A stretch of 64,000 nucleotides of DNA from positions 496,001 through 560,000 of the forward strand of contig NZ_CP065047.1 in NCBI RefSeq assembly GCF_015689175.1. The letters are read 5' to 3'. Below the pieces are notes generated by a model, which saw nothing but the letters and a program-made list of their open reading frames with translations, was not told the DNA's origin and did not search any database. This DNA is from Mycobacterium kubicae. GTDB lineage: Bacteria; Actinomycetota; Actinomycetes; Mycobacteriales; Mycobacteriaceae. This document shows, piece after piece, positions 1 through 64,000 of this stretch; position 1 is the stretch's first letter, and each line of letters starts with the position of its first letter. A program made the position numbers and the translations under genes.

Positions 1-504
<504 letters not shown>

Positions 505-538
505 TCCCGATGTCGTGAGGCTCCCGTAGTTTGTCGCT

Positions 539-1288
539 ATGACCGACGACAAGATGTTGGCGCGCATCGCGGCCCTGCTGCGGCAGGCCGAGGGCACCGA
601 CAATCCCCACGAGGCGGACGCATTCATGACCGCCGCGCAGCGCTTGGCGACGGCCGCGTCCATCGACCTGGCGGTGGCGCGTTCGCACTCCGCCAACCGC
701 TCACCGGCCCAGGCCCCGACCCAACGCACCATCACCATCGGCAACGCCGGCACCCGGGGGCTGCGCACCTACGTGCAGCTGTTCGTGCTCATCGGGGCGG
801 CCAACGACGTGCGCTGCGATGTGGCGTCGAATTCGACCTTCGTCTACGCCTACGGGTTCGCCGAAGACATCGACGCCACGCACGCCCTGTACGCCAGCCT
901 GGTGGTCCAGATGGTCCGGGCCTCCGACGCCTACCTCGCCTCCGGCGCGCACCGGCCCACCCCGACGATCACCGCCCGGCTCAACTTCCAGTTGGCGTTC
1001 GGCGCCCGCGTCGGCCAGCGGCTGGCCGAGGCCCGCGAACAGACCCGCCAAGAGGTCACCAAGGACCGGGTCCGCGCGCCGGGCACCGCAATTGCGCTGC
1101 GCGACAAGGATCTCGAGCTGCGCGACTACTACCGCGAGGCCTCCAAGGCGCGGGGCACCTGGCAGGCCAATAGGGCCTCGGCCGGATATTCGTCGGCCGC
1201 GCGGCGCGCCGGTGACCGCGCCGGCAAACGGGCGCGCCTGGGTGCCAGCCCGGAACTGCCCGGCGCGCGGAGCGCACTGCGCCGGTGA
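539..1288 (+). CDS. DUF2786 domain protein (Rv0184 homologue)
   Basis: A 249-residue protein whose first 45 or so residues (MLARIAALLRQAEGTDNPHEA, read as a helical start, then FMTAAQRLATAASIDLA) match the DUF2786 domain, found in uncharacterised bacterial and phage proteins. No enzymatic motif is visible; the last 80 residues are rich in Arg and Ala and probably basic and flexible. It starts at ATG 539, 34 bp after the lipase gene, and its TGA overlaps the GTG start of the next gene (GTGA), so the two are almost certainly translationally coupled. I cannot assign a function; partnership with the metalloprotein downstream is inferred from the overlap. Confidence 0.85.
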   Translation: MTDDKMLARIAALLRQAEGTDNPHEADAFMTAAQRLATAASIDLAVARSHSANRSPAQAPTQRTITIGNAGTRGLRTYVQLFVLIGAANDVRCDVASNSTFVYAYGFAEDIDATHALYASLVVQMVRASDAYLASGAHRPTPTITARLNFQLAFGARVGQRLAEAREQTRQEVTKDRVRAPGTAIALRDKDLELRDYYREASKARGTWQANRASAGYSSAARRAGDRAGKRARLGASPELPGARSALRR

Positions 1289-1806
1289 CACCGGCGGATT
1301 CGCAGGGCCGGCCCGCCAGAGACGCCCAGCGCGCCAAGGTCTACGCCGCCGAGGAGTTCGTGCGGACGCTGTTCGACCGGGCCGCCGAGCACGGGTCGCC
1401 GATGATCGAATTCTTCGGGACCCAGTTGACGCTGCCGCCCGAAGGCCGGTTCGGTTCGGTGCCCTCGGTGCAGCGCTACGTCGACGACGTGCTGGCGTTG
1501 CCGGCGGTCCGCTCCCACTGGCCCTCGGCAGGGCCACTGCGAGTGCGGGCGCGCAAAGCCGCCACCGCCGCGCACTACGAAAACCGCGACGGCGCAGGCA
1601 CTATCGCCGTTCCAGACCGGAACACTGCCGACTGGGCGATGCGCGAACTGGTGGTGTTGCACGAGATCGCCCACCACCTGTGCCAGACGCCGCCCCCGCA
1701 CGGTCCGCAGTTCGTGACGACCATGTGCACGCTGGCCGAGGCGGTGATGGGCCCCGAACTCGGCCACGTGTTGCGGGTCGTGTACGCAAAAGAGGGTGTG
1801 CGGTGA
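1285..1806 (+). CDS. Putative SprT-like zinc metalloprotein (Rv0185 homologue)
   Basis: A 173-residue protein with a zinc signature near residues 128-145: HEIAHH followed by PPPHGPQF. HExxH plus a downstream HGxxF is the arrangement in SprT-type and related minimal metallopeptidases, and mycobacterial members form a family of putative metallohydrolases. No signal peptide is seen, so it is probably cytoplasmic. It begins at GTG 1285, overlapping the stop of the DUF2786 gene, and its own stop overlaps the proposed bglS start at 1796, giving a tightly packed string. The zinc motif is directly visible; peptidase activity is an inference. Confidence 0.83.
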   Translation: MTPADSQGRPARDAQRAKVYAAEEFVRTLFDRAAEHGSPMIEFFGTQLTLPPEGRFGSVPSVQRYVDDVLALPAVRSHWPSAGPLRVRARKAATAAHYENRDGAGTIAVPDRNTADWAMRELVVLHEIAHHLCQTPPPHGPQFVTTMCTLAEAVMGPELGHVLRVVYAKEGVR

Positions 1807-3933
1807 GGGGTTAGCGGGATCAGACGCCGACGTCCGGGCTCGCGAGATCGAAGCACAGCTGACCGACGACGAACGCTTCTCGCTTCTGGTCGGCGTCATG
1901 GGCGCCGGCGACATGTGGCCGCTGCGCGACGAGCGCATTCCCGACGGTGTTCCGATGAGCGCCGGCTACGTGCCCGGGGTGCCGCGGCTGGGCGTCCCGG
2001 CCTTGCTGATGAGCGATGCCAGCCTGGGCGTCACCAATCCCGGCTTCCGCCCGGGCGACACCGCCACCGCGCTGCCGGCGGGCTTGGCGCTGGCCGCCAC
2101 CTTCAACCCGGCGCTGGCCCGTGCCGCCGGACAGGCGATCGGCCGGGAGGCCCGCAGCCGCGGACTGAACGTGCTGTTGGCCGGCGGCATGAACCTGGCC
2201 CGCGACCCCCGCAACGGCCGCAACTTCGAGTACCTCTCCGAAGACCCGCTACTGACCGCGACCATGGCCGCGGAGTCGGTGCTCGGGATCCAGCAGCAGG
2301 GCGTCATCTCGACAATCAAGCACTACACGCTGAATTGCAACGAAACCAACCGGCACTGGCTGAACGCGCTCATCGATCCCGACGCCCACCGCGAATCCGA
2401 TCTGCTGGCCTTCGAAATGGTCATCGAGCGCGCCCGGCCCGGCGCGGTGATGACCGCCTACAACAAGATCAACGGCGACTATGCCGCCCAGAACACCTAC
2501 CTGCTCACCGAGGTGCTGAAGAACACCTGGGGCTTTCGCGGCTGGGTGATGTCGGATTGGGGCGGTACCCCGAGTTGGGACTGTGCCCGGCACGGATTGG
2601 ACCAGGAGTCCGGTGCGCAGATCGACGCGCTGTTCTGGCAGGCCGAGTCCTTCGGCGAACCGCTGCGCGCCGCATACGCCGATGGCCGGATGAGCCAGGA
2701 GCGGCTGTCGGACATGGTGCGGCGGATCCTGCGGTCCATGTTCGCCGTCGGCATCGACCGAACAGACCCTCCTCCTGCCCCGGATATGGCCGCGCACAAC
2801 GACATTGCGCTGCAGATCGCCCGAGAAGGCATTGTGCTGTTGCAGAACCGCGGGGTGCTGCCGTTGGCCGCGGAGTCGACGGCGCGCATCGCGGTGATCG
2901 GCGGCTATGCCCAGCGCGGGGTGCCGATCGGCTTCGGGTCCGCCGCCGTCGTCCCGCCGGGCGGCTACGCCGAGGTCATCCCGATCGGCGGGCCGGGTCT
3001 GTCGGGCGGCATGCGCAAGCTGCAGCTGCTGCCGTCGAGCCCGCTCGACGCGCTGCGGGAGCGACTTGCCCACGCGCAGATCGAGTTCGATCCCGGCATC
3101 AGCCCGGCAGAGGCGGCAGTGGCGGCGCGACTGGCCGACGTCGCGATCGTGTTCGCCATCCGGGTCGAAGGAGAGGGCGTCGACATCGCCGACCTCTCGC
3201 TGCCGTGGGGGCAGGACGCGGTGATCGCGGCCGTGGCCGCCGTCAACCCGAACACGGTGGTGGTGTGCGAAACCGGAAACCCGGTGGCGATGCCGTGGGC
3301 GGAGGAGGTCAACGCCGTCGTGCGGCCTGGTATCCCGGCCAGGCCGGTGCTCAGGCGATCGCGGAAGTGCTTATCGGACAAGTGAATCCGTCGGGGCGGT
3401 TGCCGATCACCTTCCCGGCGGAGCTGGATCAGACGCCGCGCCCGCAGCTACCCGGCCTGGGCGAGCCGTTCGGGACACCGACGACGATTGAGTACCTGGA
3501 AGGCGCCGACGTCGGCTACCGCTGGTTCGGCCGATACGGCCACCGGCCGCTGTTCGCCTTCGGCCATGGCTTGTCCTACACCAGCTTCGACTACCGGGAC
3601 CTCACGGTCACCGGCGGCCAGACCGTGACGGCCAGCTTCACCGTGGTGAACACGGGTGAGCGGCGCGGGGCGGACGTCCCGCAGGTGTATTTGACCGCCG
3701 CGCCCGACGGACCGATGTTGCGCTTGCTGGGATTCACCCGCGTCGAACTCGAACCCGGCCAGGCCGCGCAGGTGCGGATCGAGGCCGATCCGCGGTTGCT
3801 GGCGCGCTACCAGGGGTCAGCGGGCTGCTGGCGGATCGAGCCGGGTGACCACACGGTCGCCGTCGGGGCCTCGGCTGTGGCCTTGAAACTCTCGGCCACA
3901 ACCGAGTTGGCCGGCCGTGCGTTAGGCGCTTGA
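1796..3933 (+). pseudogene. bglS: GH3 beta-glucosidase bglS, broken by a one-base frameshift
   Basis: The region encodes a glycoside hydrolase family 3 enzyme homologous to Rv0186, split over two frames. The first frame (1796 to about 3325) holds the (beta/alpha)8 domain with KHYTLNCNETNR, and GFRGWVMSDWGG whose aspartate (codon 254) is the expected nucleophile. It runs off-frame after VNAVVR and stops at 3385. The next frame resumes with YPGQAGAQAIAEVLIG and carries the alpha/beta sandwich end and a fibronectin-III-like domain (FTVVNTGERRGADVPQVYL) to 3933. One extra G at 3324-3326 would restore a protein of about 712 residues. The GTG start at 1796 has only a weak ribosome site and is uncertain. 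Real pseudogene or sequencing error cannot be separated here. Confidence 0.85.
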
Positions 3934-3967
3934 ACAGCGCCGAATCCGCACGACCGGCTGGGGGGAC

Positions 3968-4114
3968 CTATTGGACGGGAACCAGCTCGGCGCCGCAGGT
4001 GCAGCGGTAGGCCTCACCGGAGCCCGAGCATTCACACTTGTGCTCGACCACGACGCGGCAGCCGCAGTGGTCGTGACCGCAGGACAGTACGGTTCCAGCC
4101 TCGTAATTCGGCAT
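3968..4114 (-). CDS. mymT: Copper metallothionein MymT
   Basis: A 48-residue cysteine-rich protein (C12, C17, C19, C27, C29, C38, C40, plus H14, H16, H25) in the pattern CGHDHCGC...KCEC...YRCTCG, matching mycobacterial MymT, a small cytoplasmic protein that binds several Cu(I) ions and protects against copper. The start is set at ATG 4114, preceded by AGGGTGAG; the longer frame to 4168 adds 18 residues unlike the family. A RicR-type palindrome lies 63-79 bp upstream, as expected for a RicR-regulated gene. It is convergent with bglS and divergent from the O-methyltransferase gene. Identification is strong despite the length. Confidence 0.92.
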
Positions 4115-4176
4115 CGTCTCACCCTTATCTGTACGGGGACTCGCAGCGTCCCAGTGTTTGACCGACAACCGCCACT

Positions 4177-4193
4177 ATACCCCATACGGGTAT
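4177..4193. promoter_or_regulatory. RicR-type copper operator upstream of mymT
   Basis: The sequence ATACCCCATACGGGTAT contains 6-bp inverted arms (ATACCC and GGGTAT) around a 5-bp centre. It lies between divergent mymT and the O-methyltransferase gene, and closely resembles the palindrome at 6806-6822 in front of ricR. RicR-regulated promoters in M. tuberculosis carry this type of site. Copper binding by RicR would release the operator and turn on mymT; an effect on the divergent gene is possible but unproven. Confidence 0.8.
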
Positions 4194-4241
4194 CTGGTAA
4201 AGGGTGTGGCGGCATCTTTGTCACGGGGTAGCGTTTCAGGC

Positions 4242-4901
4242 ATGCCAACCGAACCCACCCCGAAAGATGTTGACGCGTTCTTGGATAGCGCCCTGCTGGA
4301 CGACGACCCGGCGTTGGCGTCGGCGCTGGAAGCCAGCAGTGCAGCGGGGCTTCCGCCGATCGCGGTGTCGGCGCAGCAGGGCAAATTCCTGTCGTTGCTG
4401 GCCGGTGCCATCCGGGCGCGCCGCATCCTGGAACTGGGCACGCTGGGTGGCTTCAGCACCATTTGGCTGGCCCGCGGCGCCGGCCCCCAGGGACACGTGG
4501 TGACCCTGGAATACGAGCCCAGGCACGCCGAAGTCGCACGGGCCAACCTGCAGCGCGCGGGCGTCGCCGAGCGGGTCGAGGTACTCGTGGGCGCGGCCTT
4601 GGACACCCTGCCGACCTTGACCGGTGACCCGTTCGACCTGGTGTTCATCGACGCCGACAAGGAGAATTACCCCGCGTACCTGGAGTGGGCGGTCCGGTTG
4701 ACCCGGCCAGGTTCAGTCATCGTGGTGGACAACGTGATTCGCAACGGTCAGGTCGCGGCGACGAACTCCGACGATGCCCGGGTCGCCGCGACGCGCCACA
4801 CCTTGCAGTTGATGGGCGAGCATCCGCAACTGGACACCGCGGCGCTGCAGACCGTCGGCGCCAAGGGCTGGGACGGCTTCGCGATCGCCCTGGTGCGCTA
4901 G
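4242..4901 (+). CDS. SAM-dependent O-methyltransferase (Rv0187 homologue)
   Basis: A 219-residue class I methyltransferase of the catechol-O-methyltransferase-like family (Methyltransf_3). Visible motifs are the SAM-binding loop ILELGTLGGFSTIWLARG (about residues 65-82), the metal/acidic stretch DLVFIDADKENYPAYLEWA and the VVDNVIRNGQV strand typical of divalent-cation-dependent members. ATG 4242 begins MPTEPTPKD and gives the length of the Rv0187 orthologue; the in-frame codon at 4158 would translate through the operator region and is rejected. The methyl acceptor is unknown. It diverges from mymT across a RicR-type site, and its 3' end faces ilvD. Confidence 0.88.
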   Translation: MPTEPTPKDVDAFLDSALLDDDPALASALEASSAAGLPPIAVSAQQGKFLSLLAGAIRARRILELGTLGGFSTIWLARGAGPQGHVVTLEYEPRHAEVARANLQRAGVAERVEVLVGAALDTLPTLTGDPFDLVFIDADKENYPAYLEWAVRLTRPGSVIVVDNVIRNGQVAATNSDDARVAATRHTLQLMGEHPQLDTAALQTVGAKGWDGFAIALVR

Positions 4902-5031
4902 TCGCCGCCGCGCCGAGTGTGAGTCGTCGGCGTCGAGTGTGTAGTCAGGGTCGGGATCGGCCGGTTTTCCCGCCGTGTGTGCACACTCGACGCCGTCAGC
5001 GGACGCTCGCTCTCCGGCCGGCGAGCGGGGG
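4902..5031. repeat. Convergent intergenic spacer with a 14-bp inverted repeat
   Basis: This spacer lies between the O-methyltransferase gene and ilvD, which end towards each other. Perfect 14-bp arms occur at 4928-4941 (CGGCGTCGAGTGTG) and 4982-4995 (its exact complement), separated by 40 bp. The same CGTCGAGTGTG core recurs in the tandem repeat at 10597 and, with one change, near 33439. The arms could form a stem acting as a bidirectional terminator, but there is no T tract. In M. tuberculosis I recall a membrane protein gene (Rv0188) at this position; no trace of it is visible. Confidence 0.7.
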
Positions 5032-6762
5032 CTAACCGCAGACCGCGCCTACCGCCGCGGAGTTGACCAGCTTGACGTACTTGGCCAGCACGCCGGTCCT
5101 GTAGCGCGGGGGCGGGGGAGCGAAACCCTGTTTGCGCGCTTCGAATTCGTCGGCATCGACAACGACGTCGAGGGTCTGGTTGGCCACGTCGAGGCGGATG
5201 TGGTCTCCGTCGCGCAGGAACGCGATCGGCCCGGCGTCCACCGCTTCGGGTGCCACGTGGCCGACGCACAACCCGGTGGTTCCCCCAGAGAAGCGGCCGT
5301 CGGTGAGCAACAGCACGTCCTTACCCAGACCGGCGCCCTTGATCGCGCCGGTGATAGCCAACATCTCGCGCATCCCCGGGCCGCCCTTGGGGCCTTCGTA
5401 GCGGATCACCACGGCGTCGCCTTTGGTGATGGTGCCGTCTTCCAGAGCGTCCAACGCCGCGCGCTCGCCGTCGAAAACCCTTGCGGTCCCTTCGAATACA
5501 TCGGATTCGAAGCCGGCTGACTTGACCACCGCACCTTCGGGGGCCAGCGATCCGCGCAGAATGGTGATGCCACCGGTCGGATGAATCGGGTTCTGCAGCG
5601 CCCGCAGCACCTTGCCGTCGGGGTCCGGCGGGTTGATGTCGGCGAGGTTCTCGGCCATGGTCCTGCCGGTCACCGTCAGACAGTCGCCGTGCAGCAGACC
5701 GGCATCCAGCAGCGCCTTCATGATCACCGGCACCCCGCCGATGCGGTCGACGTCGATCATCACGTGGCGGCCGAACGGCTTGACGTCGGCCAGGTGCGGC
5801 ACCTTGGACCCGATGCGGCTGAAGTCGTCGAGGGACAGCGCCACGCCGGCCTCGTGCGCGATGGCCAGCAGGTGCAGCACCGCGTTGGTCGAACCGCCGA
5901 AGGCCATCACCACCGCAATGGCGTTCTCGAACGCCTCCTTGGTCAGGATGTCGCGGGCGGTGATGCCGCGGCGTAACAAGCCGACGACGGCCTCGCCGCT
6001 GCGGCGCGCGAACCCGTCGCGGCGGCGGTCGGTGGCGGGGGGCGCGGCGCTGCCCGGCAACGACATGCCCAAGGCCTCGGCGGCGCTGGCCATCGTGTTG
6101 GCGGTGTACATGCCGCCGCAGGCCCCTTCGCCCGGACAGATGGCCCGCTCGATGGCGTCGACGTCTTCGCGGCTCATCAGCCCGCGGGCACAGGCGCCCA
6201 CCGCCTCGAAGGCGTCGATGATGGTCACCTCGCGCTGGCTGCCGTCGGACATCTTGGCCACCCCGGGCAGGATCGAGCCCGCATAGAGGAACACCGAGGC
6301 CAGGTCCAGCCGTGCGGCGGCCATCAGCATGCCCGGCAGCGACTTGTCGCAGCCGGCCAGCAGCACCGATCCGTCGAGTCGCTCGGCCTGCATGACGGTT
6401 TCGACGCTGTCGGCGATCACCTCACGCGACACCAGGGAGAAGTGCATGCCCTCGTGGCCCATCGAGATGCCGTCGGACACCGAGATGGTGCCGAATTCGA
6501 GCGGGTAGGCACCGGCCTGGAAAACGCCCTCCTTGACCGCCTTGGCCAGCCGGTCCAGCGGGAGGTTGCACGGGGTGATCTCGTTCCACGACGACGCGAC
6601 GCCGATCTGGGCCTTGGCGAAGTCCTCGTCACCCATGCCTACCGCGCGCAACATGCCACGGGCGGCGGCCTTCTCCAGACCGTCGGTGACGTCGCGACTG
6701 CGGGGCTTGATGTCGACGTCGGTCGGCATCGGGGCTGATTCGTCGATGGTGCGGGACATCAT
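5032..6762 (-). CDS. ilvD: Dihydroxy-acid dehydratase
   Basis: A 576-residue IlvD/Edd family enzyme (575 if the second of the paired ATG codons is used). It dehydrates 2,3-dihydroxy-isovalerate and -methylvalerate in valine, leucine and isoleucine synthesis in the cytoplasm. Iron-sulfur and active-site motifs are in place: TPCNLPL near residue 65, [13 protein letters not shown], then [16 protein letters not shown], and GRFSGGT near the C-terminus with the catalytic serine. Length and order match Rv0189c. The gene is divergent from ricR, and the ricR palindrome at 6806-6822 is only 44-60 bp upstream of this start, so copper might influence it; that is inference. Confidence 0.96.
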
Positions 6763-6805
6763 TCAAGTATGCGCGAGCCGCGATAAGCGCCAAAATCCGA
6801 GGCTT

Positions 6806-6822
6806 ATACCCCGCTGGGGTAT
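6806..6822. promoter_or_regulatory. RicR autoregulatory copper operator
   Basis: ATACCCCGCTGGGGTAT is a perfect palindrome with 7-bp arms and a 3-bp centre, 37 bp upstream of the ricR start, in the ilvD-ricR divergent region. The M. tuberculosis RicR regulon is autoregulated through this type of site. The near-copy in front of mymT supports a shared regulator. Transcription starts cannot be placed by eye, so repression of ricR by occupancy of its promoter is inferred. Confidence 0.87.
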
Positions 6823-6858
6823 GATGGGCGGCACCGGCCGTTCCTCCTTGGAGAGTAG

Positions 6859-7149
6859 ATGACAACCGCTCACGGATATACGCAGCAGAAGGACAACTAC
6901 GCCAAGCGGCTGCGGCGCATCGAGGGTCAGGTGCGCGGGATCGCGCGCATGATCGAAGAGGACAAGTACTGCATCGACGTCCTCACTCAGATCAGCGCGG
7001 TCAACAGCGCCTTGCGATCGGTGGCGCTCAACCTGCTCGACGAACACCTCAACCACTGCGTCACCCGGGCGGTGGCCGAGGGCGGCACCGAGGCGGACGG
7101 CAAACTCGCCGAAGCCTCGGCCGCAATTGCGCGCTTGGTACGTTCGTAA
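6859..7149 (+). CDS. ricR: Copper-sensing repressor RicR (CsoR family)
   Basis: A 96-residue all-helical CsoR-family repressor. The Cu(I) ligand set is present as Cys38, His63 and Cys67 (EEDKYCIDV and EHLNHCVT), and the N-terminal basic helix AKRLRRIEGQVRG is the family's DNA-contact region. This fits RicR (Rv0190), which releases DNA when it binds Cu(I) and controls mymT and other copper-defence genes. ATG 6859 is preceded by TTGGAGAG at a suitable distance. A perfect palindrome stands directly upstream. CsoR is distinguished from RicR here by context: mymT and ilvD neighbours rather than a copper ATPase. Confidence 0.93.
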   Translation: MTTAHGYTQQKDNYAKRLRRIEGQVRGIARMIEEDKYCIDVLTQISAVNSALRSVALNLLDEHLNHCVTRAVAEGGTEADGKLAEASAAIARLVRS

Positions 7150-7167
7150 TCACTCGGGCGTGTTGAA

Positions 7168-7182
7168 ACCCCAAGTTGGGGT
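7168..7182. promoter_or_regulatory. C-rich/G-rich palindrome between ricR and the MFS gene
   Basis: ACCCCAAGTTGGGGT is a perfect inverted repeat with 7-bp arms, 18 bp after the ricR stop and about 84 bp before the MFS gene. Its ACCCC/GGGGT arms resemble the RicR operators, but the centre is different and the outer AT steps are missing. It could be a weak copper operator or the stem of a terminator without a T tract. I cannot decide between these. Confidence 0.4.
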
Positions 7183-7265
7183 AAAGCAGTCCATGCCGTG
7201 CGTACCGTAAGAGCGGCGTAATTGCGTCAGGGCGACCGCGCCTGGGCAATTGCGCGTCCCAAGTT

Positions 7266-8510
7266 ATGACTGCCGTGACCGAGATACCCACCACTGCCTC
7301 GCGAACGTGGACGCCACGGATCGCCGCGCAGCTGTCTGTGCTGGCCGCGGCGGCCTTCATCTACGTCACCGCCGAGATCCTGCCGGTGGGCGCGCTGTCG
7401 GCGATCGCGCGCAATCTGCACGTCAGCATCGTGTGGGTGGGCACGCTGCTGTCCTGGTATGCCCTGGTCGCGGCGCTGACGACGTTCCCGCTGGTGCGCT
7501 GGACCGCGCATTGGCCGCGCCGCCGCACCCTGGTGGTGAGCCTGGTGGTGCTGACCGTCTCGCAGCTCATATCGGCGCTGGCGCCCAACTTCGCGGTGCT
7601 GGCCTGCGGGCGGGCACTGTGCGCGGTGACGCACGGGTTGCTGTGGTCAGTGATCGCTCCCGTCGCGACCCGCCTGGTACCACCCAGCCACGCCGGACGC
7701 GCCACCATGTCGATCTACGTCGGGACCAGCCTGGCGTTGGTGATCGGCAGCCCGTTGACGGCCGCCCTGAGCCTGATGTGGGGCTGGCGGCTCGCGGCGG
7801 TGTGCGTCACGGTCGCCGCGGCTGTGGTCACGGTGGCGGCCCGGCTGATCCTTCCGGAGATGACGCTCAGTGCCGACCAGCTGCAATACGTCGGTCCGCG
7901 GGCCAACCACCACCGCAACCGGGCGCTGATCATCATCAGCCTGATCACCATGGTCGGGGTCACCGGCCACTTCGCCTCCTACACCTACATCGTGGTGATC
8001 ATCCGGCAAGTCGTCGGGGTGCGCGGGGCCAATGTGGCCTGGCTGCTGGCCGCCTACGGGGTCGCCGGCGTGCTGGCGGTGACCTTGGTGGCGCGGCCGC
8101 TGGACCGTCGGCCTCGTGGGGCCATCATCGTCTGCATCGCCGGATTGACGGCCTCGTTCGTCGTCTTGACGGCGCTGGCGTTCGGTGGGCATCTGTCCGC
8201 CCGAACGGCGTTGGTCGTGGGAACCGGCGCCATCGTGGTGTGGGGCGCGATGGCCACCGCGGTGACACCCATGCTGCAATCCGCGGCGATGCGCGCCGGA
8301 GCGGATGACCCCGATGGCGCTTCGGGCCTGTACGTGACGGCCTTTCAGGTCGGCATCATGGCCGGCTCGCTGGCCGGCGGGCTGCTGTACGAGCGCAGTG
8401 TGGCGATGATGCTCACCGCGTCGGCGGGATTGATGGCTGTGGCGTTGCTGGGCATGTCGGCCACCCGGCACGTCTTCAAGGTCTCCTCGGCAAGTTCACA
8501 GACGACCTGA
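7266..8510 (+). CDS. MFS drug/sugar efflux transporter (Rv0191 homologue)
   Basis: A 414-residue integral membrane protein with about 12 hydrophobic segments, of the major facilitator superfamily, resembling the bacterial arabinose/chloramphenicol efflux subgroup. The first helix ends in FIYVTAEILPVGALSAIA, and the family's basic loop between helices 2 and 3 is seen at HWPRRRTLV. It probably exports a small molecule by proton antiport; the substrate is unknown. ATG 7266 was chosen because it precedes a short polar N-terminus and the first helix. It lies downstream of ricR on the same strand but 116 bp away, so copper control is only possible. Confidence 0.85.
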   Translation: MTAVTEIPTTASRTWTPRIAAQLSVLAAAAFIYVTAEILPVGALSAIARNLHVSIVWVGTLLSWYALVAALTTFPLVRWTAHWPRRRTLVVSLVVLTVSQLISALAPNFAVLACGRALCAVTHGLLWSVIAPVATRLVPPSHAGRATMSIYVGTSLALVIGSPLTAALSLMWGWRLAAVCVTVAAAVVTVAARLILPEMTLSADQLQYVGPRANHHRNRALIIISLITMVGVTGHFASYTYIVVIIRQVVGVRGANVAWLLAAYGVAGVLAVTLVARPLDRRPRGAIIVCIAGLTASFVVLTALAFGGHLSARTALVVGTGAIVVWGAMATAVTPMLQSAAMRAGADDPDGASGLYVTAFQVGIMAGSLAGGLLYERSVAMMLTASAGLMAVALLGMSATRHVFKVSSASSQTT

Positions 8511-8617
8511 ACCCGCAGCTCAACAACGGTTTCCCGGGCTTTTGCGGGCTGCGATGAGGTCTGCGGCTTCCCCGCTATGCCACACTGGTCACCGACTCGC
8601 GACTGGAGGGATGCAAT

Positions 8618-9634
8618 ATGTCGCGCTGGAGAAGGGGCCGCACGACGAGGACCCTGTTCGCCGCTGTGAACGCAGCCGGGGTAGCGGCGGTGCTGGTGCT
8701 GGGCACCGGCCAGGCCCTGGCCGACCCCGACGACGCACCCGGCGGTCCGGGCCCGGTCATGGCGCCCGCCGACCCACCGGCACCCGACCCGCTGGCCCTG
8801 CCGCCGGCACCCGATCCGCTGGCGCTGCCCCCGGCTCCGCTCGGCCTGCCGCAGGACCCGCAGTTGGTGCCGGCCGCCGCCGGTGCGACGGCCGCCGGTC
8901 AGGACCCGACGCCGTTCGTCGGCGACCCGCCATTCCGGCCGCCGACGTTCAACCCGGTCAACGGCGCGATGGTCGGGGTGGCAAAGCCCATCATCATCAA
9001 CTTCCAGGTGCCGATCGCCAACCAGGCGATGGCCGAACGTGCGGTGCACATCTCCTCGATCCCACCGGTGCCGGGCAAGTTCTACTGGATGACCCCGAGC
9101 CAATTGCGCTGGCGTCCGCTCAGCTTCTGGCCGGCCAACACCGCAGTGAACATCGACGCGGCCGGCACCAAGTCCAGCTTCCGCACCGGTGACGCGCTGG
9201 TGGCCACGGCCGACGACGCGACCCACCAGATGACGATCACCCGCAACGGCACGGTGGTGCAGACGTTCCCGATGTCGATGGGAATGTCCTCCGGGGGACA
9301 CCAGACCCCCAACGGCACCTACTACGTGCTGGAGAAGATGCCCACGGTCGTGATGGATTCGTCGACATACGGGGTGCCGGTGAACTCGGCGCAGGGCTAC
9401 AAGGTGACGGTGTCCGACGCGGTCCGCATCGACAACAGCGGCAACTTCGTGCACAGCGCGCCGTGGTCGGTGGCCGATCAGGGTAAGCGGGACGTCAGCC
9501 ACGGCTGCATCAACCTCAGCCCGTCCAACGCCAAGTGGTTCTACGACAACTTCGGCAGCGGCGACCCCATCGTGGTGAAGAACTCCGTAGGGACCTACAA
9601 CAAGCCCGACGGGGCCTCAGACTGGCAGTTGTAA
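8618..9634 (+). CDS. L,D-transpeptidase, first tandem copy (Rv0192/LdtMt4-like)
   Basis: A 338-residue exported cell-wall enzyme. Residues 1-36 form a signal peptide ([14 protein letters not shown], then a hydrophobic core, then ALADPDD). Next come a Pro-rich linker with an internal repeat (APDPLALPP twice), an Ig-like domain (about 100-190) and a YkuD domain with SHGCINLS, whose Cys297 is the catalytic nucleophile. Such enzymes make 3-3 peptidoglycan cross-links and are inhibited by carbapenems rather than most penicillins. GGAGGG at 8605-8610 sits 7 bp before ATG 8618. A close paralogue follows after 33 bp. Confidence 0.93.
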
Positions 9635-9667
9635 ACGGCAGGATCGCGCGAACGAGGAGGGATGCAT

Positions 9668-10552
9668 ATGTCGGATCGGCGGAGGGGAAGCCTCTTCGGC
9701 GCTCTGAAGGCGGCGGGAATCGCGTCGGTGCTGGGACTGGCGCTGGTCCTGACGGCGGGTCCGGCGCTGGCCGATCCCGATCCCGTACCGGGTGACCCGG
9801 CGGCCCCTCCCGCGGCAGACAACCCGCCACCGTTCGTCGGCGCGGCGCCGTTCGGGCCGCCGCGGATCAACCCGGCCAACGGCGCGACCGTGGGCGTGGG
9901 CCAGCCGATCATCATCGATTTCCCGGGGCGGGTGGACGACGCCGGCGCCGCGGAAGGCGCGATCCGCGTTACGTCGACGCCGCCGGTCGACGGCAAGTTC
10001 TACTGGCAGACCCCGACTCAACTGCGGTGGCGGCCGTTGAATTTCTGGCCCGCTCACACCGACGTGACCGTCGACGCGGGAGGCACCGTGTCGAGCTTCC
10101 GGACCGGTGATCAGCTGATTGCTACCGCCGACGACGCCACCCACCAGTTGACGGTTACCCGTAACGGGGCCGTTGTGCAGACCTTCCCGATGTCGATGGG
10201 CATGGCCAGCGGCGGTCACCAGACGGCGAACGGCACCTATTACGTGCAAGAGAAGATGGCGTCTGTGGTGATGGATTCCTCGACCTACGGGGTTCCGGTC
10301 AATTCGGCCAACGGCTACAAGATCACCGTGGCCGACGCGGTCCGCTTCGACAACAGCGGCAACTTCGTGCACAGCGCGCCGTGGTCGGTGGATGACCAGG
10401 GCCGGCGCGACGTCAGCCACGGTTGCATCAACCTGAGCCCGACGAACGCCAAGTGGTTCTTCACCAACTTCGGCCCGGGCGATCCGATCATCGTGAAGAA
10501 CTCCGTCGGCACCTATACCCGCAACGACGGCTCCAACGACTGGATGAGCTGA
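9668..10552 (+). CDS. L,D-transpeptidase, second tandem copy (Rv0192/LdtMt4-like)
   Basis: A 294-residue paralogue of the upstream enzyme with the same order: signal peptide (hydrophobic core, then ALADPDP), a short Pro-rich linker, an Ig-like domain and a YkuD domain with SHGCINLS (Cys253). It lacks the APDPLALPP repeats of copy 1, so the linker is shorter. Long stretches are nearly identical to copy 1, including [11 protein letters not shown] and the last 40 residues. The ATG at 9668 is preferred over 9662 because it keeps the same leader (GGAGGG, then ATGCAT) as copy 1. The 33-bp gap suggests one transcript. M. tuberculosis has one gene here as far as I recall. Confidence 0.92.
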
Positions 10553-10596
10553 CCGGGTTAGCTCGTCGCGGGGTGCTCTGCGGTGGGTGCTCCGCA

Positions 10597-11086
10597 GCGT
10601 CGAGTGTGAGCGTGCGGCGTCGAGAGTTGCTCTGCGGCGGGAAATCCGGCGATTCGTCGCCCTGAGCTCACACTGAAAGCCCCAGGTTCACGGTCAACAC
10701 CGATGCCGCGTCAGGTTCACGCTCTGCGGCGTCGAGTGTGAACGTGCGGCGTCGAGAGTTGCTCTGCGGTGGGAAATCCGGGGATTCGTCGCCCTGAGCT
10801 CACACTGAAGGCCCCAGGTTCACAGTCAACAGCGATGCGCCCCAGGTTCACGCTCTGCGGCGTCGAGTGTGAACGTGCGGCGTCGAGAGTTGCTCTGCGG
10901 TGGGAAATCCGGGGATTCGTCGCCCTGAGCTCACACTGAAGGCCCCAGGTTCACAGTCAACAGCGATGCCGCCCCAGGTTCACGCTCTGCGGCGTCGAGT
11001 GTGAGCGTGCGGCGTCGAGAGTTGCTCTGCGGCGGGAAACCCGGCGATTCGTCGCCCTGAGCTCACACTGAAGGCCCCAGGTTCAC
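10597..11086. repeat. Tandem repeat, four units of 131-132 bp
   Basis: Four head-to-tail units begin with GCGTCGAGTGTG at 10597, 10729, 10860 and 10992 (spacings 132, 131, 132). Each continues through a second GGCGTCGAGAGTTGCTCTGC, then GATTCGTCGCCCTGAGC, TCACACTGAA and GCCCCAGGTTCAC. Differences are scattered single bases plus one-base length changes. The third and second units are the most alike. Such minisatellites can vary in copy number between strains; a function is not visible. Confidence 0.93.
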
Positions 11087-11183
11087 CACTCAGCGGCCAA
11101 TACCGCCGCATGTTCACACTCGGCGGCCTGGGACCACCGCGGCTTCACACTCGATGCGGCAAGGGCTTCCGCTGCCGCCCGGA

Positions 11184-11205
11184 TTATGTATAGCATCATA
11201 CATAA
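11184..11205. promoter_or_regulatory. TetR-type operator
   Basis: Perfect 8-bp arms TTATGTAT and ATACATAA surround a 6-bp centre, 27 bp upstream of the TetR gene start. It is AT-rich in otherwise GC-rich DNA. Size, symmetry and position are typical of autoregulatory TetR operators, so binding by the adjacent regulator is the natural inference. It probably overlaps the promoter of the tetR-molybdoenzyme transcript. Confidence 0.8.
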
Positions 11206-11231
11206 GCTGGTTAGCGACCCGAGGAGTCCGA

Positions 11232-11822
11232 ATGCGAAGCCCGCGCGAACGGATGGTGGTGTCCGCCGCGCTGCTGATCCGGGAACGCGGCGCGCACGCC
11301 ACCGCGATCTCGGACGTGCTGGCCCACAGCGGCGCCCCGCGCGGATCGGCGTATCACTACTTCCCGGGTGGCCGCACTCAACTGCTGTGTGAAGCCGTCG
11401 ACTACGCCGGTGACTACATCGCGCGGATCATCACCGAATCCGAGGGCGGCGTCGCCCTGCTCGACGCGCTGATCGAGCGGTACCGCGAGCAACTGCTGAC
11501 CACCGACTTCCGCGCCGGCTGCCCGATAGCGGCAGTGTCGGTCGAAGCGGGAGAAGCCGCCGACCGGGAAAAGATGGCCCCGGTGATCGAACGCGCGGCG
11601 GCGGTCTTCGACCGCTGGTCGGACCTGATCGCGCAGCGCTTCATCGCCGACGGCGTCGCGGCGCAGCGCGCCCACGAACTGGCGGTGCTGGCCACCTCGG
11701 CGCTGGAAGGCGCCCTACTGCTGGCCCGCGTCCGCCGCGACGTGGCCCCCCTGGATCTGGTGCACCGGCAACTGCACGACCTCCTCGTGACCGAGCTGGG
11801 TAGAAAGGACTCCCCGCAATGA
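11232..11822 (+). CDS. TetR family transcriptional regulator (Rv0196 homologue)
   Basis: A 196-residue repressor. Residues 5-50 form the TetR helix-turn-helix (RMVVSAALLIRERGAHATAI, then VLAHSGAPRGSAYHYFPGG with the family's conserved recognition-helix end). The rest is the ligand-binding helical domain of the LmrA/YxaF-like subgroup (GCPIAAVSVEAGE). ATG 11232 follows GAGGAG at 5-bp spacing; the upstream in-frame codon at 11154 would read through the operator and is rejected. The stop overlaps the next start (ATGA), so the regulator and the molybdoenzyme are made from one transcript. The ligand is unknown. Confidence 0.9.
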   Translation: MRSPRERMVVSAALLIRERGAHATAISDVLAHSGAPRGSAYHYFPGGRTQLLCEAVDYAGDYIARIITESEGGVALLDALIERYREQLLTTDFRAGCPIAAVSVEAGEAADREKMAPVIERAAAVFDRWSDLIAQRFIADGVAAQRAHELAVLATSALEGALLLARVRRDVAPLDLVHRQLHDLLVTELGRKDSPQ

Positions 11823-14050
11823 CCACCACTGACTGGCAGCCCTCCGCCTGCATCTTGTGCGAATGCAACTGCGGGATCGTCGTGCAGGTCGAAGACCGCA
11901 AGCTCGCCCGCATCCGGGGCGACAAAGCGCACCCGGCGTCGCAGGGCTACACCTGCAACAAGGCGTTGCGCCTGGACCACTACCAGAACAGCCGCGGCCG
12001 GCTGACCTCCCCGCTGCGTCGGCGCCCCGACGGGACTTACGAGGAAATCGATTGGGACACCGCCATTATCGAGATCGCCGAACGGTTCAAGCACATCCGC
12101 GACGTGTACGGCGGGGAGAAGATCTTCTACTACGGCGGCGGCGGCCAGGGCAACCACCTCGGCGGCGCCTACAGCGGCGCGTTCCTCAAGGCGCTGGGCT
12201 CGCGGTATCGGTCGAATGCGTTGGCGCAGGAGAAAACCGGCGAAGCGTGGGTCGACGCGCAACTGTACGGCGGACACACCCGCGGTGAATTCGAACACGC
12301 CGAGGTGTCGGTGTTCGTCGGCAAGAACCCGTGGATGTCGCAAAGCTTCCCGCGAGCGCGGGTGGTGCTCAACGAGATCGCCAAAGACCCGGCCCGCTCC
12401 ATGATCGTCATCGACCCCGTGATCACCGACACCGCGAAGATGGCCGACTATCACTTGCGGGTGCGGCCCGGATCCGACGCCTGGTGCCTGGCCGCGCTGG
12501 CCGCCGTCCTGGTGCAGGAAAACCTCTGCAACGAAGCGTTTCTCGCCGAGCATGTGCACGGCGCCGACACCGTGCGCGCGTTGCTGCGCGAGGTCGACGT
12601 CGCCGACTATGCCGCGCGCTGCGGTGTCGACGAGGAACTGCTGCGCGCCGCGGCGCGACGCATCGGCACCGCGTCCAGCGTCTCGGTGTTCGAAGACTTG
12701 GGCGTCCAGCAGGCGCCGAACAGCACCGTGTGCTCGTATCTGGACAAGCTGCTGTGGATCCTCACCGGCAACTTCGCCAAAAAGGGCGGCCAGCACCTGC
12801 ATTCGTCGTTCGCACCGCTGTTCAGCACCGTCTCCGGCCGCACCCCGGTGACCGGCGCTCCGATCATCGCCGGCTTGGTGCCGGGCAACGTCGTGCCCGA
12901 AGAGATTCTGACCGACCACCCCGACCGGTTCCGGGCGATGATCGTGGAAAGCGCCAATCCCGCTCATTCACTGGCCAATTCGGCGGCATGCCGGGAAGCG
13001 TTCGAGTCGCTGGAACTGCTGGTGGTCATCGACATCGCGATGACGGAGACGGCGCGGCTGGCTCATTACGTGCTGCCGGCGTCCTCGCAGTTCGAGAAGT
13101 GCGAAGCCACCTTCTTCAACCTCGAATTCCCGCGCAACGCAATGCAGTTGCGGCACCCGCTGATGGACCCGCTGCCCGGCACGCTGCCCGAGCCCGAGAT
13201 CTGGGCGCGACTGGTCCGGGCGCTGGACATGGTGCACGACGACGACCTGCGGCCGCTGCGCGAGGCGGCACAGCGCGGGCGGCAGGCCTACACCGAAGCC
13301 TTTCTGACCGCGGTCGGCAGCAACCCGACGGTGGCCAAACTGCTGCCGTATGTCCTCTACGAAACGCTCGGGCCCACGCTGCCCAACGGCCTGGCCGGCG
13401 CGGCCGCGCTGTGGGGGCTCGCGCAGAAGACGGCGATGACCTATCCCGACGCCGTCCGGCGCGCCGGCCACGCCGACGGCAACGCGCTATTCGACGCCAT
13501 CGTGAACAGCCCGTCCGGTGTCACCTTCACCGTGCACAACTACACCGACGACTTCGACCTGATCAGCCACGCCGATCACAAGATCGCGCTGGAAATCCCG
13601 CAGATGCTCGACGAGATCCGCGCGCTGTCCCGCACGCCGCAGCGGCTGACCACACCCGAACTGCCGATAGTGCTCTCGGTCGGAGAACGGCGCGCCTACA
13701 CGGCCAACGACATCTTCCGCGACCCGTCCTGGCGTAAACGCGACGCCGACGGCGCATTGCGGGTCAGCGTCGAAGACGCCCAAGCCCTGGGGCTGCACGA
13801 CGGGTGCCGCGCCCGGATCACCACCGCGGCCGGCAGCGCGGAGGCCACCGTCGAGGTCACCGAAACCATGCTGGCCGGACATGCGGCGCTGCCCAACGGT
13901 TTTGGACTCGATTACACCGACGACCAAGGCCGCACCGTCATTCCGGGCGTCGCGCCCAACACGCTGACCTCCACCCAGTGGCGCGACCCGTATGCCGGCA
14001 CGCCGTGGCACAAGCATGTCCCGGCGCGCATCGAACTAGCGCGGGCTTAG
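11819..14050 (+). CDS. Molybdopterin oxidoreductase (Rv0197 homologue)
   Basis: A 743-residue molybdopterin-dependent enzyme. The N-terminus has a [4Fe-4S] ligand set C11-x2-C14-x3-C18 and C46 (ACILCECNCG and YTCNKA). Central molybdopterin domains follow (YYGGGGQGNHLGG, VIDPVITDTA), and the C-terminal beta-barrel dinucleotide-binding domain starts near residue 630 (LSVGERRAYTAND). No twin-arginine signal is seen, so it is probably cytoplasmic. In the usual metal-ligand position (NALAQEKTGEA) I see no obvious Cys, Ser or selenocysteine, so the sixth ligand is unclear. Substrate is unknown. It is translationally coupled to the TetR gene and its stop overlaps that of zmp1 by 4 bp. Confidence 0.9.
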   Translation: MTTTDWQPSACILCECNCGIVVQVEDRKLARIRGDKAHPASQGYTCNKALRLDHYQNSRGRLTSPLRRRPDGTYEEIDWDTAIIEIAERFKHIRDVYGGEKIFYYGGGGQGNHLGGAYSGAFLKALGSRYRSNALAQEKTGEAWVDAQLYGGHTRGEFEHAEVSVFVGKNPWMSQSFPRARVVLNEIAKDPARSMIVIDPVITDTAKMADYHLRVRPGSDAWCLAALAAVLVQENLCNEAFLAEHVHGADTVRALLREVDVADYAARCGVDEELLRAAARRIGTASSVSVFEDLGVQQAPNSTVCSYLDKLLWILTGNFAKKGGQHLHSSFAPLFSTVSGRTPVTGAPIIAGLVPGNVVPEEILTDHPDRFRAMIVESANPAHSLANSAACREAFESLELLVVIDIAMTETARLAHYVLPASSQFEKCEATFFNLEFPRNAMQLRHPLMDPLPGTLPEPEIWARLVRALDMVHDDDLRPLREAAQRGRQAYTEAFLTAVGSNPTVAKLLPYVLYETLGPTLPNGLAGAAALWGLAQKTAMTYPDAVRRAGHADGNALFDAIVNSPSGVTFTVHNYTDDFDLISHADHKIALEIPQMLDEIRALSRTPQRLTTPELPIVLSVGERRAYTANDIFRDPSWRKRDADGALRVSVEDAQALGLHDGCRARITTAAGSAEATVEVTETMLAGHAALPNGFGLDYTDDQGRTVIPGVAPNTLTSTQWRDPYAGTPWHKHVPARIELARA

Positions 14051-16032
14051 TTCCAGATCCGCACCCGGTGCCGCGGGTCCAGGAACAGCGCGTCGTTCTC
14101 GGAAACCTCGAACGCGTCGTAGAACGCGTCGAGGTTGCGCACCACGCCGTTGCACCGGAACTCCGGCGGCGAGTGCGGGTCCACCGCGAGGCGCCGAATC
14201 GTCTCGGCGACACGGGATTTCGTCCGCCACACCTGCGCCCAGCCGAAGAACACCCGCTGCACGCCGGTCAGGCCGTCGATGACCGGGGCGGGCTGGCCGT
14301 TCAGCGACAGCTGGTAGGCGAGCAGCGCGATACCCAGGCCGCCCAGGTCGCCGATGTTCTCCCCGACGGTGAAGGCGCCGTTGACGTGGTGGCCGTTGTC
14401 CAGCCCGCGCGGCGTGTAGGCCTCGTACTGCTCGATCAGCGCCTTGGTGCGGGCGCCGAACTCGGCGCGGTCGTCGTCGGTCCACCAGTCCACCAGGTTG
14501 CCGTCGCCGTCGTACTTGGCGCCCTGGTCGTCGAATCCGTGCCCGATCTCATGGCCGATCACCGCACCGATGCCGCCGTAGTTGGCGGCGTCGTCGGCCT
14601 CGGCGTCGAAGAACGGCGGCTGCAGAATGGCTGCGGGGAAAACGATTTCGTTCATGCCCGGGTTGTAATAGGCGTTGACGGTCTGCGGTGTCATGAACCA
14701 TTCGTCGCGGTCGACCGGGCCGCCGAGCTTGGCCAGTTCGCGGTCGAATTCGGCGGCGTAGCCGCGCTGGTAATTGCCGTAGAGGTCATGACGGTCGATC
14801 ACCAAGTTCGAGTAGTCGCGCCACTTGACCGGGTAGCCCACCTTGGCGGTGAACTTGCCCAGCTTCGTCAGCGCCTTTTCCCGCGTCTGGGGGGTCATCC
14901 AGTCCAGGTCGCTGATGCTGATCCGGTAGGCCTCCTGCAGGTTGTGCACCAGCGTGTCGATGCGAGCCTTGGCGTCGGGCGGGAAATGCCGTTCCACGTA
15001 GAGCTTTCCGACCGCATCGCCCATCAGGCTCTCCACCAGCGACACTGCCCGCTTCCACCGGTCCCGGATCTGCTCGGTGCCGGTCATCCGGCGGCCGTAG
15101 AACTCGAAGTCCTCGGCCACCAGGGCCTGGGTCAACCAGGGCGCGCGGGCGCGGATCACCCGCCACCGCGCCCACCACTTCCATTCCTGCAGATCCTCGC
15201 TTTCCCACAGCGCCGCAAACGCGCTGAGGTAATCGGGTTGGCGCACAACCACTTCCGCGACCGCTTCCGGGCTGCTTCCCAGCGCAGTGATCCAGCCCGT
15301 CCAGTCGAAGCCGGGCGCTTCGGTCGGCAGGTCGGCGAAAGTGCGCAGGTTGTAGGTCAGGTCGGCGTCGCGCCGCTTGACCACATCCCAGTGGGCCGCC
15401 GCCAGCTTGGATTCCAGCGCCACGACGCGCGCGGCGGTGTCCTGGTAGAAGTTCACGTCGCCGCCGAACACCAGGGCGAACATGCGGGCGATGTGGCCCG
15501 GGTAGGCCGCCAGCAGCTCAGCGTGCTGCTCGTCGCGGAAATAGGACTCGTCGGGCAGGCCGATGCCCGACTGGCTGAAGTGCACCAGGTACCGCGTCGA
15601 GTCCTTGGAGTCGGTGTCGATGTACATGCCGACGCCGCCGCCCACGCCGGTGCGTTGCAGCGCCCCGACGACGGCGGCCAGCGCGCTGGCATCGGTCGCG
15701 GTGTCGATCGGCGCCAATTCGTCGAGCAGGGGTTGCACGCCGCGGCGTTCGACGGCGTCCTCGTCGAGGAAGCTGGCGTACAGGTCACCGACGCGCTGCT
15801 CATCGGTACCCGGCGGCGCGCCCTTCTCACTCGCCTCGATGATCAGGTCGCGGACCTGCTCCTCGGCGCGGTCGTAGAGCTGGCGGAAGGCGCCGTCGGT
15901 GGCGCGGTCGGCGGGGATGTCGTACTCGTTGAGCCAGCGGCCGTTGACGTAACCGAACAGGTCGTCTTGGGGGCGGGCGGCGGCGTCGACGTAGCTCAGG
16001 TCGATGCCCGAGCGGATGGCCTCTACAGTCAC
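14047..16032 (-). CDS. zmp1: Zinc metalloprotease Zmp1 (M13 family)
   Basis: A 661-residue neprilysin-like endopeptidase. The M13 signature is complete: NAYYNPGMNEIVFPAAIL, then VIGHEIGHGFDDQGAKYDG (zinc histidines and catalytic Glu), then ENIGDLGG with the third ligand, and a C-terminal RIWN. In M. tuberculosis Zmp1 (Rv0198c, 663 residues) interferes with phagosome maturation and inflammasome activation. No cleavable signal peptide is visible. The start is set at GTG 16032 (VTVEAIRSGIDLSYVDA), which matches family length; the open frame to 16161 is Arg-rich and overlaps the divergent neighbour. Only 41 bp separate it from that neighbour's ATG. Confidence 0.95.
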   Translation of the reverse strand: MTVEAIRSGIDLSYVDAAARPQDDLFGYVNGRWLNEYDIPADRATDGAFRQLYDRAEEQVRDLIIEASEKGAPPGTDEQRVGDLYASFLDEDAVERRGVQPLLDELAPIDTATDASALAAVVGALQRTGVGGGVGMYIDTDSKDSTRYLVHFSQSGIGLPDESYFRDEQHAELLAAYPGHIARMFALVFGGDVNFYQDTAARVVALESKLAAAHWDVVKRRDADLTYNLRTFADLPTEAPGFDWTGWITALGSSPEAVAEVVVRQPDYLSAFAALWESEDLQEWKWWARWRVIRARAPWLTQALVAEDFEFYGRRMTGTEQIRDRWKRAVSLVESLMGDAVGKLYVERHFPPDAKARIDTLVHNLQEAYRISISDLDWMTPQTREKALTKLGKFTAKVGYPVKWRDYSNLVIDRHDLYGNYQRGYAAEFDRELAKLGGPVDRDEWFMTPQTVNAYYNPGMNEIVFPAAILQPPFFDAEADDAANYGGIGAVIGHEIGHGFDDQGAKYDGDGNLVDWWTDDDRAEFGARTKALIEQYEAYTPRGLDNGHHVNGAFTVGENIGDLGGLGIALLAYQLSLNGQPAPVIDGLTGVQRVFFGWAQVWRTKSRVAETIRRLAVDPHSPPEFRCNGVVRNLDAFYDAFEVSENDALFLDPRHRVRIWN

Positions 16033-16073
16033 CCAACCATCCTTCCATCTTTGCGGAGTGCGACGATCGGGCC

Positions 16074-16712
16074 ATGCCTGACCAGGACAAGACCGCGGAA
16101 CTCGAGGACGAGGACGTCGTCGAAGCCGACGCCGACGACGAGTCGGACGCCGGGCGTGCACGGATCTTCACTCCGTACGGCTTCGCCTCGGCTGCCCTGG
16201 GACTGTTGTCGGTGGCGGCGGTGGTGCTCGGCTACTTCGTCTGGTCGGCGCACCGCGACGAGATCAACGAGCGTCACTACCTGACCCGGGTCATGCAGAC
16301 CGCCGCCGAATGGACCGACGTGCTGATCAATATGAACGCCGGCAACGTCGACGCCAGCCTGCAGCGGTTGCACGACGGCACCGTCGGGCAGCTCAACACC
16401 GACTTCGACGCCGCCGTGCAGCCGTACCGGCAGGTGGTGGAGAAGCTGCAGACGCGCAGCAGCGGCCGCATCGAAGCGGTCGCAGTCGAGAGGGTGCACC
16501 ACGACCTGGACACCCAGCCGGGTACGCAGCGCAACGTGGTGACCACCAAGCTGCCCGCCTTCGCCACCCGCAGCGACTCGGTGATGCTGGTCGCCACGTC
16601 GGTCGCCGAGAACACCGGCGCCAAGCCGACGACGGTGCACTGGAACCTGCGCCTGGATGTGTCCGACGTCGACGGCAAGCTGCGGATCTCCGGGCTGGAA
16701 TCGATCCGATGA
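16074..16712 (+). CDS. Mce-associated membrane protein (Rv0199 homologue)
   Basis: A 212-residue protein with an acidic, disordered N-terminus (AELEDEDVVEADADDESDAG), one transmembrane helix at about 43-65 (YGFASAALGLLSVAAVVLG) and an extracytoplasmic domain of about 145 residues. This layout, with the NTF2-like outer domain, is that of Mas proteins that stabilise Mce lipid-import complexes. ATG 16074 starts 41 bp from zmp1, reading away. The stop overlaps the next start (ATGA). No mce operon is in the window, so this may be an orphan Mas protein. Confidence 0.86.
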   Translation: MPDQDKTAELEDEDVVEADADDESDAGRARIFTPYGFASAALGLLSVAAVVLGYFVWSAHRDEINERHYLTRVMQTAAEWTDVLINMNAGNVDASLQRLHDGTVGQLNTDFDAAVQPYRQVVEKLQTRSSGRIEAVAVERVHHDLDTQPGTQRNVVTTKLPAFATRSDSVMLVATSVAENTGAKPTTVHWNLRLDVSDVDGKLRISGLESIR

Positions 16713-17398
16713 GGAACGCGTTGCGGGTGGCCGCCTTCGACGTGCTGGCGCCGCTGGCCGCGATCGCGGCGCTGCTGGCGATCGGCGTCGTGCTGGCCTG
16801 GCCGCTGTGGTGGGTATCGGCGTGCTCGGTGCTGGTGCTGCTGATCGTCCAAGCGGTCGCGATCAACTACTGGCTGTATCGGCGGGATGCGGTCACGGTG
16901 GGGACCGACGACGACGCGCCGGGGCTGCGGTTGGCCGTCGCCATCCTGAGCACCGCCGCCATCGTCGCAGCGGTGCTGACCGGCTACACCCACTGGACCG
17001 GCTCCGACGACGAGTTCAAGGAAGACGCCCAGCACGTGGTGCAGGTGGCCACCGGCATGGCCGAGGCGACGGCGTCGTTCTCACCCACCGCACCGACGGA
17101 TTCGCTGGACCGGGCGGCGGCCATGATGGTGCCCGAGCAGGCCGAAGCGTTCAAGGCGCAGTACACGAAGTCGACGGCCGATCTGATCCAGCGCAAGGTC
17201 ACCGCGCAGGCGGCGACGCTGTCGGCCGGAGTGGAGGCGCTCGGGCCGTCGGCGGCCAGCGTGGCGGTGATCCTGCGGGTCACCCAGACCGTTCCCGGTC
17301 AGCCCCCCAGTCAGGCCGCGCCGGCGGTACGGGTGAGCCTCACCAAGCGCGGCCACGATTGGTTGGTGGCCGACGTGACGCCGATCAATTCGCGCTGA
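16709..17398 (+). CDS. Membrane protein with Mce-associated-like domain (Rv0200 homologue)
   Basis: A 229-residue protein, the same length as Rv0200. Three hydrophobic segments lie at about 10-30, 32-52 and 72-90, followed by an outer domain of about 130 residues ending LTKRGHDWLVADVTPIN, a wording common at the end of Mas-type NTF2-like domains. It is coupled to the upstream Mas gene by an ATGA overlap, and the two probably act together at the envelope. The longer frame starting at 16310 is a shadow of the previous gene. Function is inferred from architecture only. Confidence 0.84.
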   Translation: MRNALRVAAFDVLAPLAAIAALLAIGVVLAWPLWWVSACSVLVLLIVQAVAINYWLYRRDAVTVGTDDDAPGLRLAVAILSTAAIVAAVLTGYTHWTGSDDEFKEDAQHVVQVATGMAEATASFSPTAPTDSLDRAAAMMVPEQAEAFKAQYTKSTADLIQRKVTAQAATLSAGVEALGPSAASVAVILRVTQTVPGQPPSQAAPAVRVSLTKRGHDWLVADVTPINSR

Positions 17399-17404
17399 AC
17401 GCGG

Positions 17405-17902
17405 TTAGTTGCCGTTGGCCGCGCGGGTGTTGCGGACCCGCACGAACCGGTCGGAGAGCCGGCGCATCCGGATCATCAGCGACGCCGACGGGCTCACGCT
17501 GCCGTCGAGGTAGGTGGCCAGGTCCTCGGCGCTGACGCCGATGCGGGAGGCGAATTCGTGCTCGTGCAGGCCGGACCGGTCCATCAACAGCTTGACGTGG
17601 CGGGCCACCTCGGCGCGCTCGTTGTCCTCGAGATGAGTGCGGGCCCGCTCGAGTACCTCCCACAGCGCCTTGGAAACGCCGAACGGGCGAGCGACCTCGA
17701 GGACTTCCTCGACCTGGCGGGCGGTGCGCCCGTACGGGTCGCGCTTGAGCGCGGCCGCGATGCGCTTCCAGGTGGCGATGTCACCGCTTTCCAGCGCCGA
17801 CCGAATGGCGGCGGTGGACCAGAACTCCACCGGCTTGTCGGGCTGCAGGGCAGCGGGCCGCTGCGGAGGCGGCGCGGGGCGCGGGTCAGCAGCCAACGTC
17901 AC
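17405..17902 (-). CDS. Small protein with XRE-like helix-turn-helix (Rv0201c homologue)
   Basis: A 165-residue soluble protein. The C-terminal third (LLMDRSGLHEHEFASRIGVS, then DLATYLDGSVSPSASLMIRM) has the rhythm of a Cro/XRE helix-turn-helix, and the N-terminus is Pro-rich. GTG 17902 overlaps the mmpL11 stop (GTGA), so it is translated after mmpL11 from the same transcript. A DNA-binding role is plausible from the motif, but no target is visible. In M. tuberculosis the orthologue is uncharacterised and also accompanies mmpL11. Confidence 0.83.
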   Translation of the reverse strand: MTLAADPRPAPPPQRPAALQPDKPVEFWSTAAIRSALESGDIATWKRIAAALKRDPYGRTARQVEEVLEVARPFGVSKALWEVLERARTHLEDNERAEVARHVKLLMDRSGLHEHEFASRIGVSAEDLATYLDGSVSPSASLMIRMRRLSDRFVRVRNTRAANGN

Positions 17903-20900
17903 CTCGCCTCCTCCAACATCGCCACGGCCACCGACAGGCAGCGCTGTCTGACTTCTTCCCAGCTTGCCTTGTCATCCGGTTCTGACCACTCGTCGTCCAG
18001 GTCAGACGGTTGGGGATCCGACAGCCGGCTAACCAATTGCGTGGCCATCACATGCCGCCTCGACACCGAACCGGCTGGTTGACAACAGTAATACCTGTCC
18101 ATGCTGGACAGCACCACCGCTGCGGTTTCGGGTTCCATTGTCTCGACCATGTCAGCAAATTCGGCGTAATCGCGGCTGCTGTTACGGCACATGATCAGGT
18201 AGCCCTTGAGCCGCAGCGTTTCGGCGCCCGTCGGGATCTGTAACCGGTCGCCGGTGGGCAGCTGGACGTTGGTGGTTTCCACCGGGCTGCGCCGTTCGTA
18301 CTCCGGGCACACCGACGCTCCGCGCCTGCCGCGTTGGGAGGCGTTGATTTCCAGCGCGTCGAGGGCCACCGAAAGCCGCCGGCGCCACACCGTCACCGGG
18401 TGCACGGGCCGCTCGGCCCACGCCATCGCCCGCGCCAGGCCGCTGCGGTAGGCCAGCTCCACGACCCTGCGGGCCGTCGACTGACCGTTGGCGGATTTCT
18501 CCTCGGCCGAGGCGGCGACGATCGGGACGGTGTGTCCGTTGGTCTCCTCGTCCGCGACCTGGGCGGGCTCATTGCCGCGGTCACACCCGGTGAAGGCCAG
18601 CGGGTCGGTCACCGTGATGGCATCGGGGGCAAGGTCTTTGAGCTTGGCGGCCGACTTGATCACCATGCGCAGGTCCGCGCTGGGCGCAATCGCCGCGGTG
18701 ATGTCCTCCGGAATGACCACGACGTCGCCCAGATCGACCTCGGGCAGCGGCCGGTCGAAGTCGACCGACGGCAAGACCCGCGCCATCCAGCCGGGCAGCC
18801 ACCAGTTCCACTTGGAGAACATCGCCATGAGCGCGGGCACCATGATCAGCCGCACGACGGTGGCGTCGACGGCGATCGCGACCGCGCAGGCCACCCCGAT
18901 CTCGGCGACCAGCGGCATGCCGGCGAAGGCGAAGCCGCAGAACACCGCGATCATGATCAGCGCGGCGCTGGTGATGGTCCGGGCGCTGGTGCTCACTCCG
19001 TAGGCCACCGCGTCGCGGGTGTGCCCGGTCTGCAGGAAGCGTTCTCTGATCCGGGTGAGCAGAAAGATCTCATAGTCCATCGACAACCCGAACGTCATCG
19101 CCAGCACCAGCGGGGGCACGGTGCTGTCGATCGACGTCAGCTGCGGGAAGCCCAGGGCGTCGGCCCAGCCCCATTGGAAGATCATCACCAGGCTGCCGTA
19201 GGCCGCGGCCACCGAGAGCAGCGTCATCACGACGCCCTTGAGCGCCAGCAACACCGAGTGCACCGACACCAACAGCATCAGGAACGCGATCGTCGCCACG
19301 AACAGCAGGACCAGCGGCTGGGTGGCCGCCACTCGGCCGTCGAAGTCCTTGATCAGCGCGGTCGAGCCGCCGACGTCGATGCGCGCCGAACCAATGTCGG
19401 CGACCGCGGGTAGCTGGGTGCGCATCCAGTCGACCGTCTGGCGGGCCCGCATGTCCTCGGGATCGACCGAGAGCACCGCATTGAGCAGGGCGCTGCTGTT
19501 GTCGTCGGCGAACTTCGGCGGGGACACCGAGGCGACGTCGGGTCCCTGGCTCATCTGCTGGCGGATGCCGGCCAGGACCTGCCGGTGCTCGGGTGCTGAA
19601 GCGCTGCCGTCGGGGAAGGTGACCAACACCTGGATGGGCCCCAGCGCGCCGGGCCCGAGCGCCTGCGCCGCCGCCGACACACCGGCCCGAATCTCGTGCG
19701 AGGAATCGAACTGCCGCAGCAGGCTGTTGCCCAGCACCATCGACGTCGCGGGCGCGGCCATGAGCAGCAGCACGGTGGATGCGGCCAGCGCCGAAATCCA
19801 GGGGCGCCGCATCACCCACCCGACCCAGCGCATCCAGAACTGCGATTGGGTGCTTTCCGGCCGGCGCGACCAATGCAGCCAACGCGACCTCTTGGCGGCC
19901 GACCGGCCGAAGGTCGCCAGCACGGCCGGGGTCAGGGTCGCCGAGGTCAGCATGGCGACCGCGACCGCCAGAATCGCGCCGGTGGCCATCGACTTCAACG
20001 CGGGGGTGTTGATCAGATAGATGCCGGTCAGCGAGGCGATCACGGTCATGCCGGACAGCACCACCGCCAGGCCCGAGGTGGCCATCGCGGCGTCGACGGC
20101 CTCCTGGTGCTGGCGGCCGGTGCGCAACTCCTCGCGGAACCGCATCAAGATGAACAGCGAATAGTCCACGGCCAAGGCGATGCCGAACATGGACACCGTC
20201 GACGTCACGAACACCGACATGCTGGTGTGCATCGACAGCAGATAGACCAGGCCCATGGTGACCACGACGGTGCACACGCCCAACGCCAGCGGGATGGCCG
20301 CGGCCGCCAGCGAGCCGAACACCGCCAGCAACACGATCAGGATGATCGGAAGGTTCCACTTCTCGGCGGCGGCGATGTCGTGTTTGGTGTTGGCCGCCGC
20401 GGCGGCGGTCAGCGCGCCCTGGCCGATGACGTAGAGCCGCACCCGGCCGTTGGCGGTCTGACCGGACCGATCACCCTTGACGCCGACCTTCTCCCGCAGC
20501 TTCTTGGCCAGGTCGCTGGTGCCCGCGTTGCGGGCGTCCAGCCGCAGCGACACCACGTAGGGCCGGTCGGGTTGCGGGGGCCGCTGCGTGGGGTTGGGCA
20601 CCTCCGACACCCCGGGCAACTCGCCGGCGATGGCCTTCAGTTGCGTGACGGCGTCGTTGATGTCCTGGAAGGTCGCGTCGGGGCGGGGAGCGGCCACCAG
20701 CGCCAGCGAGGAGGCGCCCAGGTCGGGATATTGCGCGAGCAGCTCGTCGTGCACCGAGATGGATTGGGAGCCGGCCACTTCGAAGCCGCCGCCGGTCAGG
20801 TTGCCCGACTGCGTCAACGCCAAATACACCGCTGGAACCAGGGCAAGCAGCCAACCCATGAAGACGAACCAGCGGAATCTGCGCAGGTTGCGACTGAGGC

Positions 20901-20907
20901 GCATCAT
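17899..20907 (-). CDS. mmpL11: RND lipid transporter MmpL11
   Basis: A 1002-residue MmpL/RND inner-membrane transporter. It has TM1 near residue 15-35 (FVFMGWLLALVPAVYLAL), a first porter domain, five clustered helices with GIALAVDYSLFILMRFREE, a second porter domain and a second helix bundle with AMTFGLSMDYEIFLLTRI. The Asp-Tyr pairs in these helices relay protons. A long cytoplasmic C-terminal region follows. MmpL11 exports mycolic-acid-derived wax esters and diacylglycerols and is linked to heme uptake with Rv0203. Start chosen at ATG 20907 (MMRLSRNLRRFRW), as in M. tuberculosis MmpL11, rather than a TTG 39 bp upstream. It is followed by the coupled small helix-turn-helix gene. Confidence 0.95.
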   Translation of the reverse strand: MMRLSRNLRRFRWFVFMGWLLALVPAVYLALTQSGNLTGGGFEVAGSQSISVHDELLAQYPDLGASSLALVAAPRPDATFQDINDAVTQLKAIAGELPGVSEVPNPTQRPPQPDRPYVVSLRLDARNAGTSDLAKKLREKVGVKGDRSGQTANGRVRLYVIGQGALTAAAAANTKHDIAAAEKWNLPIILIVLLAVFGSLAAAAIPLALGVCTVVVTMGLVYLLSMHTSMSVFVTSTVSMFGIALAVDYSLFILMRFREELRTGRQHQEAVDAAMATSGLAVVLSGMTVIASLTGIYLINTPALKSMATGAILAVAVAMLTSATLTPAVLATFGRSAAKRSRWLHWSRRPESTQSQFWMRWVGWVMRRPWISALAASTVLLLMAAPATSMVLGNSLLRQFDSSHEIRAGVSAAAQALGPGALGPIQVLVTFPDGSASAPEHRQVLAGIRQQMSQGPDVASVSPPKFADDNSSALLNAVLSVDPEDMRARQTVDWMRTQLPAVADIGSARIDVGGSTALIKDFDGRVAATQPLVLLFVATIAFLMLLVSVHSVLLALKGVVMTLLSVAAAYGSLVMIFQWGWADALGFPQLTSIDSTVPPLVLAMTFGLSMDYEIFLLTRIRERFLQTGHTRDAVAYGVSTSARTITSAALIMIAVFCGFAFAGMPLVAEIGVACAVAIAVDATVVRLIMVPALMAMFSKWNWWLPGWMARVLPSVDFDRPLPEVDLGDVVVIPEDITAAIAPSADLRMVIKSAAKLKDLAPDAITVTDPLAFTGCDRGNEPAQVADEETNGHTVPIVAASAEEKSANGQSTARRVVELAYRSGLARAMAWAERPVHPVTVWRRRLSVALDALEINASQRGRRGASVCPEYERRSPVETTNVQLPTGDRLQIPTGAETLRLKGYLIMCRNSSRDYAEFADMVETMEPETAAVVLSSMDRYYCCQPAGSVSRRHVMATQLVSRLSDPQPSDLDDEWSEPDDKASWEEVRQRCLSVAVAMLEEAR

Positions 20908-21198
20908 GAACTGCTGGATGGCGATCTCCCCGTATTTCTCACGCAACGCGTGCCCGCGAGCCTACCGCAGGGCGCTGAGTCTCTAGCCTGCTTATCGGTT
21001 CCTGAGCTGCGGTGACACGGCTTTTGTGCAGATGCGGCGGGATCGTTGCGAACTTGTGATCTTGCGGCGCAGATCACACGAGTTGGCGGGCCGGACGGGA
21101 CGGGTGGCAGGATGTTGCGGGGCTGTCGCTGCCCGGGGGGATGCCAGGCCGTCTCGACTCAGCCGAACGCGGCGGGCCCAGGAATTGAGGGAGTTTCC
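20908..21198. other. Divergent mmpL11/heme-binding protein promoter region
   Basis: A 291-bp spacer between genes reading away from each other. It must hold promoters for both. I see no clear palindrome, iron box or riboswitch. The segment 21040-21080 (TTGTGATCTTGCGG, AGATCACACGAG) contains a loose GTGATC/GATCAC inverted pair of unknown meaning. Confidence 0.5.
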
Positions 21199-21795
21199 AT
21201 GAAGCCACGCACCCTGACCATGCGACGCGGGCTGCTGGCCGCAGCCATCACCGCGATCGGTGCCGCGCTGCCCGGCGCGGGCACCGCCGTCCTCGCGGCC
21301 CCGGCCGCCACCGGCGCCTCGGACCCGTGCGCGGCCAGCGAAGTGGCCCGCACCATCGGCACGGTCGCCAAGCAGGCCGGTGACTACCTGGATTCACACC
21401 AAGAGACCAACCAGGTGATGACCAACGCGCTGCAGCAGCAGCCCGGCCCCCAGTCCCTGGGCTCGATCAAGAACTACCTCGACGCCAACCCCAAGGTCGC
21501 CAGTGACCTGCAGGGACTGGCCAGCCCGTTGAACAAGCTGGGGACGCAGTGCAAGCTGCCGATCTCGCTGCCTCAGGCGCTGGGCATGGTGCAGGCGGCG
21601 CAGAACGGCGGCGGACTGCCCAACCTGCCGGCGCTGGCGCCCGGCGCGACCAGCCCGCTGCCCGGTGGCGCGCCGGCGGGCACCGCCCCGCTGCCCGGCG
21701 TGACGCTGCCGCCCGGCCAGAGCATGCCCGGCGCCGCAGCGCCGGTAGCGGGAGCCCCCGCGGCTACCGCCCCGATTCCGGGGGCGGTTCACTAA
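21199..21795 (+). CDS. Secreted heme-binding protein (Rv0203 homologue) with long Pro/Ala/Gly tail
   Basis: A 198-residue exported protein. Residues 1-35 form a signal peptide (MKPRTLTMRRGLLAAAITAI, hydrophobic, then AVLAAPAA). The folded part (about 38-125) contains the paired cysteines of CAASEV and TQCKLP and the segment GDYLDSHQETNQVM, whose Tyr and His resemble the heme-contact region of Rv0203. Rv0203 passes heme to MmpL3 and MmpL11, and both genes are close by. The last 70 residues are a low-complexity tail (LPGGAPAGTAPLPGVTLPPG). I recall the M. tuberculosis protein as 136 residues, so the tail is an addition. Start at ATG 21199 after GAGGGAG. Confidence 0.87.
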   Translation: MKPRTLTMRRGLLAAAITAIGAALPGAGTAVLAAPAATGASDPCAASEVARTIGTVAKQAGDYLDSHQETNQVMTNALQQQPGPQSLGSIKNYLDANPKVASDLQGLASPLNKLGTQCKLPISLPQALGMVQAAQNGGGLPNLPALAPGATSPLPGGAPAGTAPLPGVTLPPGQSMPGAAAPVAGAPAATAPIPGAVH

Positions 21796-21826
21796 GCGGG
21801 ACTATCGCCGCCACAGATCTGGGTGC

Positions 21827-22915
21827 TCAGGCGATGCGCATACCCGGGTCGGTGGGCGGGTCGTCGCCGTCGGCAGCGGTGGACTTTTCGGTGCGGAAGA
21901 CGAAGAAGAACACCACCCAGCCGATCGCGGCGATGAACAGCCAGCTGATCAGCCGGTAGATGAGCATTGCCGAGATGGCGTTGGGCAACGCCATGCCGCT
22001 GGACACCAGGCCGGGCACCAGGACGGCCTCCACGACCAGCAGACCGCCCGGCATCAGCGGAATGGTGCCCACGGCGCGCGCGGCCGCGTAGGCGACGGTC
22101 AGCCCGGCCAACGAGGCGTGGTCGCCGGCGGCGTAGGCGGCGCAGGCCAGGCAGCCGACGTCGGCGATCCAGTTGAACAGCGACCAGCTGAACGCCACCG
22201 CCAGATCGCGCCGGCTCAGGCTGACCGACTCGAGCTGGGCGAGGATCTCCCGCCACTTCTCCAGGCCGGTGTCGGCCGGCTTGCCGCGCACGGAGTTGAA
22301 CCAGGACAAGACCCGGCAGCCGATGCCTTCGAGCAGCTCCGGTCGCGAGGCCACCGCCTGGGCCAGCAGCAGCAGCGCGACGAACCCGCCCAGCGTGAAC
22401 AGCAGCGAGAACGGGTTGTTCTTGGCGCCCAGAAAGAACGCGCCGCCCAGCCCGAGCAGCGCCAACCCGACCGCCTGCAGCACTCCGGACATCACCAGCT
22501 GCCAGGACGCCACCACCGTCGAGGCGCCCCAAATGCGTTGTTGGCGAAGCAAAAACGTCGCCGACAACACCGGCCCGCCGGGCAGCGTGGTGCTCAGTGA
22601 ATTGGCCGCGTAGAAGGCGGCCTCGGAGCGCAGTTGCTTGACGTGCACGCCGGCGGAGCGCAGCAGCGTGCGCTGGATCTGGGCGAAACTGTGCATCGAG
22701 GCGGCGGCGGCGACCATGGCCGCCACCAGCCACCACCAGTTGGCCGCGTACATGCTCGTCCACGCCTTGGCCAGTTGGTCCCAGCCCAGCGCGACCTCGA
22801 CGGCCAGCACGATCGCGTCGATGCCCAGCACCACCCAGCGCAGCCACCAGTATTTGCCGCGCGGGGCCTCTTCCCGCCGGCCGGCGAGTTTGGGGGTCAG
22901 GGCGCCGTGCGACAC
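21827..22915 (-). CDS. Polytopic membrane protein, lysylphosphatidylglycerol synthase TM family (Rv0204c homologue)
   Basis: A 362-residue protein with about eight hydrophobic helices and the conserved loops AANSLSTTLPGGPVLSATFLL and GTIPLMPGGLLVVEAVL. These PGG motifs identify the UPF0104/YbhN-like membrane family, related to the flippase part of lysylphosphatidylglycerol synthases but without the aminoacyl-transfer domain. A role in lipid flipping is possible but unproven. The start is GTG 22915. It converges on the Rv0203 homologue (31-bp gap) and diverges from the PerM-like transporter gene. Confidence 0.85.
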   Translation of the reverse strand: MSHGALTPKLAGRREEAPRGKYWWLRWVVLGIDAIVLAVEVALGWDQLAKAWTSMYAANWWWLVAAMVAAAASMHSFAQIQRTLLRSAGVHVKQLRSEAAFYAANSLSTTLPGGPVLSATFLLRQQRIWGASTVVASWQLVMSGVLQAVGLALLGLGGAFFLGAKNNPFSLLFTLGGFVALLLLAQAVASRPELLEGIGCRVLSWFNSVRGKPADTGLEKWREILAQLESVSLSRRDLAVAFSWSLFNWIADVGCLACAAYAAGDHASLAGLTVAYAAARAVGTIPLMPGGLLVVEAVLVPGLVSSGMALPNAISAMLIYRLISWLFIAAIGWVVFFFVFRTEKSTAADGDDPPTDPGMRIA

Positions 22916-23062
22916 GGGCTTAGCCTAACCTCGCAGGTAGCGCACAATAACCGCACGTCGCCGACCGTGTCGACCTCGTTCTGAGAGCGTGACCGGATTG
23001 TGCCGGGGTGACGGCCTGGTTATTTGCGTTTGACCGTCACCGCCCGCGGATACGCTTGCCGG

Positions 23063-24283
23063 ATGTTGACAAGTCCCGACGACGCTGCGGTGGTGCCGCT
23101 GGTCCGGAAGACCGCCGCCTGGTCGTGGCGGTTATTGGTCATCCTGGGTGCCGCGGTGGCCCTGCTCTGGCTCGTCAAAAAGCTCGAGGTCATCGTGGTC
23201 CCGGTGTTGCTGGCGCTGATGGTCAGCGCGTTGCTGATACCGGCGGTGGACTGGCTGGACCGGCGCGGCCTGCCGCGCGGCGCGGCGGTGGCACTGGTGT
23301 TGCTGAGCGGCTTCGCCATCCTGGGCGGCATCATGACGTTCGTCGTCAGCCAGTTCATCGTCGGGCTGCCCGACCTGGTGCAGCAGGTCGAGCACAGCAT
23401 CGACTCGTCCCGTAGATGGCTGATCGAGGGCCCGGCGCATCTGCGCCGTGAACAGATCGACAACGCCGGTAACTCGGCGATCGAAGCGCTGCGCAACAAC
23501 CAGGCGAAGGTGACCAGCGGCGCCATCTCCACCGCCGCCACCATCACCGAACTGCTCACCGGCGCGGTGCTGGTGCTGTTCACGCTGATCTTTTTCCTGT
23601 ACGGCGGCCGCAACATCTGGCAGTACGTCGCGAAGATCATTCCGGCCCACGTCCGCGACCGGGTGCTGGCCGCCGGGCAGGCCGGCTACGGGTCGTTGAT
23701 CGGCTATGTACGGGCCACCTTCCTGGTGGCGTTGGTGGACGCGGGCGGGGTGGGTGCCGGATTGGCGATCATGGGGGTGCCGCTGGCGCTGCCGCTGGCC
23801 TCATTGGTCTTTCTGGGCGCGTTCATTCCGCTGATCGGTGCTCTGGTGTCCGGCCTGCTGGCCGTGGTGGTGGCGCTGCTGGCCAAAGGGATGCTCTATG
23901 CCCTCATGACCCTGGGCGTGCTCATCGCGGTCAACCAGCTCGAGGCGCATTTGCTGCAGCCGCTGGTGATGGGCCGGGCGGTGTCCATTCACCCGCTGGC
24001 GGTGGTGCTGGCCATCTCCACCGGAGGTGTGCTCGGCGGCATTGTGGGCGCCCTGCTGTCGGTGCCCACGGTCGCCTTCCTCAACAACGCCATGCAGGTG
24101 TTGCTGGCCAAGGATCCGGCCGCCGAGTCGGAGAAACAAACCGAAGAGGCCGACGACACCGGAGCCATCTTGCAGGCCGAACCGGACCGTCCGGGCGATC
24201 ACCCGCCCCCTGACGAGGACGAAGCCGAGGACGACCGGGAAGCTACAAACGCCCCTCGCGGCGCAGCAAGTCCTGGGCGCTGA
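23063..24283 (+). CDS. AI-2E/PerM family permease (Rv0205 homologue)
   Basis: A 406-residue membrane protein of the AI-2E transporter (UPF0118/PerM) family with about eight helices: an N-terminal pair (20-70), a long amphipathic middle ([19 protein letters not shown]), and C-terminal helices with [20 protein letters not shown] and [15 protein letters not shown], the family's most conserved stretch. The hydrophilic tail is rich in Glu, Asp and Pro. Substrate is unknown. ATG 23063 is chosen over an upstream TTG. Its last 41 bp overlap the 3' end of mmpL3 on the other strand. Confidence 0.87.
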
Positions 24284-27146
24284 GGCCACCACCGCCGGTG
24301 CGCCGGCGCTGCCGGGCCGGATCGGTCCCGTTGTCGTCTTGACCACGGGCGTTGAGTTGCTGGGTCGCCGCATCCGAATCGTCGCCCTCGGGCCGCTGCA
24401 CCGGCAGGGCCGTGGTCTTGTCCCCGTGCTCGGCGGGTGTGTCCTGGGCGCGGCCCGCCACCGGCATGGCGTGGGTCTGACCCTCTGACGGAGTCTTGGG
24501 CGCCGGCGGCGCCGTGGGCGGCGACGGCGGGACCGGCGTCGGGGGACGCGTCGGCGCCTTCGACGGCGCGGCCGTGCTCGGTCCGCGCTGCGGAGCCTGG
24601 CCGCCGGGTGCGGTGAGGCGGGTCGTCGGAGCTTCCGTCGACCCCGCGCGCACAGGCACCTGCTTGGTGGCCGGGGCTGCCGGGCCGTTCTGGGACGGGA
24701 TGGCGTCCGGACGGGCACCGCCCGGGGCGGTGCGCACCAGCCGCGGCGCGTCCAGCGCACCGGGCGCCGCGGGGTGCGTCGGGTCGTGCGGGGGGCGCGG
24801 CGTGGCGGCAACCAGGCCGGCGGTGACCGGCGGGCGGATGGTGCGACCGGCGCTGACCGGCCGCTTGCGCTCGTCGGGCAGGTGGATCTCGCCCAGACCG
24901 ATCCGGCTCTGCAGCTGACGCATCCAGCGCGGCGCCCACCAGCAGTCGTCACCGAGCAGCTTCATCACCGACGGCACCAGGAACATGCGGACCACGGTGG
25001 CGTCCAGCAACAGCGCCGCCATCAGCCCGAACGCCAGGTACTTCATCATCACCAGGTCGGAGAACACGAACGAACCGGCCACCACGGCCAACACCAGCGC
25101 GGCCGCGGTGATCAGGCGTCCGGTGGTCGCCGTACCTATTCGGATGGCTTCCTGAGTGGACATGCCGTGTTCTCGCGCTTCGACCATGCGAGACACCAGG
25201 AAGACCTCGTAGTCGGTGGCCAAGCCGTAGCCGACCGCGACCACCAGCGCGATCACCGGCGCGGTCAGCGGCGTCGCGGTGAAGTTCAGCAGCCCAGAGC
25301 CGTGTCCGTCGACGAAGATCCAGGTCAAGATGCCCATGGTGGAGCCGAGCGTCAACGCGCTCATCACCGCGGCCTTGATTGGCAAAACCACCGAACCGAA
25401 CGCCAGGAACATCAACACCGTGGTGGCGCTGAGCAAGATGACCAGCATCGCCGGCATGTTGTCGAACAGGCTATGGATGGAGTCCTGTTCCAGCGCCGGC
25501 GTGCCGCCGACATAGACATTTATCCCCTTGGGCGGGGTGATGGAACGTAGCTCCTGCAGTTTCTTCGGCGCGTCACCGGCGTTGAGCAACCCGTTCTGCA
25601 GCACCCGGACCGACGGGTCCTTCGAGCCACCGGGCGCCTGGCTGCGTTCCTGCCACATATTGGCCGGGTTGTTGTCCTGCTGGATGAACCCGCTGATCGC
25701 CATCGCCTTGCTGCGGACATCGGCAATCTGGCCGTCGGTGACCGGCTGATGGTTGCTGGACTGAATCACCAGCGTCAACGGGTTGGTGCGGTAACCGGGG
25801 AAGAGCTTGTCGAAGTGCTCCTGGGACTGCCGCACCGCATTGTTCGGCGGCAGATACTTCTCGCTCATGCCGCCCAGCGACAGGTTGAACAGCGGCAACA
25901 CCAGCAGGATCATGCCGACGACGATCGGGATGGCGAACACCAGCGGCCGCTTCATCACCCAGTTGACCAGCTTGCCCCAGAAGCCGGCCTCGACCTCTTC
26001 GCGGGTCTTGGTCTTCTGCAGCCGGTCAGCCAGCCAGTTCAGGTAGGCACGCGACGGTTTCCAGTTGCGCAGGAACGGCACCCGGAACGCGGTGCGCACG
26101 CCCAGCGCGTCGACGTGGCGGCCCAGGACACCCAGCACGGCCGGCAACAGCGTCACCGACAGCACCGCGGCCAGCCCGACGGCGGCGATCAGGGCGTAGG
26201 TCAGCGATTTCACGAAGCCCTGCGGCAACATCAGCAGGCTGATGCCGGAGGCGATGATCAACACCGCCGAGAAGACGACCGTGCGCCCGGCGGTCATCAC
26301 CGTGCGTCTGACCGCCGTCTCGGTGTCGTAGCCTTCGGCGATCTCTTCTCGGAACCGGCTGACCACGAAGAGCCCGTAGTCCACCGCGATACCCAACCCG
26401 ATCAGCGAGACAACGGGCTGGGCGAAGAAGTGCACCGGCCCGAACACCGCGATCAGCCGCAGGATGCCCAGGGCGCCGGCGATGCTCAAGCCACCCACCA
26501 TCACCGGCAGGCAGGCCGCGACCGCGCCGCCGAACACCAGGAACAGCACCACGGCCACCAGCGGCAGCGCCAGCACCTCCATGCGGCGCTGGTCGGTGGC
26601 GATGGTCCCGGTCAGCGCCTCGGCGACCGGCTCGAGCCCGGCCAGTTGCACGGTGCCGCCGTCGAGCTTCTGCAGCGCGGGCTGGATGGTCTTGTAGTTG
26701 TTCAGGATGGTGTCGTCGTCGTCGCCCTTGAGCGGGATGGACACGAACGTGTACTTCTTGTCGTCGGTGGCCATGCCCTTGACGATCGGGCTGGTGGTGT
26801 CGGGAGCCCGCAGGTACCCGGCCCAGCCGAGCACCTCTTTGGGGTGGTCGGAGACGAACTTGTTGAGCTCGTCGGTGATCTTCTTCGACCACGCCGGGTC
26901 GTTGACGTTCTTGCCGTCCGGAGCTTTGAAGATGGCGACGATGTGGCCGGTGCGGTCGCGGCCGTAGACGTCGTCGCCCAGGACCGAGGCCTTCACCGAC
27001 TGGCTGCCCTCATCGTAGAAACCGCTCTGGGTGACGTGCTTACCGAGGCTGAGCCCGAAGATGCCGCCGCCCAGGCATAGCGCCACCGTGACCCCGATTA
27101 CGATGTACCGGTAGCGGTACACAGTTCGACCCCACCAGGCGAACAC
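24243..27146 (-). CDS. mmpL3: Trehalose monomycolate exporter MmpL3
   Basis: A 967-residue RND transporter, the essential flippase/exporter of trehalose monomycolate for mycolic acid layer assembly. It opens [19 protein letters not shown]. Proton-relay Asp-Tyr pairs are at [14 protein letters not shown] (about residue 260) and [13 protein letters not shown] (about 650), and the porter domains include [14 protein letters not shown]. The cytoplasmic tail from about residue 750 is long, Pro/Thr-rich and ends [13 protein letters not shown] as in M. tuberculosis MmpL3. Several drug candidates target the proton-relay pocket. It lies at the end of a trmB, NYN-domain gene, mmpL3 string, and its 3' end overlaps the PerM-like gene by 41 bp. 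Confidence 0.97.
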
Positions 27147-27242
27147 GTAAGCTCCTTACTGGATCTGCAACGACCCGCGCATTGCTTTGCTTTGCTTTTC
27201 GGTTGTCAGACGCTCGGGTTGTTTACTGCACGCGAGGCCTGT

Positions 27243-27959
27243 TCACACACGCGAGGTCAACAGCGAGGACAGCGGCCGGAATGGCTGCAGCCAAGCTCCC
27301 TGCTCAGGTAGCGAATCGAGCCCGATCCGCGGGAGTGGCTCCCGAAAGACACCCGAGATGTCTTCCAGGTCGACGAACTCCAAGGTATCCGACGCTAGCG
27401 CCCAACTCGCATGTTCACGAAATCCGAGCACCTGAACCGGTGTTCCGCCGCGGGCGATCTCCTCCAGCGGCTGGCGGAACGCCTGCCCGTCCGCCGAGGC
27501 CACCACCAGCGCGGCAAGCCCTTCGTTGTACCGCTGCTCGATGTGTTGGAGCATGTCGCGATCGACGTCGCTGTCCTCGTCGATCTTGGGTTTGGCGAAG
27601 ACGGCGAAGCCGACGTTGCGCAGCGCGTCGACCCAGGGCCGGACCACTTCGGCGCTGCCCGGCGCGATGTTGGTGAAGACGGTGGCCTCCGGTTCGACCA
27701 CGACGCCGGGTCGGCCGGCGGCGACGTCGGCGGTGCGGGCCAGTAACCAGCGGCCCAGGGCGTCGAAGCGGGGCCGTTCCAACGCCGTCGGGCGCCGGCC
27801 CAGGATCGAGCCCAGCCCCATGTCCAAATTCGGCGCGTCCCACACCAGCAGGACGCGTCCGGGCGCCGCGTAGCCGCCCAGCGGTTCGCCGCTCAGTACC
27901 GAATCCGCATCGGCCAGCGGTTCGGGTGTCTCGGCGGTCACGTCTTCGGTCACGCTCAT
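27243..27959 (-). CDS. NYN-domain (PIN-like) protein (Rv0207c homologue)
   Basis: A 238-residue soluble protein. From residue 35 on it matches the NYN/PIN-like nuclease fold: a first acidic strand VLLVWDAPNLDMGLG, a middle KPKIDEDSDVDRDMLQHIEQ with clustered Asp residues, and LVVASADGQAFRQPL. These aspartates are in the places expected for metal binding, so an RNase role is plausible but unproven. It starts at ATG 27959, 4 bp after the trmB stop, and mmpL3 follows 96 bp later on the same strand. RNA processing next to a tRNA methyltransferase is suggestive. Confidence 0.85.
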   Translation of the reverse strand: MSVTEDVTAETPEPLADADSVLSGEPLGGYAAPGRVLLVWDAPNLDMGLGSILGRRPTALERPRFDALGRWLLARTADVAAGRPGVVVEPEATVFTNIAPGSAEVVRPWVDALRNVGFAVFAKPKIDEDSDVDRDMLQHIEQRYNEGLAALVVASADGQAFRQPLEEIARGGTPVQVLGFREHASWALASDTLEFVDLEDISGVFREPLPRIGLDSLPEQGAWLQPFRPLSSLLTSRV

Positions 27960-27963
27960 GAAG

Positions 27964-28734
27964 TCATCGTCTTTTCCAGATCAGTTCGGTGACATCGCGG
28001 CCCTCGTGGCGCGCTTTGGTCTCGTACTTGGTGACGGGACGCACAACCGAGATCGGCACCGCCTCGGTGTGCGGGTCGACGCGGACGAATCGAGGTTCGG
28101 CGTCACCGACCTCGGCGATGTGCTCGGCATAACCCGAGTGGTCGGTCGCGGCGTGCAGCACACCACCGGGGAGTAGCCGGTCGGCGATCATGGCAATCGT
28201 CGCCGGCTGCAGCAACCGGCGTTTGTGGTGGCGCGCCTTGGGCCACGGGTCGGGAAAGAAGACGCGAACACCGGTCAGCGACTCCGAAGGGATCAGGTGT
28301 TGCAGCACGTCGACGGCGTTTCCACGGATCAACCGGATGTTGGGCACGCCGGCGCTGTCGATCCCGGCCAGCAGCTGGGCCAGCCCGCGGCGATAGATCT
28401 CCACCGCGATGACATCGACGTCGGGTTCGGCCTGGGCCATCGCCAAGGTCGAGGCGCCGTTGCCGCAGCCGATCTCGAGGACCAGCGGCGCCTGGCGACC
28501 GAACCAGGCCCCGGCGTCCAGCGGCGCGGTGTCGCTCTCCGAGCGCGCCTGCCTGCCCAGCTGGGGCCACAGCCGCTCCCACAGCTCCCGTTGGGCAGGG
28601 GACAGAGCTGAGCGCCGGGAACGGAAGCTGGTCGCCGGGAGGTAGCCGCGGCGAGAATCGTCTTGCTCATCGAACCCGGTGCCGGACTCCACCGGCGTGT
28701 CGGGATTTACTCCCAACCCGGGATGCGCGTGCAT
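27964..28734 (-). CDS. trmB: tRNA (guanine-N7)-methyltransferase TrmB
   Basis: A 256-residue class I methyltransferase that forms m7G46 in tRNA. Motif I is VLEIGCGNGASTLAMA, then the conserved VFFPDPWPKARHHKRRLLQP of TrmB and HAATDHSGYAEHI. The C-terminus TKYETKARHEGRDVTELIW is also typical. Start is set at ATG 28734 (MHAHPGLGV); the codon matching the annotated M. tuberculosis start is ATA here. The open frame to 29163 is a shadow of the gene on the other strand. First gene of the run leading to mmpL3. Confidence 0.94.
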   Translation of the reverse strand: MHAHPGLGVNPDTPVESGTGFDEQDDSRRGYLPATSFRSRRSALSPAQRELWERLWPQLGRQARSESDTAPLDAGAWFGRQAPLVLEIGCGNGASTLAMAQAEPDVDVIAVEIYRRGLAQLLAGIDSAGVPNIRLIRGNAVDVLQHLIPSESLTGVRVFFPDPWPKARHHKRRLLQPATIAMIADRLLPGGVLHAATDHSGYAEHIAEVGDAEPRFVRVDPHTEAVPISVVRPVTKYETKARHEGRDVTELIWKRR

Positions 28735-28783
28735 TTGTCCATGGTGGCCTATGAAGGCTCGGTGTAGCCGCTCCTGATCCAGA

Positions 28784-29869
28784 TTGATACCTAACAGTTG
28801 CCTTCGGCTGGTAACGAGTAACACCTGGCTCGCATCTGGGCGACGTAGCTGCCACCATTCGGTGGAACAACCGGCGACAAGGGGCAGAAAGATTTTCGTC
28901 GACGAGCTGAGGCGATTCGCTGAGAAGATTGGCGACCCGCGGGTGCGGGCCGTCGCCGAGCGGGCGGGCGCGCCGCTGCGGGTGGCGGTGCGCGGTCGGC
29001 CGGGCACGGGAGGCGCCACGGTGAGACGCGCGCTGAACAGCGCGCCGGGGATCGCGGTGGCCGATCCCGCCGACGTGGCGGTGTACGTCACCGTCGAAGT
29101 GCTCAAACCCGAGGATCGGGCGATGATCGCCGCGCACCCGCCGGCGTTGATCCTGCTGAACAAGGCCGATCTGACCGGTTTCGGCGGTGCCGGGCCGATG
29201 ATGGCGGCTCAGGCACGTGCCGCGCAGTTGTCGGCGGTGGCCGGGGTGCCGGTGTTGCCGGTCAGTGCTCTGCTCGCCGTCGCCGCCAGGGACCTCGACC
29301 CGGCCCGTTGGGCCGCGTTGCAAGCGCTGGCCGATGCGGGGTGGGCCTGCCTCGATGAGTCCCATGACGGCTTCTTGAGCGCCTCGCTTCCGGTATCGGT
29401 TGAAGCGCGGCGCACACTGCTGGAAAAGCTGGACCTGTTCGGAGTCGCCCTGGGCATCGCCGCGGCCCGGCGCCACGGCAGCCTGTCGGGGTTCCGGGCG
29501 CTGTTGCGGCGGGTCAGCGGGGTCGACGAGGTCGTCGCGGCGCTCCGCACCGCCGGCGCCAACGTGCGCTACCAGCGGGTGCTGCAGGCGACGGCGGAAC
29601 TGGCGGCCATCGCGGTCGGCAATGATGCGGTCAGCGAGTTTCTATCCTGCGACGACACGGTGCTGGCCCGGATGGCCGCCGCTGAAGACGTGCTGCGGGC
29701 CAGTGGGTTGGACACCGGGCCCGTCGGGCACCTGGAACGCGCGCAACGCTGGCACCGCTACAGCGACGGCCCGCAGGTGCACCGTGCGTGCGCCGCAGAC
29801 CTGGTCCGCGGCTCGCTTCGACTGTGGTCGCAGGCGGGGGGCATCCCGCAACGCGCGGAGGCCCGATGA
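28784..29869 (+). CDS. Degenerate P-loop GTPase-like protein (Rv0209 homologue)
   Basis: A 361-residue protein, the length I recall for Rv0209. The segment VAVRGRPGTGGATVRRAL sits where a Walker A loop belongs but lacks the invariant Lys. ALILLNKADLTG supplies the NKxD guanine motif, so it is a GTPase-fold protein that may bind nucleotide poorly. The rest is helical. Start is uncertain: TTG 28784 gives the M. tuberculosis length, and GTG 28862 is a later option. The stop overlaps the next start (ATGA). Partnered with the membrane-anchored homologue downstream. Function is unknown; a dynamin-like role is speculation. Confidence 0.78.
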   Translation: MIPNSCLRLVTSNTWLASGRRSCHHSVEQPATRGRKIFVDELRRFAEKIGDPRVRAVAERAGAPLRVAVRGRPGTGGATVRRALNSAPGIAVADPADVAVYVTVEVLKPEDRAMIAAHPPALILLNKADLTGFGGAGPMMAAQARAAQLSAVAGVPVLPVSALLAVAARDLDPARWAALQALADAGWACLDESHDGFLSASLPVSVEARRTLLEKLDLFGVALGIAAARRHGSLSGFRALLRRVSGVDEVVAALRTAGANVRYQRVLQATAELAAIAVGNDAVSEFLSCDDTVLARMAAAEDVLRASGLDTGPVGHLERAQRWHRYSDGPQVHRACAADLVRGSLRLWSQAGGIPQRAEAR

Positions 29870-31395
29870 GCGAGACCAACCACGACGACCCGGCCGCCGC
29901 GGTGGACGAGTTGGTCGCCGCCATCGGGCCGCGGCTGGGTCGGCCCGGCATCAACCGCAAAGACGTGATCCTGGTGACCGGTCCCTGGCTGGCCGGGGTC
30001 ACCGGCGTGGTCACCGCGCTGCGTGAGCGGTTGCCGCACTGCACCTTCGTCGAGTCGCCGGAGTTGACGCCGGGCGATGCGCCGACGGCGGTGGTGTTCG
30101 TCGTGTCGGCGGCGGCGGGCCTGACCGAATCGGACTGCACGCTGCTGGACGCGGCGGCCGAGAACACCGACGTGGTGGTGGGGGTGGTGTCCAAGATCGA
30201 CGTGCACCTCACCTGGCGGGAGGTGCTGGCCGACAACCGGGACCGGCTGGCCGCGCACGCGCGGCGTTACGCCGAGGTGCCGTGGGTGGGTGTGGCCGCC
30301 GTGCCAGAGCTGGGGGAGTCGCGCGTCGACGACCTGGTCGAGACCCTCACGCAACGCCTCGCCGACCCCGACATACCGCGACGAAACAGGTTGCGCGCGT
30401 GGGAATCTCGCCTGCGCAAGGTCGCCGAGAGGTTCGACCGCGACGCCGAGGGCAGCGGCCGGCGGGCCCGGGTGGACTCGCTGCGGGAAGAACGCAGCGA
30501 CGCGCTGCGGCAACGACGGCAGTCCAGGACCGAACGTTCCATCACGCTGCGCGGGCAGATCCAGCAGGCCCGGGTGGAGCTGGCTTACTTCGCCCGCAAC
30601 CGGTGTTCGTCGGTGCGCGGGGAGCTGCAAGAAGACGTCTCCGGGCTGTCGCGGCGGGACATGGCCGGCTTCGAGGCCCGCGCCCGCGCCCGGGTCGAAG
30701 AGGTGGTCAGCGAAGTCGCCGACGGTACCGCCGAGCAGCTCGGCGAGATCGCCGGCGTGCTGGGTGTGCCGCTGGATCTGCCGCCCCTCGAGCCGTTGCC
30801 GACGGTCACCATTGCCGCTCCGCCGCTGAAGTCGCGGCGCCTCGAGACGCGGCTGATGATGCTGCTGGGCGCCGGGTTCGGGCTGGGCGTGGCGCTGACC
30901 CTGACCCGGGTGATGACCGGGCTGACCGCGGGGCTGCCCGTCGCCGTCACCGCGGCGGGTATCGCGGCGTGTGTGGCGGTCGGCCTGGCGGTCACGGTAT
31001 GGGTGGTGCACACCCGCGCGCTGCTGCACGATCGGGCCCTGCTGGATCGGTGGGCGGGCGACCTGGTGGCCGAGCTGCGATCGGTCACCGAGCAGCTGGT
31101 CGCCAGTCAGGTCCTGGTCGCCGAGTCGTTGCTGAACACCGCCAGCAGCGCGCGCGACGAGGCGGAGAACACCCGGGTGAACGACCAGGTCAGCGCGATC
31201 GACAGCGAATTGCGCGAACACGCTATCGCCGCCGCGCGGGCCGCGGCGGTGCGGGACCGGGAGATGCCGACGGTGCAGGCCGCATTGCAAGCGGTGCGTG
31301 CGGAATTGGGTGAAACGGGTATATCCGAGGACAACGAATCTTCCGTCGCGCCAGACCCGGGTTGGAGGTTTGATGCCACAGGCAATAGTTTCTAG
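29866..31395 (+). CDS. Membrane-anchored GTPase-like protein (Rv0210 homologue)
   Basis: A 509-residue protein. The N-terminal 190 residues are GTPase-like: VILVTGPWLAGVTGVVTAL at the P-loop position (again without Lys) and VVGVVSKIDVHLTW as a guanine-motif relic. A long charged, probably coiled-coil stretch (about 195-290) follows, then two transmembrane helices at about 325-385 (LMMLLGAGFGLGVALTL and AVTAAGIAACVAVGLAVTVW), then a second helical region. GTPase head, coiled coil and paired membrane helices recall bacterial dynamin-like proteins; this is inference. ATG 29866 overlaps the upstream stop. Confidence 0.8.
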   Translation: MSETNHDDPAAAVDELVAAIGPRLGRPGINRKDVILVTGPWLAGVTGVVTALRERLPHCTFVESPELTPGDAPTAVVFVVSAAAGLTESDCTLLDAAAENTDVVVGVVSKIDVHLTWREVLADNRDRLAAHARRYAEVPWVGVAAVPELGESRVDDLVETLTQRLADPDIPRRNRLRAWESRLRKVAERFDRDAEGSGRRARVDSLREERSDALRQRRQSRTERSITLRGQIQQARVELAYFARNRCSSVRGELQEDVSGLSRRDMAGFEARARARVEEVVSEVADGTAEQLGEIAGVLGVPLDLPPLEPLPTVTIAAPPLKSRRLETRLMMLLGAGFGLGVALTLTRVMTGLTAGLPVAVTAAGIAACVAVGLAVTVWVVHTRALLHDRALLDRWAGDLVAELRSVTEQLVASQVLVAESLLNTASSARDEAENTRVNDQVSAIDSELREHAIAAARAAAVRDREMPTVQAALQAVRAELGETGISEDNESSVAPDPGWRFDATGNSF

Positions 31396-31528
31396 AGCAC
31401 AACGGCTTCTGAATCGGTCTTGTGAGCAGGCTTATACCCGCCCGCGCCTTACCCGACAAGTGATGCACGTTAATCTGTAGTGAAGATGACAAACACGTCA
31501 ATAGCTGTGCCGGCAGAGCCTCGATAAG

Positions 31529-31557
31529 TTGCCTGCGAGCCATGCGGAACCAGGCAA
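31529..31557 (+). promoter_or_regulatory. Inverted repeat in the pckA leader
   Basis: TTGCCTG (31529-31535) and CAGGCAA (31551-31557) form a perfect 7-bp inverted repeat with a 15-bp loop, about 34 bp upstream of the pckA start and just before its ribosome site (AGGAGAG, 31581-31587). It could be an RNA hairpin or an operator for a carbon-source regulator. No known consensus is recognised. The 196-bp spacer also contains an AT-richer stretch (31468-31490) that may hold the promoter. Confidence 0.35.
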
Positions 31558-31591
31558 GACGTAACTACACAGCAGAATTCAGGAGAGTTCG

Positions 31592-33418
31592 ATGACCTCA
31601 GCGACCATCCCCGGACTTGATACCGCGCCGACAAAGCATCAGGGGTTGCTGTCTTGGGTGGAGGAGGTCGCCGAGCTGACCCAACCCGAGCGGGTGGTGT
31701 TCACCGACGGCTCCGAAGAGGAGTTCCAGCGCCTTTCGGACCAGCTGGTCGAAGCGGGCACCTTCATCCGCCTCAACCCGGAGAAGCACCCCAACTCCTT
31801 CCTCGCGCTGTCCGACCCGTCCGACGTCGCGCGCGTGGAATCGCGGACCTTCATCTGCTCGGAGCGCGAGATCGACGCCGGCCCGACCAACAACTGGAAA
31901 GACCCCAGCGAGATGCGGTCGATCATGACCGACCTCTACCGCGGCTGCATGCGCGGTCGCACCATGTACGTGGTGCCGTTCTGCATGGGTCCCCTGGGCG
32001 CCGACGACCCCAAGCTGGGCGTGGAGATCACCGACTCCGAATACGTCGTGGTCTCGATGCGCACCATGACCCGCATGGGCAAGGCCGCGCTGGAGAAGAT
32101 CGGTGACGACGGCTTCTTCGTCAAGGCGCTGCACTCCGTCGGCGCCCCGCTGGACGACGGCCAGGCCGACGTGCCCTGGCCCTGCAACGACACCAAATAC
32201 ATCACCCACTTCCCCGAGACCCGCGAGATCTGGAGCTACGGCTCGGGCTACGGCGGCAACGCGCTGCTGGGCAAGAAGTGCTACTCCCTGCGGATCGCCT
32301 CGGCGATGGCCCACGACGAGGGCTGGCTGGCCGAGCACATGCTGATCCTCAAGCTGATCTCGCCGGAGAACAAGGCCTACTACTTCGCCGCGGCGTTCCC
32401 GTCGGCGTGCGGCAAGACCAACCTGGCGATGCTGCAGCCCACTATCCCGGGCTGGCGCGCCGAGACGCTCGGTGACGACATCGCCTGGATGCGATTCGGT
32501 GAGGACGGCCGGTTGTACGCGGTGAACCCCGAATTCGGGTTCTTCGGCGTCGCCCCGGGCACCAACTGGAACTCCAACCCCAACGCGATGCGCACCATCG
32601 AGGGCGGCAACACGGTGTTCACCAACGTCGCGCTCACCGACGACGGCGACGTGTGGTGGGAAGGCCTGGAAGGCGACCCGCAGCACCTGACCGACTGGAA
32701 GGGCCGCGACTGGACGCCGGAGTCCGGCGAGAAGGCCGCGCACCCGAACTCCCGTTACTGCACGCCGATGTCGCAGTGCCCGATCCTGGCGCCCGAGTGG
32801 GACGACCCGCAGGGGGTGCCGATCTCGGGCATCCTGTTCGGCGGGCGCCGCAAGACCACGGTGCCGCTGGTCACCGAGGCCCGCGACTGGCAGCACGGCG
32901 TGTTCATCGGCGCCACCCTGGGCAGCGAGCAGACCGCCGCGGCCGAGGGCAAGGTGGGCGCGGTGCGCCGCGACCCGATGGCCATGCTGCCGTTCCTCGG
33001 CTACAACGTGGGCGACTACTTCCAACACTGGATCAACCTGGGCAAGCACGCCGACGAGTCCAAGCTGCCGAAGGTGTTCTTCGTCAACTGGTTCCGCCGC
33101 GGCGACGACGGCCGCTTCCTGTGGCCCGGCTTCGGTGAGAACAGCCGCGTGCTGAAGTGGATCGTCGACCGCATCGAGCACAAGGCCGGCGGCCGCAGCA
33201 CCCCGATCGGCACCGTGCCCGCCGCCGAAGACCTCGACCTGGACGGCCTGGATGTCGACGCCGCCGATGTGGAGCAGGCGCTGGCGGTCAACGCCGACGA
33301 GTGGCGCGAAGAGCTGCCGCTGATCGAGGAGTGGCTGGAGTTCGTCGGCGAGAAGCTGCCCACCGGCATCAAGGACGAATTCGACGCGCTCAAGGGGCGG
33401 TTGGCCGAGGCCGACTAG
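31592..33418 (+). CDS. pckA: Phosphoenolpyruvate carboxykinase (GTP)
   Basis: A 608-residue GTP-dependent PEP carboxykinase that makes phosphoenolpyruvate from oxaloacetate, the entry to gluconeogenesis when the cell grows on fatty acids or cholesterol. The active-site P-loop with its reactive cysteine is [13 protein letters not shown] (about residues 270-282). The substrate loop [17 protein letters not shown] and the guanine-binding region [14 protein letters not shown] are intact. ATG 31592 follows AGGAGAG. The nadR (Rv0212c) and Rv0213c homologues I recall downstream in M. tuberculosis are absent. Confidence 0.97.
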
Positions 33419-33565
33419 TCGCGGGGCTTTTCTGGGGCGCCGAGTGTGCGGCTAGCCGCACGTTCGGCATCGAGTGTGCGGCTGGCGTCACATTCGCCGG
33501 TTGGCGCGCTCGGCGGCCCGCCGCCCGCGTGACAGGTGTCAAGGCGGGCGTCGTACAGTCGGCGC
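33419..33565. repeat. pckA-fadD4 spacer with GAGTGTGCGGCT repeats and a palindrome
   Basis: The spacer holds two direct copies of CGAGTGTGCGGCT (33441 and 33471), the first preceded by CGC and the second by CAT. The 14-bp perfect palindrome TGCGGCTAGCCGCA lies at 33447-33460. The CGAGTGTG core is shared with the repeats at 4928 and 10597. A terminator role after pckA is possible through the palindrome but there is no T tract. Confidence 0.6.
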
Positions 33566-35095
33566 ATGCAGATTCGGCAGCATGTCGGCGCCAACAAACC
33601 TGCGATCATCCTGCACCCGTCGGGAACGGTGGTCACCTTCGATGAACTTGAGGCGCGGGCCAATCGGCTAGCCCATCGGTTGCGCGCGGCGGGACTGCGC
33701 GAGGGTGACGCGGTCGCCATCTTGATGGAGAACAACGAGCACATCCACGCGGTCATGTGGGCGGCTCGCCGCAGCGGCCTGTACTACGTGCCGATCAACA
33801 CGCATCTGACCGCGGCCGAGGCCGCCTACATCATCGACAACAGCAACGCCAAGGCGATCATCGCCTCGGCGGCGTTGCTCGACACCTGCAAGGGTCTGGC
33901 CGAGCACCTGCCCGGCGGGTTGCCGGGCCTGCTGATGATCGCTTCTTCAGATCAAGCAGGTGACCTCGACGGCTGGGAACGCTACCCCGAATGCGTTGCG
34001 CAGCAACCCGATACGCCGATCGACGACGAACTCGAAGGTGACCTGCTGCAGTACTCGTCGGGCACCACCGGCCGGCCCAAGGGGATCAAACGCGAACTGC
34101 CGCACGTGCCGCCGGATGAGGCGCCGGGAATGATGTCGATGCTGATCGACGTGTGGATGCATCCCGATGCCGTCTACCTGAGTCCCGCGCCGATCTACCA
34201 CACCGCCCCCTCGGTGTGGTCGATGACGGTGCAGGCCGCGGGAATCACCACGGTGGTGATGGAGAAGTTCGACGCCGAGCAAGCGCTGGACGCGATCGCC
34301 CGCCACAAGGTGACGCACGGCCAGTTCGTGCCGGCCATGTTCACGAGAATGCTGAAACTGCCTCAGGCAGTCCGTGATTCCTACGACGTGTCCAGCCTGC
34401 AGCGGGTCATGCACGCGGCGGCGCCGTGTCCGGTGGAGATCAAGAAACAGATGATCGATTGGTGGGGGCCGATCGTCGACGAGTATTACGCCTCCTCCGA
34501 GGCCATCGGGTCGACGCTGATCGGGGCCGAAGACTGGCTGGCCCACCCCGGTTCGGTGGGCAAACCCATGCAGGGCGCCATCCACATCGTCGGCGAGGAC
34601 GGCACCGAACTACCACCCGGCCAGCCCGGCGAAATCTACTTCGAGGGCGGCTATTCCTTCGAATACCTCAATGATCCGTCGAAAACCGCTGCGTCGCGCC
34701 ACAAACAGGGCTGGATGACCGTCGGCGACATCGGCTACCTCGACGAGGAGGGTTACCTCTACCTGACCGACCGCCGCCACCACATGATCATCTCCGGCGG
34801 GGTCAACATCTACCCGCAGGAGGCGGAGAACCTGTTGGTGACGCACCCGAAGGTGATGGACGCGGCGGTGTTCGGCGTGCCCGACGACGAGATGGGCCAA
34901 CGGGTGATGGCGGCCGTGCAGACCGTCGACCCGGACGACGCGACCGACGAATTCGGTGCGGAGCTGTTGAGCTGGCTACGGGAGCGGTTGGCGCACTTCA
35001 AGTGTCCGCGCACGATCGCCTTCGAGACGCAGCTCCCGCGCACCGACACCGGCAAGCTCTACAAGAACGGCCTGATCGAGAAGTATTCGGGCTGA
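33566..35095 (+). CDS. fadD4: Acyl-CoA synthetase FadD4
   Basis: A 509-residue acyl-adenylate-forming enzyme (ANL superfamily) that activates a fatty or related carboxylic acid to its CoA thioester. The AMP-binding P-loop is YSSGTTGRPKG (about 163-173). Further motifs are DEYYASSEAIGST, the hinge MTVGDIGYLDEEGYLYLTDR and the C-terminal Lys in PRTDTGKLYKNGL. ATG 33566 (MQIRQHVGANKPA) is preferred to the ORF start at 33536. The next gene starts 2 bp after the stop, so synthetase and hydratase-like protein are co-transcribed. Chain-length preference cannot be read from the sequence. Confidence 0.92.
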   Translation: MQIRQHVGANKPAIILHPSGTVVTFDELEARANRLAHRLRAAGLREGDAVAILMENNEHIHAVMWAARRSGLYYVPINTHLTAAEAAYIIDNSNAKAIIASAALLDTCKGLAEHLPGGLPGLLMIASSDQAGDLDGWERYPECVAQQPDTPIDDELEGDLLQYSSGTTGRPKGIKRELPHVPPDEAPGMMSMLIDVWMHPDAVYLSPAPIYHTAPSVWSMTVQAAGITTVVMEKFDAEQALDAIARHKVTHGQFVPAMFTRMLKLPQAVRDSYDVSSLQRVMHAAAPCPVEIKKQMIDWWGPIVDEYYASSEAIGSTLIGAEDWLAHPGSVGKPMQGAIHIVGEDGTELPPGQPGEIYFEGGYSFEYLNDPSKTAASRHKQGWMTVGDIGYLDEEGYLYLTDRRHHMIISGGVNIYPQEAENLLVTHPKVMDAAVFGVPDDEMGQRVMAAVQTVDPDDATDEFGAELLSWLRERLAHFKCPRTIAFETQLPRTDTGKLYKNGLIEKYSG

Positions 35096-35097
35096 AC

Positions 35098-36030
35098 ATG
35101 CTTCGGGTGGTCGACATGGCGAACGCGCCGGCCCTCGACGTGTCACCACCTGCCGGAGTGATCATCGCCCACGGCTCGGCACCGGACGAATGCTGGTTGA
35201 ACACAGCAACATTCACGTTGTCGGAAGAGCCGAGTGCGGACCGTCGGGTGATCACCGTCGACTCGGTGCCAAACACCCTCGCCGAACTGACGCGGCGCTG
35301 CCAGCGCTGGCCGCACGCCAGCGCGGTGTGTGACGACGTGCTGCGTGCGGTGGACCCGGCCGACGCGACGCTGCGCGGCGTCATCACCGAATCACTGGCG
35401 TACTCGACGTTGCAGGCGGGCCCCGAATTCGCGGGGTGGCTCGAGCAGCGCGGCCCGGCGCGGGTACCTGACATCGCCGATCCGGTGACCGTCGAGCGCG
35501 ACGGCGATGTGCTGCGGATCCGGTTCAACCGGCCGCAGCGGCACAATGCGTTTTCCACCGATGCCCGCGCGGCGCTCCTCGAGGCGTTGAGCGTGGCCCT
35601 GCTGGACCCGTCGGTGACCGCAATCGTGTTGAGCGGCAACGGTCCGTCGTTTTGCAGCGGGGGAGACCTGGCCGAGTTCGGCACCTTCGCCGACCCAGCC
35701 AGTGCACACCTGGCCCGCACCCGTCATAGCCCGGCACTGGCCCTGGACGCGCTGACCGCCCGGCTGGGCCGGGCGTGTCGCGCCGAGGTGCACGGCCGGG
35801 TACTGGGCAGCGGGCTGGAGATGGCGGCGTTTTGCGGATGGGTTGAGGCGCGGCAGGATTCGCTGTTCGGGCTGCCGGAACTGAGCCTGGGACTGATCCC
35901 CGGAGCCGGGGGCACCGTCAGCGTCACGCGGCGAATCGGCCGCTGGCGCACCGCATATCTGGTGCTGTCCGGGCGCATGATCGACGCAGCGACCGCCCTG
36001 GACTGGGGGCTGGTGGACGCCGTGACCTAG
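35098..36030 (+). CDS. Enoyl-CoA hydratase/isomerase family protein with extended N-terminus
   Basis: A 310-residue crotonase-fold protein. The fold begins near residue 127 (VTVERDGDVLRIRFNRPQRH). The oxyanion and CoA motifs FCSGGDLAEFGTF and GSGLEMAAFCG are present, as is FGLPELSLGLIPGAGGTVS. The two catalytic Glu positions (GSGLE and PEL) are both Glu, suggesting true hydratase chemistry. The first 120 residues are not a recognised domain and the C-terminal trimerisation helix is short; the protein ends soon after GLVDAVT. Starts 2 bp after fadD4, so activation and hydration are probably linked. I do not recall an orthologue at this place in M. tuberculosis. Confidence 0.85.
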   Translation: MLRVVDMANAPALDVSPPAGVIIAHGSAPDECWLNTATFTLSEEPSADRRVITVDSVPNTLAELTRRCQRWPHASAVCDDVLRAVDPADATLRGVITESLAYSTLQAGPEFAGWLEQRGPARVPDIADPVTVERDGDVLRIRFNRPQRHNAFSTDARAALLEALSVALLDPSVTAIVLSGNGPSFCSGGDLAEFGTFADPASAHLARTRHSPALALDALTARLGRACRAEVHGRVLGSGLEMAAFCGWVEARQDSLFGLPELSLGLIPGAGGTVSVTRRIGRWRTAYLVLSGRMIDAATALDWGLVDAVT

Positions 36031-36034
36031 CCGG

Positions 36035-36463
36035 TCAGTAGCCGGGGTAGGTGGTGAACGTCGTCGAGGGCAGGTTGTGGTCGACGGAATGCACCGCCAG
36101 GGCGATGAGCGCGATGTACATGATCACCGAGATCACCGCGATCACGGCCCCTGCGATCGCACCGACGATGGCCCACTTCTTGGCGCTGGCCGACGCGGCC
36201 TCCGCCTCGCCGTACCGTCCCTGCGCCCACAGGCTGGAAACCTTGGTGGAGTTGACGATCGAGACGATCCCGAACGGCAGACAACAGAACACCGTGACCA
36301 GGATCGCCCACACCAGGTAGTTGTCGGGTTCGCGTCCGCCGTAACCCGGTTGCTGGCCCGACCAACCCGGCTGCTGGCCCTGCCACCCGGGCTGCTGGCC
36401 CTGCCAGCCGGGCTGGCCCTGCCAACCTGGGTCGCCTCCGTACGGACTCGGCGGATAACTCAT
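36035..36463 (-). CDS. CD225/dispanin-like membrane protein with PGWQGQQ repeats
   Basis: A 142-residue protein. Residues 1-45 are a Gln/Gly/Pro/Trp-rich tail with a repeated unit (PGWQGQ, four copies with changes). Then come a first membrane helix with WAILVTVFCCLPFGIVSIVN, the cytosolic loop STKVSSLWAQGRYGEAEAAS and a second helix (AIVGAIAGAVIAVISVIMYI). This is the CD225/dispanin arrangement, also described in DUF4190-type mycobacterial proteins. The role is unknown; membrane fusion or remodelling functions are known only for animal relatives. Convergent with the hydratase gene (4-bp gap). Confidence 0.83.
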   Translation of the reverse strand: MSYPPSPYGGDPGWQGQPGWQGQQPGWQGQQPGWSGQQPGYGGREPDNYLVWAILVTVFCCLPFGIVSIVNSTKVSSLWAQGRYGEAEAASASAKKWAIVGAIAGAVIAVISVIMYIALIALAVHSVDHNLPSTTFTTYPGY

Positions 36464-36588
36464 GGCAACTGCTTCCCGTTGATCTCCCTCGGCCGGAACA
36501 GGTTTGCTGAGCCGAAGTCAGGCAAATTTAGCGCAACGGGTGGCCGCCGGCGGTTAGGTTGCCCGGCGTTCCTCGCGCTCAGGTGGGA

Positions 36589-37010
36589 CTACGGGTACTG
36601 GGTCTCCAACTCGTCGACACAGATGGCGTTGATCCGACTGTTCGATGCCATTCCGTCAAATGTATTGCAGTACAGGTAAATTTGCTTGGCCGCGTAGGCG
36701 TCGACTTGGCCCTGCAAGGCGATGCAGCTTTCGCCATGAGCGGAATGAAAATCCTGACCTTGTCGATGACCAGTTCTTCCTCGCCGCGGATCCAGAGGAG
36801 TCGGGCCTCGGCGACCTGTGCAGAATCGTCATAGTTGGCGATGATCACCCGGGCATTGAGGAGCCAGAAACTACCTCCTCGGCGTTCCTCCGCGTAGGAA
36901 TCCGGGTCGCGCAACTCGATTTTGACACTCCAAGTGTCGTCGAAGTGCAGCAACCTGCGTTCGTCGCCCTGGTTGTCGGAGACCACCCCTTTAGTCACAG
37001 ATGGCTTCAT
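36589..37010 (-). pseudogene. Small hypothetical protein, frameshifted near its middle
   Basis: The first 85 codons from ATG 37010 (after AAGAGGGG) read as a plausible soluble protein (LLHFDDTWSVKIELRDP, then WLLNARVIIANYDDS and GEEELVIDKV). In that frame the rest turns into low-quality sequence (SPCRAKSTPTRPSK). Shifting one base at about 36755-36759 gives a convincing C-terminus: QDFHSAHGESCIALQGQVDA, then YLYCNTFDGMASNSRINAIC and a stop at 36589. One missing base (GTCAG for GTCCAG on the minus strand) explains this. I do not recognise the family. It may be a decayed gene or a sequencing error; see the similar case in bglS. Confidence 0.7.
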
Positions 37011-37313
37011 GGTGCCCCTCTTGGATCGGCGACTCGCTGGCCCTCACAACCTTGCAGATTTCGCCGAGGACCACCAGCTGGCCGGCGATCACGTATCCCG
37101 AGGTTTGCCCCGTGCCCACCCTCGTCGTCACGGATCTGCACGTGGTGATGTGCGGTGTGGTGTGCCCTGTCACCGGTGCGCGGTGCTGGGCTGCGCTGTG
37201 ATGAGGGAGTCGAACCCTCCGCACTGCCCTTCGTGCGCCGGCAGACCGGCTTTGCCCGCCGGTCGGGGGCTTGTGCACGCCTCCGCGACGACTACCTGCT
37301 TGCCTCGGTCTGA
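37011..37313. other. Intergenic region with a fragment resembling the fadE3 3' end
   Basis: No gene is supported here. On the minus strand, 37055-37094 matches 36 of 40 bases of the fadE3 3' end at 37886-37925. It encodes VIAGQLVVLGEI where FadE3 ends VIAGQLVARGGI, preceded by VGTGQTSGY against VGEGTNEIQRN. This looks like the tail of a lost acyl-CoA dehydrogenase gene. The 37201-37290 part can form several hairpins (for example GACCGGC and GCCGGTC) of unknown meaning. Confidence 0.5.
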
Positions 37314-37784
37314 TCAGTCCAGCAGCTCTACCTCCCAGTTGGAGCGTTGAATCCGCACATCCAGCTCCCGCAGCTGGCGGGCCACCTCGTCGGCCTGAGC
37401 GCGTAACTCGCCGACCGGCAGAGCGGACAGTATTTTCAGCTCCGACCGCAGTTGCCGGGCATAGCCTGGTTGGTTGATTCCCGCTGCCGCGTCGGCCGCG
37501 GCGGTCAGGACGTAATGCCGCAGGCGCAATGCGTCTCGCCGGGCCAGCGCGTCGGTCAGCGTGCCGTCTGCACCAATCGCCGTAGCGGCGTTGGTGCGGT
37601 TGATGCGGCGGATGAGCGTCTCGTACTCGTCGAGCACCTCGCTAGCTTCGGCCAACAAAGCTGCGGCATCCTCGGCCGGTTCTTCGCCCTCTTGGTAGCG
37701 GGCATTGCTCACGATGCGGGAGCGCAGCTGTTCGATGCGGCGTGCGGCATTGGCTCGCAGCGATAACGCCTCTGCCAGCTTCAT
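37314..37784 (-). CDS. DIP1984 family protein
   Basis: A 156-residue, highly helical soluble protein beginning MKLAEALSLRANAARRIEQL and containing YETLIRRINRTNAAT and ALARRDALRLRHYVL. This wording is that of the DIP1984 family, named after a corynebacterial protein and sometimes annotated as septicolysin-like; no activity is established. ATG 37784 follows GAGAGGAGA at good spacing, so the frame extending to 37826 is rejected. It lies alone between the frameshifted gene and fadE3, without an obvious partner. Confidence 0.8.
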   Translation of the reverse strand: MKLAEALSLRANAARRIEQLRSRIVSNARYQEGEEPAEDAAALLAEASEVLDEYETLIRRINRTNAATAIGADGTLTDALARRDALRLRHYVLTAAADAAAGINQPGYARQLRSELKILSALPVGELRAQADEVARQLRELDVRIQRSNWEVELLD

Positions 37785-37884
37785 GGTCTCCTCTCCTCTC
37801 GTCAGCACTGCTCTCGGACGGCCCATAGCATGATGACCCGAAAGGTTCGGGGTGACAATTCATTTCCGCGGCCGGCACGCGCCC

Positions 37885-39048
37885 TCAGATTCCGCCGCGG
37901 GCCACCAGTTGGCCGGCGATCACGTTGCGCTGAATCTCGTTGGTGCCCTCGCCGACGATCATCAGCGGCGCATCGCGGAAGTAGCGTTCCACGTCGTATT
38001 CGGTTGAGTAGCCGTAGCCGCCGTGGATGCGCACCGCGTTCAAGGCGATCTCCATCGCGGCTTCGGAGGCGAACAGCTTGGCCATGCCGGCCTCCATGTC
38101 GCAGCGCTCGCCGCTGTCGTAGCGCTCGGCGGCATAGCGGGTGAGTTGGCGGGCGGCGGTGAGTTTGGTTGCCATGTCGGCCAGATAGTTGCCGACGGAT
38201 TGGTGCTTCCAGATGGGATTGCCGAAGCTCTCGCGCTGCTGGGCGTAGGCCAGCGCGTCTTCGAGTGCCGCCGTGGCCACCCCCAGGGCGCGCGCGGCGA
38301 CCTGAATCCGGCCGGTCTCAAGGCCTTTCATCATCTGCGCGAAGCCGTGGCCGGGTTCCCCGCCCAGGATGGCCGTGGCCGGGAGCCGGAAGCCGTCGAA
38401 CGACAGCTCGCAGGATTCCACCCCCTTGTAGCCCAGCTTGGGCAGGTCCCGCGACACCGTCAGGCCGGGCCCGGGTTCGACCAGCACGATGGAGATGCCG
38501 TGGTGGCGCGGCGTGGCGGTGGGATCGGTCTTGGCCAGCAGCGCGATCAACCCGGACCGGCGCGCATTGGAGATCCAGGTCTTGGCGCCGTTGATCACCA
38601 GGTCGGTGCCGTCGGGCAGCGCGGTGGTCGACATGTTCTGCAGATCCGAACCCCCACCCGGCTCGGTCAGTGCCATGGTGGCCCGCAACTCGCCAGTGGC
38701 CAGCCGCGGCAGATAGGTCTGCTGCTGCTCGTCGGTGCCGAACAGCGTCAGCAGCTTGGCGACCACGGTGTGCCCGCCCATCGCGCCGGCCAGGCTCATC
38801 CAGCCGCGCGCCAGTTCCTCGGTGACCCGTACATAGCACGGCATGGATACCGGTGCACCGCCGAAGGATTCGGGTACCGCCAGCCCGTAGATGCCGATGC
38901 GCTTCATCTGGTCGATCCACGCCTCGGGATAGGTGTTGGCATGCTCGACTTCTCGGACCGTCGGCTTCACCTCACGGTCGATGAACGCGCGCACGGTGGC
39001 GACCAGCATCTGTTCGTCGTCGTTCAGCTCACTGCTCACCCGTGCCAT
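37885..39048 (-). CDS. fadE3: Acyl-CoA dehydrogenase FadE3
   Basis: A 387-residue flavin-dependent acyl-CoA dehydrogenase that introduces the alpha-beta double bond in fatty acyl-CoA. FAD and substrate motifs are present: MALTEPGGGSDLQNMSTTA, KTWISNARRSG and RIHGGYGYSTEYDVERYFRD. The catalytic glutamate is in GEGTNEIQRNVIAGQL. ATG 39048 begins MARVSSELNDDEQML. It is divergent from the Rv0216-type dehydratase gene with 43 bp between starts, so they share a promoter region. This supports a joint role in beta-oxidation or a related pathway. Confidence 0.94.
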   Translation of the reverse strand: MARVSSELNDDEQMLVATVRAFIDREVKPTVREVEHANTYPEAWIDQMKRIGIYGLAVPESFGGAPVSMPCYVRVTEELARGWMSLAGAMGGHTVVAKLLTLFGTDEQQQTYLPRLATGELRATMALTEPGGGSDLQNMSTTALPDGTDLVINGAKTWISNARRSGLIALLAKTDPTATPRHHGISIVLVEPGPGLTVSRDLPKLGYKGVESCELSFDGFRLPATAILGGEPGHGFAQMMKGLETGRIQVAARALGVATAALEDALAYAQQRESFGNPIWKHQSVGNYLADMATKLTAARQLTRYAAERYDSGERCDMEAGMAKLFASEAAMEIALNAVRIHGGYGYSTEYDVERYFRDAPLMIVGEGTNEIQRNVIAGQLVARGGI

Positions 39049-39091
39049 ATTGGGCGTTGTGACTTCCCACAGTCGGACCGGGTATGCGGCG

Positions 39092-40084
39092 ATGCGCGAG
39101 GGCGGCCCCTACTTCGACGACCTGGTGGTGGGGCAGGTGTTCGACTGGGCGCCGGCGATGACGTTGTCGTCGGGTCTGGCCGCCGCGCATCAGGCGATCC
39201 TGGGCGACCGGCTGCGGCTGGCGCTGGACGGCGGTTTGTGCGCCGCGGTGACCGGCGCCCCGGCGGCGCTGGCGCATCCGGGTCTGGTGTGCGACGTGGC
39301 GATCGGGCAGTCGACGGTGGTCACCCAGCGGGTCAAAGCCAACTTGTTCTATCGCGGGCTGCGATTTCACCGCTTCCCGGTGATCGAGGACTCCCTCTAC
39401 ACCCGCACCGAAGTGGTCGGGCTGCGCGCCAACGCGGCCAAGCCGGGCCGGGCCCCGACGGGCCTGGCGGCGCTGCGAATGACCACGGTTGACCAGGCCG
39501 ACCGCCTGGTGCTCGACTTCTACCGGTGCGCCATGCTGCCCGCCGGCCCGCAGTGGGATCCACAGGATGCGCCCAGCGACGACCTGTCGGGCATCGGCGT
39601 CGACGCGCCGCCGCCGCCCACCGACCCGGCCGCCGGCTGGGACGGTGCGGTGTTCCGCGCCCGGGTGCCCGGTCCGCATTTCGAGCCGGGTCTGGCCGGT
39701 GCGGTGCTGCGCAGCACCGCCGACGTGGTCAGCAGCGCCCCCGAGCTGGCCCGTCTCACCCTGAATATCGCTGCCACCCATCATGACTGGCGGGTGGGCG
39801 GCCATCGTCTGGTCTACGGCGGGCACACCATCGGCCTGGCGTTGGCGCAGGTGACCCGGCTGCTGCCCAACCTGGCGACGGTCCTGGGCTGGGCCCACTG
39901 CGACCACACCGGACCGGTCCGCGAGGGGGACACGCTGTACAGCGAGGTGCGGGTCGAGTCCGCCGAACCCACCACCAGCGGGGGAGTGCTGGGGCTGCGG
40001 TCGCTGGTCTACGCCGTCGGCGGCTCGGCCGGCGAGCCGGACCGGCAGGTGCTGGACTGGCGCTTTTCGGCGCTGCAGTTCTAG
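39092..40084 (+). CDS. Double-hotdog MaoC-like dehydratase (Rv0216 homologue)
   Basis: A 330-residue protein with two hotdog domains in tandem (about 5-160 and 185-325), as in Rv0216, whose crystal structure shows a double-hotdog fold related to R-specific enoyl hydratases. The first domain starts GPYFDDLVVGQVFDW; the second contains GGHTIGLALAQVTRLLPNLA. The likely reaction is reversible hydration of an enoyl-CoA, but published work on Rv0216 left its substrate open. ATG 39092 begins MREGGPYFDD. It diverges from fadE3 and its stop is 23 bp from that of the giant PE_PGRS gene. Confidence 0.87.
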   Translation: MREGGPYFDDLVVGQVFDWAPAMTLSSGLAAAHQAILGDRLRLALDGGLCAAVTGAPAALAHPGLVCDVAIGQSTVVTQRVKANLFYRGLRFHRFPVIEDSLYTRTEVVGLRANAAKPGRAPTGLAALRMTTVDQADRLVLDFYRCAMLPAGPQWDPQDAPSDDLSGIGVDAPPPPTDPAAGWDGAVFRARVPGPHFEPGLAGAVLRSTADVVSSAPELARLTLNIAATHHDWRVGGHRLVYGGHTIGLALAQVTRLLPNLATVLGWAHCDHTGPVREGDTLYSEVRVESAEPTTSGGVLGLRSLVYAVGGSAGEPDRQVLDWRFSALQF

Positions 40085-40107
40085 TCGCCCAGCCGGTCCG
40101 GCTCCGC

Positions 40108-43100
40108 TCAGCCGTTGCTGCCGGGGGTACCGGACGGGCCCTGCTGGCCGGCCACTCCGGCGCCGACCGCACTCCCGCCGGCACCGCCGTCGCCCTGGCT
40201 GCCGCCGGTGCCGCCGGCCCCGGTGGTGCCGGTACCGCCCGCGCTGCCGCCGGTGCCCGCCGCGCCCGGTGTGCCTGCCGGGCCGCCGGCGCCGCCGTTG
40301 CCGCCGCTGGGTCCGGTGCCGCCGGTGCCGCCGTTGCCGTCGGGCGCGCCGCCGTTGCCGCCTGCCCCGCCGGTCTGCCCGGTGGTGGCGCTGCCGCCGT
40401 TGCCGCCGGCCCCGCCGTTGCCGGCCTTGCCGCCATTACCGGAGGTGGCCCCGCCGCTGCCGCCGTTGCCGCCGGCGCCGCCGACTCCGCCGTTGCCGCC
40501 GGTGCCGCTGTTACCGCCGACGCCGCCGTTCGGGTTGGCGCCCGCGCCGTCGGCGCCCTTGCCACCGGTGCCCGGTGCCCCGCCGGAGCCTGCGGCCCCG
40601 CCGTTGCCGCCCGCACCGCCGGTGCCGGCACCTTGGGCATTGCCGCCGGCGCCCGCGGCGCCACCGGCGCCGCCGACTCCGCCGTTGCCACCCGCGCCGC
40701 CGGCGCCGTTGTTGACGGTGATGTCTCCGGCCGCGCCGGTGCCGCCGGCCCCGCCTGTTGCGCCCTGGCCGCCGTTGCCGCCGACGCCTCCGTTGCCGGA
40801 GATCGAGCCGCCCAGGCCGCCCGCGCCGCCGGTGCCGCCGGCGCCGCCGGCCTGACCGACGCCGCCGTTGTCGCCGGGGTTGACGCCCCCGCTGCCGGCC
40901 GTCCCCGCGGCGCCGTTGCCGCCGACGCCACCGTTGCCGCCGTTACCGACGTTGCCGCCGTTGCCGCCGGCTCCGCCGTTGCCGCCGGTGGCGCCGGGGG
41001 TAGTGGCGTTGAAGCCGGCGCCGCCGGTGCCGCCGTTGCCGGCCGGTCCGGTCACCGCCACGCCGTTGCTGCCGCCCGCGCCGGTGGTCGACCCGGTGCC
41101 GCCGGTGCCACCGGTGCCCGCGGTGCCGGCGTTGCCGCCGTTTCCGCCCACACCGCCGTTGGGGTTGGCCGCGGTGCCGTTGGCGCCGCCGCCGCCGCTG
41201 CCGGGGGTACCGGCGTTACCGCCGTTGCCGGCCTTGCCGCCCGCGCCTGCGGTGCCGTTGGATCCGGCGCCCAGCGCGGTGCCACCGACGCCACCGTTAC
41301 CGCCGTTGCCGCCGGCCCCGCCGTTGCCGCCGTTGCCGCCGGCCTGGCCGGCGCCGTTGTTCGTCCCGGCCACCCCGGTAGCGCCGGTCACGCCGGTGCC
41401 GCCGGCGCCGCCGTTGGCCCCGGTACCGCCGGCCCCGCCGGCACCGCCGTTGCCGGAGGTCGATCCCCCGGCGCCGCCGTTGCCGCCGCTACCGCCGGAC
41501 CCGCCGGCCTGGCCGTTGCCGCCGCTGGCGCCGGCCGTGGCCGGGTTGGTGCCGGCCGTGCCGGCGACCCCGTTGCCGCCGGCGCCGCCCTTGCCGCCGT
41601 TGCCGATGTTGCCGCCGTTGCCGCCGTTGCCACCGGTGCCGCCGTTGGCGCCCGCGGCGGAGGAGGTGAAGCCCGTGCCGCCGTTGCCGCCGTTACCGGC
41701 CGGGCCGACGATCGAGGCGCCGTTGCTGCCGTTGGCCCCTGCGGTCGATCCGGTGCCACCGGTGCCGCCGTTGCCCGCGGCGCCCGCGTTGCCGCCGTTG
41801 CCGCCTGCCCCGCCGTTGACGTTGCTGGCGGTGCCGTTGGCGCCGGTGCCGCCGTTGCCCGGTGCGCCCGCATTGCCACCGCCGCCGGCGTTGCCCCCGG
41901 CGCCGGTGGTGCCGGCGACGCCGCTGGTGACCGTGCCGCCCGCCCCGCCGTTGCCGCCGTTGCCGCCGGCGCCGCCGTTACCGCCGTTGCCGCCGGCCTG
42001 GCCCGCTCCGCTGTTGGTCCCGGCTACACCGTTGGCGCCGGTCACGCCGGCCCCGCCGTCGCCGCCCCGGGCGCCGGTGCCACCGGCGCCGCCGCTGCCG
42101 CCGTTGCCGGACACCGAGCCGCCGTTGCCGCCCAGACCGCCGTTGCCGCCCGCACCGCCGGCCATTCCGTCGGTGCCGCTGGCGCCCGCGGTGGCGCCGT
42201 TGGTGCCCGCCGTGCCGGCAAAGCCGTTGCCGCCGGCCCCGCCGTTACCGCCGTTGCCGTGGCTGCCGGCGTTGCCGCCGTTGCCGCCGCTGCCGCCCGC
42301 GGCGCCCGCGGTGCTGGTCTGGGTGTAGCCGGTGCCGCCGTTGCCGCCGTTGCCGACGGCCCCCGCGGCGAGGGCGCCGTTGGTGCCGGCGGTGCCCGCC
42401 TTGGTGGTGGAGGTGCCGCCGGTGCCGCCGGTGCCTGCGGTCTCGTTGCCGCCGGTGCCGCCGTTGCCGCCGTTGGGGTTGGTGGCGGTGCCGGCTGCGC
42501 CGTTGCCGCCGTCGCCCGGGGTTCCGGCCTTGCCGCCGTTGCCGCCGTTTCCGCCGACGCCGTCGACACCGTTGCTGCCGACGCCCTGCGTCTTGCCGCC
42601 GACTCCGCCGTTGCCGCCGTTTCCGCCGTTGCCGCCCACGCCGCCGTTGCCGCCGTTTTGGCCGGAGCCGATTCCGGTGCCGTACTGGTCGACGTCTGAG
42701 ACGCCGTTGCCGCCGGTCACGCCGTTGCCGCCGGCGCTGCCGGCCGCGCCGTTGCCGCCGGCGCCGCCGGTGCCGCCGTTGCCGGAGACGGAGCCGCCCA
42801 TACCGCCGGCACCGCCGTTGCCGCCGGACCCGCCGGCGCGGCCGTCGACGCCGGAGTCGCCCGCCTTGGTGCCGTTGGCACCGGCCAGGTTGTCGACGCC
42901 GTTACCACCGGCGCCGCCGTTACCGCCGTTACCGATGGAACCGCCGTTGCCGCCGTTGCCGCCGTTGCCGCCGCTGGCGCCCTTGGTCAGCGGGTTGTAG
43001 CCGGCGCCGCCCTGACCGCCGTTGCCGGCCGGTCCGGTGACCGACGCGCCGTTGACGCCCGCGGTGCCGGGTGTGGACCCGGTGCCCGCCGTACCGCCGG

Positions 43101-46100
43101 TGCCGGCGATGCCGGCGTTGCCGCCGTTGCCGCCGTTGCCGCCGTTGGGGTTGGTCACGGTGCCGGCCGCGCCGGTGCCGCCGTTGCCGGGTGTGCCCGC
43201 TTTGCCACCGTTGGCGCCGTTGCCGCCGGTGCCGGTGGTGCCCGCGGCGCCGCTGCCGTTTTGCAGCGCACCCGCCGCCCCGCCGTTGCCACCGGAGCCG
43301 CCGTTACCGCCGTTGCCGCCGTTGCCACCGTTGCCGGCCGCGCCGTTGTTGACTCCGGGCAGACCGGCCTTGCCACTCACTCCGTTGCCGCCCTTGCCAC
43401 CGGCGGCGCCGTTTCCGCCGGCCCCGCCGTTGCCGGCATTGCCGGAGATGTTGCCGCTGGCCCCGCCGGCGCCGCCGTTACCGCCGGAGCCACCGGATGT
43501 GCCGCTGGTGCCGCTGCTGCCGGCGGTGGTCCCGTTGACGCCGGCCGTGCCGGCCGTGCCGTTGCCGCCGGCCCCGCCGTTGCCGCCATTGCCGATCGAA
43601 CCGGCGTTGCCGCCGTTGCCGCCGTTGCCGCCGGAGGTGCCCGGGGTGGTGGGGTTGAAGCCGGCGCCGCCGTTACCGCCGTTACCGGCCGTGACGGTGG
43701 GGATGGTGCCGGCTTTGCCGCTCGCACCGAGGGTGGAGCCGTTGCCGCCCGCACCGGCGCCGCCGCCGCTGCCCAGGACGCCGCCGTTGCCGCCGTTGCC
43801 GCCGTTCGGGTTGGCGGCCGTGCCGGCCCCGCCGTTGCCGCCGTTGCCGCCGACACCGTTGCTGCCGCCGTTGCCGCCGGCACCGCCGACGCCCGCCTTG
43901 TAGCCGGCCGCGCTGGGCGCTCCGCCGTCACCGCCCTTGCCGCCGCCGCCGCCGTTGCCGCCGCCGCCGCCGTTGCCGCCGCCGCCACCGTTGACGCCGT
44001 CGGCCCCGCTACCACCGGTGCCGCCGGAGCCGCCGTTTCCTGCGGCACCGCCGGCGCCGCCGTCCCCGCCGAGCGTGCCGCCCTTACCGCCGGTACCGCC
44101 GTTGCCGCCGGTGCTGCCGCTGCCGCCGATGCTGCCGTTGGCGCCCGGCGTGCTGCCGCCGGCGCCGGTCTGGCCGATCGCGCCGGTGCCGCCCTTGCCG
44201 CCGGTGCCGCCGGTGCCGTACTGCCCGGCGTTGCCGCCAGTACCGCCGTTGCCGCCGTTGACGCCGGGCGTGGTGGAGTTCCAGCCGGCCCCACCGGTGC
44301 CGCCGTTTCCGGCGATGGTGGTGGGAGTGGCGCCGGACTTGCCGTTGCTGCCGGTGGACGAGCCGCTGCCACCCAGACCGGCGTTACCGCCGCTGCCCGG
44401 GTTGGCACCGTTACCGCCGGTGCCACCGTTGGGGTGGGCGGCGGTGCCCGCGGCACCGGTGCCACCGACCCCGCTCACTCCGCCGTCACCGCCGTTGCCG
44501 CCGGCCCCGCCGGTGCCGACGGTGCCCTTGGTGACCGTCCCGGCGCTACCGCCCGCGGCGCCGGCGCCGCCGGTGCCGCCGTTACCGGCGTTGCCACCCG
44601 TGCCACCGTTGACGCTCCAGTCGCCGGTACCGCCCGCGCCGCCGGTGCCACCCGCGCCGCCGTTGCCGCCGGCGCCGCCGTTACCGCTGTTCCCGGCGAT
44701 GGTGCCGCCGTTGCCGCCCTTACCGGCCGCGCCGCCGGCGCCGCCGGTGCCGCCGACACCGCCGTTTTGGCCCGGTCCGCCGGTCGAACCGGTCACGCCG
44801 GTGCCGCCGGTGAAGCCGTTGCCGCCGTTGCCGCCGTTGCCGTAGGCCCCGGCGTTGCCGCCGTCGCCACCGGCGTAGCCGGTCTGGCCGGCGCCGGGCA
44901 GGCCGAACGCGTTGCCACCGTTGCCGCCGTTGCCGGTCGCGGTGGTCGGGGTGGTGCCGGCGCTGCCGTTGCCGCCGAAGCCGCCCGGCCCGACACCGCC
45001 GGTGCCGCCGCCGCCGCCCGTGCCGGGATTGCTGCCGCTGCCGCCCTTACCGCCGCCGAGGTAGCCGTTGCCGCCGGTGCCGCCGGCCGCGCCCAGGCCG
45101 CCGTTGCCGCCGTTGCCGCCCTTGCCGCCGGTGCCGCTGAAGGTGTTGGCGCCGTCGCCACCGCTGCCGCCGGCCGCGCCGTTGCCGGCGTTACCGCCGG
45201 CGCCGCCCTTGCCGTTCAGGGTGCCGCTGTTACCGCCGTTGCCGCCCGCGCCGCCGCTGCCGCCGGCCTGGCCGGTGCCACCGTTGGGGTTCAGGGCGGT
45301 CCCGTTGCTGCCGTTCTGGCCGGCCGCGCCGCTGCCGCCGTTACCGCCGGCGCCGCCGTCGCCGTACAGGCCGCCGTCACCGCCGACACCGCCCTTGCCG
45401 CCGTTGGCGCCCGGCACGGTGGCGTTGAAGCCATCACCGCCCTGGCCGCCGTTGCCGCCGACGCCGGTGGGCGTGGTGCCGCCGGTGCCGTTGGCACCCT
45501 TGGCGCCGGCGCCCGACCCGCTGCCGTTGGCGCCGCCGCTGCCGCCGGTGCCGCCGCCCGCGCCGGTGCCGGGGTTGCCGCCCTTGCCGCCGGCGCCGCC
45601 GTCGGGGTTGGCGATGGTGCCGGCCGCGCCGTTGCCACCGTTGCCCTGGGTGCCGCCGTTGCCGCCGTTGCCGGCGTTGCCGCCGGCCGCACCGGTGCCC
45701 GCCGCGCCGTTGGTGGCGTTGCCGCCGGCGCCGCCGGCGCCGCCGTTGCCGCCGGTCCCGCCGCTACCGCCGCTGCCGCCGTTCTGGCCGCCGCCGATGC
45801 CGGTGCCGTAGGCGTTGGAGTTGGCGACACCGTTGTTGCCGTTCACGCCGCTGCCGCCGTTGCCGCCGCTGCCCGCGTTACCGCCGAGCCCGCCCGCGCC
45901 GCCGTTGCCGACGGTGGTGCCGCCGGCGCCACCGGCGCCGCCTTGACCGCCGGCCCCGCCGTTACCGCCGGTGCTGCCCGAAGAGCCGGTGTTGACGCCG
46001 TTGCTGCCGGTCGCACCGTTGGAGCCGTTGCCGCCGGCGCCGCCGGCGCCGCCGTTGCCGTTGGTGCCGCCGCTGCCGCCCTTACCGCCCGCGCCGCCGG

Positions 46101-49100
46101 CCAGGCCGTTGCCGCTGGCGTCGGTGGCGTTGGGTGCCTGGCTGAAGCCGACGCCGCCGTTGCCGCCGTGACCGGCCGAGCCGGTGAAGCCGGCGCCCGC
46201 GGTGCCGTTGCTGCCGCTGACGTCTCCGCCGCCGTCCAGGCCGCCGATACCGCCGGCGCCGCCGCTGCCCGCGTTGCCGCCATTGCCGCCGTTGCCGCCC
46301 GCGGTGCTGGTCGCGATGCCGGCCGCGCCGTTGCCGCCGCTGCCCGGTGTCCCGGCCGCACCGCCGTTGCCGGCGTTGCCGCCCGCGCCCACGGTGCCCG
46401 CGGTGCCGTACAGGCCGGCGCTACCGCCGGTGCCGCCTTGCCCGCCGTTGCCGCCGACCCCGCCGTTGCCGCCGTTGCCACCGTTCTGGCCGGCGCCGAC
46501 GCCGGTGCCGTAGTTGTCGACGCCGGATACGCCGTTGCCGCCGTTGTGCCCGGTGCCGCCCTTGCCGCCGTCGGCGCCGGATCCGCCGGCACCGCCGGCG
46601 CCGCCGTCACCCAGGTTGGCCCCGGCGTCCCCGCCGGCGCCGCCCTTACCGCCGGCGCCGCCGGCCTGACCGGTGCCGCCGTTGTTGCCGTCGCTGACTC
46701 CGTCGACGCCCGCTGCGCCCGCCACGCCGTTGCCGCCGTTGCCGCCGGCGCCGCCGCTGCCGTAGTTGCCGCCGTTGCCGCCGGCGCCGCCGTCGCCGCC
46801 GTTGGCGCCGGCCGCAGTTGAGGTGAATCCGGTGCCACCGTTGCCGCCGTTGCCGACGGGCGTGGTGGGCATGGCTCCGTCGAGGCCGTACTTGCCGGTG
46901 CCCGAGCCGCTGCCGTTGCTGCCGCCGGTACCCCCGGCGCCCGCGGTGCCCGCGTTGCCGCCGTTGCCGCCGGCCCCGCCGGTCGGGTTAATGGCCGTGC
47001 CGGCCGCGCCGTTGCCGCCGCTGCCCGGCGTGCCGGCGTTGCCGCCGTTGCCGGCGTTGCCGCCCAGACCCGAGGTGCCCGCGACGCCCTTGGTCGAGCC
47101 GCCGCCGACTCCGCCGTTGCCGCCGCTGCCGCCGTTGGCTCCGTTGCCGCCGTTGCCGCCGGCCTGTCCGGCGCCGTTGTTGACGCCGGCGACGCCGGTC
47201 GCGCCGTCCTGACCGGTGCCGCCGGTGCCGCCGTTGCCGCCGCTGCCGCCGTTACCGCCGGCGCCGCCGTTGCCGGCGTTCACGCCGCCCTTGCCGCCGC
47301 GGCCGCCGTCACCGCCGGACCCGCCGGCTTGCGCGTTGCCGCCGCTGTCGCCGGCCTTGACGCCGGCGGTGCCGTCCGTGCCGGCCACGCCGTTGCCACC
47401 GTTACCGCCCGAGCCGCCGTTACCGACGTTGCCCCCGTCACCGCCCGCGCCGCCGCTGCCGCCGTTGGCGCCCGGTGTGCTGTAGGTGTAGCCGTTGCCG
47501 CCGTTACCGCCGTTGCCGCCCGAGGTGGCGGTGCTGCCCTTCGCTCCGGCGCTGGGGGTGCCGGTGCCGGTGCCGACCTTGCCGGCCGCGCCGGCGCTGC
47601 CCGCGTTGCCGCCGGTGCCGCCGGCCCCGCCGTTGGGGTTGGCCGCGGTGCCGTCTGCGCCGATGCCGCCGTTGCCCCCGGCCGCGCCGTTGCCGCCGTT
47701 GCCGGCGCTGCCCGCCTTGCCGATGGTCGATCCGGTGCCGCCGTTGCCGCCCGTGCCGCCGGCGCCGCCGGCGCCGCCGTTACCGGCCGCGCCGCCCGCG
47801 CCGTTGTTGATGCCGGCCACGCCGGCCGCGCCGTTGCCGCCGATCGCGCCGTTGCCACCGCTGCCGGCATTGCCTGCGGCGCCCCCGGCGCCGCTGGCCG
47901 CCTGGGTACCGCTGCCGCCGGCCGTCTTCCCGCCGACGCCGCCGTTGCCGCCGCTACCGCCGTTGCCGCCCGCACCGCCGGACCCGCCGGACTGACCGGC
48001 GGCGTTGTTGGTGCCGACCACGCCGTTGGAGCCGGCCACACCGGCACCGCCGTTACCGCCGTCGGCGCCGGTCCCACCGGCGCCACCGACTCCGGCCGCG
48101 CCGGACACCGAGCCGCCGTTACCACCCTGGCCGCCGCTACCACCGGCGCCACCGGCCTGCCCCGCGCTGCCGCTCTCGCCGGGGTTGACGCCATTGCCGC
48201 CCGCGTTGCCGGCCACACCGTTACCGCCGGCACCACCGGTGCCGCCGGTGCCGACATTGCCGCCGTTGCCGCCGTTACCGCCGGTGCCGCCACTGGCGCC
48301 GGCGACCGTCGAGGTGAAGCCCGCCCCGCCGTTACCGCCGTTACCGCCCGAGCTGGGGGCGGTGCCGTTGGAGCCGGCGCTGGGCGTGCCCGAACCGGTG
48401 CCGACCGCGCCGCGGACCCCTGCGGTGCCCCGGTTGCCGCCGTTGCCGCCGTTGCCGCCGTTGGGGTTGGCCGCCGTGCCGTCGGCGCCGATGCCGCCGT
48501 TGCCGCCAGCGGCGCTGTTGCCGCCGTTGCCGGCGCTGCCCGCCTTGCCGATCGTGGACCCGGCGCCGCCGTTACCACCGTTGCCGCCGGTGCCGCCGTT
48601 ACCGCCGGCCGCGCCGGCGCCGCCGGTTCCGCTGTTGGTGCCCGCCACGCCGCTGGCGCCGGCACCACCGGCGCCAGCGTTGCCGCCGGCGCCACCGTTG
48701 CCGGCGTTGCCGCCAGCACCGCTGGCCGCCTGGAGACCGGTGCCACCCAGCGTCTTGCCGCCGGCCCCGCCCGCGCCGCCGGAGCCGCCGGCCCCGCCGT
48801 TGCCGCCGCTGCCGCCGGCCTGACCGGCGCCGTTGTTGACCCCGCTGGTGCCGACCGCGCCGCTGACACCGGCGCCGCCCTTGCCGCCGTCGGCTCCGGC
48901 GCCGCCGGCGCCGCCCACCCCGGCCGCGCCGGAGGTCGAGCCGCCGTTGCCGCCCTGGCCGCCGATGCCGCCGGACCCGCCGGCTTGACCGGCCCCGCCA
49001 CTGTCACCGGCGTTGACGCCGTTGCTGCCGACCGTGCCGGCCACTCCGTTGCCGCCGGCGCCACCGGCGCCGCCGTTGCCGACCGAGCCGCCGTTACCGC

Positions 49101-52100
49101 CCGCGCCGCCGTTGCCGCCGCTGGCGCCGGCCACGGTCGAGGTGAAGCCGGTGCCGCCGGTGCCGCCGTTGCCGGCCGCGCCGAGGACCGAGGCGCCGTT
49201 GCTGCCGGCGGCGGCGCTGCCGCTGCCGCTGCCGTTGGCCCCGCCGGATCCGCCGCTACCCGCGGAGCCGGCGTTACCGCCGTTGCCGCCATTGCCGCCG
49301 GTGGTGTTGGTGGTCGTGCCGGCCGCGCCGTCACCGCCGCTGCCGGGCGTGCCGGCGTTGCCGCCGTTGCCGCCGACGCCGCCGACGCCGTTGCTGCCCG
49401 CGGTCGCGCCGGTACCGGCCGTCCCGCCTTTACCGCCGGCGCCGCCGGCGCCACCGGTGCCGCCGTTACCGCCGTTGCCGCCGGCTTGCCCGCCGCCGAT
49501 GCCGGTGCCGTATTTGTTGAGGTCCGCGGTGCCGTTGGCGCCGGTAATGCCGGTGCCACCGGAGCCGGCCGCGCCGCCGCTGCCGCCGTTGCTGGCGTTG
49601 CCGCCGTTGCCGTTGGCGCCCGCGGTCGCGCCGGACCCGCCGGCCTGGCCGCCGGTGCCGCCGTTGCCGCCGCTGCCGCCCTTACCGCCGGCCCCGCCGT
49701 TGCCGCCGTCGTATCCGGCGCCGTTGTTGACGCCCGAGATGCCGTTGGCACCCGCCGCGCCGGCCCCGCCGTTGCCCGCCGCGCCTGCGTTACCGCCCTT
49801 GCCGGCCGCCCCGCCGTTGCCCGCGGTGCCCGCGGTCGCGCCGTTGGTGCCCGCGCCCGCCGCGCCGCCCTGGCCGCCGTCGCCACCGGCGCCGCCGCTG
49901 CCCGCGTTACCGCCGGCCTGACCTGCTCCGCCGGCTCCGGTGGTGGCGACGCCGTTGGCGCCGTTGATCCCTGAGCCACCCGTGCCGCCGGCGCCGCCGA
50001 TACCGCCGGCCCCGCCGTTGCCGCCCTTGAAGCCGGTGCCCGCGCCGGTACCGCCGGCCCCACCGGCGCCGCCCTTACCGCCCGCCGCGCCGTTGGTGCC
50101 GCTGTCGCCGGCGTTGACGCCGTTGATGCCGTTGGTGCCGGCCGCGCCGTTGCCGCCGGCCCCGCCGTTGCCGCCGTTGGCGCCGGTGCCGTCGGCGCCG
50201 CTGAGCGCGGTGCCGCCACCGGTGTTGGCGCCGCCCGCGCCGCCCTTGCCGATGCCGCCGGCGTTGCCGCCGGCCCCACCCGCGCCGCCGTCGACGAAGG
50301 TGCTGGTGCCATCGGCACCCCGACCACCGTCGCCCGCGACACCGGCGTTGCCGCCCTTGCCGCCGACGCCGCCGCTGCCGTCAGTGCCCGCGGTGGCGCC
50401 GGTGCCGCCCTTACCGGCAGCGCCACCGGCGCCACCGGTGCCGCCGGCACCACCGTTGCCACCGGCCTGCCCGGCGCCGCTGTTGACACCCGCGACGCCG
50501 CTGGCGCCGTTGCTGCCCGCGCCGCCGGAGCCGGCCGCGCCGCCGCTGCCGCCACTGCTGGCGTTGCCGCCGTTGCCGTTGGCGCCCGTGCTCGCGCCGA
50601 CCCCGCCGGCCTGGCCGCCGGTGCCGCCATTGCCGCCGTTGCCGCCCTTACCGCCGGCCCCGCCGTTGCCGCCGTCGTATCCGGCGCCGTTGTTGACACT
50701 CGAGATGCCGTTGGCGCCCGTAGCGCCGGCCCCGCCGTTGCCGGCGTTGCCCGCGTTGCCGCCCTTGCCGGCGGCCCCGCCGTTGCCCGCGGTGCCCGCG
50801 GTCGCACCGTTGGTGCCCGCGCCCGCCGCGCCGCCCTGGCCGCCGTTACCGCCGGCGCCGCCGTTGCCGGCGTTGCCGCCGTTACCGCCTGCGGTGCCCG
50901 CGCCGTTGGTGGCTGTGCCCGCGACGCCGTTGAGGCCCGAGCCGCCGGTGCCGCCGCCGCCACCGATACCACCGGCGCCGCCGCTACCACCCTTGAAGCC
51001 GGTGCCCGTGCCGGAACCGCCGGCCCCGCCGGCGCCGCCCTTACCGCCGGCCAGTCCGTCGGTGCCGCTGTCGCCGGCGTTGACGCCGTTGACGCCGTTC
51101 GCGCCGGCCGCGCCGTTACCGCCCGCGCCGCCGTTGCCGCCGCTGGCGCCGGTCCCGTTGGCGCCGCTTTGCGCGGTGCCGCCGCCGCCGTTGGTGCCGC
51201 CGGCCCCGCCCTGGCCGATGCTGCCGGCGTTGCCGCCCGCCCCACCCGCGCCGCCGTCGACGAAGGTGGCAGTGCCGTCAGCGCCGCGGCCGCCGCCGCC
51301 GGCGAAGCCGGCGTTGCCGCCTTTGCCGCCGACGCCGCCGCTGCCGTCCGTGCCCGCGATGACACCGGTGCCACCCTTGCCGCCGGCGCCACCGGTTCCG
51401 CCGGTGCCGCCGGCGCCGCCGTCACCACCGGCCTGACCAGCGCCGCTGTTGACACCCGCGACGCCGCTGGCCCCGGTGCTGCCGGTGCCGCCGGACCCTG
51501 CCGCGCCGCCGGCGCCGCCGTTGCTGGCGTTGCCGCCGTTGCCGTTGGTGCCCGCGGTTGCGCCGACGCCGCCGGCCTGGCCGCCGGTGCCGCCATTGCC
51601 GCCGCTGCCCCCGGCGCCGCCGTTACCGCCGTTGCCGCCGGCGTACCCGGCGCCGTTGTTCACCCCAGCGGTGCCGTTGGCGCCCAGAGCGCCGGCGCCC
51701 CCGGCGCCGGCCACACCCGCCGCGCCGCCGTTACCGGCCGCGCCGCCGTTGCCGGCGTTACCCGCGGTGGCGCCCGGGCTGGTGACCGCGCCAGCCGCGC
51801 CGCCCTTGCCGCCGTCGCCGCCCGCGCCGCCGTTGCCGGCATTGCCGCCGTTGCCGCCGGCCTGGCCCGCGCCGTTGGTGGCTTGCCCGTTGGCGCCGTT
51901 CACCCCGGAACCGCCGGTGCCGCCCGCGCCGCCGATGCCGCCGGCGCCGCCGTTGCCGCTGTGGGTTCCGGCGCCGCCGCTGGCTCCGCCGGCACCGCCG
52001 GCGCCGCCCTTGCCGCCGGCGGTGCCGTTAGTACCGCTGTCGCCGGGGTTAACGCCGTTGCCACCGTTGCCGCCGGCCGCCCCGTTGCCGCCGGCACCGC

Positions 52101-55100
52101 CGTTGCCGCCGTTGCCCACATTGCCGCCGGCCCCGCCGGCGCCGCCGTCGCCGCCGTTGGCGCCGGGTGTGGTGGCGGTGAAGCCGGTGCCGCCGTGACC
52201 GCCGTTGCCGGCGAACCCGGCGACCGCCGCGCCGTCGGCGCCGTTGTTCGCGGTGCCGCCGCCGCCGTTGGCGCCGCCGGCGCCGCCCTTGCCGATGCTG
52301 CCGGCGTTGCCGCCGGCCCCGCCGGCGCCGCCGGCGGTGTTGGTGACCGTCCCAGCCGCGCCGTCACCGCCGCTGCCCGGGGTGCCGGCGTTACCGCCGG
52401 CTCCGCCTACGCCGCCGCTGCCGTTACCGCCCTGCACGCCGGTGGTGCCGCCGCCCAGGCCACCGGTGCCGCCGGCGCCGCCAGCCCCGCCAGTGCCGCC
52501 GTTGCCGCCGTCGCCGCCGGACTGGCCGCCGCCGATGCCGGTGCCGTACTTGTTGACGTCGGCGGTGCCGTTGGCGCCGGTGATGCCGTTGCCGCCGGAT
52601 CCGGCCGCTCCGCCGACCCCGCCGTTGCTGGCGTTGCCGCCGTTGCCGTCGGCGCCGGCCTGTGCCCCGGAACCGCCGGTGCCGCCCGCGCCGCCGTTGC
52701 CGCCGTGGCCGCCCGCGCCGCCGTTGCCGCCGTGGCCGCCCGCGCCGCCGGCACCGCCGGCGTAGCCCGCGCCGTTGTTGACTCCTGCCGTGCCGTTGGC
52801 CCCGGCCGCGCCGACACCGCCGTTGCCCGCGGTGCCCGCGGCTCCACCGTTGCCGGCGGCTCCGCCGTTGCCGGCCACCGCACCCGCACCGCCGGCCGCG
52901 CCGCCATTACCACCCGCGCCACCGGCGCCGCCGTTACCGGCGTTGCCGCCGGCCTGGCCCGCCCCGCCGACACCGTTGGTGGCCACCCCATTGGCGCCGT
53001 CCACACCACTGCCACCCTGGCCGCCGGCCCCGCCGGCGCCGCCGGCACCGCCGTTGCCGCTGTGGGTGCCCAGGGTGCCGCTGCCCGCACCACCCTTACC
53101 GCCGTCACCACCGGCCCCGCCGGCCTGCCCGTCGGTCCCGCTGGCGCCGGGATTGACCCCGTTGGTGCCGGACTTTCCGGCCACGCCGTTACCACCGGCG
53201 CCACCGTCACCACCGCTACCGACGTTGCCGCCCGCGCCACCATCGCCACCATGACCACCGCTGGCACCCGGAGTCGTCGCGCTGTAGCCGCTGCCGCCCG
53301 CGCCGCCGTTACCGGCCGCCGCCACGATCGCCCCGTCATCACCGGCAGCACCCGAACCGATACCACTGCCGTTGGCGCCACCGCTGCCGCCGGTACCCGA
53401 GACACCGGCATTACCACCGGCACCACCCCGACCACCGTCGAGGAACGTCGCAGTGCCATCCGCGCCATGGCCACCGTCACCCGGGCGGCCCGCGTTGCCG
53501 CCGTTACCGCCGGCGCCGCCCAGGCCGTCGTTGCCCGCCGCGCCCGTGGTGCCGCCGCCGAGGCCACGGTGCCCGCCGGCGCCGCCGGTCCCGCCGCCGC
53601 CGCCATTGCCGCCGTTACCGCCGGCCTGCCCCGCGCCGGAGTTGACCCCGGCGGTGCCGTTGACGCCGGACACACCGGTCCCGCCAGATCCCGCGTTACC
53701 GCCGATGCCGCCGTTGCTGGCGTTGCCGCCTGTGCCGTCGGTGCCCGCGTTCGCCCCGGTACCGCCGGATACGCCGCCGGTACCGCCCTTACCGCCGTTG
53801 CCGCCGGCCCCGCCGGCGCCGCCGTTCCCGCCGTCGTATCCGGCGTTGTTGTTGACACCCGCGGTGCCGTTGGCGCCATTGGCGCCGGTCCCGCCGTTGC
53901 CCGCGGTGCCCGCGGCCCCGCCGTTGCCGGCCGCTCCGCCGTCGCCCGCGTGGCCGGCGATGCCGCCCGTGCCGGCCGCGCCCGCGGCGCCGCCCTTACC
54001 GCCGTCGCCGCCGGCGCCGCCACTGCCGGCGTTTCCACCGGCCTGGCCCGCGCCGCCGACACCGCTGGTGGCGGCGCCGTTCGCGCCGGAGACGCCCGAA
54101 CCACCGACCCCACCACTGCCGCCGGTGCCGCCGGTGCCGCCGTCACCGCCGTGGGTGCCGGCGCCGCCGCTCTTACCACCCGCGCCGCCGTCGCCGCCCT
54201 TACCGCCGGCCAAACCGCTGGTGCCGCTGTCGCCCGCGTTGACGCCGTTGGTGCCGTTGGTGCCGGCCGCGCCGTTGCCGCCGGCGCCACCGTTGCCGCC
54301 GTTACCGACATTGCCGCCGGCCCCGCCGGCCCCACCATTGCCGCCGTTGCCGCCCGCCGTGGTGGCACTGAAACCGGTGCCGCCAGCGCCGCCGTTGCCC
54401 GCCGGGGCGGCTACCGTCGCACCGCCTGCGCCCTTGGCGCCCGTCCCGCTCCCGCTGCCGTTGGCGCCGCCGGAGCCGCCGGTACCCGCCGCGCCCGCGT
54501 TACCGCCGTCGCCGCCCTTACCGCCGTCGAGGTAGGTGGCGTTGCCGTCGGAGCCGTGCCCACCATCACCGGGGCGCCCCGCAGCGCCGCCGTCACCGCC
54601 GGACCCACCGGTGCCCGATGTGCCCGCGGTGCCGTGGGCCGCCGTGCCGCCGACCCCGCCCGCGCCGCCGGTGCCGCCGGTGCCGCCGTTGCCGCCGCTG
54701 CCGCCGGACTGACCCGCGCCGTTGTTGACGCCGGCGACACCGTTGTTGCCGGTGACACCGGCGCCGCCCGCGCCACCGCTGCCGCCGCTGCCGCCGATAC
54801 CGCCGGCGCCGCCGTTACCGGCCATCGAGCCGCCGGTCCCTCCGGCGCCGCCCCGACCGCCGGACCCACCGGCCAGGCCGTTGCCGCCGCTGTCGCCGGG
54901 GTTGATGCCGTTGGCGCCGGCCACTCCGGCCGCGCCGTTGCCGCCGGCCCCGCCGTTACCGCCATTGCCGTAGTTTCCGCCGCGCCCGCCGGCCCCGCCG
55001 TCACCGCCGTTGGCGCCGGCCGTGGTGGCGCTGTACCCCGCGCCGCCGTTACCGCCGTTACCGCCCGCATTCGTCGGTGTGGTGCCCGACGCACCGTGCA

Positions 55101-56910
55101 CGCCGATGGTGGAACCGGTGCCGCCGACGCCGCCGGCCCCGCCGGCCCCGTTGTTGCCGCCATTACCGCCGTTGCCGCCGTTGGGGCTGTTGGCCGCACC
55201 CGCGGCGCCGTCACCGCCGTTGCCACCGATTCCGCCGCCACCACCGGCCCCGCCGGCGCGCCCGGCGCCCGTGGTACCGGTGTGGCCGAACAGCCCGCCG
55301 CGACCACCGGCACCGCCATTGCCGCCGTTACCGCCGGCGCCGCCGGCGCCGCCATCGGTGCCGTCACCGCCGTTGCCGCTGGGGAAGGTCCCCATGGCGC
55401 CGTCGACGCCATGACCGCCGGTGCCACCGGCCCCGCCCAGCCCGCCGTTGCCGCCGTTGCCGCCGTTGCTGAACAGCAGCCCGCCTCTACCGCCGACGCC
55501 GCCGGAACCGCCGTGACCGCCGGCGCCGCCGGTGCCGCCGTTGACGGCCGCCAGACCCGCCGCGCCGTTGCCGCCGTTACCGCCGGCGCCACCGTTGCCG
55601 TACAGCCAGCCGCCCCTACCGCCCGCACCGCCGTCGCCGCCGTTGCTGCCCGGGCCACCGCTGCTGCCGCCGGTGCCGCCCCCGCCGCCGGCGCCCAACA
55701 ACAGGCCGGCGCGGCCGCCGGATCCACCGGTACCGCCGGTAGCTGCGCCGCTGCCGCCGGCGCCGCCGGCGCCACCGGCGCCGTACAGTCCGCCGGATCC
55801 GCCGGCGCCGCCTAGGCCGCCGTCACCGGTGTGGCCGATGCCGCCGGCGCCACCGGCGCCACCCGCACCGCCAGAAAGCCAGCCGGCGTTGCCGCCGCCA
55901 CCGCCGCTGCCGCCGATGCCGCCGGCACCGCCCGCGCCGCCGGCGCCACCGGCACCGGTCAGGAGGCCGCCGTGGCCGCCGTATCCGCCGTGTCCGCCGA
56001 ATGCCGGGCCGCTCCCACCCGCTCCGCCGGCGCCGCCGGAGCCCAGCAGCCAGGAGTTACCGCCGCCGCCACCGGCGCCACCGGTCCCGGTAGCGCTGAG
56101 GTTGGCGCCGCCGGCGCCGCCGGCCGCGCCGTTGCCGTAGAGCAGGCCGCCGTTGCCGCCGTTGCCGCCGGCCGCCCCGGCTCCGCCGTACGCGCCGGCG
56201 CCGCCGGCACCTCCGGCACCGCCGTTGCCCAGCAGCCACGCGTGGCCGCCGGTACCACCGGCTCCACCGGCACCGAGCAGTCCGGCGCTGGCGCCGCCGA
56301 CACCGCCCGTGCCGCCATTGCCCCACAGCCATCCGCCGTTGCCGCCGGCGCCGCCGGCGCCGCCGTTGCCGTTGAGGGACATGCCGCCCGCGCCGCCGAC
56401 GCCGCCGTTACCGATCAACCCGGCGCTGCCCCCGGCGCCGCCGGCCTGCCCGGCGGCACCCGATGCGCCCGCGCCGCCGTTACCGATCAACAACCCGCCG
56501 TTGCCGCCGGCCTGGCCCGGGGCGGTGCCGTTGGCGCCGTCGCCGATCAGCGGGCGCCCAAGCAGCAACTGGGTGGGTGTGTTCACCGCGTCGAGCACGG
56601 CTTTTTCGAAGGCCTGCAATGGTGAGGTGTTGGCGGCCTCGGCCCAGGCGTAGGAGTTGCCCCCGGCGTTGAGGGCCTGCATGAACTGGGTGTGGAAGGC
56701 CGCGGCTTGCGCGCTGATGGTCTGGTACGCCTGGGCGTGGCTGCCGAAGAGCGCCGCGATGGCGGTCGACACCTCGTCTTCGGCGGCGGCCAGCAGGGTG
56801 GTGGTCGGGCCCGCCGCGGCCGCGTTGGCCGCTTCGATCGCCGAACCGATTCCGGCGACGTCGGATGCCGCTGCCAGCAGCGCCTCGGGGGAGGCGAACA
56901 GGAATGACAT
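40108..56910 (-). CDS. Giant PE_PGRS family protein (about 5600 residues)
   Basis: One uninterrupted frame of 16.8 kb. Residues 1-95 are a typical PE domain ([20 protein letters not shown], then [16 protein letters not shown]). A linker ends in [11 protein letters not shown], the conserved motif before PGRS regions. The rest is Gly-Gly-X repeats rich in Ala, Asn, Thr and Ser, recurring as [14 protein letters not shown] and [14 protein letters not shown] words. PE_PGRS proteins are exported by ESX-5 and lie on the outer surface. ATG 56910 is chosen: AGGTGG lies 5 bp before it, and a GTG 9 bp upstream is the alternative. M. tuberculosis members I recall are below about 2000 residues. Function is unknown. 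The gene is read after its smaller PE_PGRS neighbour. Confidence 0.93.
49681..53900 (-). repeat. Higher-order tandem modules in the PGRS region (966-1119 bp)
   Basis: A landmark on the plus strand (CCGTTGTTGAC, encoding VNNG) recurs with matching flanks at 49721, 50687, 51653, 52772 and about 53846. The spacings are 966, 966, 1119 and 1074 bp, all multiples of three (322, 322, 373 and 358 codons). The 40 bp before the first two landmarks (from 49681 and 50647) are identical, and the following 200 bp are very similar. Each module runs through the same word order, including a NGNGGNAS block and a block ending GAAG or AAGA. This points to tandem duplication by unequal recombination, with the 966-bp pair being the most recent. 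Confidence 0.85.
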
Positions 56911-56939
56911 CTGGACCACCTATCTCGCTAGGCCACGAT
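56911..56939 (-). promoter_or_regulatory. Conserved leader in front of the giant PE_PGRS gene
   Basis: The 29 bp before ATG 56910 match 26 of 29 bases in front of the second PE_PGRS gene (59473-59501). They contain AGGTGG, the likely ribosome site, then GTCCAG before ATG. The shared leader indicates gene duplication including the translation signal. The gap to the upstream PE_PGRS stop is only 66 bp. Confidence 0.7.
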
Positions 56940-56976
56940 GGAGTCGTGTGTGTGAAAGTTGTTGTCTGACTGCGTG

Positions 56977-59472
56977 TTAGCCGGTTGGGCCGGGCGCACC
57001 GGGCTGGCCGAAGAGCCAGCCGGCGCGGCCGCCGCCACCGCCGTGTCCGTCGGGCCCGGTGGGTGTCCCGTCACCACCGGCGCCTCCGGCGCCACCGTTT
57101 CCGCCATTACCGAGCAAGGTGGCGTTGCCGCCCGGACCGCCGCCACCGCCGGCGCCACCGGCGCCGAGGTTGAGGTTGGTGCCCCCGGCACCACCGGCGC
57201 CGCCGGCACCGGCGTTGCCGTAGATGAACCCGCTGTTGCCGGCCGCGCCGCCCTGACCGCCCGCGGCCCCGAGGCCGTTGGCGTGGCCGCCGCTGCCTGC
57301 GGCACCACCCGCTCCGCCGGCCCCACCGTCGCCGAGCAGCGTCGCGGACGCACCCAGCCCGCCATTGCCGCCGGCACCGCCCGCGGCGTTGAGCGTGCCG
57401 GTGCCGCCGGCCCCGCCCGCGCCGCCGGCCTCGCTGTTGCCGGCCAACCAGCCGCTGGCACCGGCGTTGCCGCCTTGGCCGCCGGCCCCGGCCGCCGTAC
57501 CTGCTCCCGCGGCTCCGCCGACCCCACCGGCTCCGCCGGCCCCGCCGATACCCAGCAGCCGGGCGTCGCCGCCGCTGCCGCCGACACCGCCGTGACCGCC
57601 GGATGCCCCGGCGATGCCGACGCCGCCGCTGCCGCCGGCTCCGCCGTCACCGCCGAGGCCGAGCAGCCATCCGCTGCCGCCACCGAGGCCGCCGTTGCCG
57701 CCCGCACCGGTGCCGACGCCGGTCACCAGCCCGGTGCCGCCCGCGCCGCCGCCACCACCGACACCCAGCAGCACACCGGCGCTGCCACCGTTGCCGCCGT
57801 TGAATCCGTTGCCGCCGGCGATGGTGGCGACGCCGTTGCTGCCGAAACCGCCATGACCGCCGTTGCCGAACAGCCAGGCGCGGCCGCCGTCGCCGCCGGC
57901 CGTCGGGTTGCCGAAGCCGCCGTTGCCGCCGTCGCCGCCGCTACCGAACAACAGGCCGCCGTTGGCGCCCGCGCGGCCGGTGCCGCCGTCGCCGCCGTTG
58001 CCGATCAGCAGTCCGGCACGGCCGGCGGTGCCGCCGACCAGGCCGTTGCCGCCGTCGCCGCCGTGCCCGAAGAGCACCGCGTTGCCGCCCAAACCGCCGT
58101 TGCCCTCGCCGGATATCCCGGAACCGCCGACGCCGCCGTCTCCGCCGCTACCGAGCAGCCAGCCGCCGTTGCCGCCGTTTGCGCCGTTGCCGCCCGCACC
58201 CGCGACGGCGTTGAGGCCGCTGCCGCCGCTGCCGCCCCTGCCGCCGTTGCCCAGCAGTCCGGCGTTGCCGGCCGCGCCGCCGTTGCCGCCGGAGCCGCCC
58301 AGGAAGCTCGAGGCGCCGCCGTTGCCGCCGGAGCCGCCGCTGCCGATCAGGAATCCAGCTGCGGCCCCCGCCCCGCCGACGCCGCCGTCGCCGGTGGCGC
58401 TGCTGCCGCCGGCACCGCCGTCACCGCCGAAGCCCGCCAGCCAGGCGTTGCCGCCCGCACCTCCGGCGCCGCCGGTCCCGGTGCCGCCGAAGTTGGCCCC
58501 GCCGGCGCCGCCGGCGCCACCGCTGCCGATCAGGAGCCCGCCGCTGGCACCGGCCCCGCCGGCGCCGCCATCGGCGCTGACGCTGCTGCCGCCGGCGCCG
58601 CCGATTCCGCCGTGGCCCAGCAGCCAGGTGCTGCCGCCGGCGCCGCCCGCGCCGCCGGTTCCGACGCCACCGAGATTGGCCCCGCCGGCCCCGCCGGCAC
58701 CACCGTGGCCCCACAGGAATCCGGCGCTGCCGCCGGCCGCTCCGGTGCCGCCTTCGGCGCTGACGCTGGTTCCACCGGCTCCGCCGGCGCCGCCGCTGCC
58801 CAGCAGCCACGCGTTCCCGCCGGCCCCACCGACGCCGCCGGCTCCGATGCCGCCCGCGCTGGCGCCGCCGGCCCCGCCGGTCCCGCCGTTACCGAAAAGC
58901 AAACCGCCCATGCCGCCGGCGCCACCGGCCCCGCCGGCACCGTTCATCGAAATGCCGCCGGCCCCGCCCGCGCCGCCGTTGCCGATCAGACCGGCGCTGC
59001 CGCCGGTTCCTCCGGCTTGGCCCGGTGCGCCGATGCCGCCCCGGCCGCCGTTGCCGTACAGGAAGCCGCCCGCACCGCCGTTGCCCCCGGTGCCGTCGAT
59101 GCCGTTGGCGCCGTTGCCGATCAACGGACGGCCGAACAACGTCTCGGTGGGGGTGTTGATCAGGTTGAGCAGCTGTTGCAGGGGGGAGGCGTTGGCGGCT
59201 TCGGCCAAGGCGTAGGAGTTGGCGCCCGCTGCCAGGGCCTGCGTGAACTGCGTGTGGAATGCAGCGGCTTGGGCGCTGACGACCTGGTAGGCCTGCGCGT
59301 GCGCACCGAAGAGGGCCGCGAGTGCGGTGGAGATCTCGTCTTCGGCGGCGGCCAGCAGGGCGGTGGTCGGTGCGGCCGCGGCCGCGTTGGCCGATTCGAT
59401 CGCCGAGCCGATGCCCGCGACGTCTGCAGCCGCCGCTAACAGTGTCTCGGGGGACGCCAACAGGTATGACAT
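56977..59472 (-). CDS. PE_PGRS family protein (831 residues)
   Basis: An 831-residue PE_PGRS protein. Residues 1-95 form the PE domain ([20 protein letters not shown], then [16 protein letters not shown]), followed by [14 protein letters not shown] and a Gly-Gly-X region with longer irregular blocks such as [14 protein letters not shown] and [12 protein letters not shown]. It ends [14 protein letters not shown]. The Trp/Leu-containing blocks recur about every 35-45 residues and differ from the Asn/Thr-rich repeats of the giant neighbour. ATG 59472 has AGGTGG at 5-bp spacing. It is first in the tandem pair, and transcription probably continues into the giant gene. Surface exposure through ESX-5 is inferred from the family. 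Confidence 0.93.
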
Positions 59473-59501
59473 CTGGACCACCTACCTACCTAGGCCACGA
59501 T
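59473..59501 (-). promoter_or_regulatory. Conserved leader in front of the 831-residue PE_PGRS gene
   Basis: This stretch matches the leader of the giant gene (56911-56939) in 26 of 29 positions, including AGGTGGTCCAG directly before ATG. It contains a triple GGTA-type repeat (TAGGTAGGTAGG) not kept in the downstream copy. Confidence 0.7.
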
Positions 59502-59765
59502 CGACGGGCATGAACCTGGCTCCCGTCACTGTGCCGGCGTCGCGTCGAAACGAACGTTAGATCAACTTGGTACTTTGCATACTAACTTCTGTTGAATAGA
59601 GCTCAAGTCATTAAAAAAGTTTCTAAACTGTAATCTGCACCACACCGGAGCCATGAGGATCCGTGCATAAGACGAGGAAACGTGCGCTGAAAGCCCGCCG
59701 CCATACCGTCGTCTCGTTAACGGCGACGAAAATTTGTCATCCGATTGGTCGGTAAACCGGCCACC
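59502..59765. other. AT-rich divergent promoter region
   Basis: A 264-bp non-coding stretch between the PE_PGRS pair and the CoA-transferase gene, reading apart. Positions 59566-59633 are strikingly AT-rich for this genome (CTTCTGTTGAATAG, ATTAAAAAAGTTTC), the only such run in the window. It is the natural place for the PE_PGRS promoter. No confident -35/-10 pair or palindrome can be named by eye. The part 59650-59765 returns to normal composition. Confidence 0.6.
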
Positions 59766-60974
59766 ATGGGTGGTGTGGGTTCGGTGCCGTCACCGCAGGG
59801 CAGCCAGTGGACCAGCGCATGGGGCAGCAGCGGGCTGGCCTACCTCACCGGCCGCGCCGACGGGCCCCCCGATTTCTCCCGGGCGCCGGTGCTGGGCCGC
59901 GCCGAACAGATCGCCGCGGACATCGCGGGCCGAACCGGCATCACGCTCGAGGCGTCCGCACTCCTGACCGGCCGCGCCGGACTGCTCGGACTGACCCGCG
60001 CCGGCCGCACGTCCGCCGGCGGCGCTACCCGCCTGATGTCCGCGCGCGACGGCTGGTGCGCGATCACGCTGTCTCGCCCCGACGACATCGCCGCGGTGCC
60101 GGCGCTGCTGCACGCCGACGAGGTGCCCGAGGATCCCTGGCCGGCCGTGCAGCGCTGGGCGGGCGCCCGGTCCGTGTCCGAGATCAGCGAGCGCGCCGCG
60201 CTGCTCGACCTCCCCGCTGCCGTCCTCGGCGAGGCCACCGCCGCACCGCCGCAGACCCGGCGGCTGTGGCCACCGGCGGCCAGGCGCGAGCTGGCAGGTC
60301 TGGTGGTGGCCGATCTGTCCTCGATGTGGGCGGGTCCGCTGTGCGGGCAGGTGCTCGCCATGGCAGGCGCCACCGTCATCAAGGTGGAAAGCCCGACCCG
60401 GCCCGACGGCACCCGAGCCGGCGATCCCGCCTTCTTCGACTGGATCAACGGCCACAAGCTGTCCTACTGCGTTGACTTCGACCGGGACGCCGAGCAGGTC
60501 CGCGCCCTGTTGACCATCGCCGACATCGTGATCGAAGGGTCGCGACCCGATGCGCTGGCCCGCCGCCGCCTCGGCCCCGACCAGGTGGCCCCGCGACCCG
60601 GCCGGATCTGGTTGCGCCTCAATGGTTATGGCGCCAACTGCCGGCGGCCGGCGTTCGGCGACGATGCCGCGGTGGCCGGTGGCCTGGTCGGCGTGGGACC
60701 GGTGTTCTGCGCCGACGCCGTCGCCGACCCGTTGGCCGGGCTGGAGGCCGCCGCGGCGGTGCTGGGGTCGCTGCACCGCGGCGGTGGCGAGCTGATCAAC
60801 GTGTCCATGGCGGCCGTGGCCGCCAGCTACGCCGCGCTGCCCACCGACCCACCCGTGTCGCCACACCCGGCGCCGCCACCCGCGGCCCCTCGCCCAGCGC
60901 GGGCAGCGGCCCCCCTCGGCGCCGACAACGAGGCGGTGCATCGGCTGGTGGGCCAAAGCCATTGCCTGCCATGA
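59766..60974 (+). CDS. CaiB/BaiF (class III) CoA-transferase family protein
   Basis: A 402-residue protein. From about residue 175 it has the class III CoA-transferase core: LVVADLSSMWAGPLCGQVLA, then MAGATVIKVESPTRPDGT, a block INGHKLSYCVDFDRD, and FGDDAAVAGGLVG, where the family's catalytic Asp is expected. The N-terminal 170 residues resemble a second, partial copy often seen in mycobacterial members. It probably moves CoA between acyl groups; substrates are unknown. ATG 59766 is chosen over a TTG at 59745. The stop overlaps the start of the amidohydrolase (ATGA), so the products are likely made together. Confidence 0.84.
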   Translation: MGGVGSVPSPQGSQWTSAWGSSGLAYLTGRADGPPDFSRAPVLGRAEQIAADIAGRTGITLEASALLTGRAGLLGLTRAGRTSAGGATRLMSARDGWCAITLSRPDDIAAVPALLHADEVPEDPWPAVQRWAGARSVSEISERAALLDLPAAVLGEATAAPPQTRRLWPPAARRELAGLVVADLSSMWAGPLCGQVLAMAGATVIKVESPTRPDGTRAGDPAFFDWINGHKLSYCVDFDRDAEQVRALLTIADIVIEGSRPDALARRRLGPDQVAPRPGRIWLRLNGYGANCRRPAFGDDAAVAGGLVGVGPVFCADAVADPLAGLEAAAAVLGSLHRGGGELINVSMAAVAASYAALPTDPPVSPHPAPPPAAPRPARAAAPLGADNEAVHRLVGQSHCLP

Positions 60975-62275
60975 TAATTCGGCGCGCCACGCTGTTGGAC
61001 GGCAGAATCGTCGACGTCCGCGTCGGCGCGCGGATCGAGGAGGTTGCCGACGGCCTGGCCGCCCGCTCAAACGAAACGGTGCTCGACGCCGCCGGCGGTA
61101 CCCTGCTGCCCGGCCTGCACGATCACCACGCGCACGTGCGAGCGGCGGCTTCGGCTTTGCACTCGCTGGCCGTCGGGCCGCCTGCGGTCACCACCGAAGG
61201 GCAACTGCGCCAAGCGCTGTCGAAGGCCGCGCCCGGATCCGACGGCTGGATCCGCGCGGTCGGATACCACGAATCGGTGGCCGGGCCGTTGGATCGGGCT
61301 GCGCTGGACGCGGTGGTGCCCCACATTCCGGTGCGCGTGCAGCACCGCAGTGGTGCGTTGTGGACGCTCAACTCCGCGGCCCTGCACGGCATCGGCCTGG
61401 CTGACCACGTCGACGGGCGGCTGCGCAGCGACGATCCCGGCTGGTCGGGCGCGGTGCCCCAGCGCCCGACCGACCTCGCCGGCCTCAGCGACCGGCTCGT
61501 CGCGCTCGGTGTCACCGGAGTCACCGACGCCACCCCGGACCTCGGCGCGAAGGACGCGGCCGCCCTCACCCAAGCCCACCGCAGCGGCGAATTCCGGCCC
61601 ACGCTAAGGTTTTTGGCGCCGGGCAAGAAGATCCTGCACGACGACCGCCTCGACCTGGATGCCCTGACGGCCTGGGTCGCCACCCAGCACCGCGCGGGAC
61701 GGCCCGTGGCCGTGCACTGTGTGAGCGCCGCGCAACTCCTGGTGACGATTGCTGCGTTGCGCACGGCGGGCAGCCACCCGGGTGACCGCATCGAGCACGC
61801 CGCCGTGGTGCCCGAAGACAACCTGGCCGACCTGGCCGAGCTGGGCCTGACCGTGGTGACCCAACCCAACTTCGTTGCCGAGCGCGGCGATCAGTACCTC
61901 ACCGACGTGCCCGAGCACGAGCATCAGCAGCTGTGGCGGGTCGCCTCGCTGCGAGACGCCGAAGTGCCGCTTGCGCTGTCCACCGACATGCCGTTCGGCC
62001 ACTTCGATCCCTGGGCGGTGATGCGCGCCGCAGTGCACCGCACGACGCCCAGCGGTGTGGTGCTGAATCCACGCGAATGCATCGACGCCACAACGGCTTT
62101 GACGATGTTCACCGGACACCCCGAGCAACCGGCACGGCCGCGCACCATCGCGGCGGGCGAGCCCGCGCAGCTGTGCCTTCTGTCGCAACCACCCGCGGCC
62201 GCATTGGCCGAGCTGGACGCGGCCATGGTCACCGCGACCATCATCGGCGGCGAAGTGGCCTACCGGGCTACGTAG
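60971..62275 (+). CDS. Amidohydrolase family 3 protein
   Basis: A 434-residue metal-dependent hydrolase. The HxH metal motif is LLPGLHDHHAHVRAAA (about 50-65). Other likely ligands are the His in PVAVHCVSAAQLL and the one in GDRIEHAAVV, and the Asp in LALSTDMPFGHFDP. These fit the YtcJ/D-aminoacylase branch, enzymes that cleave amide or ester bonds. Substrate is unknown. ATG 60971 overlaps the CoA-transferase stop. Its 3' end overlaps the lipW 3' end by 8 bp on the opposite strand. Pairing of transferase and hydrolase suggests a joint degradative step, which is inference. Confidence 0.86.
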   Translation: MIIRRATLLDGRIVDVRVGARIEEVADGLAARSNETVLDAAGGTLLPGLHDHHAHVRAAASALHSLAVGPPAVTTEGQLRQALSKAAPGSDGWIRAVGYHESVAGPLDRAALDAVVPHIPVRVQHRSGALWTLNSAALHGIGLADHVDGRLRSDDPGWSGAVPQRPTDLAGLSDRLVALGVTGVTDATPDLGAKDAAALTQAHRSGEFRPTLRFLAPGKKILHDDRLDLDALTAWVATQHRAGRPVAVHCVSAAQLLVTIAALRTAGSHPGDRIEHAAVVPEDNLADLAELGLTVVTQPNFVAERGDQYLTDVPEHEHQQLWRVASLRDAEVPLALSTDMPFGHFDPWAVMRAAVHRTTPSGVVLNPRECIDATTALTMFTGHPEQPARPRTIAAGEPAQLCLLSQPPAAALAELDAAMVTATIIGGEVAYRAT

Positions 62276-63161
62276 TCGGCGCCAAAGCCGCCCGCAAGGC
62301 ATCGCACTGCGCGGCGAAATACCTTTGCGACACTTGCACTTTCGGAACCAGCAGATCGAAGCCGTGAAACGCGCCCGGGATCAGCTCCACCTGACACGGC
62401 ACCCCGGCGGCGACCAGCCGGTCGGCGTAGTCGAGGTCTTCCTCATAGAACAGGTCGTGCGTGCCGACGCCCAGCCACGCCGGCGGCAGGCCGCTCAGGT
62501 CGGTGTGTCGTGCGGGCACCGCGATTTCGGGGTCGGCCCCGCCCAGATACGCCGACCAGCCGAACCGGTTGGCGAGCGGATCCCACAACCGATACGTGGG
62601 CTGGGCCGGCGCGGCGGCACTGCGGTCGTCGAGCATCGGGTAGGACAGCAGTTGAAACGCCGGCCGGATCTCCCCGCGGTCGCGGGCCAGCAAGGCCAGG
62701 GCGGCGGTGAGGCCCCCGCCGGCGCTGGCGCCGCCGATCGCGACCCGCTCGGGATCGACCGCGGGCAACCGGGCCAGCCACGTCAGCGCGGCGTAGCAGT
62801 CCTCGAGCGCGGCCGGGTAGGGATGTTCGGGCGCCAACCGGTAGTCCACCGCGGCCACGGTGATGCCGAGTTGATTGCTGAACCGGCGGGAGACCACGTC
62901 GTCCCCGGGTGATCTGCCCAGCACGTAGCCACCGCCATGGATCCATAGCAGCGCCGGCGCCGGTTCGGTGACACCGTCGGGGCGGAAGAGCCGGACGCCC
63001 ACCCCGGAGGGCAGGGTGAGCACCTCGACATCGCGGGGAGTCCGGCGGGCCAGGAGCCCGGAGAACGCCCGCACCAGCGGCAGCGTGCGCGGGCCGACCA
63101 GCCGTCGCGGCGCGAGGCGGGCGATGCGGCGCAGATCTGGATGGACTTCGTCGTCCGGCAC
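62268..63161 (-). CDS. lipW: Esterase/lipase LipW (hormone-sensitive lipase family)
   Basis: A 297-residue alpha/beta hydrolase of the HSL (Lip) family. The oxyanion motif is LLWIHGGGYVLG, the nucleophile is in GGASAGGG, and the triad is completed by Asp in GVGTHDLFYEED and His in GAFHGFDLL. Such enzymes hydrolyse short- to medium-chain acyl esters. GTG 63161 (VPDDEVHPDLRR) gives a length close to the 302 residues I recall for Rv0217c; the open frame to 63248 adds an unlikely N-terminus. It is divergent from the molybdoenzyme gene with 140 bp between. Confidence 0.9.
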   Translation of the reverse strand: MPDDEVHPDLRRIARLAPRRLVGPRTLPLVRAFSGLLARRTPRDVEVLTLPSGVGVRLFRPDGVTEPAPALLWIHGGGYVLGRSPGDDVVSRRFSNQLGITVAAVDYRLAPEHPYPAALEDCYAALTWLARLPAVDPERVAIGGASAGGGLTAALALLARDRGEIRPAFQLLSYPMLDDRSAAAPAQPTYRLWDPLANRFGWSAYLGGADPEIAVPARHTDLSGLPPAWLGVGTHDLFYEEDLDYADRLVAAGVPCQVELIPGAFHGFDLLVPKVQVSQRYFAAQCDALRAALAPTT

Positions 63162-63301
63162 CTGCCCAGTATTACTGACGTCAAACGCAGCGGCGCGGTG
63201 AGGGCCGTGAGCGAGCGGTAGTGCGGCGGCAATCTGCCGCAATCCCAACGAAACAGACGCGACGTAACTTCGGCAGTAAAGCCGAGAGGAGGTGAGAACG
63301 A

Positions 63302-64000
63302 ATGGGTTCGGCGCCGACGAAAACGCATTGCCCGTACTGCGCTTTGCAGTGCGGCATCACCCTGGATGTGTCGCAGGGGGTGGTGGAACTCGCGCCGCAA
63401 AGCGACTTCCCGACCAACCGCGGCGGGCTGTGCGCCAAAGGCTGGACCGCCGCGGAGTTGCTGAACCACCCCGACCGGCTGACCGGCCCCCTGGTACGCG
63501 ATGACCGCAACTCCGCACTGCGACCGGCGACCTGGAACGAGGCGCTGGAACGCATCGTCGCCAACTTCCAGACCATCCAGCACGACCACGGGCGCGACGC
63601 GGTGGGCTGCTTCGGCGGCGGTGGATTGACCAACGAAAAGGCCTATCAGCTGGGCAAATTCACCCGCGTCGCGCTGCGCAGCGCGGCGATCGACTACAAC
63701 GGGCGATTCTGCATGTCATCGGCGGCGGCGGCATCGAACCGGTCGTTCGGCATCGACCGCGGACTGCCATTTCCCTTGGCCGACGTCGCGCACGCCGACG
63801 TCGTCCTGATCGTCGGCGGCAACCCCGCCGACACCCTGCCGCCGTCGATGCAGTTCTTCGACGAAGGCCGCGCCCGTGGCACCAAGCACATCGTCGTGGA
63901 CCCGCGGCGCACCGCCACCGCGCGCCGCGCCGAGTTGCACCTGCAGCCCGTCCCCGGTACCGACCTGGCACTGGCCAACGGAATGCTGAATGTCATTGTC
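63302..64000 (+). CDS. Assimilatory nitrate reductase-like molybdopterin oxidoreductase, 5' part
   Basis: The first 233 residues of a molybdenum enzyme cut by the window end. The iron-sulfur ligands are C10, C13, C17 and C44 (THCPYCALQCG and GGLCAKG). The segment YNGRFCMSSAAAAS supplies Cys137, the Mo ligand position of Nas/Nap nitrate reductases. This combination favours a cytoplasmic assimilatory nitrate reductase, although related oxidoreductases share it. ATG 63302 has AGGAGGT at 63287-63293. The gene diverges from lipW. It is a different subgroup from the enzyme at 11.8 kb, which lacks the Cys. I recall a different gene (Rv0218) after lipW in M. tuberculosis. Confidence 0.87.
   Translation, partial: MGSAPTKTHCPYCALQCGITLDVSQGVVELAPQSDFPTNRGGLCAKGWTAAELLNHPDRLTGPLVRDDRNSALRPATWNEALERIVANFQTIQHDHGRDAVGCFGGGGLTNEKAYQLGKFTRVALRSAAIDYNGRFCMSSAAAASNRSFGIDRGLPFPLADVAHADVVLIVGGNPADTLPPSMQFFDEGRARGTKHIVVDPRRTATARRAELHLQPVPGTDLALANGMLNVIV

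Follow-up and report, generated by a model that had tools for sequence, protein, structure and literature searches.

Does a PE_PGRS reading frame that stays open for 5,600 codons represent a maintained gene, or is it the product of a repeat that has run out of control? The question is raised by a 64,000-nt stretch of Mycobacterium kubicae DNA (GCF_015689175.1, NZ_CP065047.1; hereafter the window) that contains one unbroken giant frame of this family. Our analysis favors, with a probability of roughly 0.6, a reading in which this gene, itself intact, belongs to an old orthologous group of giants within the PE_PGRS family, and its product would be exported as a sail continued by an ordered polyglycine-II stalk.

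The giant frame and its genomic site

The coding sequence lies at 40108..56910 on the minus strand, from an ATG at 56910 to a TGA stop at 40108-40110, and specifies a product of 5,600 aa, 47% Gly and about 440 kDa. The mechanical ORF (40108..56919, 5,603 aa) begins at an in-frame GTG at 56919, but orthologs start with MS[FY] at the ATG, which is therefore the likelier start. An earlier note on this DNA had proposed a single intact giant gene here without giving its strand; the frame is real, it is encoded on the minus strand, and it contains no internal stop, against 24, 127, 6, 33 and 81 in the other five frames of the same stretch. The antisense frame with 6 stops is open across 1,947 codons. 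GGN-type DNA yields few stops in every frame, and thus openness by itself is weak evidence. The giant is the longest of the 46 PE-bearing frames of the M. kubicae genome, the runner-up having 2,405 aa and 15% Gly. The largest M. tuberculosis PE_PGRS proteins are near 1,900 aa, a figure that fits the threefold difference given in the earlier note.

On the downstream side the gene converges with a plus-strand neighbor at 38933..40084, which we take to be Rv0216-like and whose orthologs served to define the site, and on the far side of the insert is a plus-strand amidohydrolase (PF07969, 60962..62275). A second, partner PE_PGRS with an 834-aa frame (56977..59481, minus strand) is located 66 bp upstream of the ATG of the giant and is also present at the site in relatives. 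Comparison of the locus in relatives, a check suggested at the outset, identified intact orthologs at the same site in five other genomes, with lengths of 4,699, 5,951, 5,956, 5,970 and 6,578 aa, and the size of the giant is thus not peculiar to the M. kubicae strain. These genes form an orthologous group by their site, the partner PE_PGRS and the conserved N-terminal part, although the partners of G120 and of M. gordonae CTRI are on separate contigs and their adjacency is presumed. Identity to M. gordonae is 72.5% overall and 73% across the N-terminal 560 residues. The nearest carrier to M. kubicae, Mycobacterium sp. 1423905.2 (G010), is a separate draft assembly of 370 contigs, two of which hold open pieces of 2,663 and 3,060 residues colinear with the N-terminal and C-terminal parts of the M. 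kubicae giant. Given this colinearity and the similarly long intact frames elsewhere, a collapsed or chimeric assembly is an unlikely source of the gene.

Further genomes carry split or frame-broken copies, with the frames at the site broken in G228, G203, G006 and G045. Relative to the intact M. gordonae CTRI gene, G006 has 14 indels; the lengths of 9 are not divisible by three, and either assembly error or genuine decay may be responsible. The earlier note expected a product of this size to strain ESX-5 export. Frames this long are open in several species, which suggests that the size is tolerated, with the broken frames in four other assemblies as a counterpoint. Protein-database searches for relatives of the giant returned no match, not even the query or the M. 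gordonae gene, a result from which rarity is not to be read.

Constraint and order of the repeat units

Between M. kubicae and G010, 2,780 of the C-terminal 3,060 residues are identical, and the 9,180 bp encoding them contain one indel (18 bp, 6 aa). Omega over this part is 0.18 at a dS of 0.31, compared with 0.20, 0.06 and 0.19 for three neighboring genes, and substitutions are distributed over the codon positions as 173/168/686. The two wrong sense-strand frames give omega values of 2.5 and 3.2. These data support purifying selection on the PGRS reading frame, with a strength near that of one neighboring gene (0.18 versus 0.20). The N half is looser, with an omega of 0.29 and 21 gaps. Chance openness of the frame was considered and rejected on the per-frame stop counts, the codon-position substitutions and the wrong-frame omega. 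Two usable PE_PGRS pairs provide a yardstick for gap numbers between the same genomes, other PE frames having been excluded as not Gly-rich or without a counterpart: one pair (1,289 and 1,301 aa) shows 3 gaps, and the partner PE_PGRS shows 1 gap in 833. A third pair (1,700 and 1,742 aa) shows 50 gaps, but a contig end truncates it and its orthology is doubtful.

The C-terminal part of the giant (residues 3131-5600, 40111..47520, minus strand; ~2,470 residues) consists of units in conserved order. In distant species pairs, units at the same position are 74-77% identical versus 57-59% for other positions, and each of the ten pairs has 6 to 8 of its 8 rows matching best at the same position. Homogenisation of these units was rejected. 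Modules of 71 aa were located by a position matrix, and nine modules keep their distance from the C-terminus, to within 16 residues, in G120, G211 and M. asiaticum 1245139.5. The spacing is found in these three, M. kubicae, G010 and G113, the last with one extra module; a single step of ~220 aa is missing from it in M. intermedium and a single module in M. gordonae CTRI, and G381 does not share it. The 71-aa module is not exclusive to the giant, as it was detected in 5 of 73 other Gly-rich frames, including a giant-type N-terminus of M. asiaticum 1165133.8. The middle zone (residues 837-3130, 47521..54402, minus strand) accounts for most of the large differences in length among orthologs. In the clearest case length changes there in whole ~327-aa units, with +327 and +330 aa separating the two M. 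gordonae genes, and the best internal copies, at lag 966 nt, are further evidence for this zone. BLASTN self-comparisons gave only matches of low identity over the whole length.

Domains, composition and predicted architecture

The N-terminus of the giant carries a PE domain at residues 4-94 (56629..56901, minus strand; PF00934, 119.5 bits), sequence relatives of which have solved structures (PE8, PE25). Of the control genomes, one, E. coli, also yields a PF00934 score above the cut-off. After the PE helices is Y87xxxE91 (56638..56652, minus strand), which corresponds to the YxxxD/E-type export motif as described in PMC7550000, followed by the GRPLIG linker at residues 118-123 (56542..56559, minus strand). 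Y87 and E91, as well as G118-G123, are invariant in 10 of 10 aligned rows, and the complete PE domain and linker that the earlier note had recognized are both present. Gly-rich GGA/GGX repeats of the PGRS type are present, and the PGRS model PF21526 matches residues 122-190 of the giant only (34.6 bits, cut-off 27); of three pieces from further along the protein, one scored 14.6 bits, below that cut-off, and two had no match. The protein does not belong to the LipY family NF052352 (NCBIfam), scoring 105.9 bits against a required 450 through its PE part only. No Pfam match was obtained for the last 460 residues up to E = 1, and no adhesive tip domain was recognized there.

The protein has few Lys and Arg residues, 68 + 19 of 5,600. 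The whole remainder after the linker is ~48% Gly, and it is divided by its hydrophobic content. In all six orthologs L, I, F, W, Y and M make up 10.8-12.5% of residues 119-600 versus 2.9-3.6% further on, and Trp positions in the hydrophobic-rich part are conserved among the giant orthologs. We read residues 119-545 (55276..56556, minus strand; the boundary at 545 was placed by eye) as a putative ordinary PGRS sail. A drop in hydrophobic residues is not peculiar to the giant, being present in other long PGRS proteins, some with a partial later rise. The concentration of these residues at 119-600 agrees with the published sail-foot model (PMC9436101, PMC10216338).

The PE domain and YxxxE signal would route the giant through a type VII system; in the M. 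kubicae genome six EccC loci, not assigned to ESX types, score above the cut-off, and three PF20729 frames are present. The first ~430 residues after GRPLIG would fold as an ordinary polyglycine-II sail, the hydrophobic foot of which may anchor the protein on the mycomembrane. The ~5,050 hydrophobic-poor residues that remain would prolong the polyglycine-II fold as an exported stalk of, very roughly, 65-100 nm. Such a stalk could space or decorate the cell surface, and the order of its segments would presumably be important enough to be kept. A more ambitious proposal, which we consider speculative and unlikely, is that environmental mycobacteria have in the giant a dedicated surface fibre of 65-100 nm, composed of a PE_PGRS33-like membrane sail, a ~5,000-residue hydrophilic polyglycine-II stalk, a distal part whose segments are each distinct and frozen, and a zone that tunes length in steps of whole ~327-aa units. 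If true, mycobacteria would possess a cell-surface appendage of a new structural class.

Alternative explanations and known systems

An ordinary PE_PGRS that had expanded in tandem very recently in a single strain could account for the repetitive character of the giant, and internal copies at lags near 966-981 nt, up to 88.8% identical in M. kubicae (lag 966 nt) and 92%, the best overall, in M. gordonae CTRI, indicate that unit duplication has occurred. However, none of the scorable 450-bp windows in the six intact orthologs has a forward copy of at least 95% identity, with 4 kb downstream searched. The C-terminal units are orthologous between species, the sister genome G010 matches over 3,060 residues with a single indel at a dS of 0.31, and other species carry genes of similar size, all of which make recent growth very improbable. 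The giant looks like an old, preserved gene and not a recent runaway repeat. Of the earlier note's proposal that an intact frame implies selection or very recent growth, selection is thus upheld by the omega and codon-position data, and recent growth finds no near-identical copies to rest on. It is also conceivable that only the PE domain, linker and first ~430 PGRS residues are functional and that the long remainder is selected merely to stay in frame and soluble, as recognized domains are confined to the N-terminal part, four other assemblies have a broken frame at the site, and PGRS33 variants with large indels are described as retaining function (PMC10216338). We find this doubtful, as the C-terminal 3,060 residues are more constrained against G010 than the N half in both omega and gap number, and the order of their units is kept.

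In a tree built from two flank proteins, monophyly of the 18 chosen carriers is rejected (AU p 7e-6), and M. kubicae and G010 fall in a group that includes seven non-carriers; the distribution is therefore patchy, through old presence with losses or through transfer. Arrival in the M. kubicae/G010 lineage by an old horizontal transfer, at a site prone to insertions, as opposed to loss in the lineages between, is possible but tentative. M. kubicae, G010 and M. intermedium lie to the same side of a supported branch in the N-terminal and partner trees (96/96 and 100/99), which differs from the flank tree, and G230 and G165 have a different insert of 29,397 bp at this site, that of G230 containing a PPE gene and polysaccharide genes. 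Against transfer, the M. kubicae/G010 pair is not nested within the gordonae-asiaticum group, and the identity of the giant to M. gordonae is of the same order as that of the flank proteins to carriers other than G010 (about 69-82%), so any transfer must be old. M. gordonae is a common environmental species, and as it is among the carriers, the function of the giant need not involve virulence.

The name PGRS denotes a "polymorphic" repeat. The literature is divided on how these families evolve, pe/ppe genes having been argued to do so near-neutrally (PMC3319526) and a review arguing for purifying selection on pe_pgrs genes (PMC7550000); here, the units of one very long PGRS can be traced singly between species. 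A literature search by title and abstract start, with subscription literature mostly outside its scope, found no recognizable printed report of a giant PE_PGRS. Two questions become testable with this gene, the purpose of PGRS length and the passage of a very long polypeptide through a type VII system.

Giant bacterial surface adhesins combine an anchor with a long stalk of Ig-like or RTX-type repeats and can change length by whole units. The comparison with the giant is of the works-like kind only, as the latter differs in its PE-type export signal, its Gly-rich repeats and the lack of a recognized adhesive tip domain. By description, M. marinum PE_PGRS1 is likewise inserted at a conserved chromosomal place and has an exceptionally long Gly-rich domain, but its site is a different one, between the ucpA and echA20 orthologs (PMC11939664). 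The giant can also be compared to the PE_PGRS33-type proteins of M. tuberculosis, with which it shares the PE domain, a YxxxD/E-type motif, GRPLI, GGX repeats and, beyond the linker, a PGRS part rich in hydrophobic residues, as these are described in PMC10216338, and from which it differs by about 5,050 extra hydrophobic-poor residues. According to the same source, pe_pgrs33 combines a low dN/dS with many large indels, found in 30% of strains, whereas between two species the giant shows a single small indel over 3,060 residues.

The giant gene and its product

The earlier note described a single intact PE_PGRS gene at 40108..56910; these coordinates are correct and the frame has no internal stop, to which we add the strand, minus, which was not given. 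The mechanical ORF runs over 40108..56919 from a GTG; orthologs, though, begin MS[FY] at the ATG at 56910, which makes that codon the more probable start. The product has 5,600 residues, a mass of about 440 kDa, 47% Gly, and a pI of 5.4. Pfam searches place a PE domain at residues 4-94 and, above cut-off, a PGRS part at residues 122-190; the Pfam PGRS model applied to three later pieces gave one match below cut-off and none for the other two. A tyrosine and glutamate at residues 87-91 (Y87xxxE91) fit the YxxxD/E export motif, and GRPLIG was read at residues 118-123. Judged by the sequence features tested, the giant is a PE_PGRS. Among 46 PE-bearing frames of the window genome this one ranks first in length, the second having 2,405 aa and 15% Gly. 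The giants of two other carriers, G211 (5,975 vs. 1,897 for the next) and G381 (4,717 vs. 2,239), are likewise the longest PE frames among the matches listed.

Over the final ~20 residues (window 40111-40200), GG periodicity gives way to short collagen-like G-X-Y triplets. Orthologs share this ending, several of them with Pro, and the smaller partner PE_PGRS upstream has a similar end as judged by eye. Most of the larger PE frames fetched from the window genome, including the 2,405-aa frame, are not Gly-rich (8-23% Gly; loci C1:2581978-2595179, L154, and C1:430678-442053, L160), and PE-unique proteins of large size seem to be more numerous there than PGRS ones. The PE model PF00934 also scored over cut-off in an E. 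coli control genome, unexpected for a mycobacterial family.

Genomic site and carriers

The stop of the giant lies just past the end of a convergent Rv0216-like gene. On the upstream side, 66 bp separate the giant's ATG from the end of the partner PE_PGRS (56977..59481, minus strand, an 834-aa frame), which is followed by an amidohydrolase gene and a lipW-like gene. Pfam matches among the neighbors comprise PEPCK, AMP-binding, enoyl-CoA hydratase, acyl-CoA dehydrogenase, amidohydrolase, and alpha/beta hydrolase; gene order next to PEPCK suggests the names Rv0216-like, fadE3, and lipW.

In a sample of 396 genomes of the genus, evenly drawn from a larger group, giant residues 1-169 matched 23 genomes at E 1e-60, in some cases away from the giant's site. 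The Rv0216-like protein matched 354, with places known among the matches listed, and the amidohydrolase matched 130 at E 1e-170. By the Rv0216-like matches listed, these 130 have both flanks on one contig (96), on separate contigs (14), or no listed place (20); G045 carries the insert and falls outside the 130 since its amidohydrolase is split into two frames. By a hand tally of the 96, the flanks are no more than 2 kb apart in 87; the gap is 18.5-24.3 kb in the window genome, G006, G203, G211, G228, and G381, 29,397 bp in two (G165 and G230), and 4.3 kb in G060. The 29,397-bp insert (G230:C1:5683475-5712872, loci L138 and L139; same-sized gap in G165:C88) was scanned in ten frames of the G230 copy, seven of which matched: a PPE-SVP protein, a sugar transferase, a glycosyltransferase, a polysaccharide-synthesis protein, a polysaccharide deacetylase, and two methyltransferases. 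The intergenic site looks insertion-prone, and inserts other than the giant occur there.

Reading the inserts gave intact single giant frames, counted from ATG, in six genomes: the window genome (5,600 aa), M. gordonae DSM 44160 (G120; 5,970 aa), G211 (5,956 aa), G381 (4,699 aa), M. gordonae CTRI 14-8773 (6,578 aa), and M. asiaticum 1245139.5 (5,951 aa). Contig ends truncate the giant in G010, G047, G007, G113 (only the C-terminal part seen), and M. intermedium, while the frame has one or more breaks in G228 and a larger number in G203, G006, and G045; G236, G108, and G216 are ambiguous cases. A complete partner frame of 833-952 aa is present in the window genome, G010, G228, G381, G203, G006, G047, G007, M. 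intermedium, G045, M. asiaticum 1245139.5, and G211. The partner is a 607-aa frame in G108, lies on its own contig in both M. gordonae drafts, and runs off the contig end in some other genomes. In M. asiaticum 1165133.8 (G236; L130, L153), the PGRS frame beside the Rv0216-like gene has 3,560 aa and a different PE domain (55% identical), and a giant-type N-terminus occurs in a 1,239-aa frame with a stop on a 4.7-kb contig; this is either a rearranged gene or a misassembly.

For 42 chosen genomes (18 carriers or likely carriers and 24 non-carriers), a tree of both flank proteins rejects the carriers as a single clade (AU p 7e-6); in it, seven non-carriers share a starred group with the window genome and G010. 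Trees of the giant N-terminus (14 rows) and of the partner (11 rows) each have a supported branch (96/96 and 100/99, respectively) with the window genome, G010, and M. intermedium together on one side. The patchy distribution may reflect old presence with losses or old transfer.

Repeat order and selection on the frame

The open frame had been taken to imply selection or very recent growth. With a position matrix derived from the window gene and relatives, a 71-aa module was found that has an aromatic residue close to its beginning and ends in a GDSG-like stretch; the same matrix gave no hit in 120 triplet-shuffled proteins. The last nine modules of the window gene lie 311, 530, 748, 973, 1193, 1401, 1783, 2249, and 2470 residues from the C-terminus, and these distances recur within 16 residues in G120, G211, and M. 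asiaticum 1245139.5; in G113, where there is an extra module, they recur within 7. The M. intermedium giant is without one ~220-aa step, that of M. gordonae CTRI is without one module and about 50 residues short past that point, and G381 differs both in this spacing and along its whole length. Most of the large length differences between orthologs fall in the middle. Between the two M. gordonae giants, 89.4% identical, the only gaps of at least 25 residues measure +327, +330, and -59 residues, the last near the C-terminal end; the giants of G211 and M. asiaticum 1245139.5, 84.9% identical, have 12 gaps, none as large as 25.

When eight C-terminal units of 205 aa were compared among five genes, same-position units were 0.74-0.77 identical in distant pairs and 0.84 and 0.93 in near pairs, against means of 0.57-0.61 for other positions; in each of the ten pairs, 6 to 8 of the 8 rows had their best match at the same position. 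Unit order therefore predates the split of these species, with no homogenization since. No forward copy of at least 95% identity within 4 kb was found in any scored 450-bp window of the six giant genes, the best being 88.8% at a lag of 966 nt in the window gene and, in M. gordonae CTRI, 92% at a lag of 981 nt. Unit duplication has therefore occurred, though in the window gene it is not recent. Very recent growth is accordingly unsupported.

Selection fares better. Stops are few in any frame of such GGN-rich DNA (one antisense frame has only 6), and comparison with G010 (Mycobacterium sp. 1423905.2), the nearest carrier found, is thus a stronger test than openness. From codon 2,535 onward the two genes share 2,780 of 3,060 residues, the sole indel is 18 bp, and omega is 0.18; the corresponding omega values of neighbors are 0.20 (Rv0216-like gene), 0.06 (acyl-CoA dehydrogenase gene), and 0.19 (partner). 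Substitutions at codon positions 1/2/3 number 173/168/686, and reading in the two wrong frames yields omega of 2.5 and 3.2 after exclusion of 18 and 103 stop-bearing codon pairs. These values support selection on the open frame. The match is less tight over the N-terminal half, with 2,022 identities in 2,488 aligned residues, 21 gaps, and an omega of 0.29; the G010 giant lies on two contigs that both end within the gene, with overlapping matches, so the gap at the end of this alignment may be an artifact.

Composition and proposed architecture

In all six intact orthologs, L/I/F/W/Y/M content is 10.8-12.5% over residues 119-600 and 2.9-3.6% over the remainder, and Trp recurs, to one residue, at 194, 225, 344, and 434. 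With hydrophobic residues so concentrated and Trp positions recurring, the first ~430 residues after GRPLIG look like a complete ordinary PGRS sail. A similar hydrophobic drop occurs in other long PGRS proteins, some rising again later, and the partner holds 10-14% over its whole length. The window genome has six EccC loci over cut-off and three PF20729 frames, a model also over cut-off in one control genome; this is general equipment only. Fold, export, and function of the giant we infer: it would be a PGRS sail bearing a hydrophobic-poor extension of ~5,050 residues, a stalk whose predicted length, an arithmetic estimate and not a result, is about 65-100 nm. The estimate takes 280 register breaks, or about 13 residues per helix (from the length of PGRS33), in two layers at 0.48 nm per helix. 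The 27 helices of PGRS33 behind the 13-residue figure are given in PMC10216338.

AlphaFold-based work describes PGRS sails as polyglycine-II helices stacked in two layers, with a hydrophobic foot set in the mycomembrane (PMC9436101, PMC10216338), and a further source describes PE_PGRS proteins as substrates of ESX-5 export that PecA trims (PMC7550000). As far as sequence can tell, the giant is an unusual variant of this family in its length, its ordered super-units, and a C-terminal part that is stable across species.
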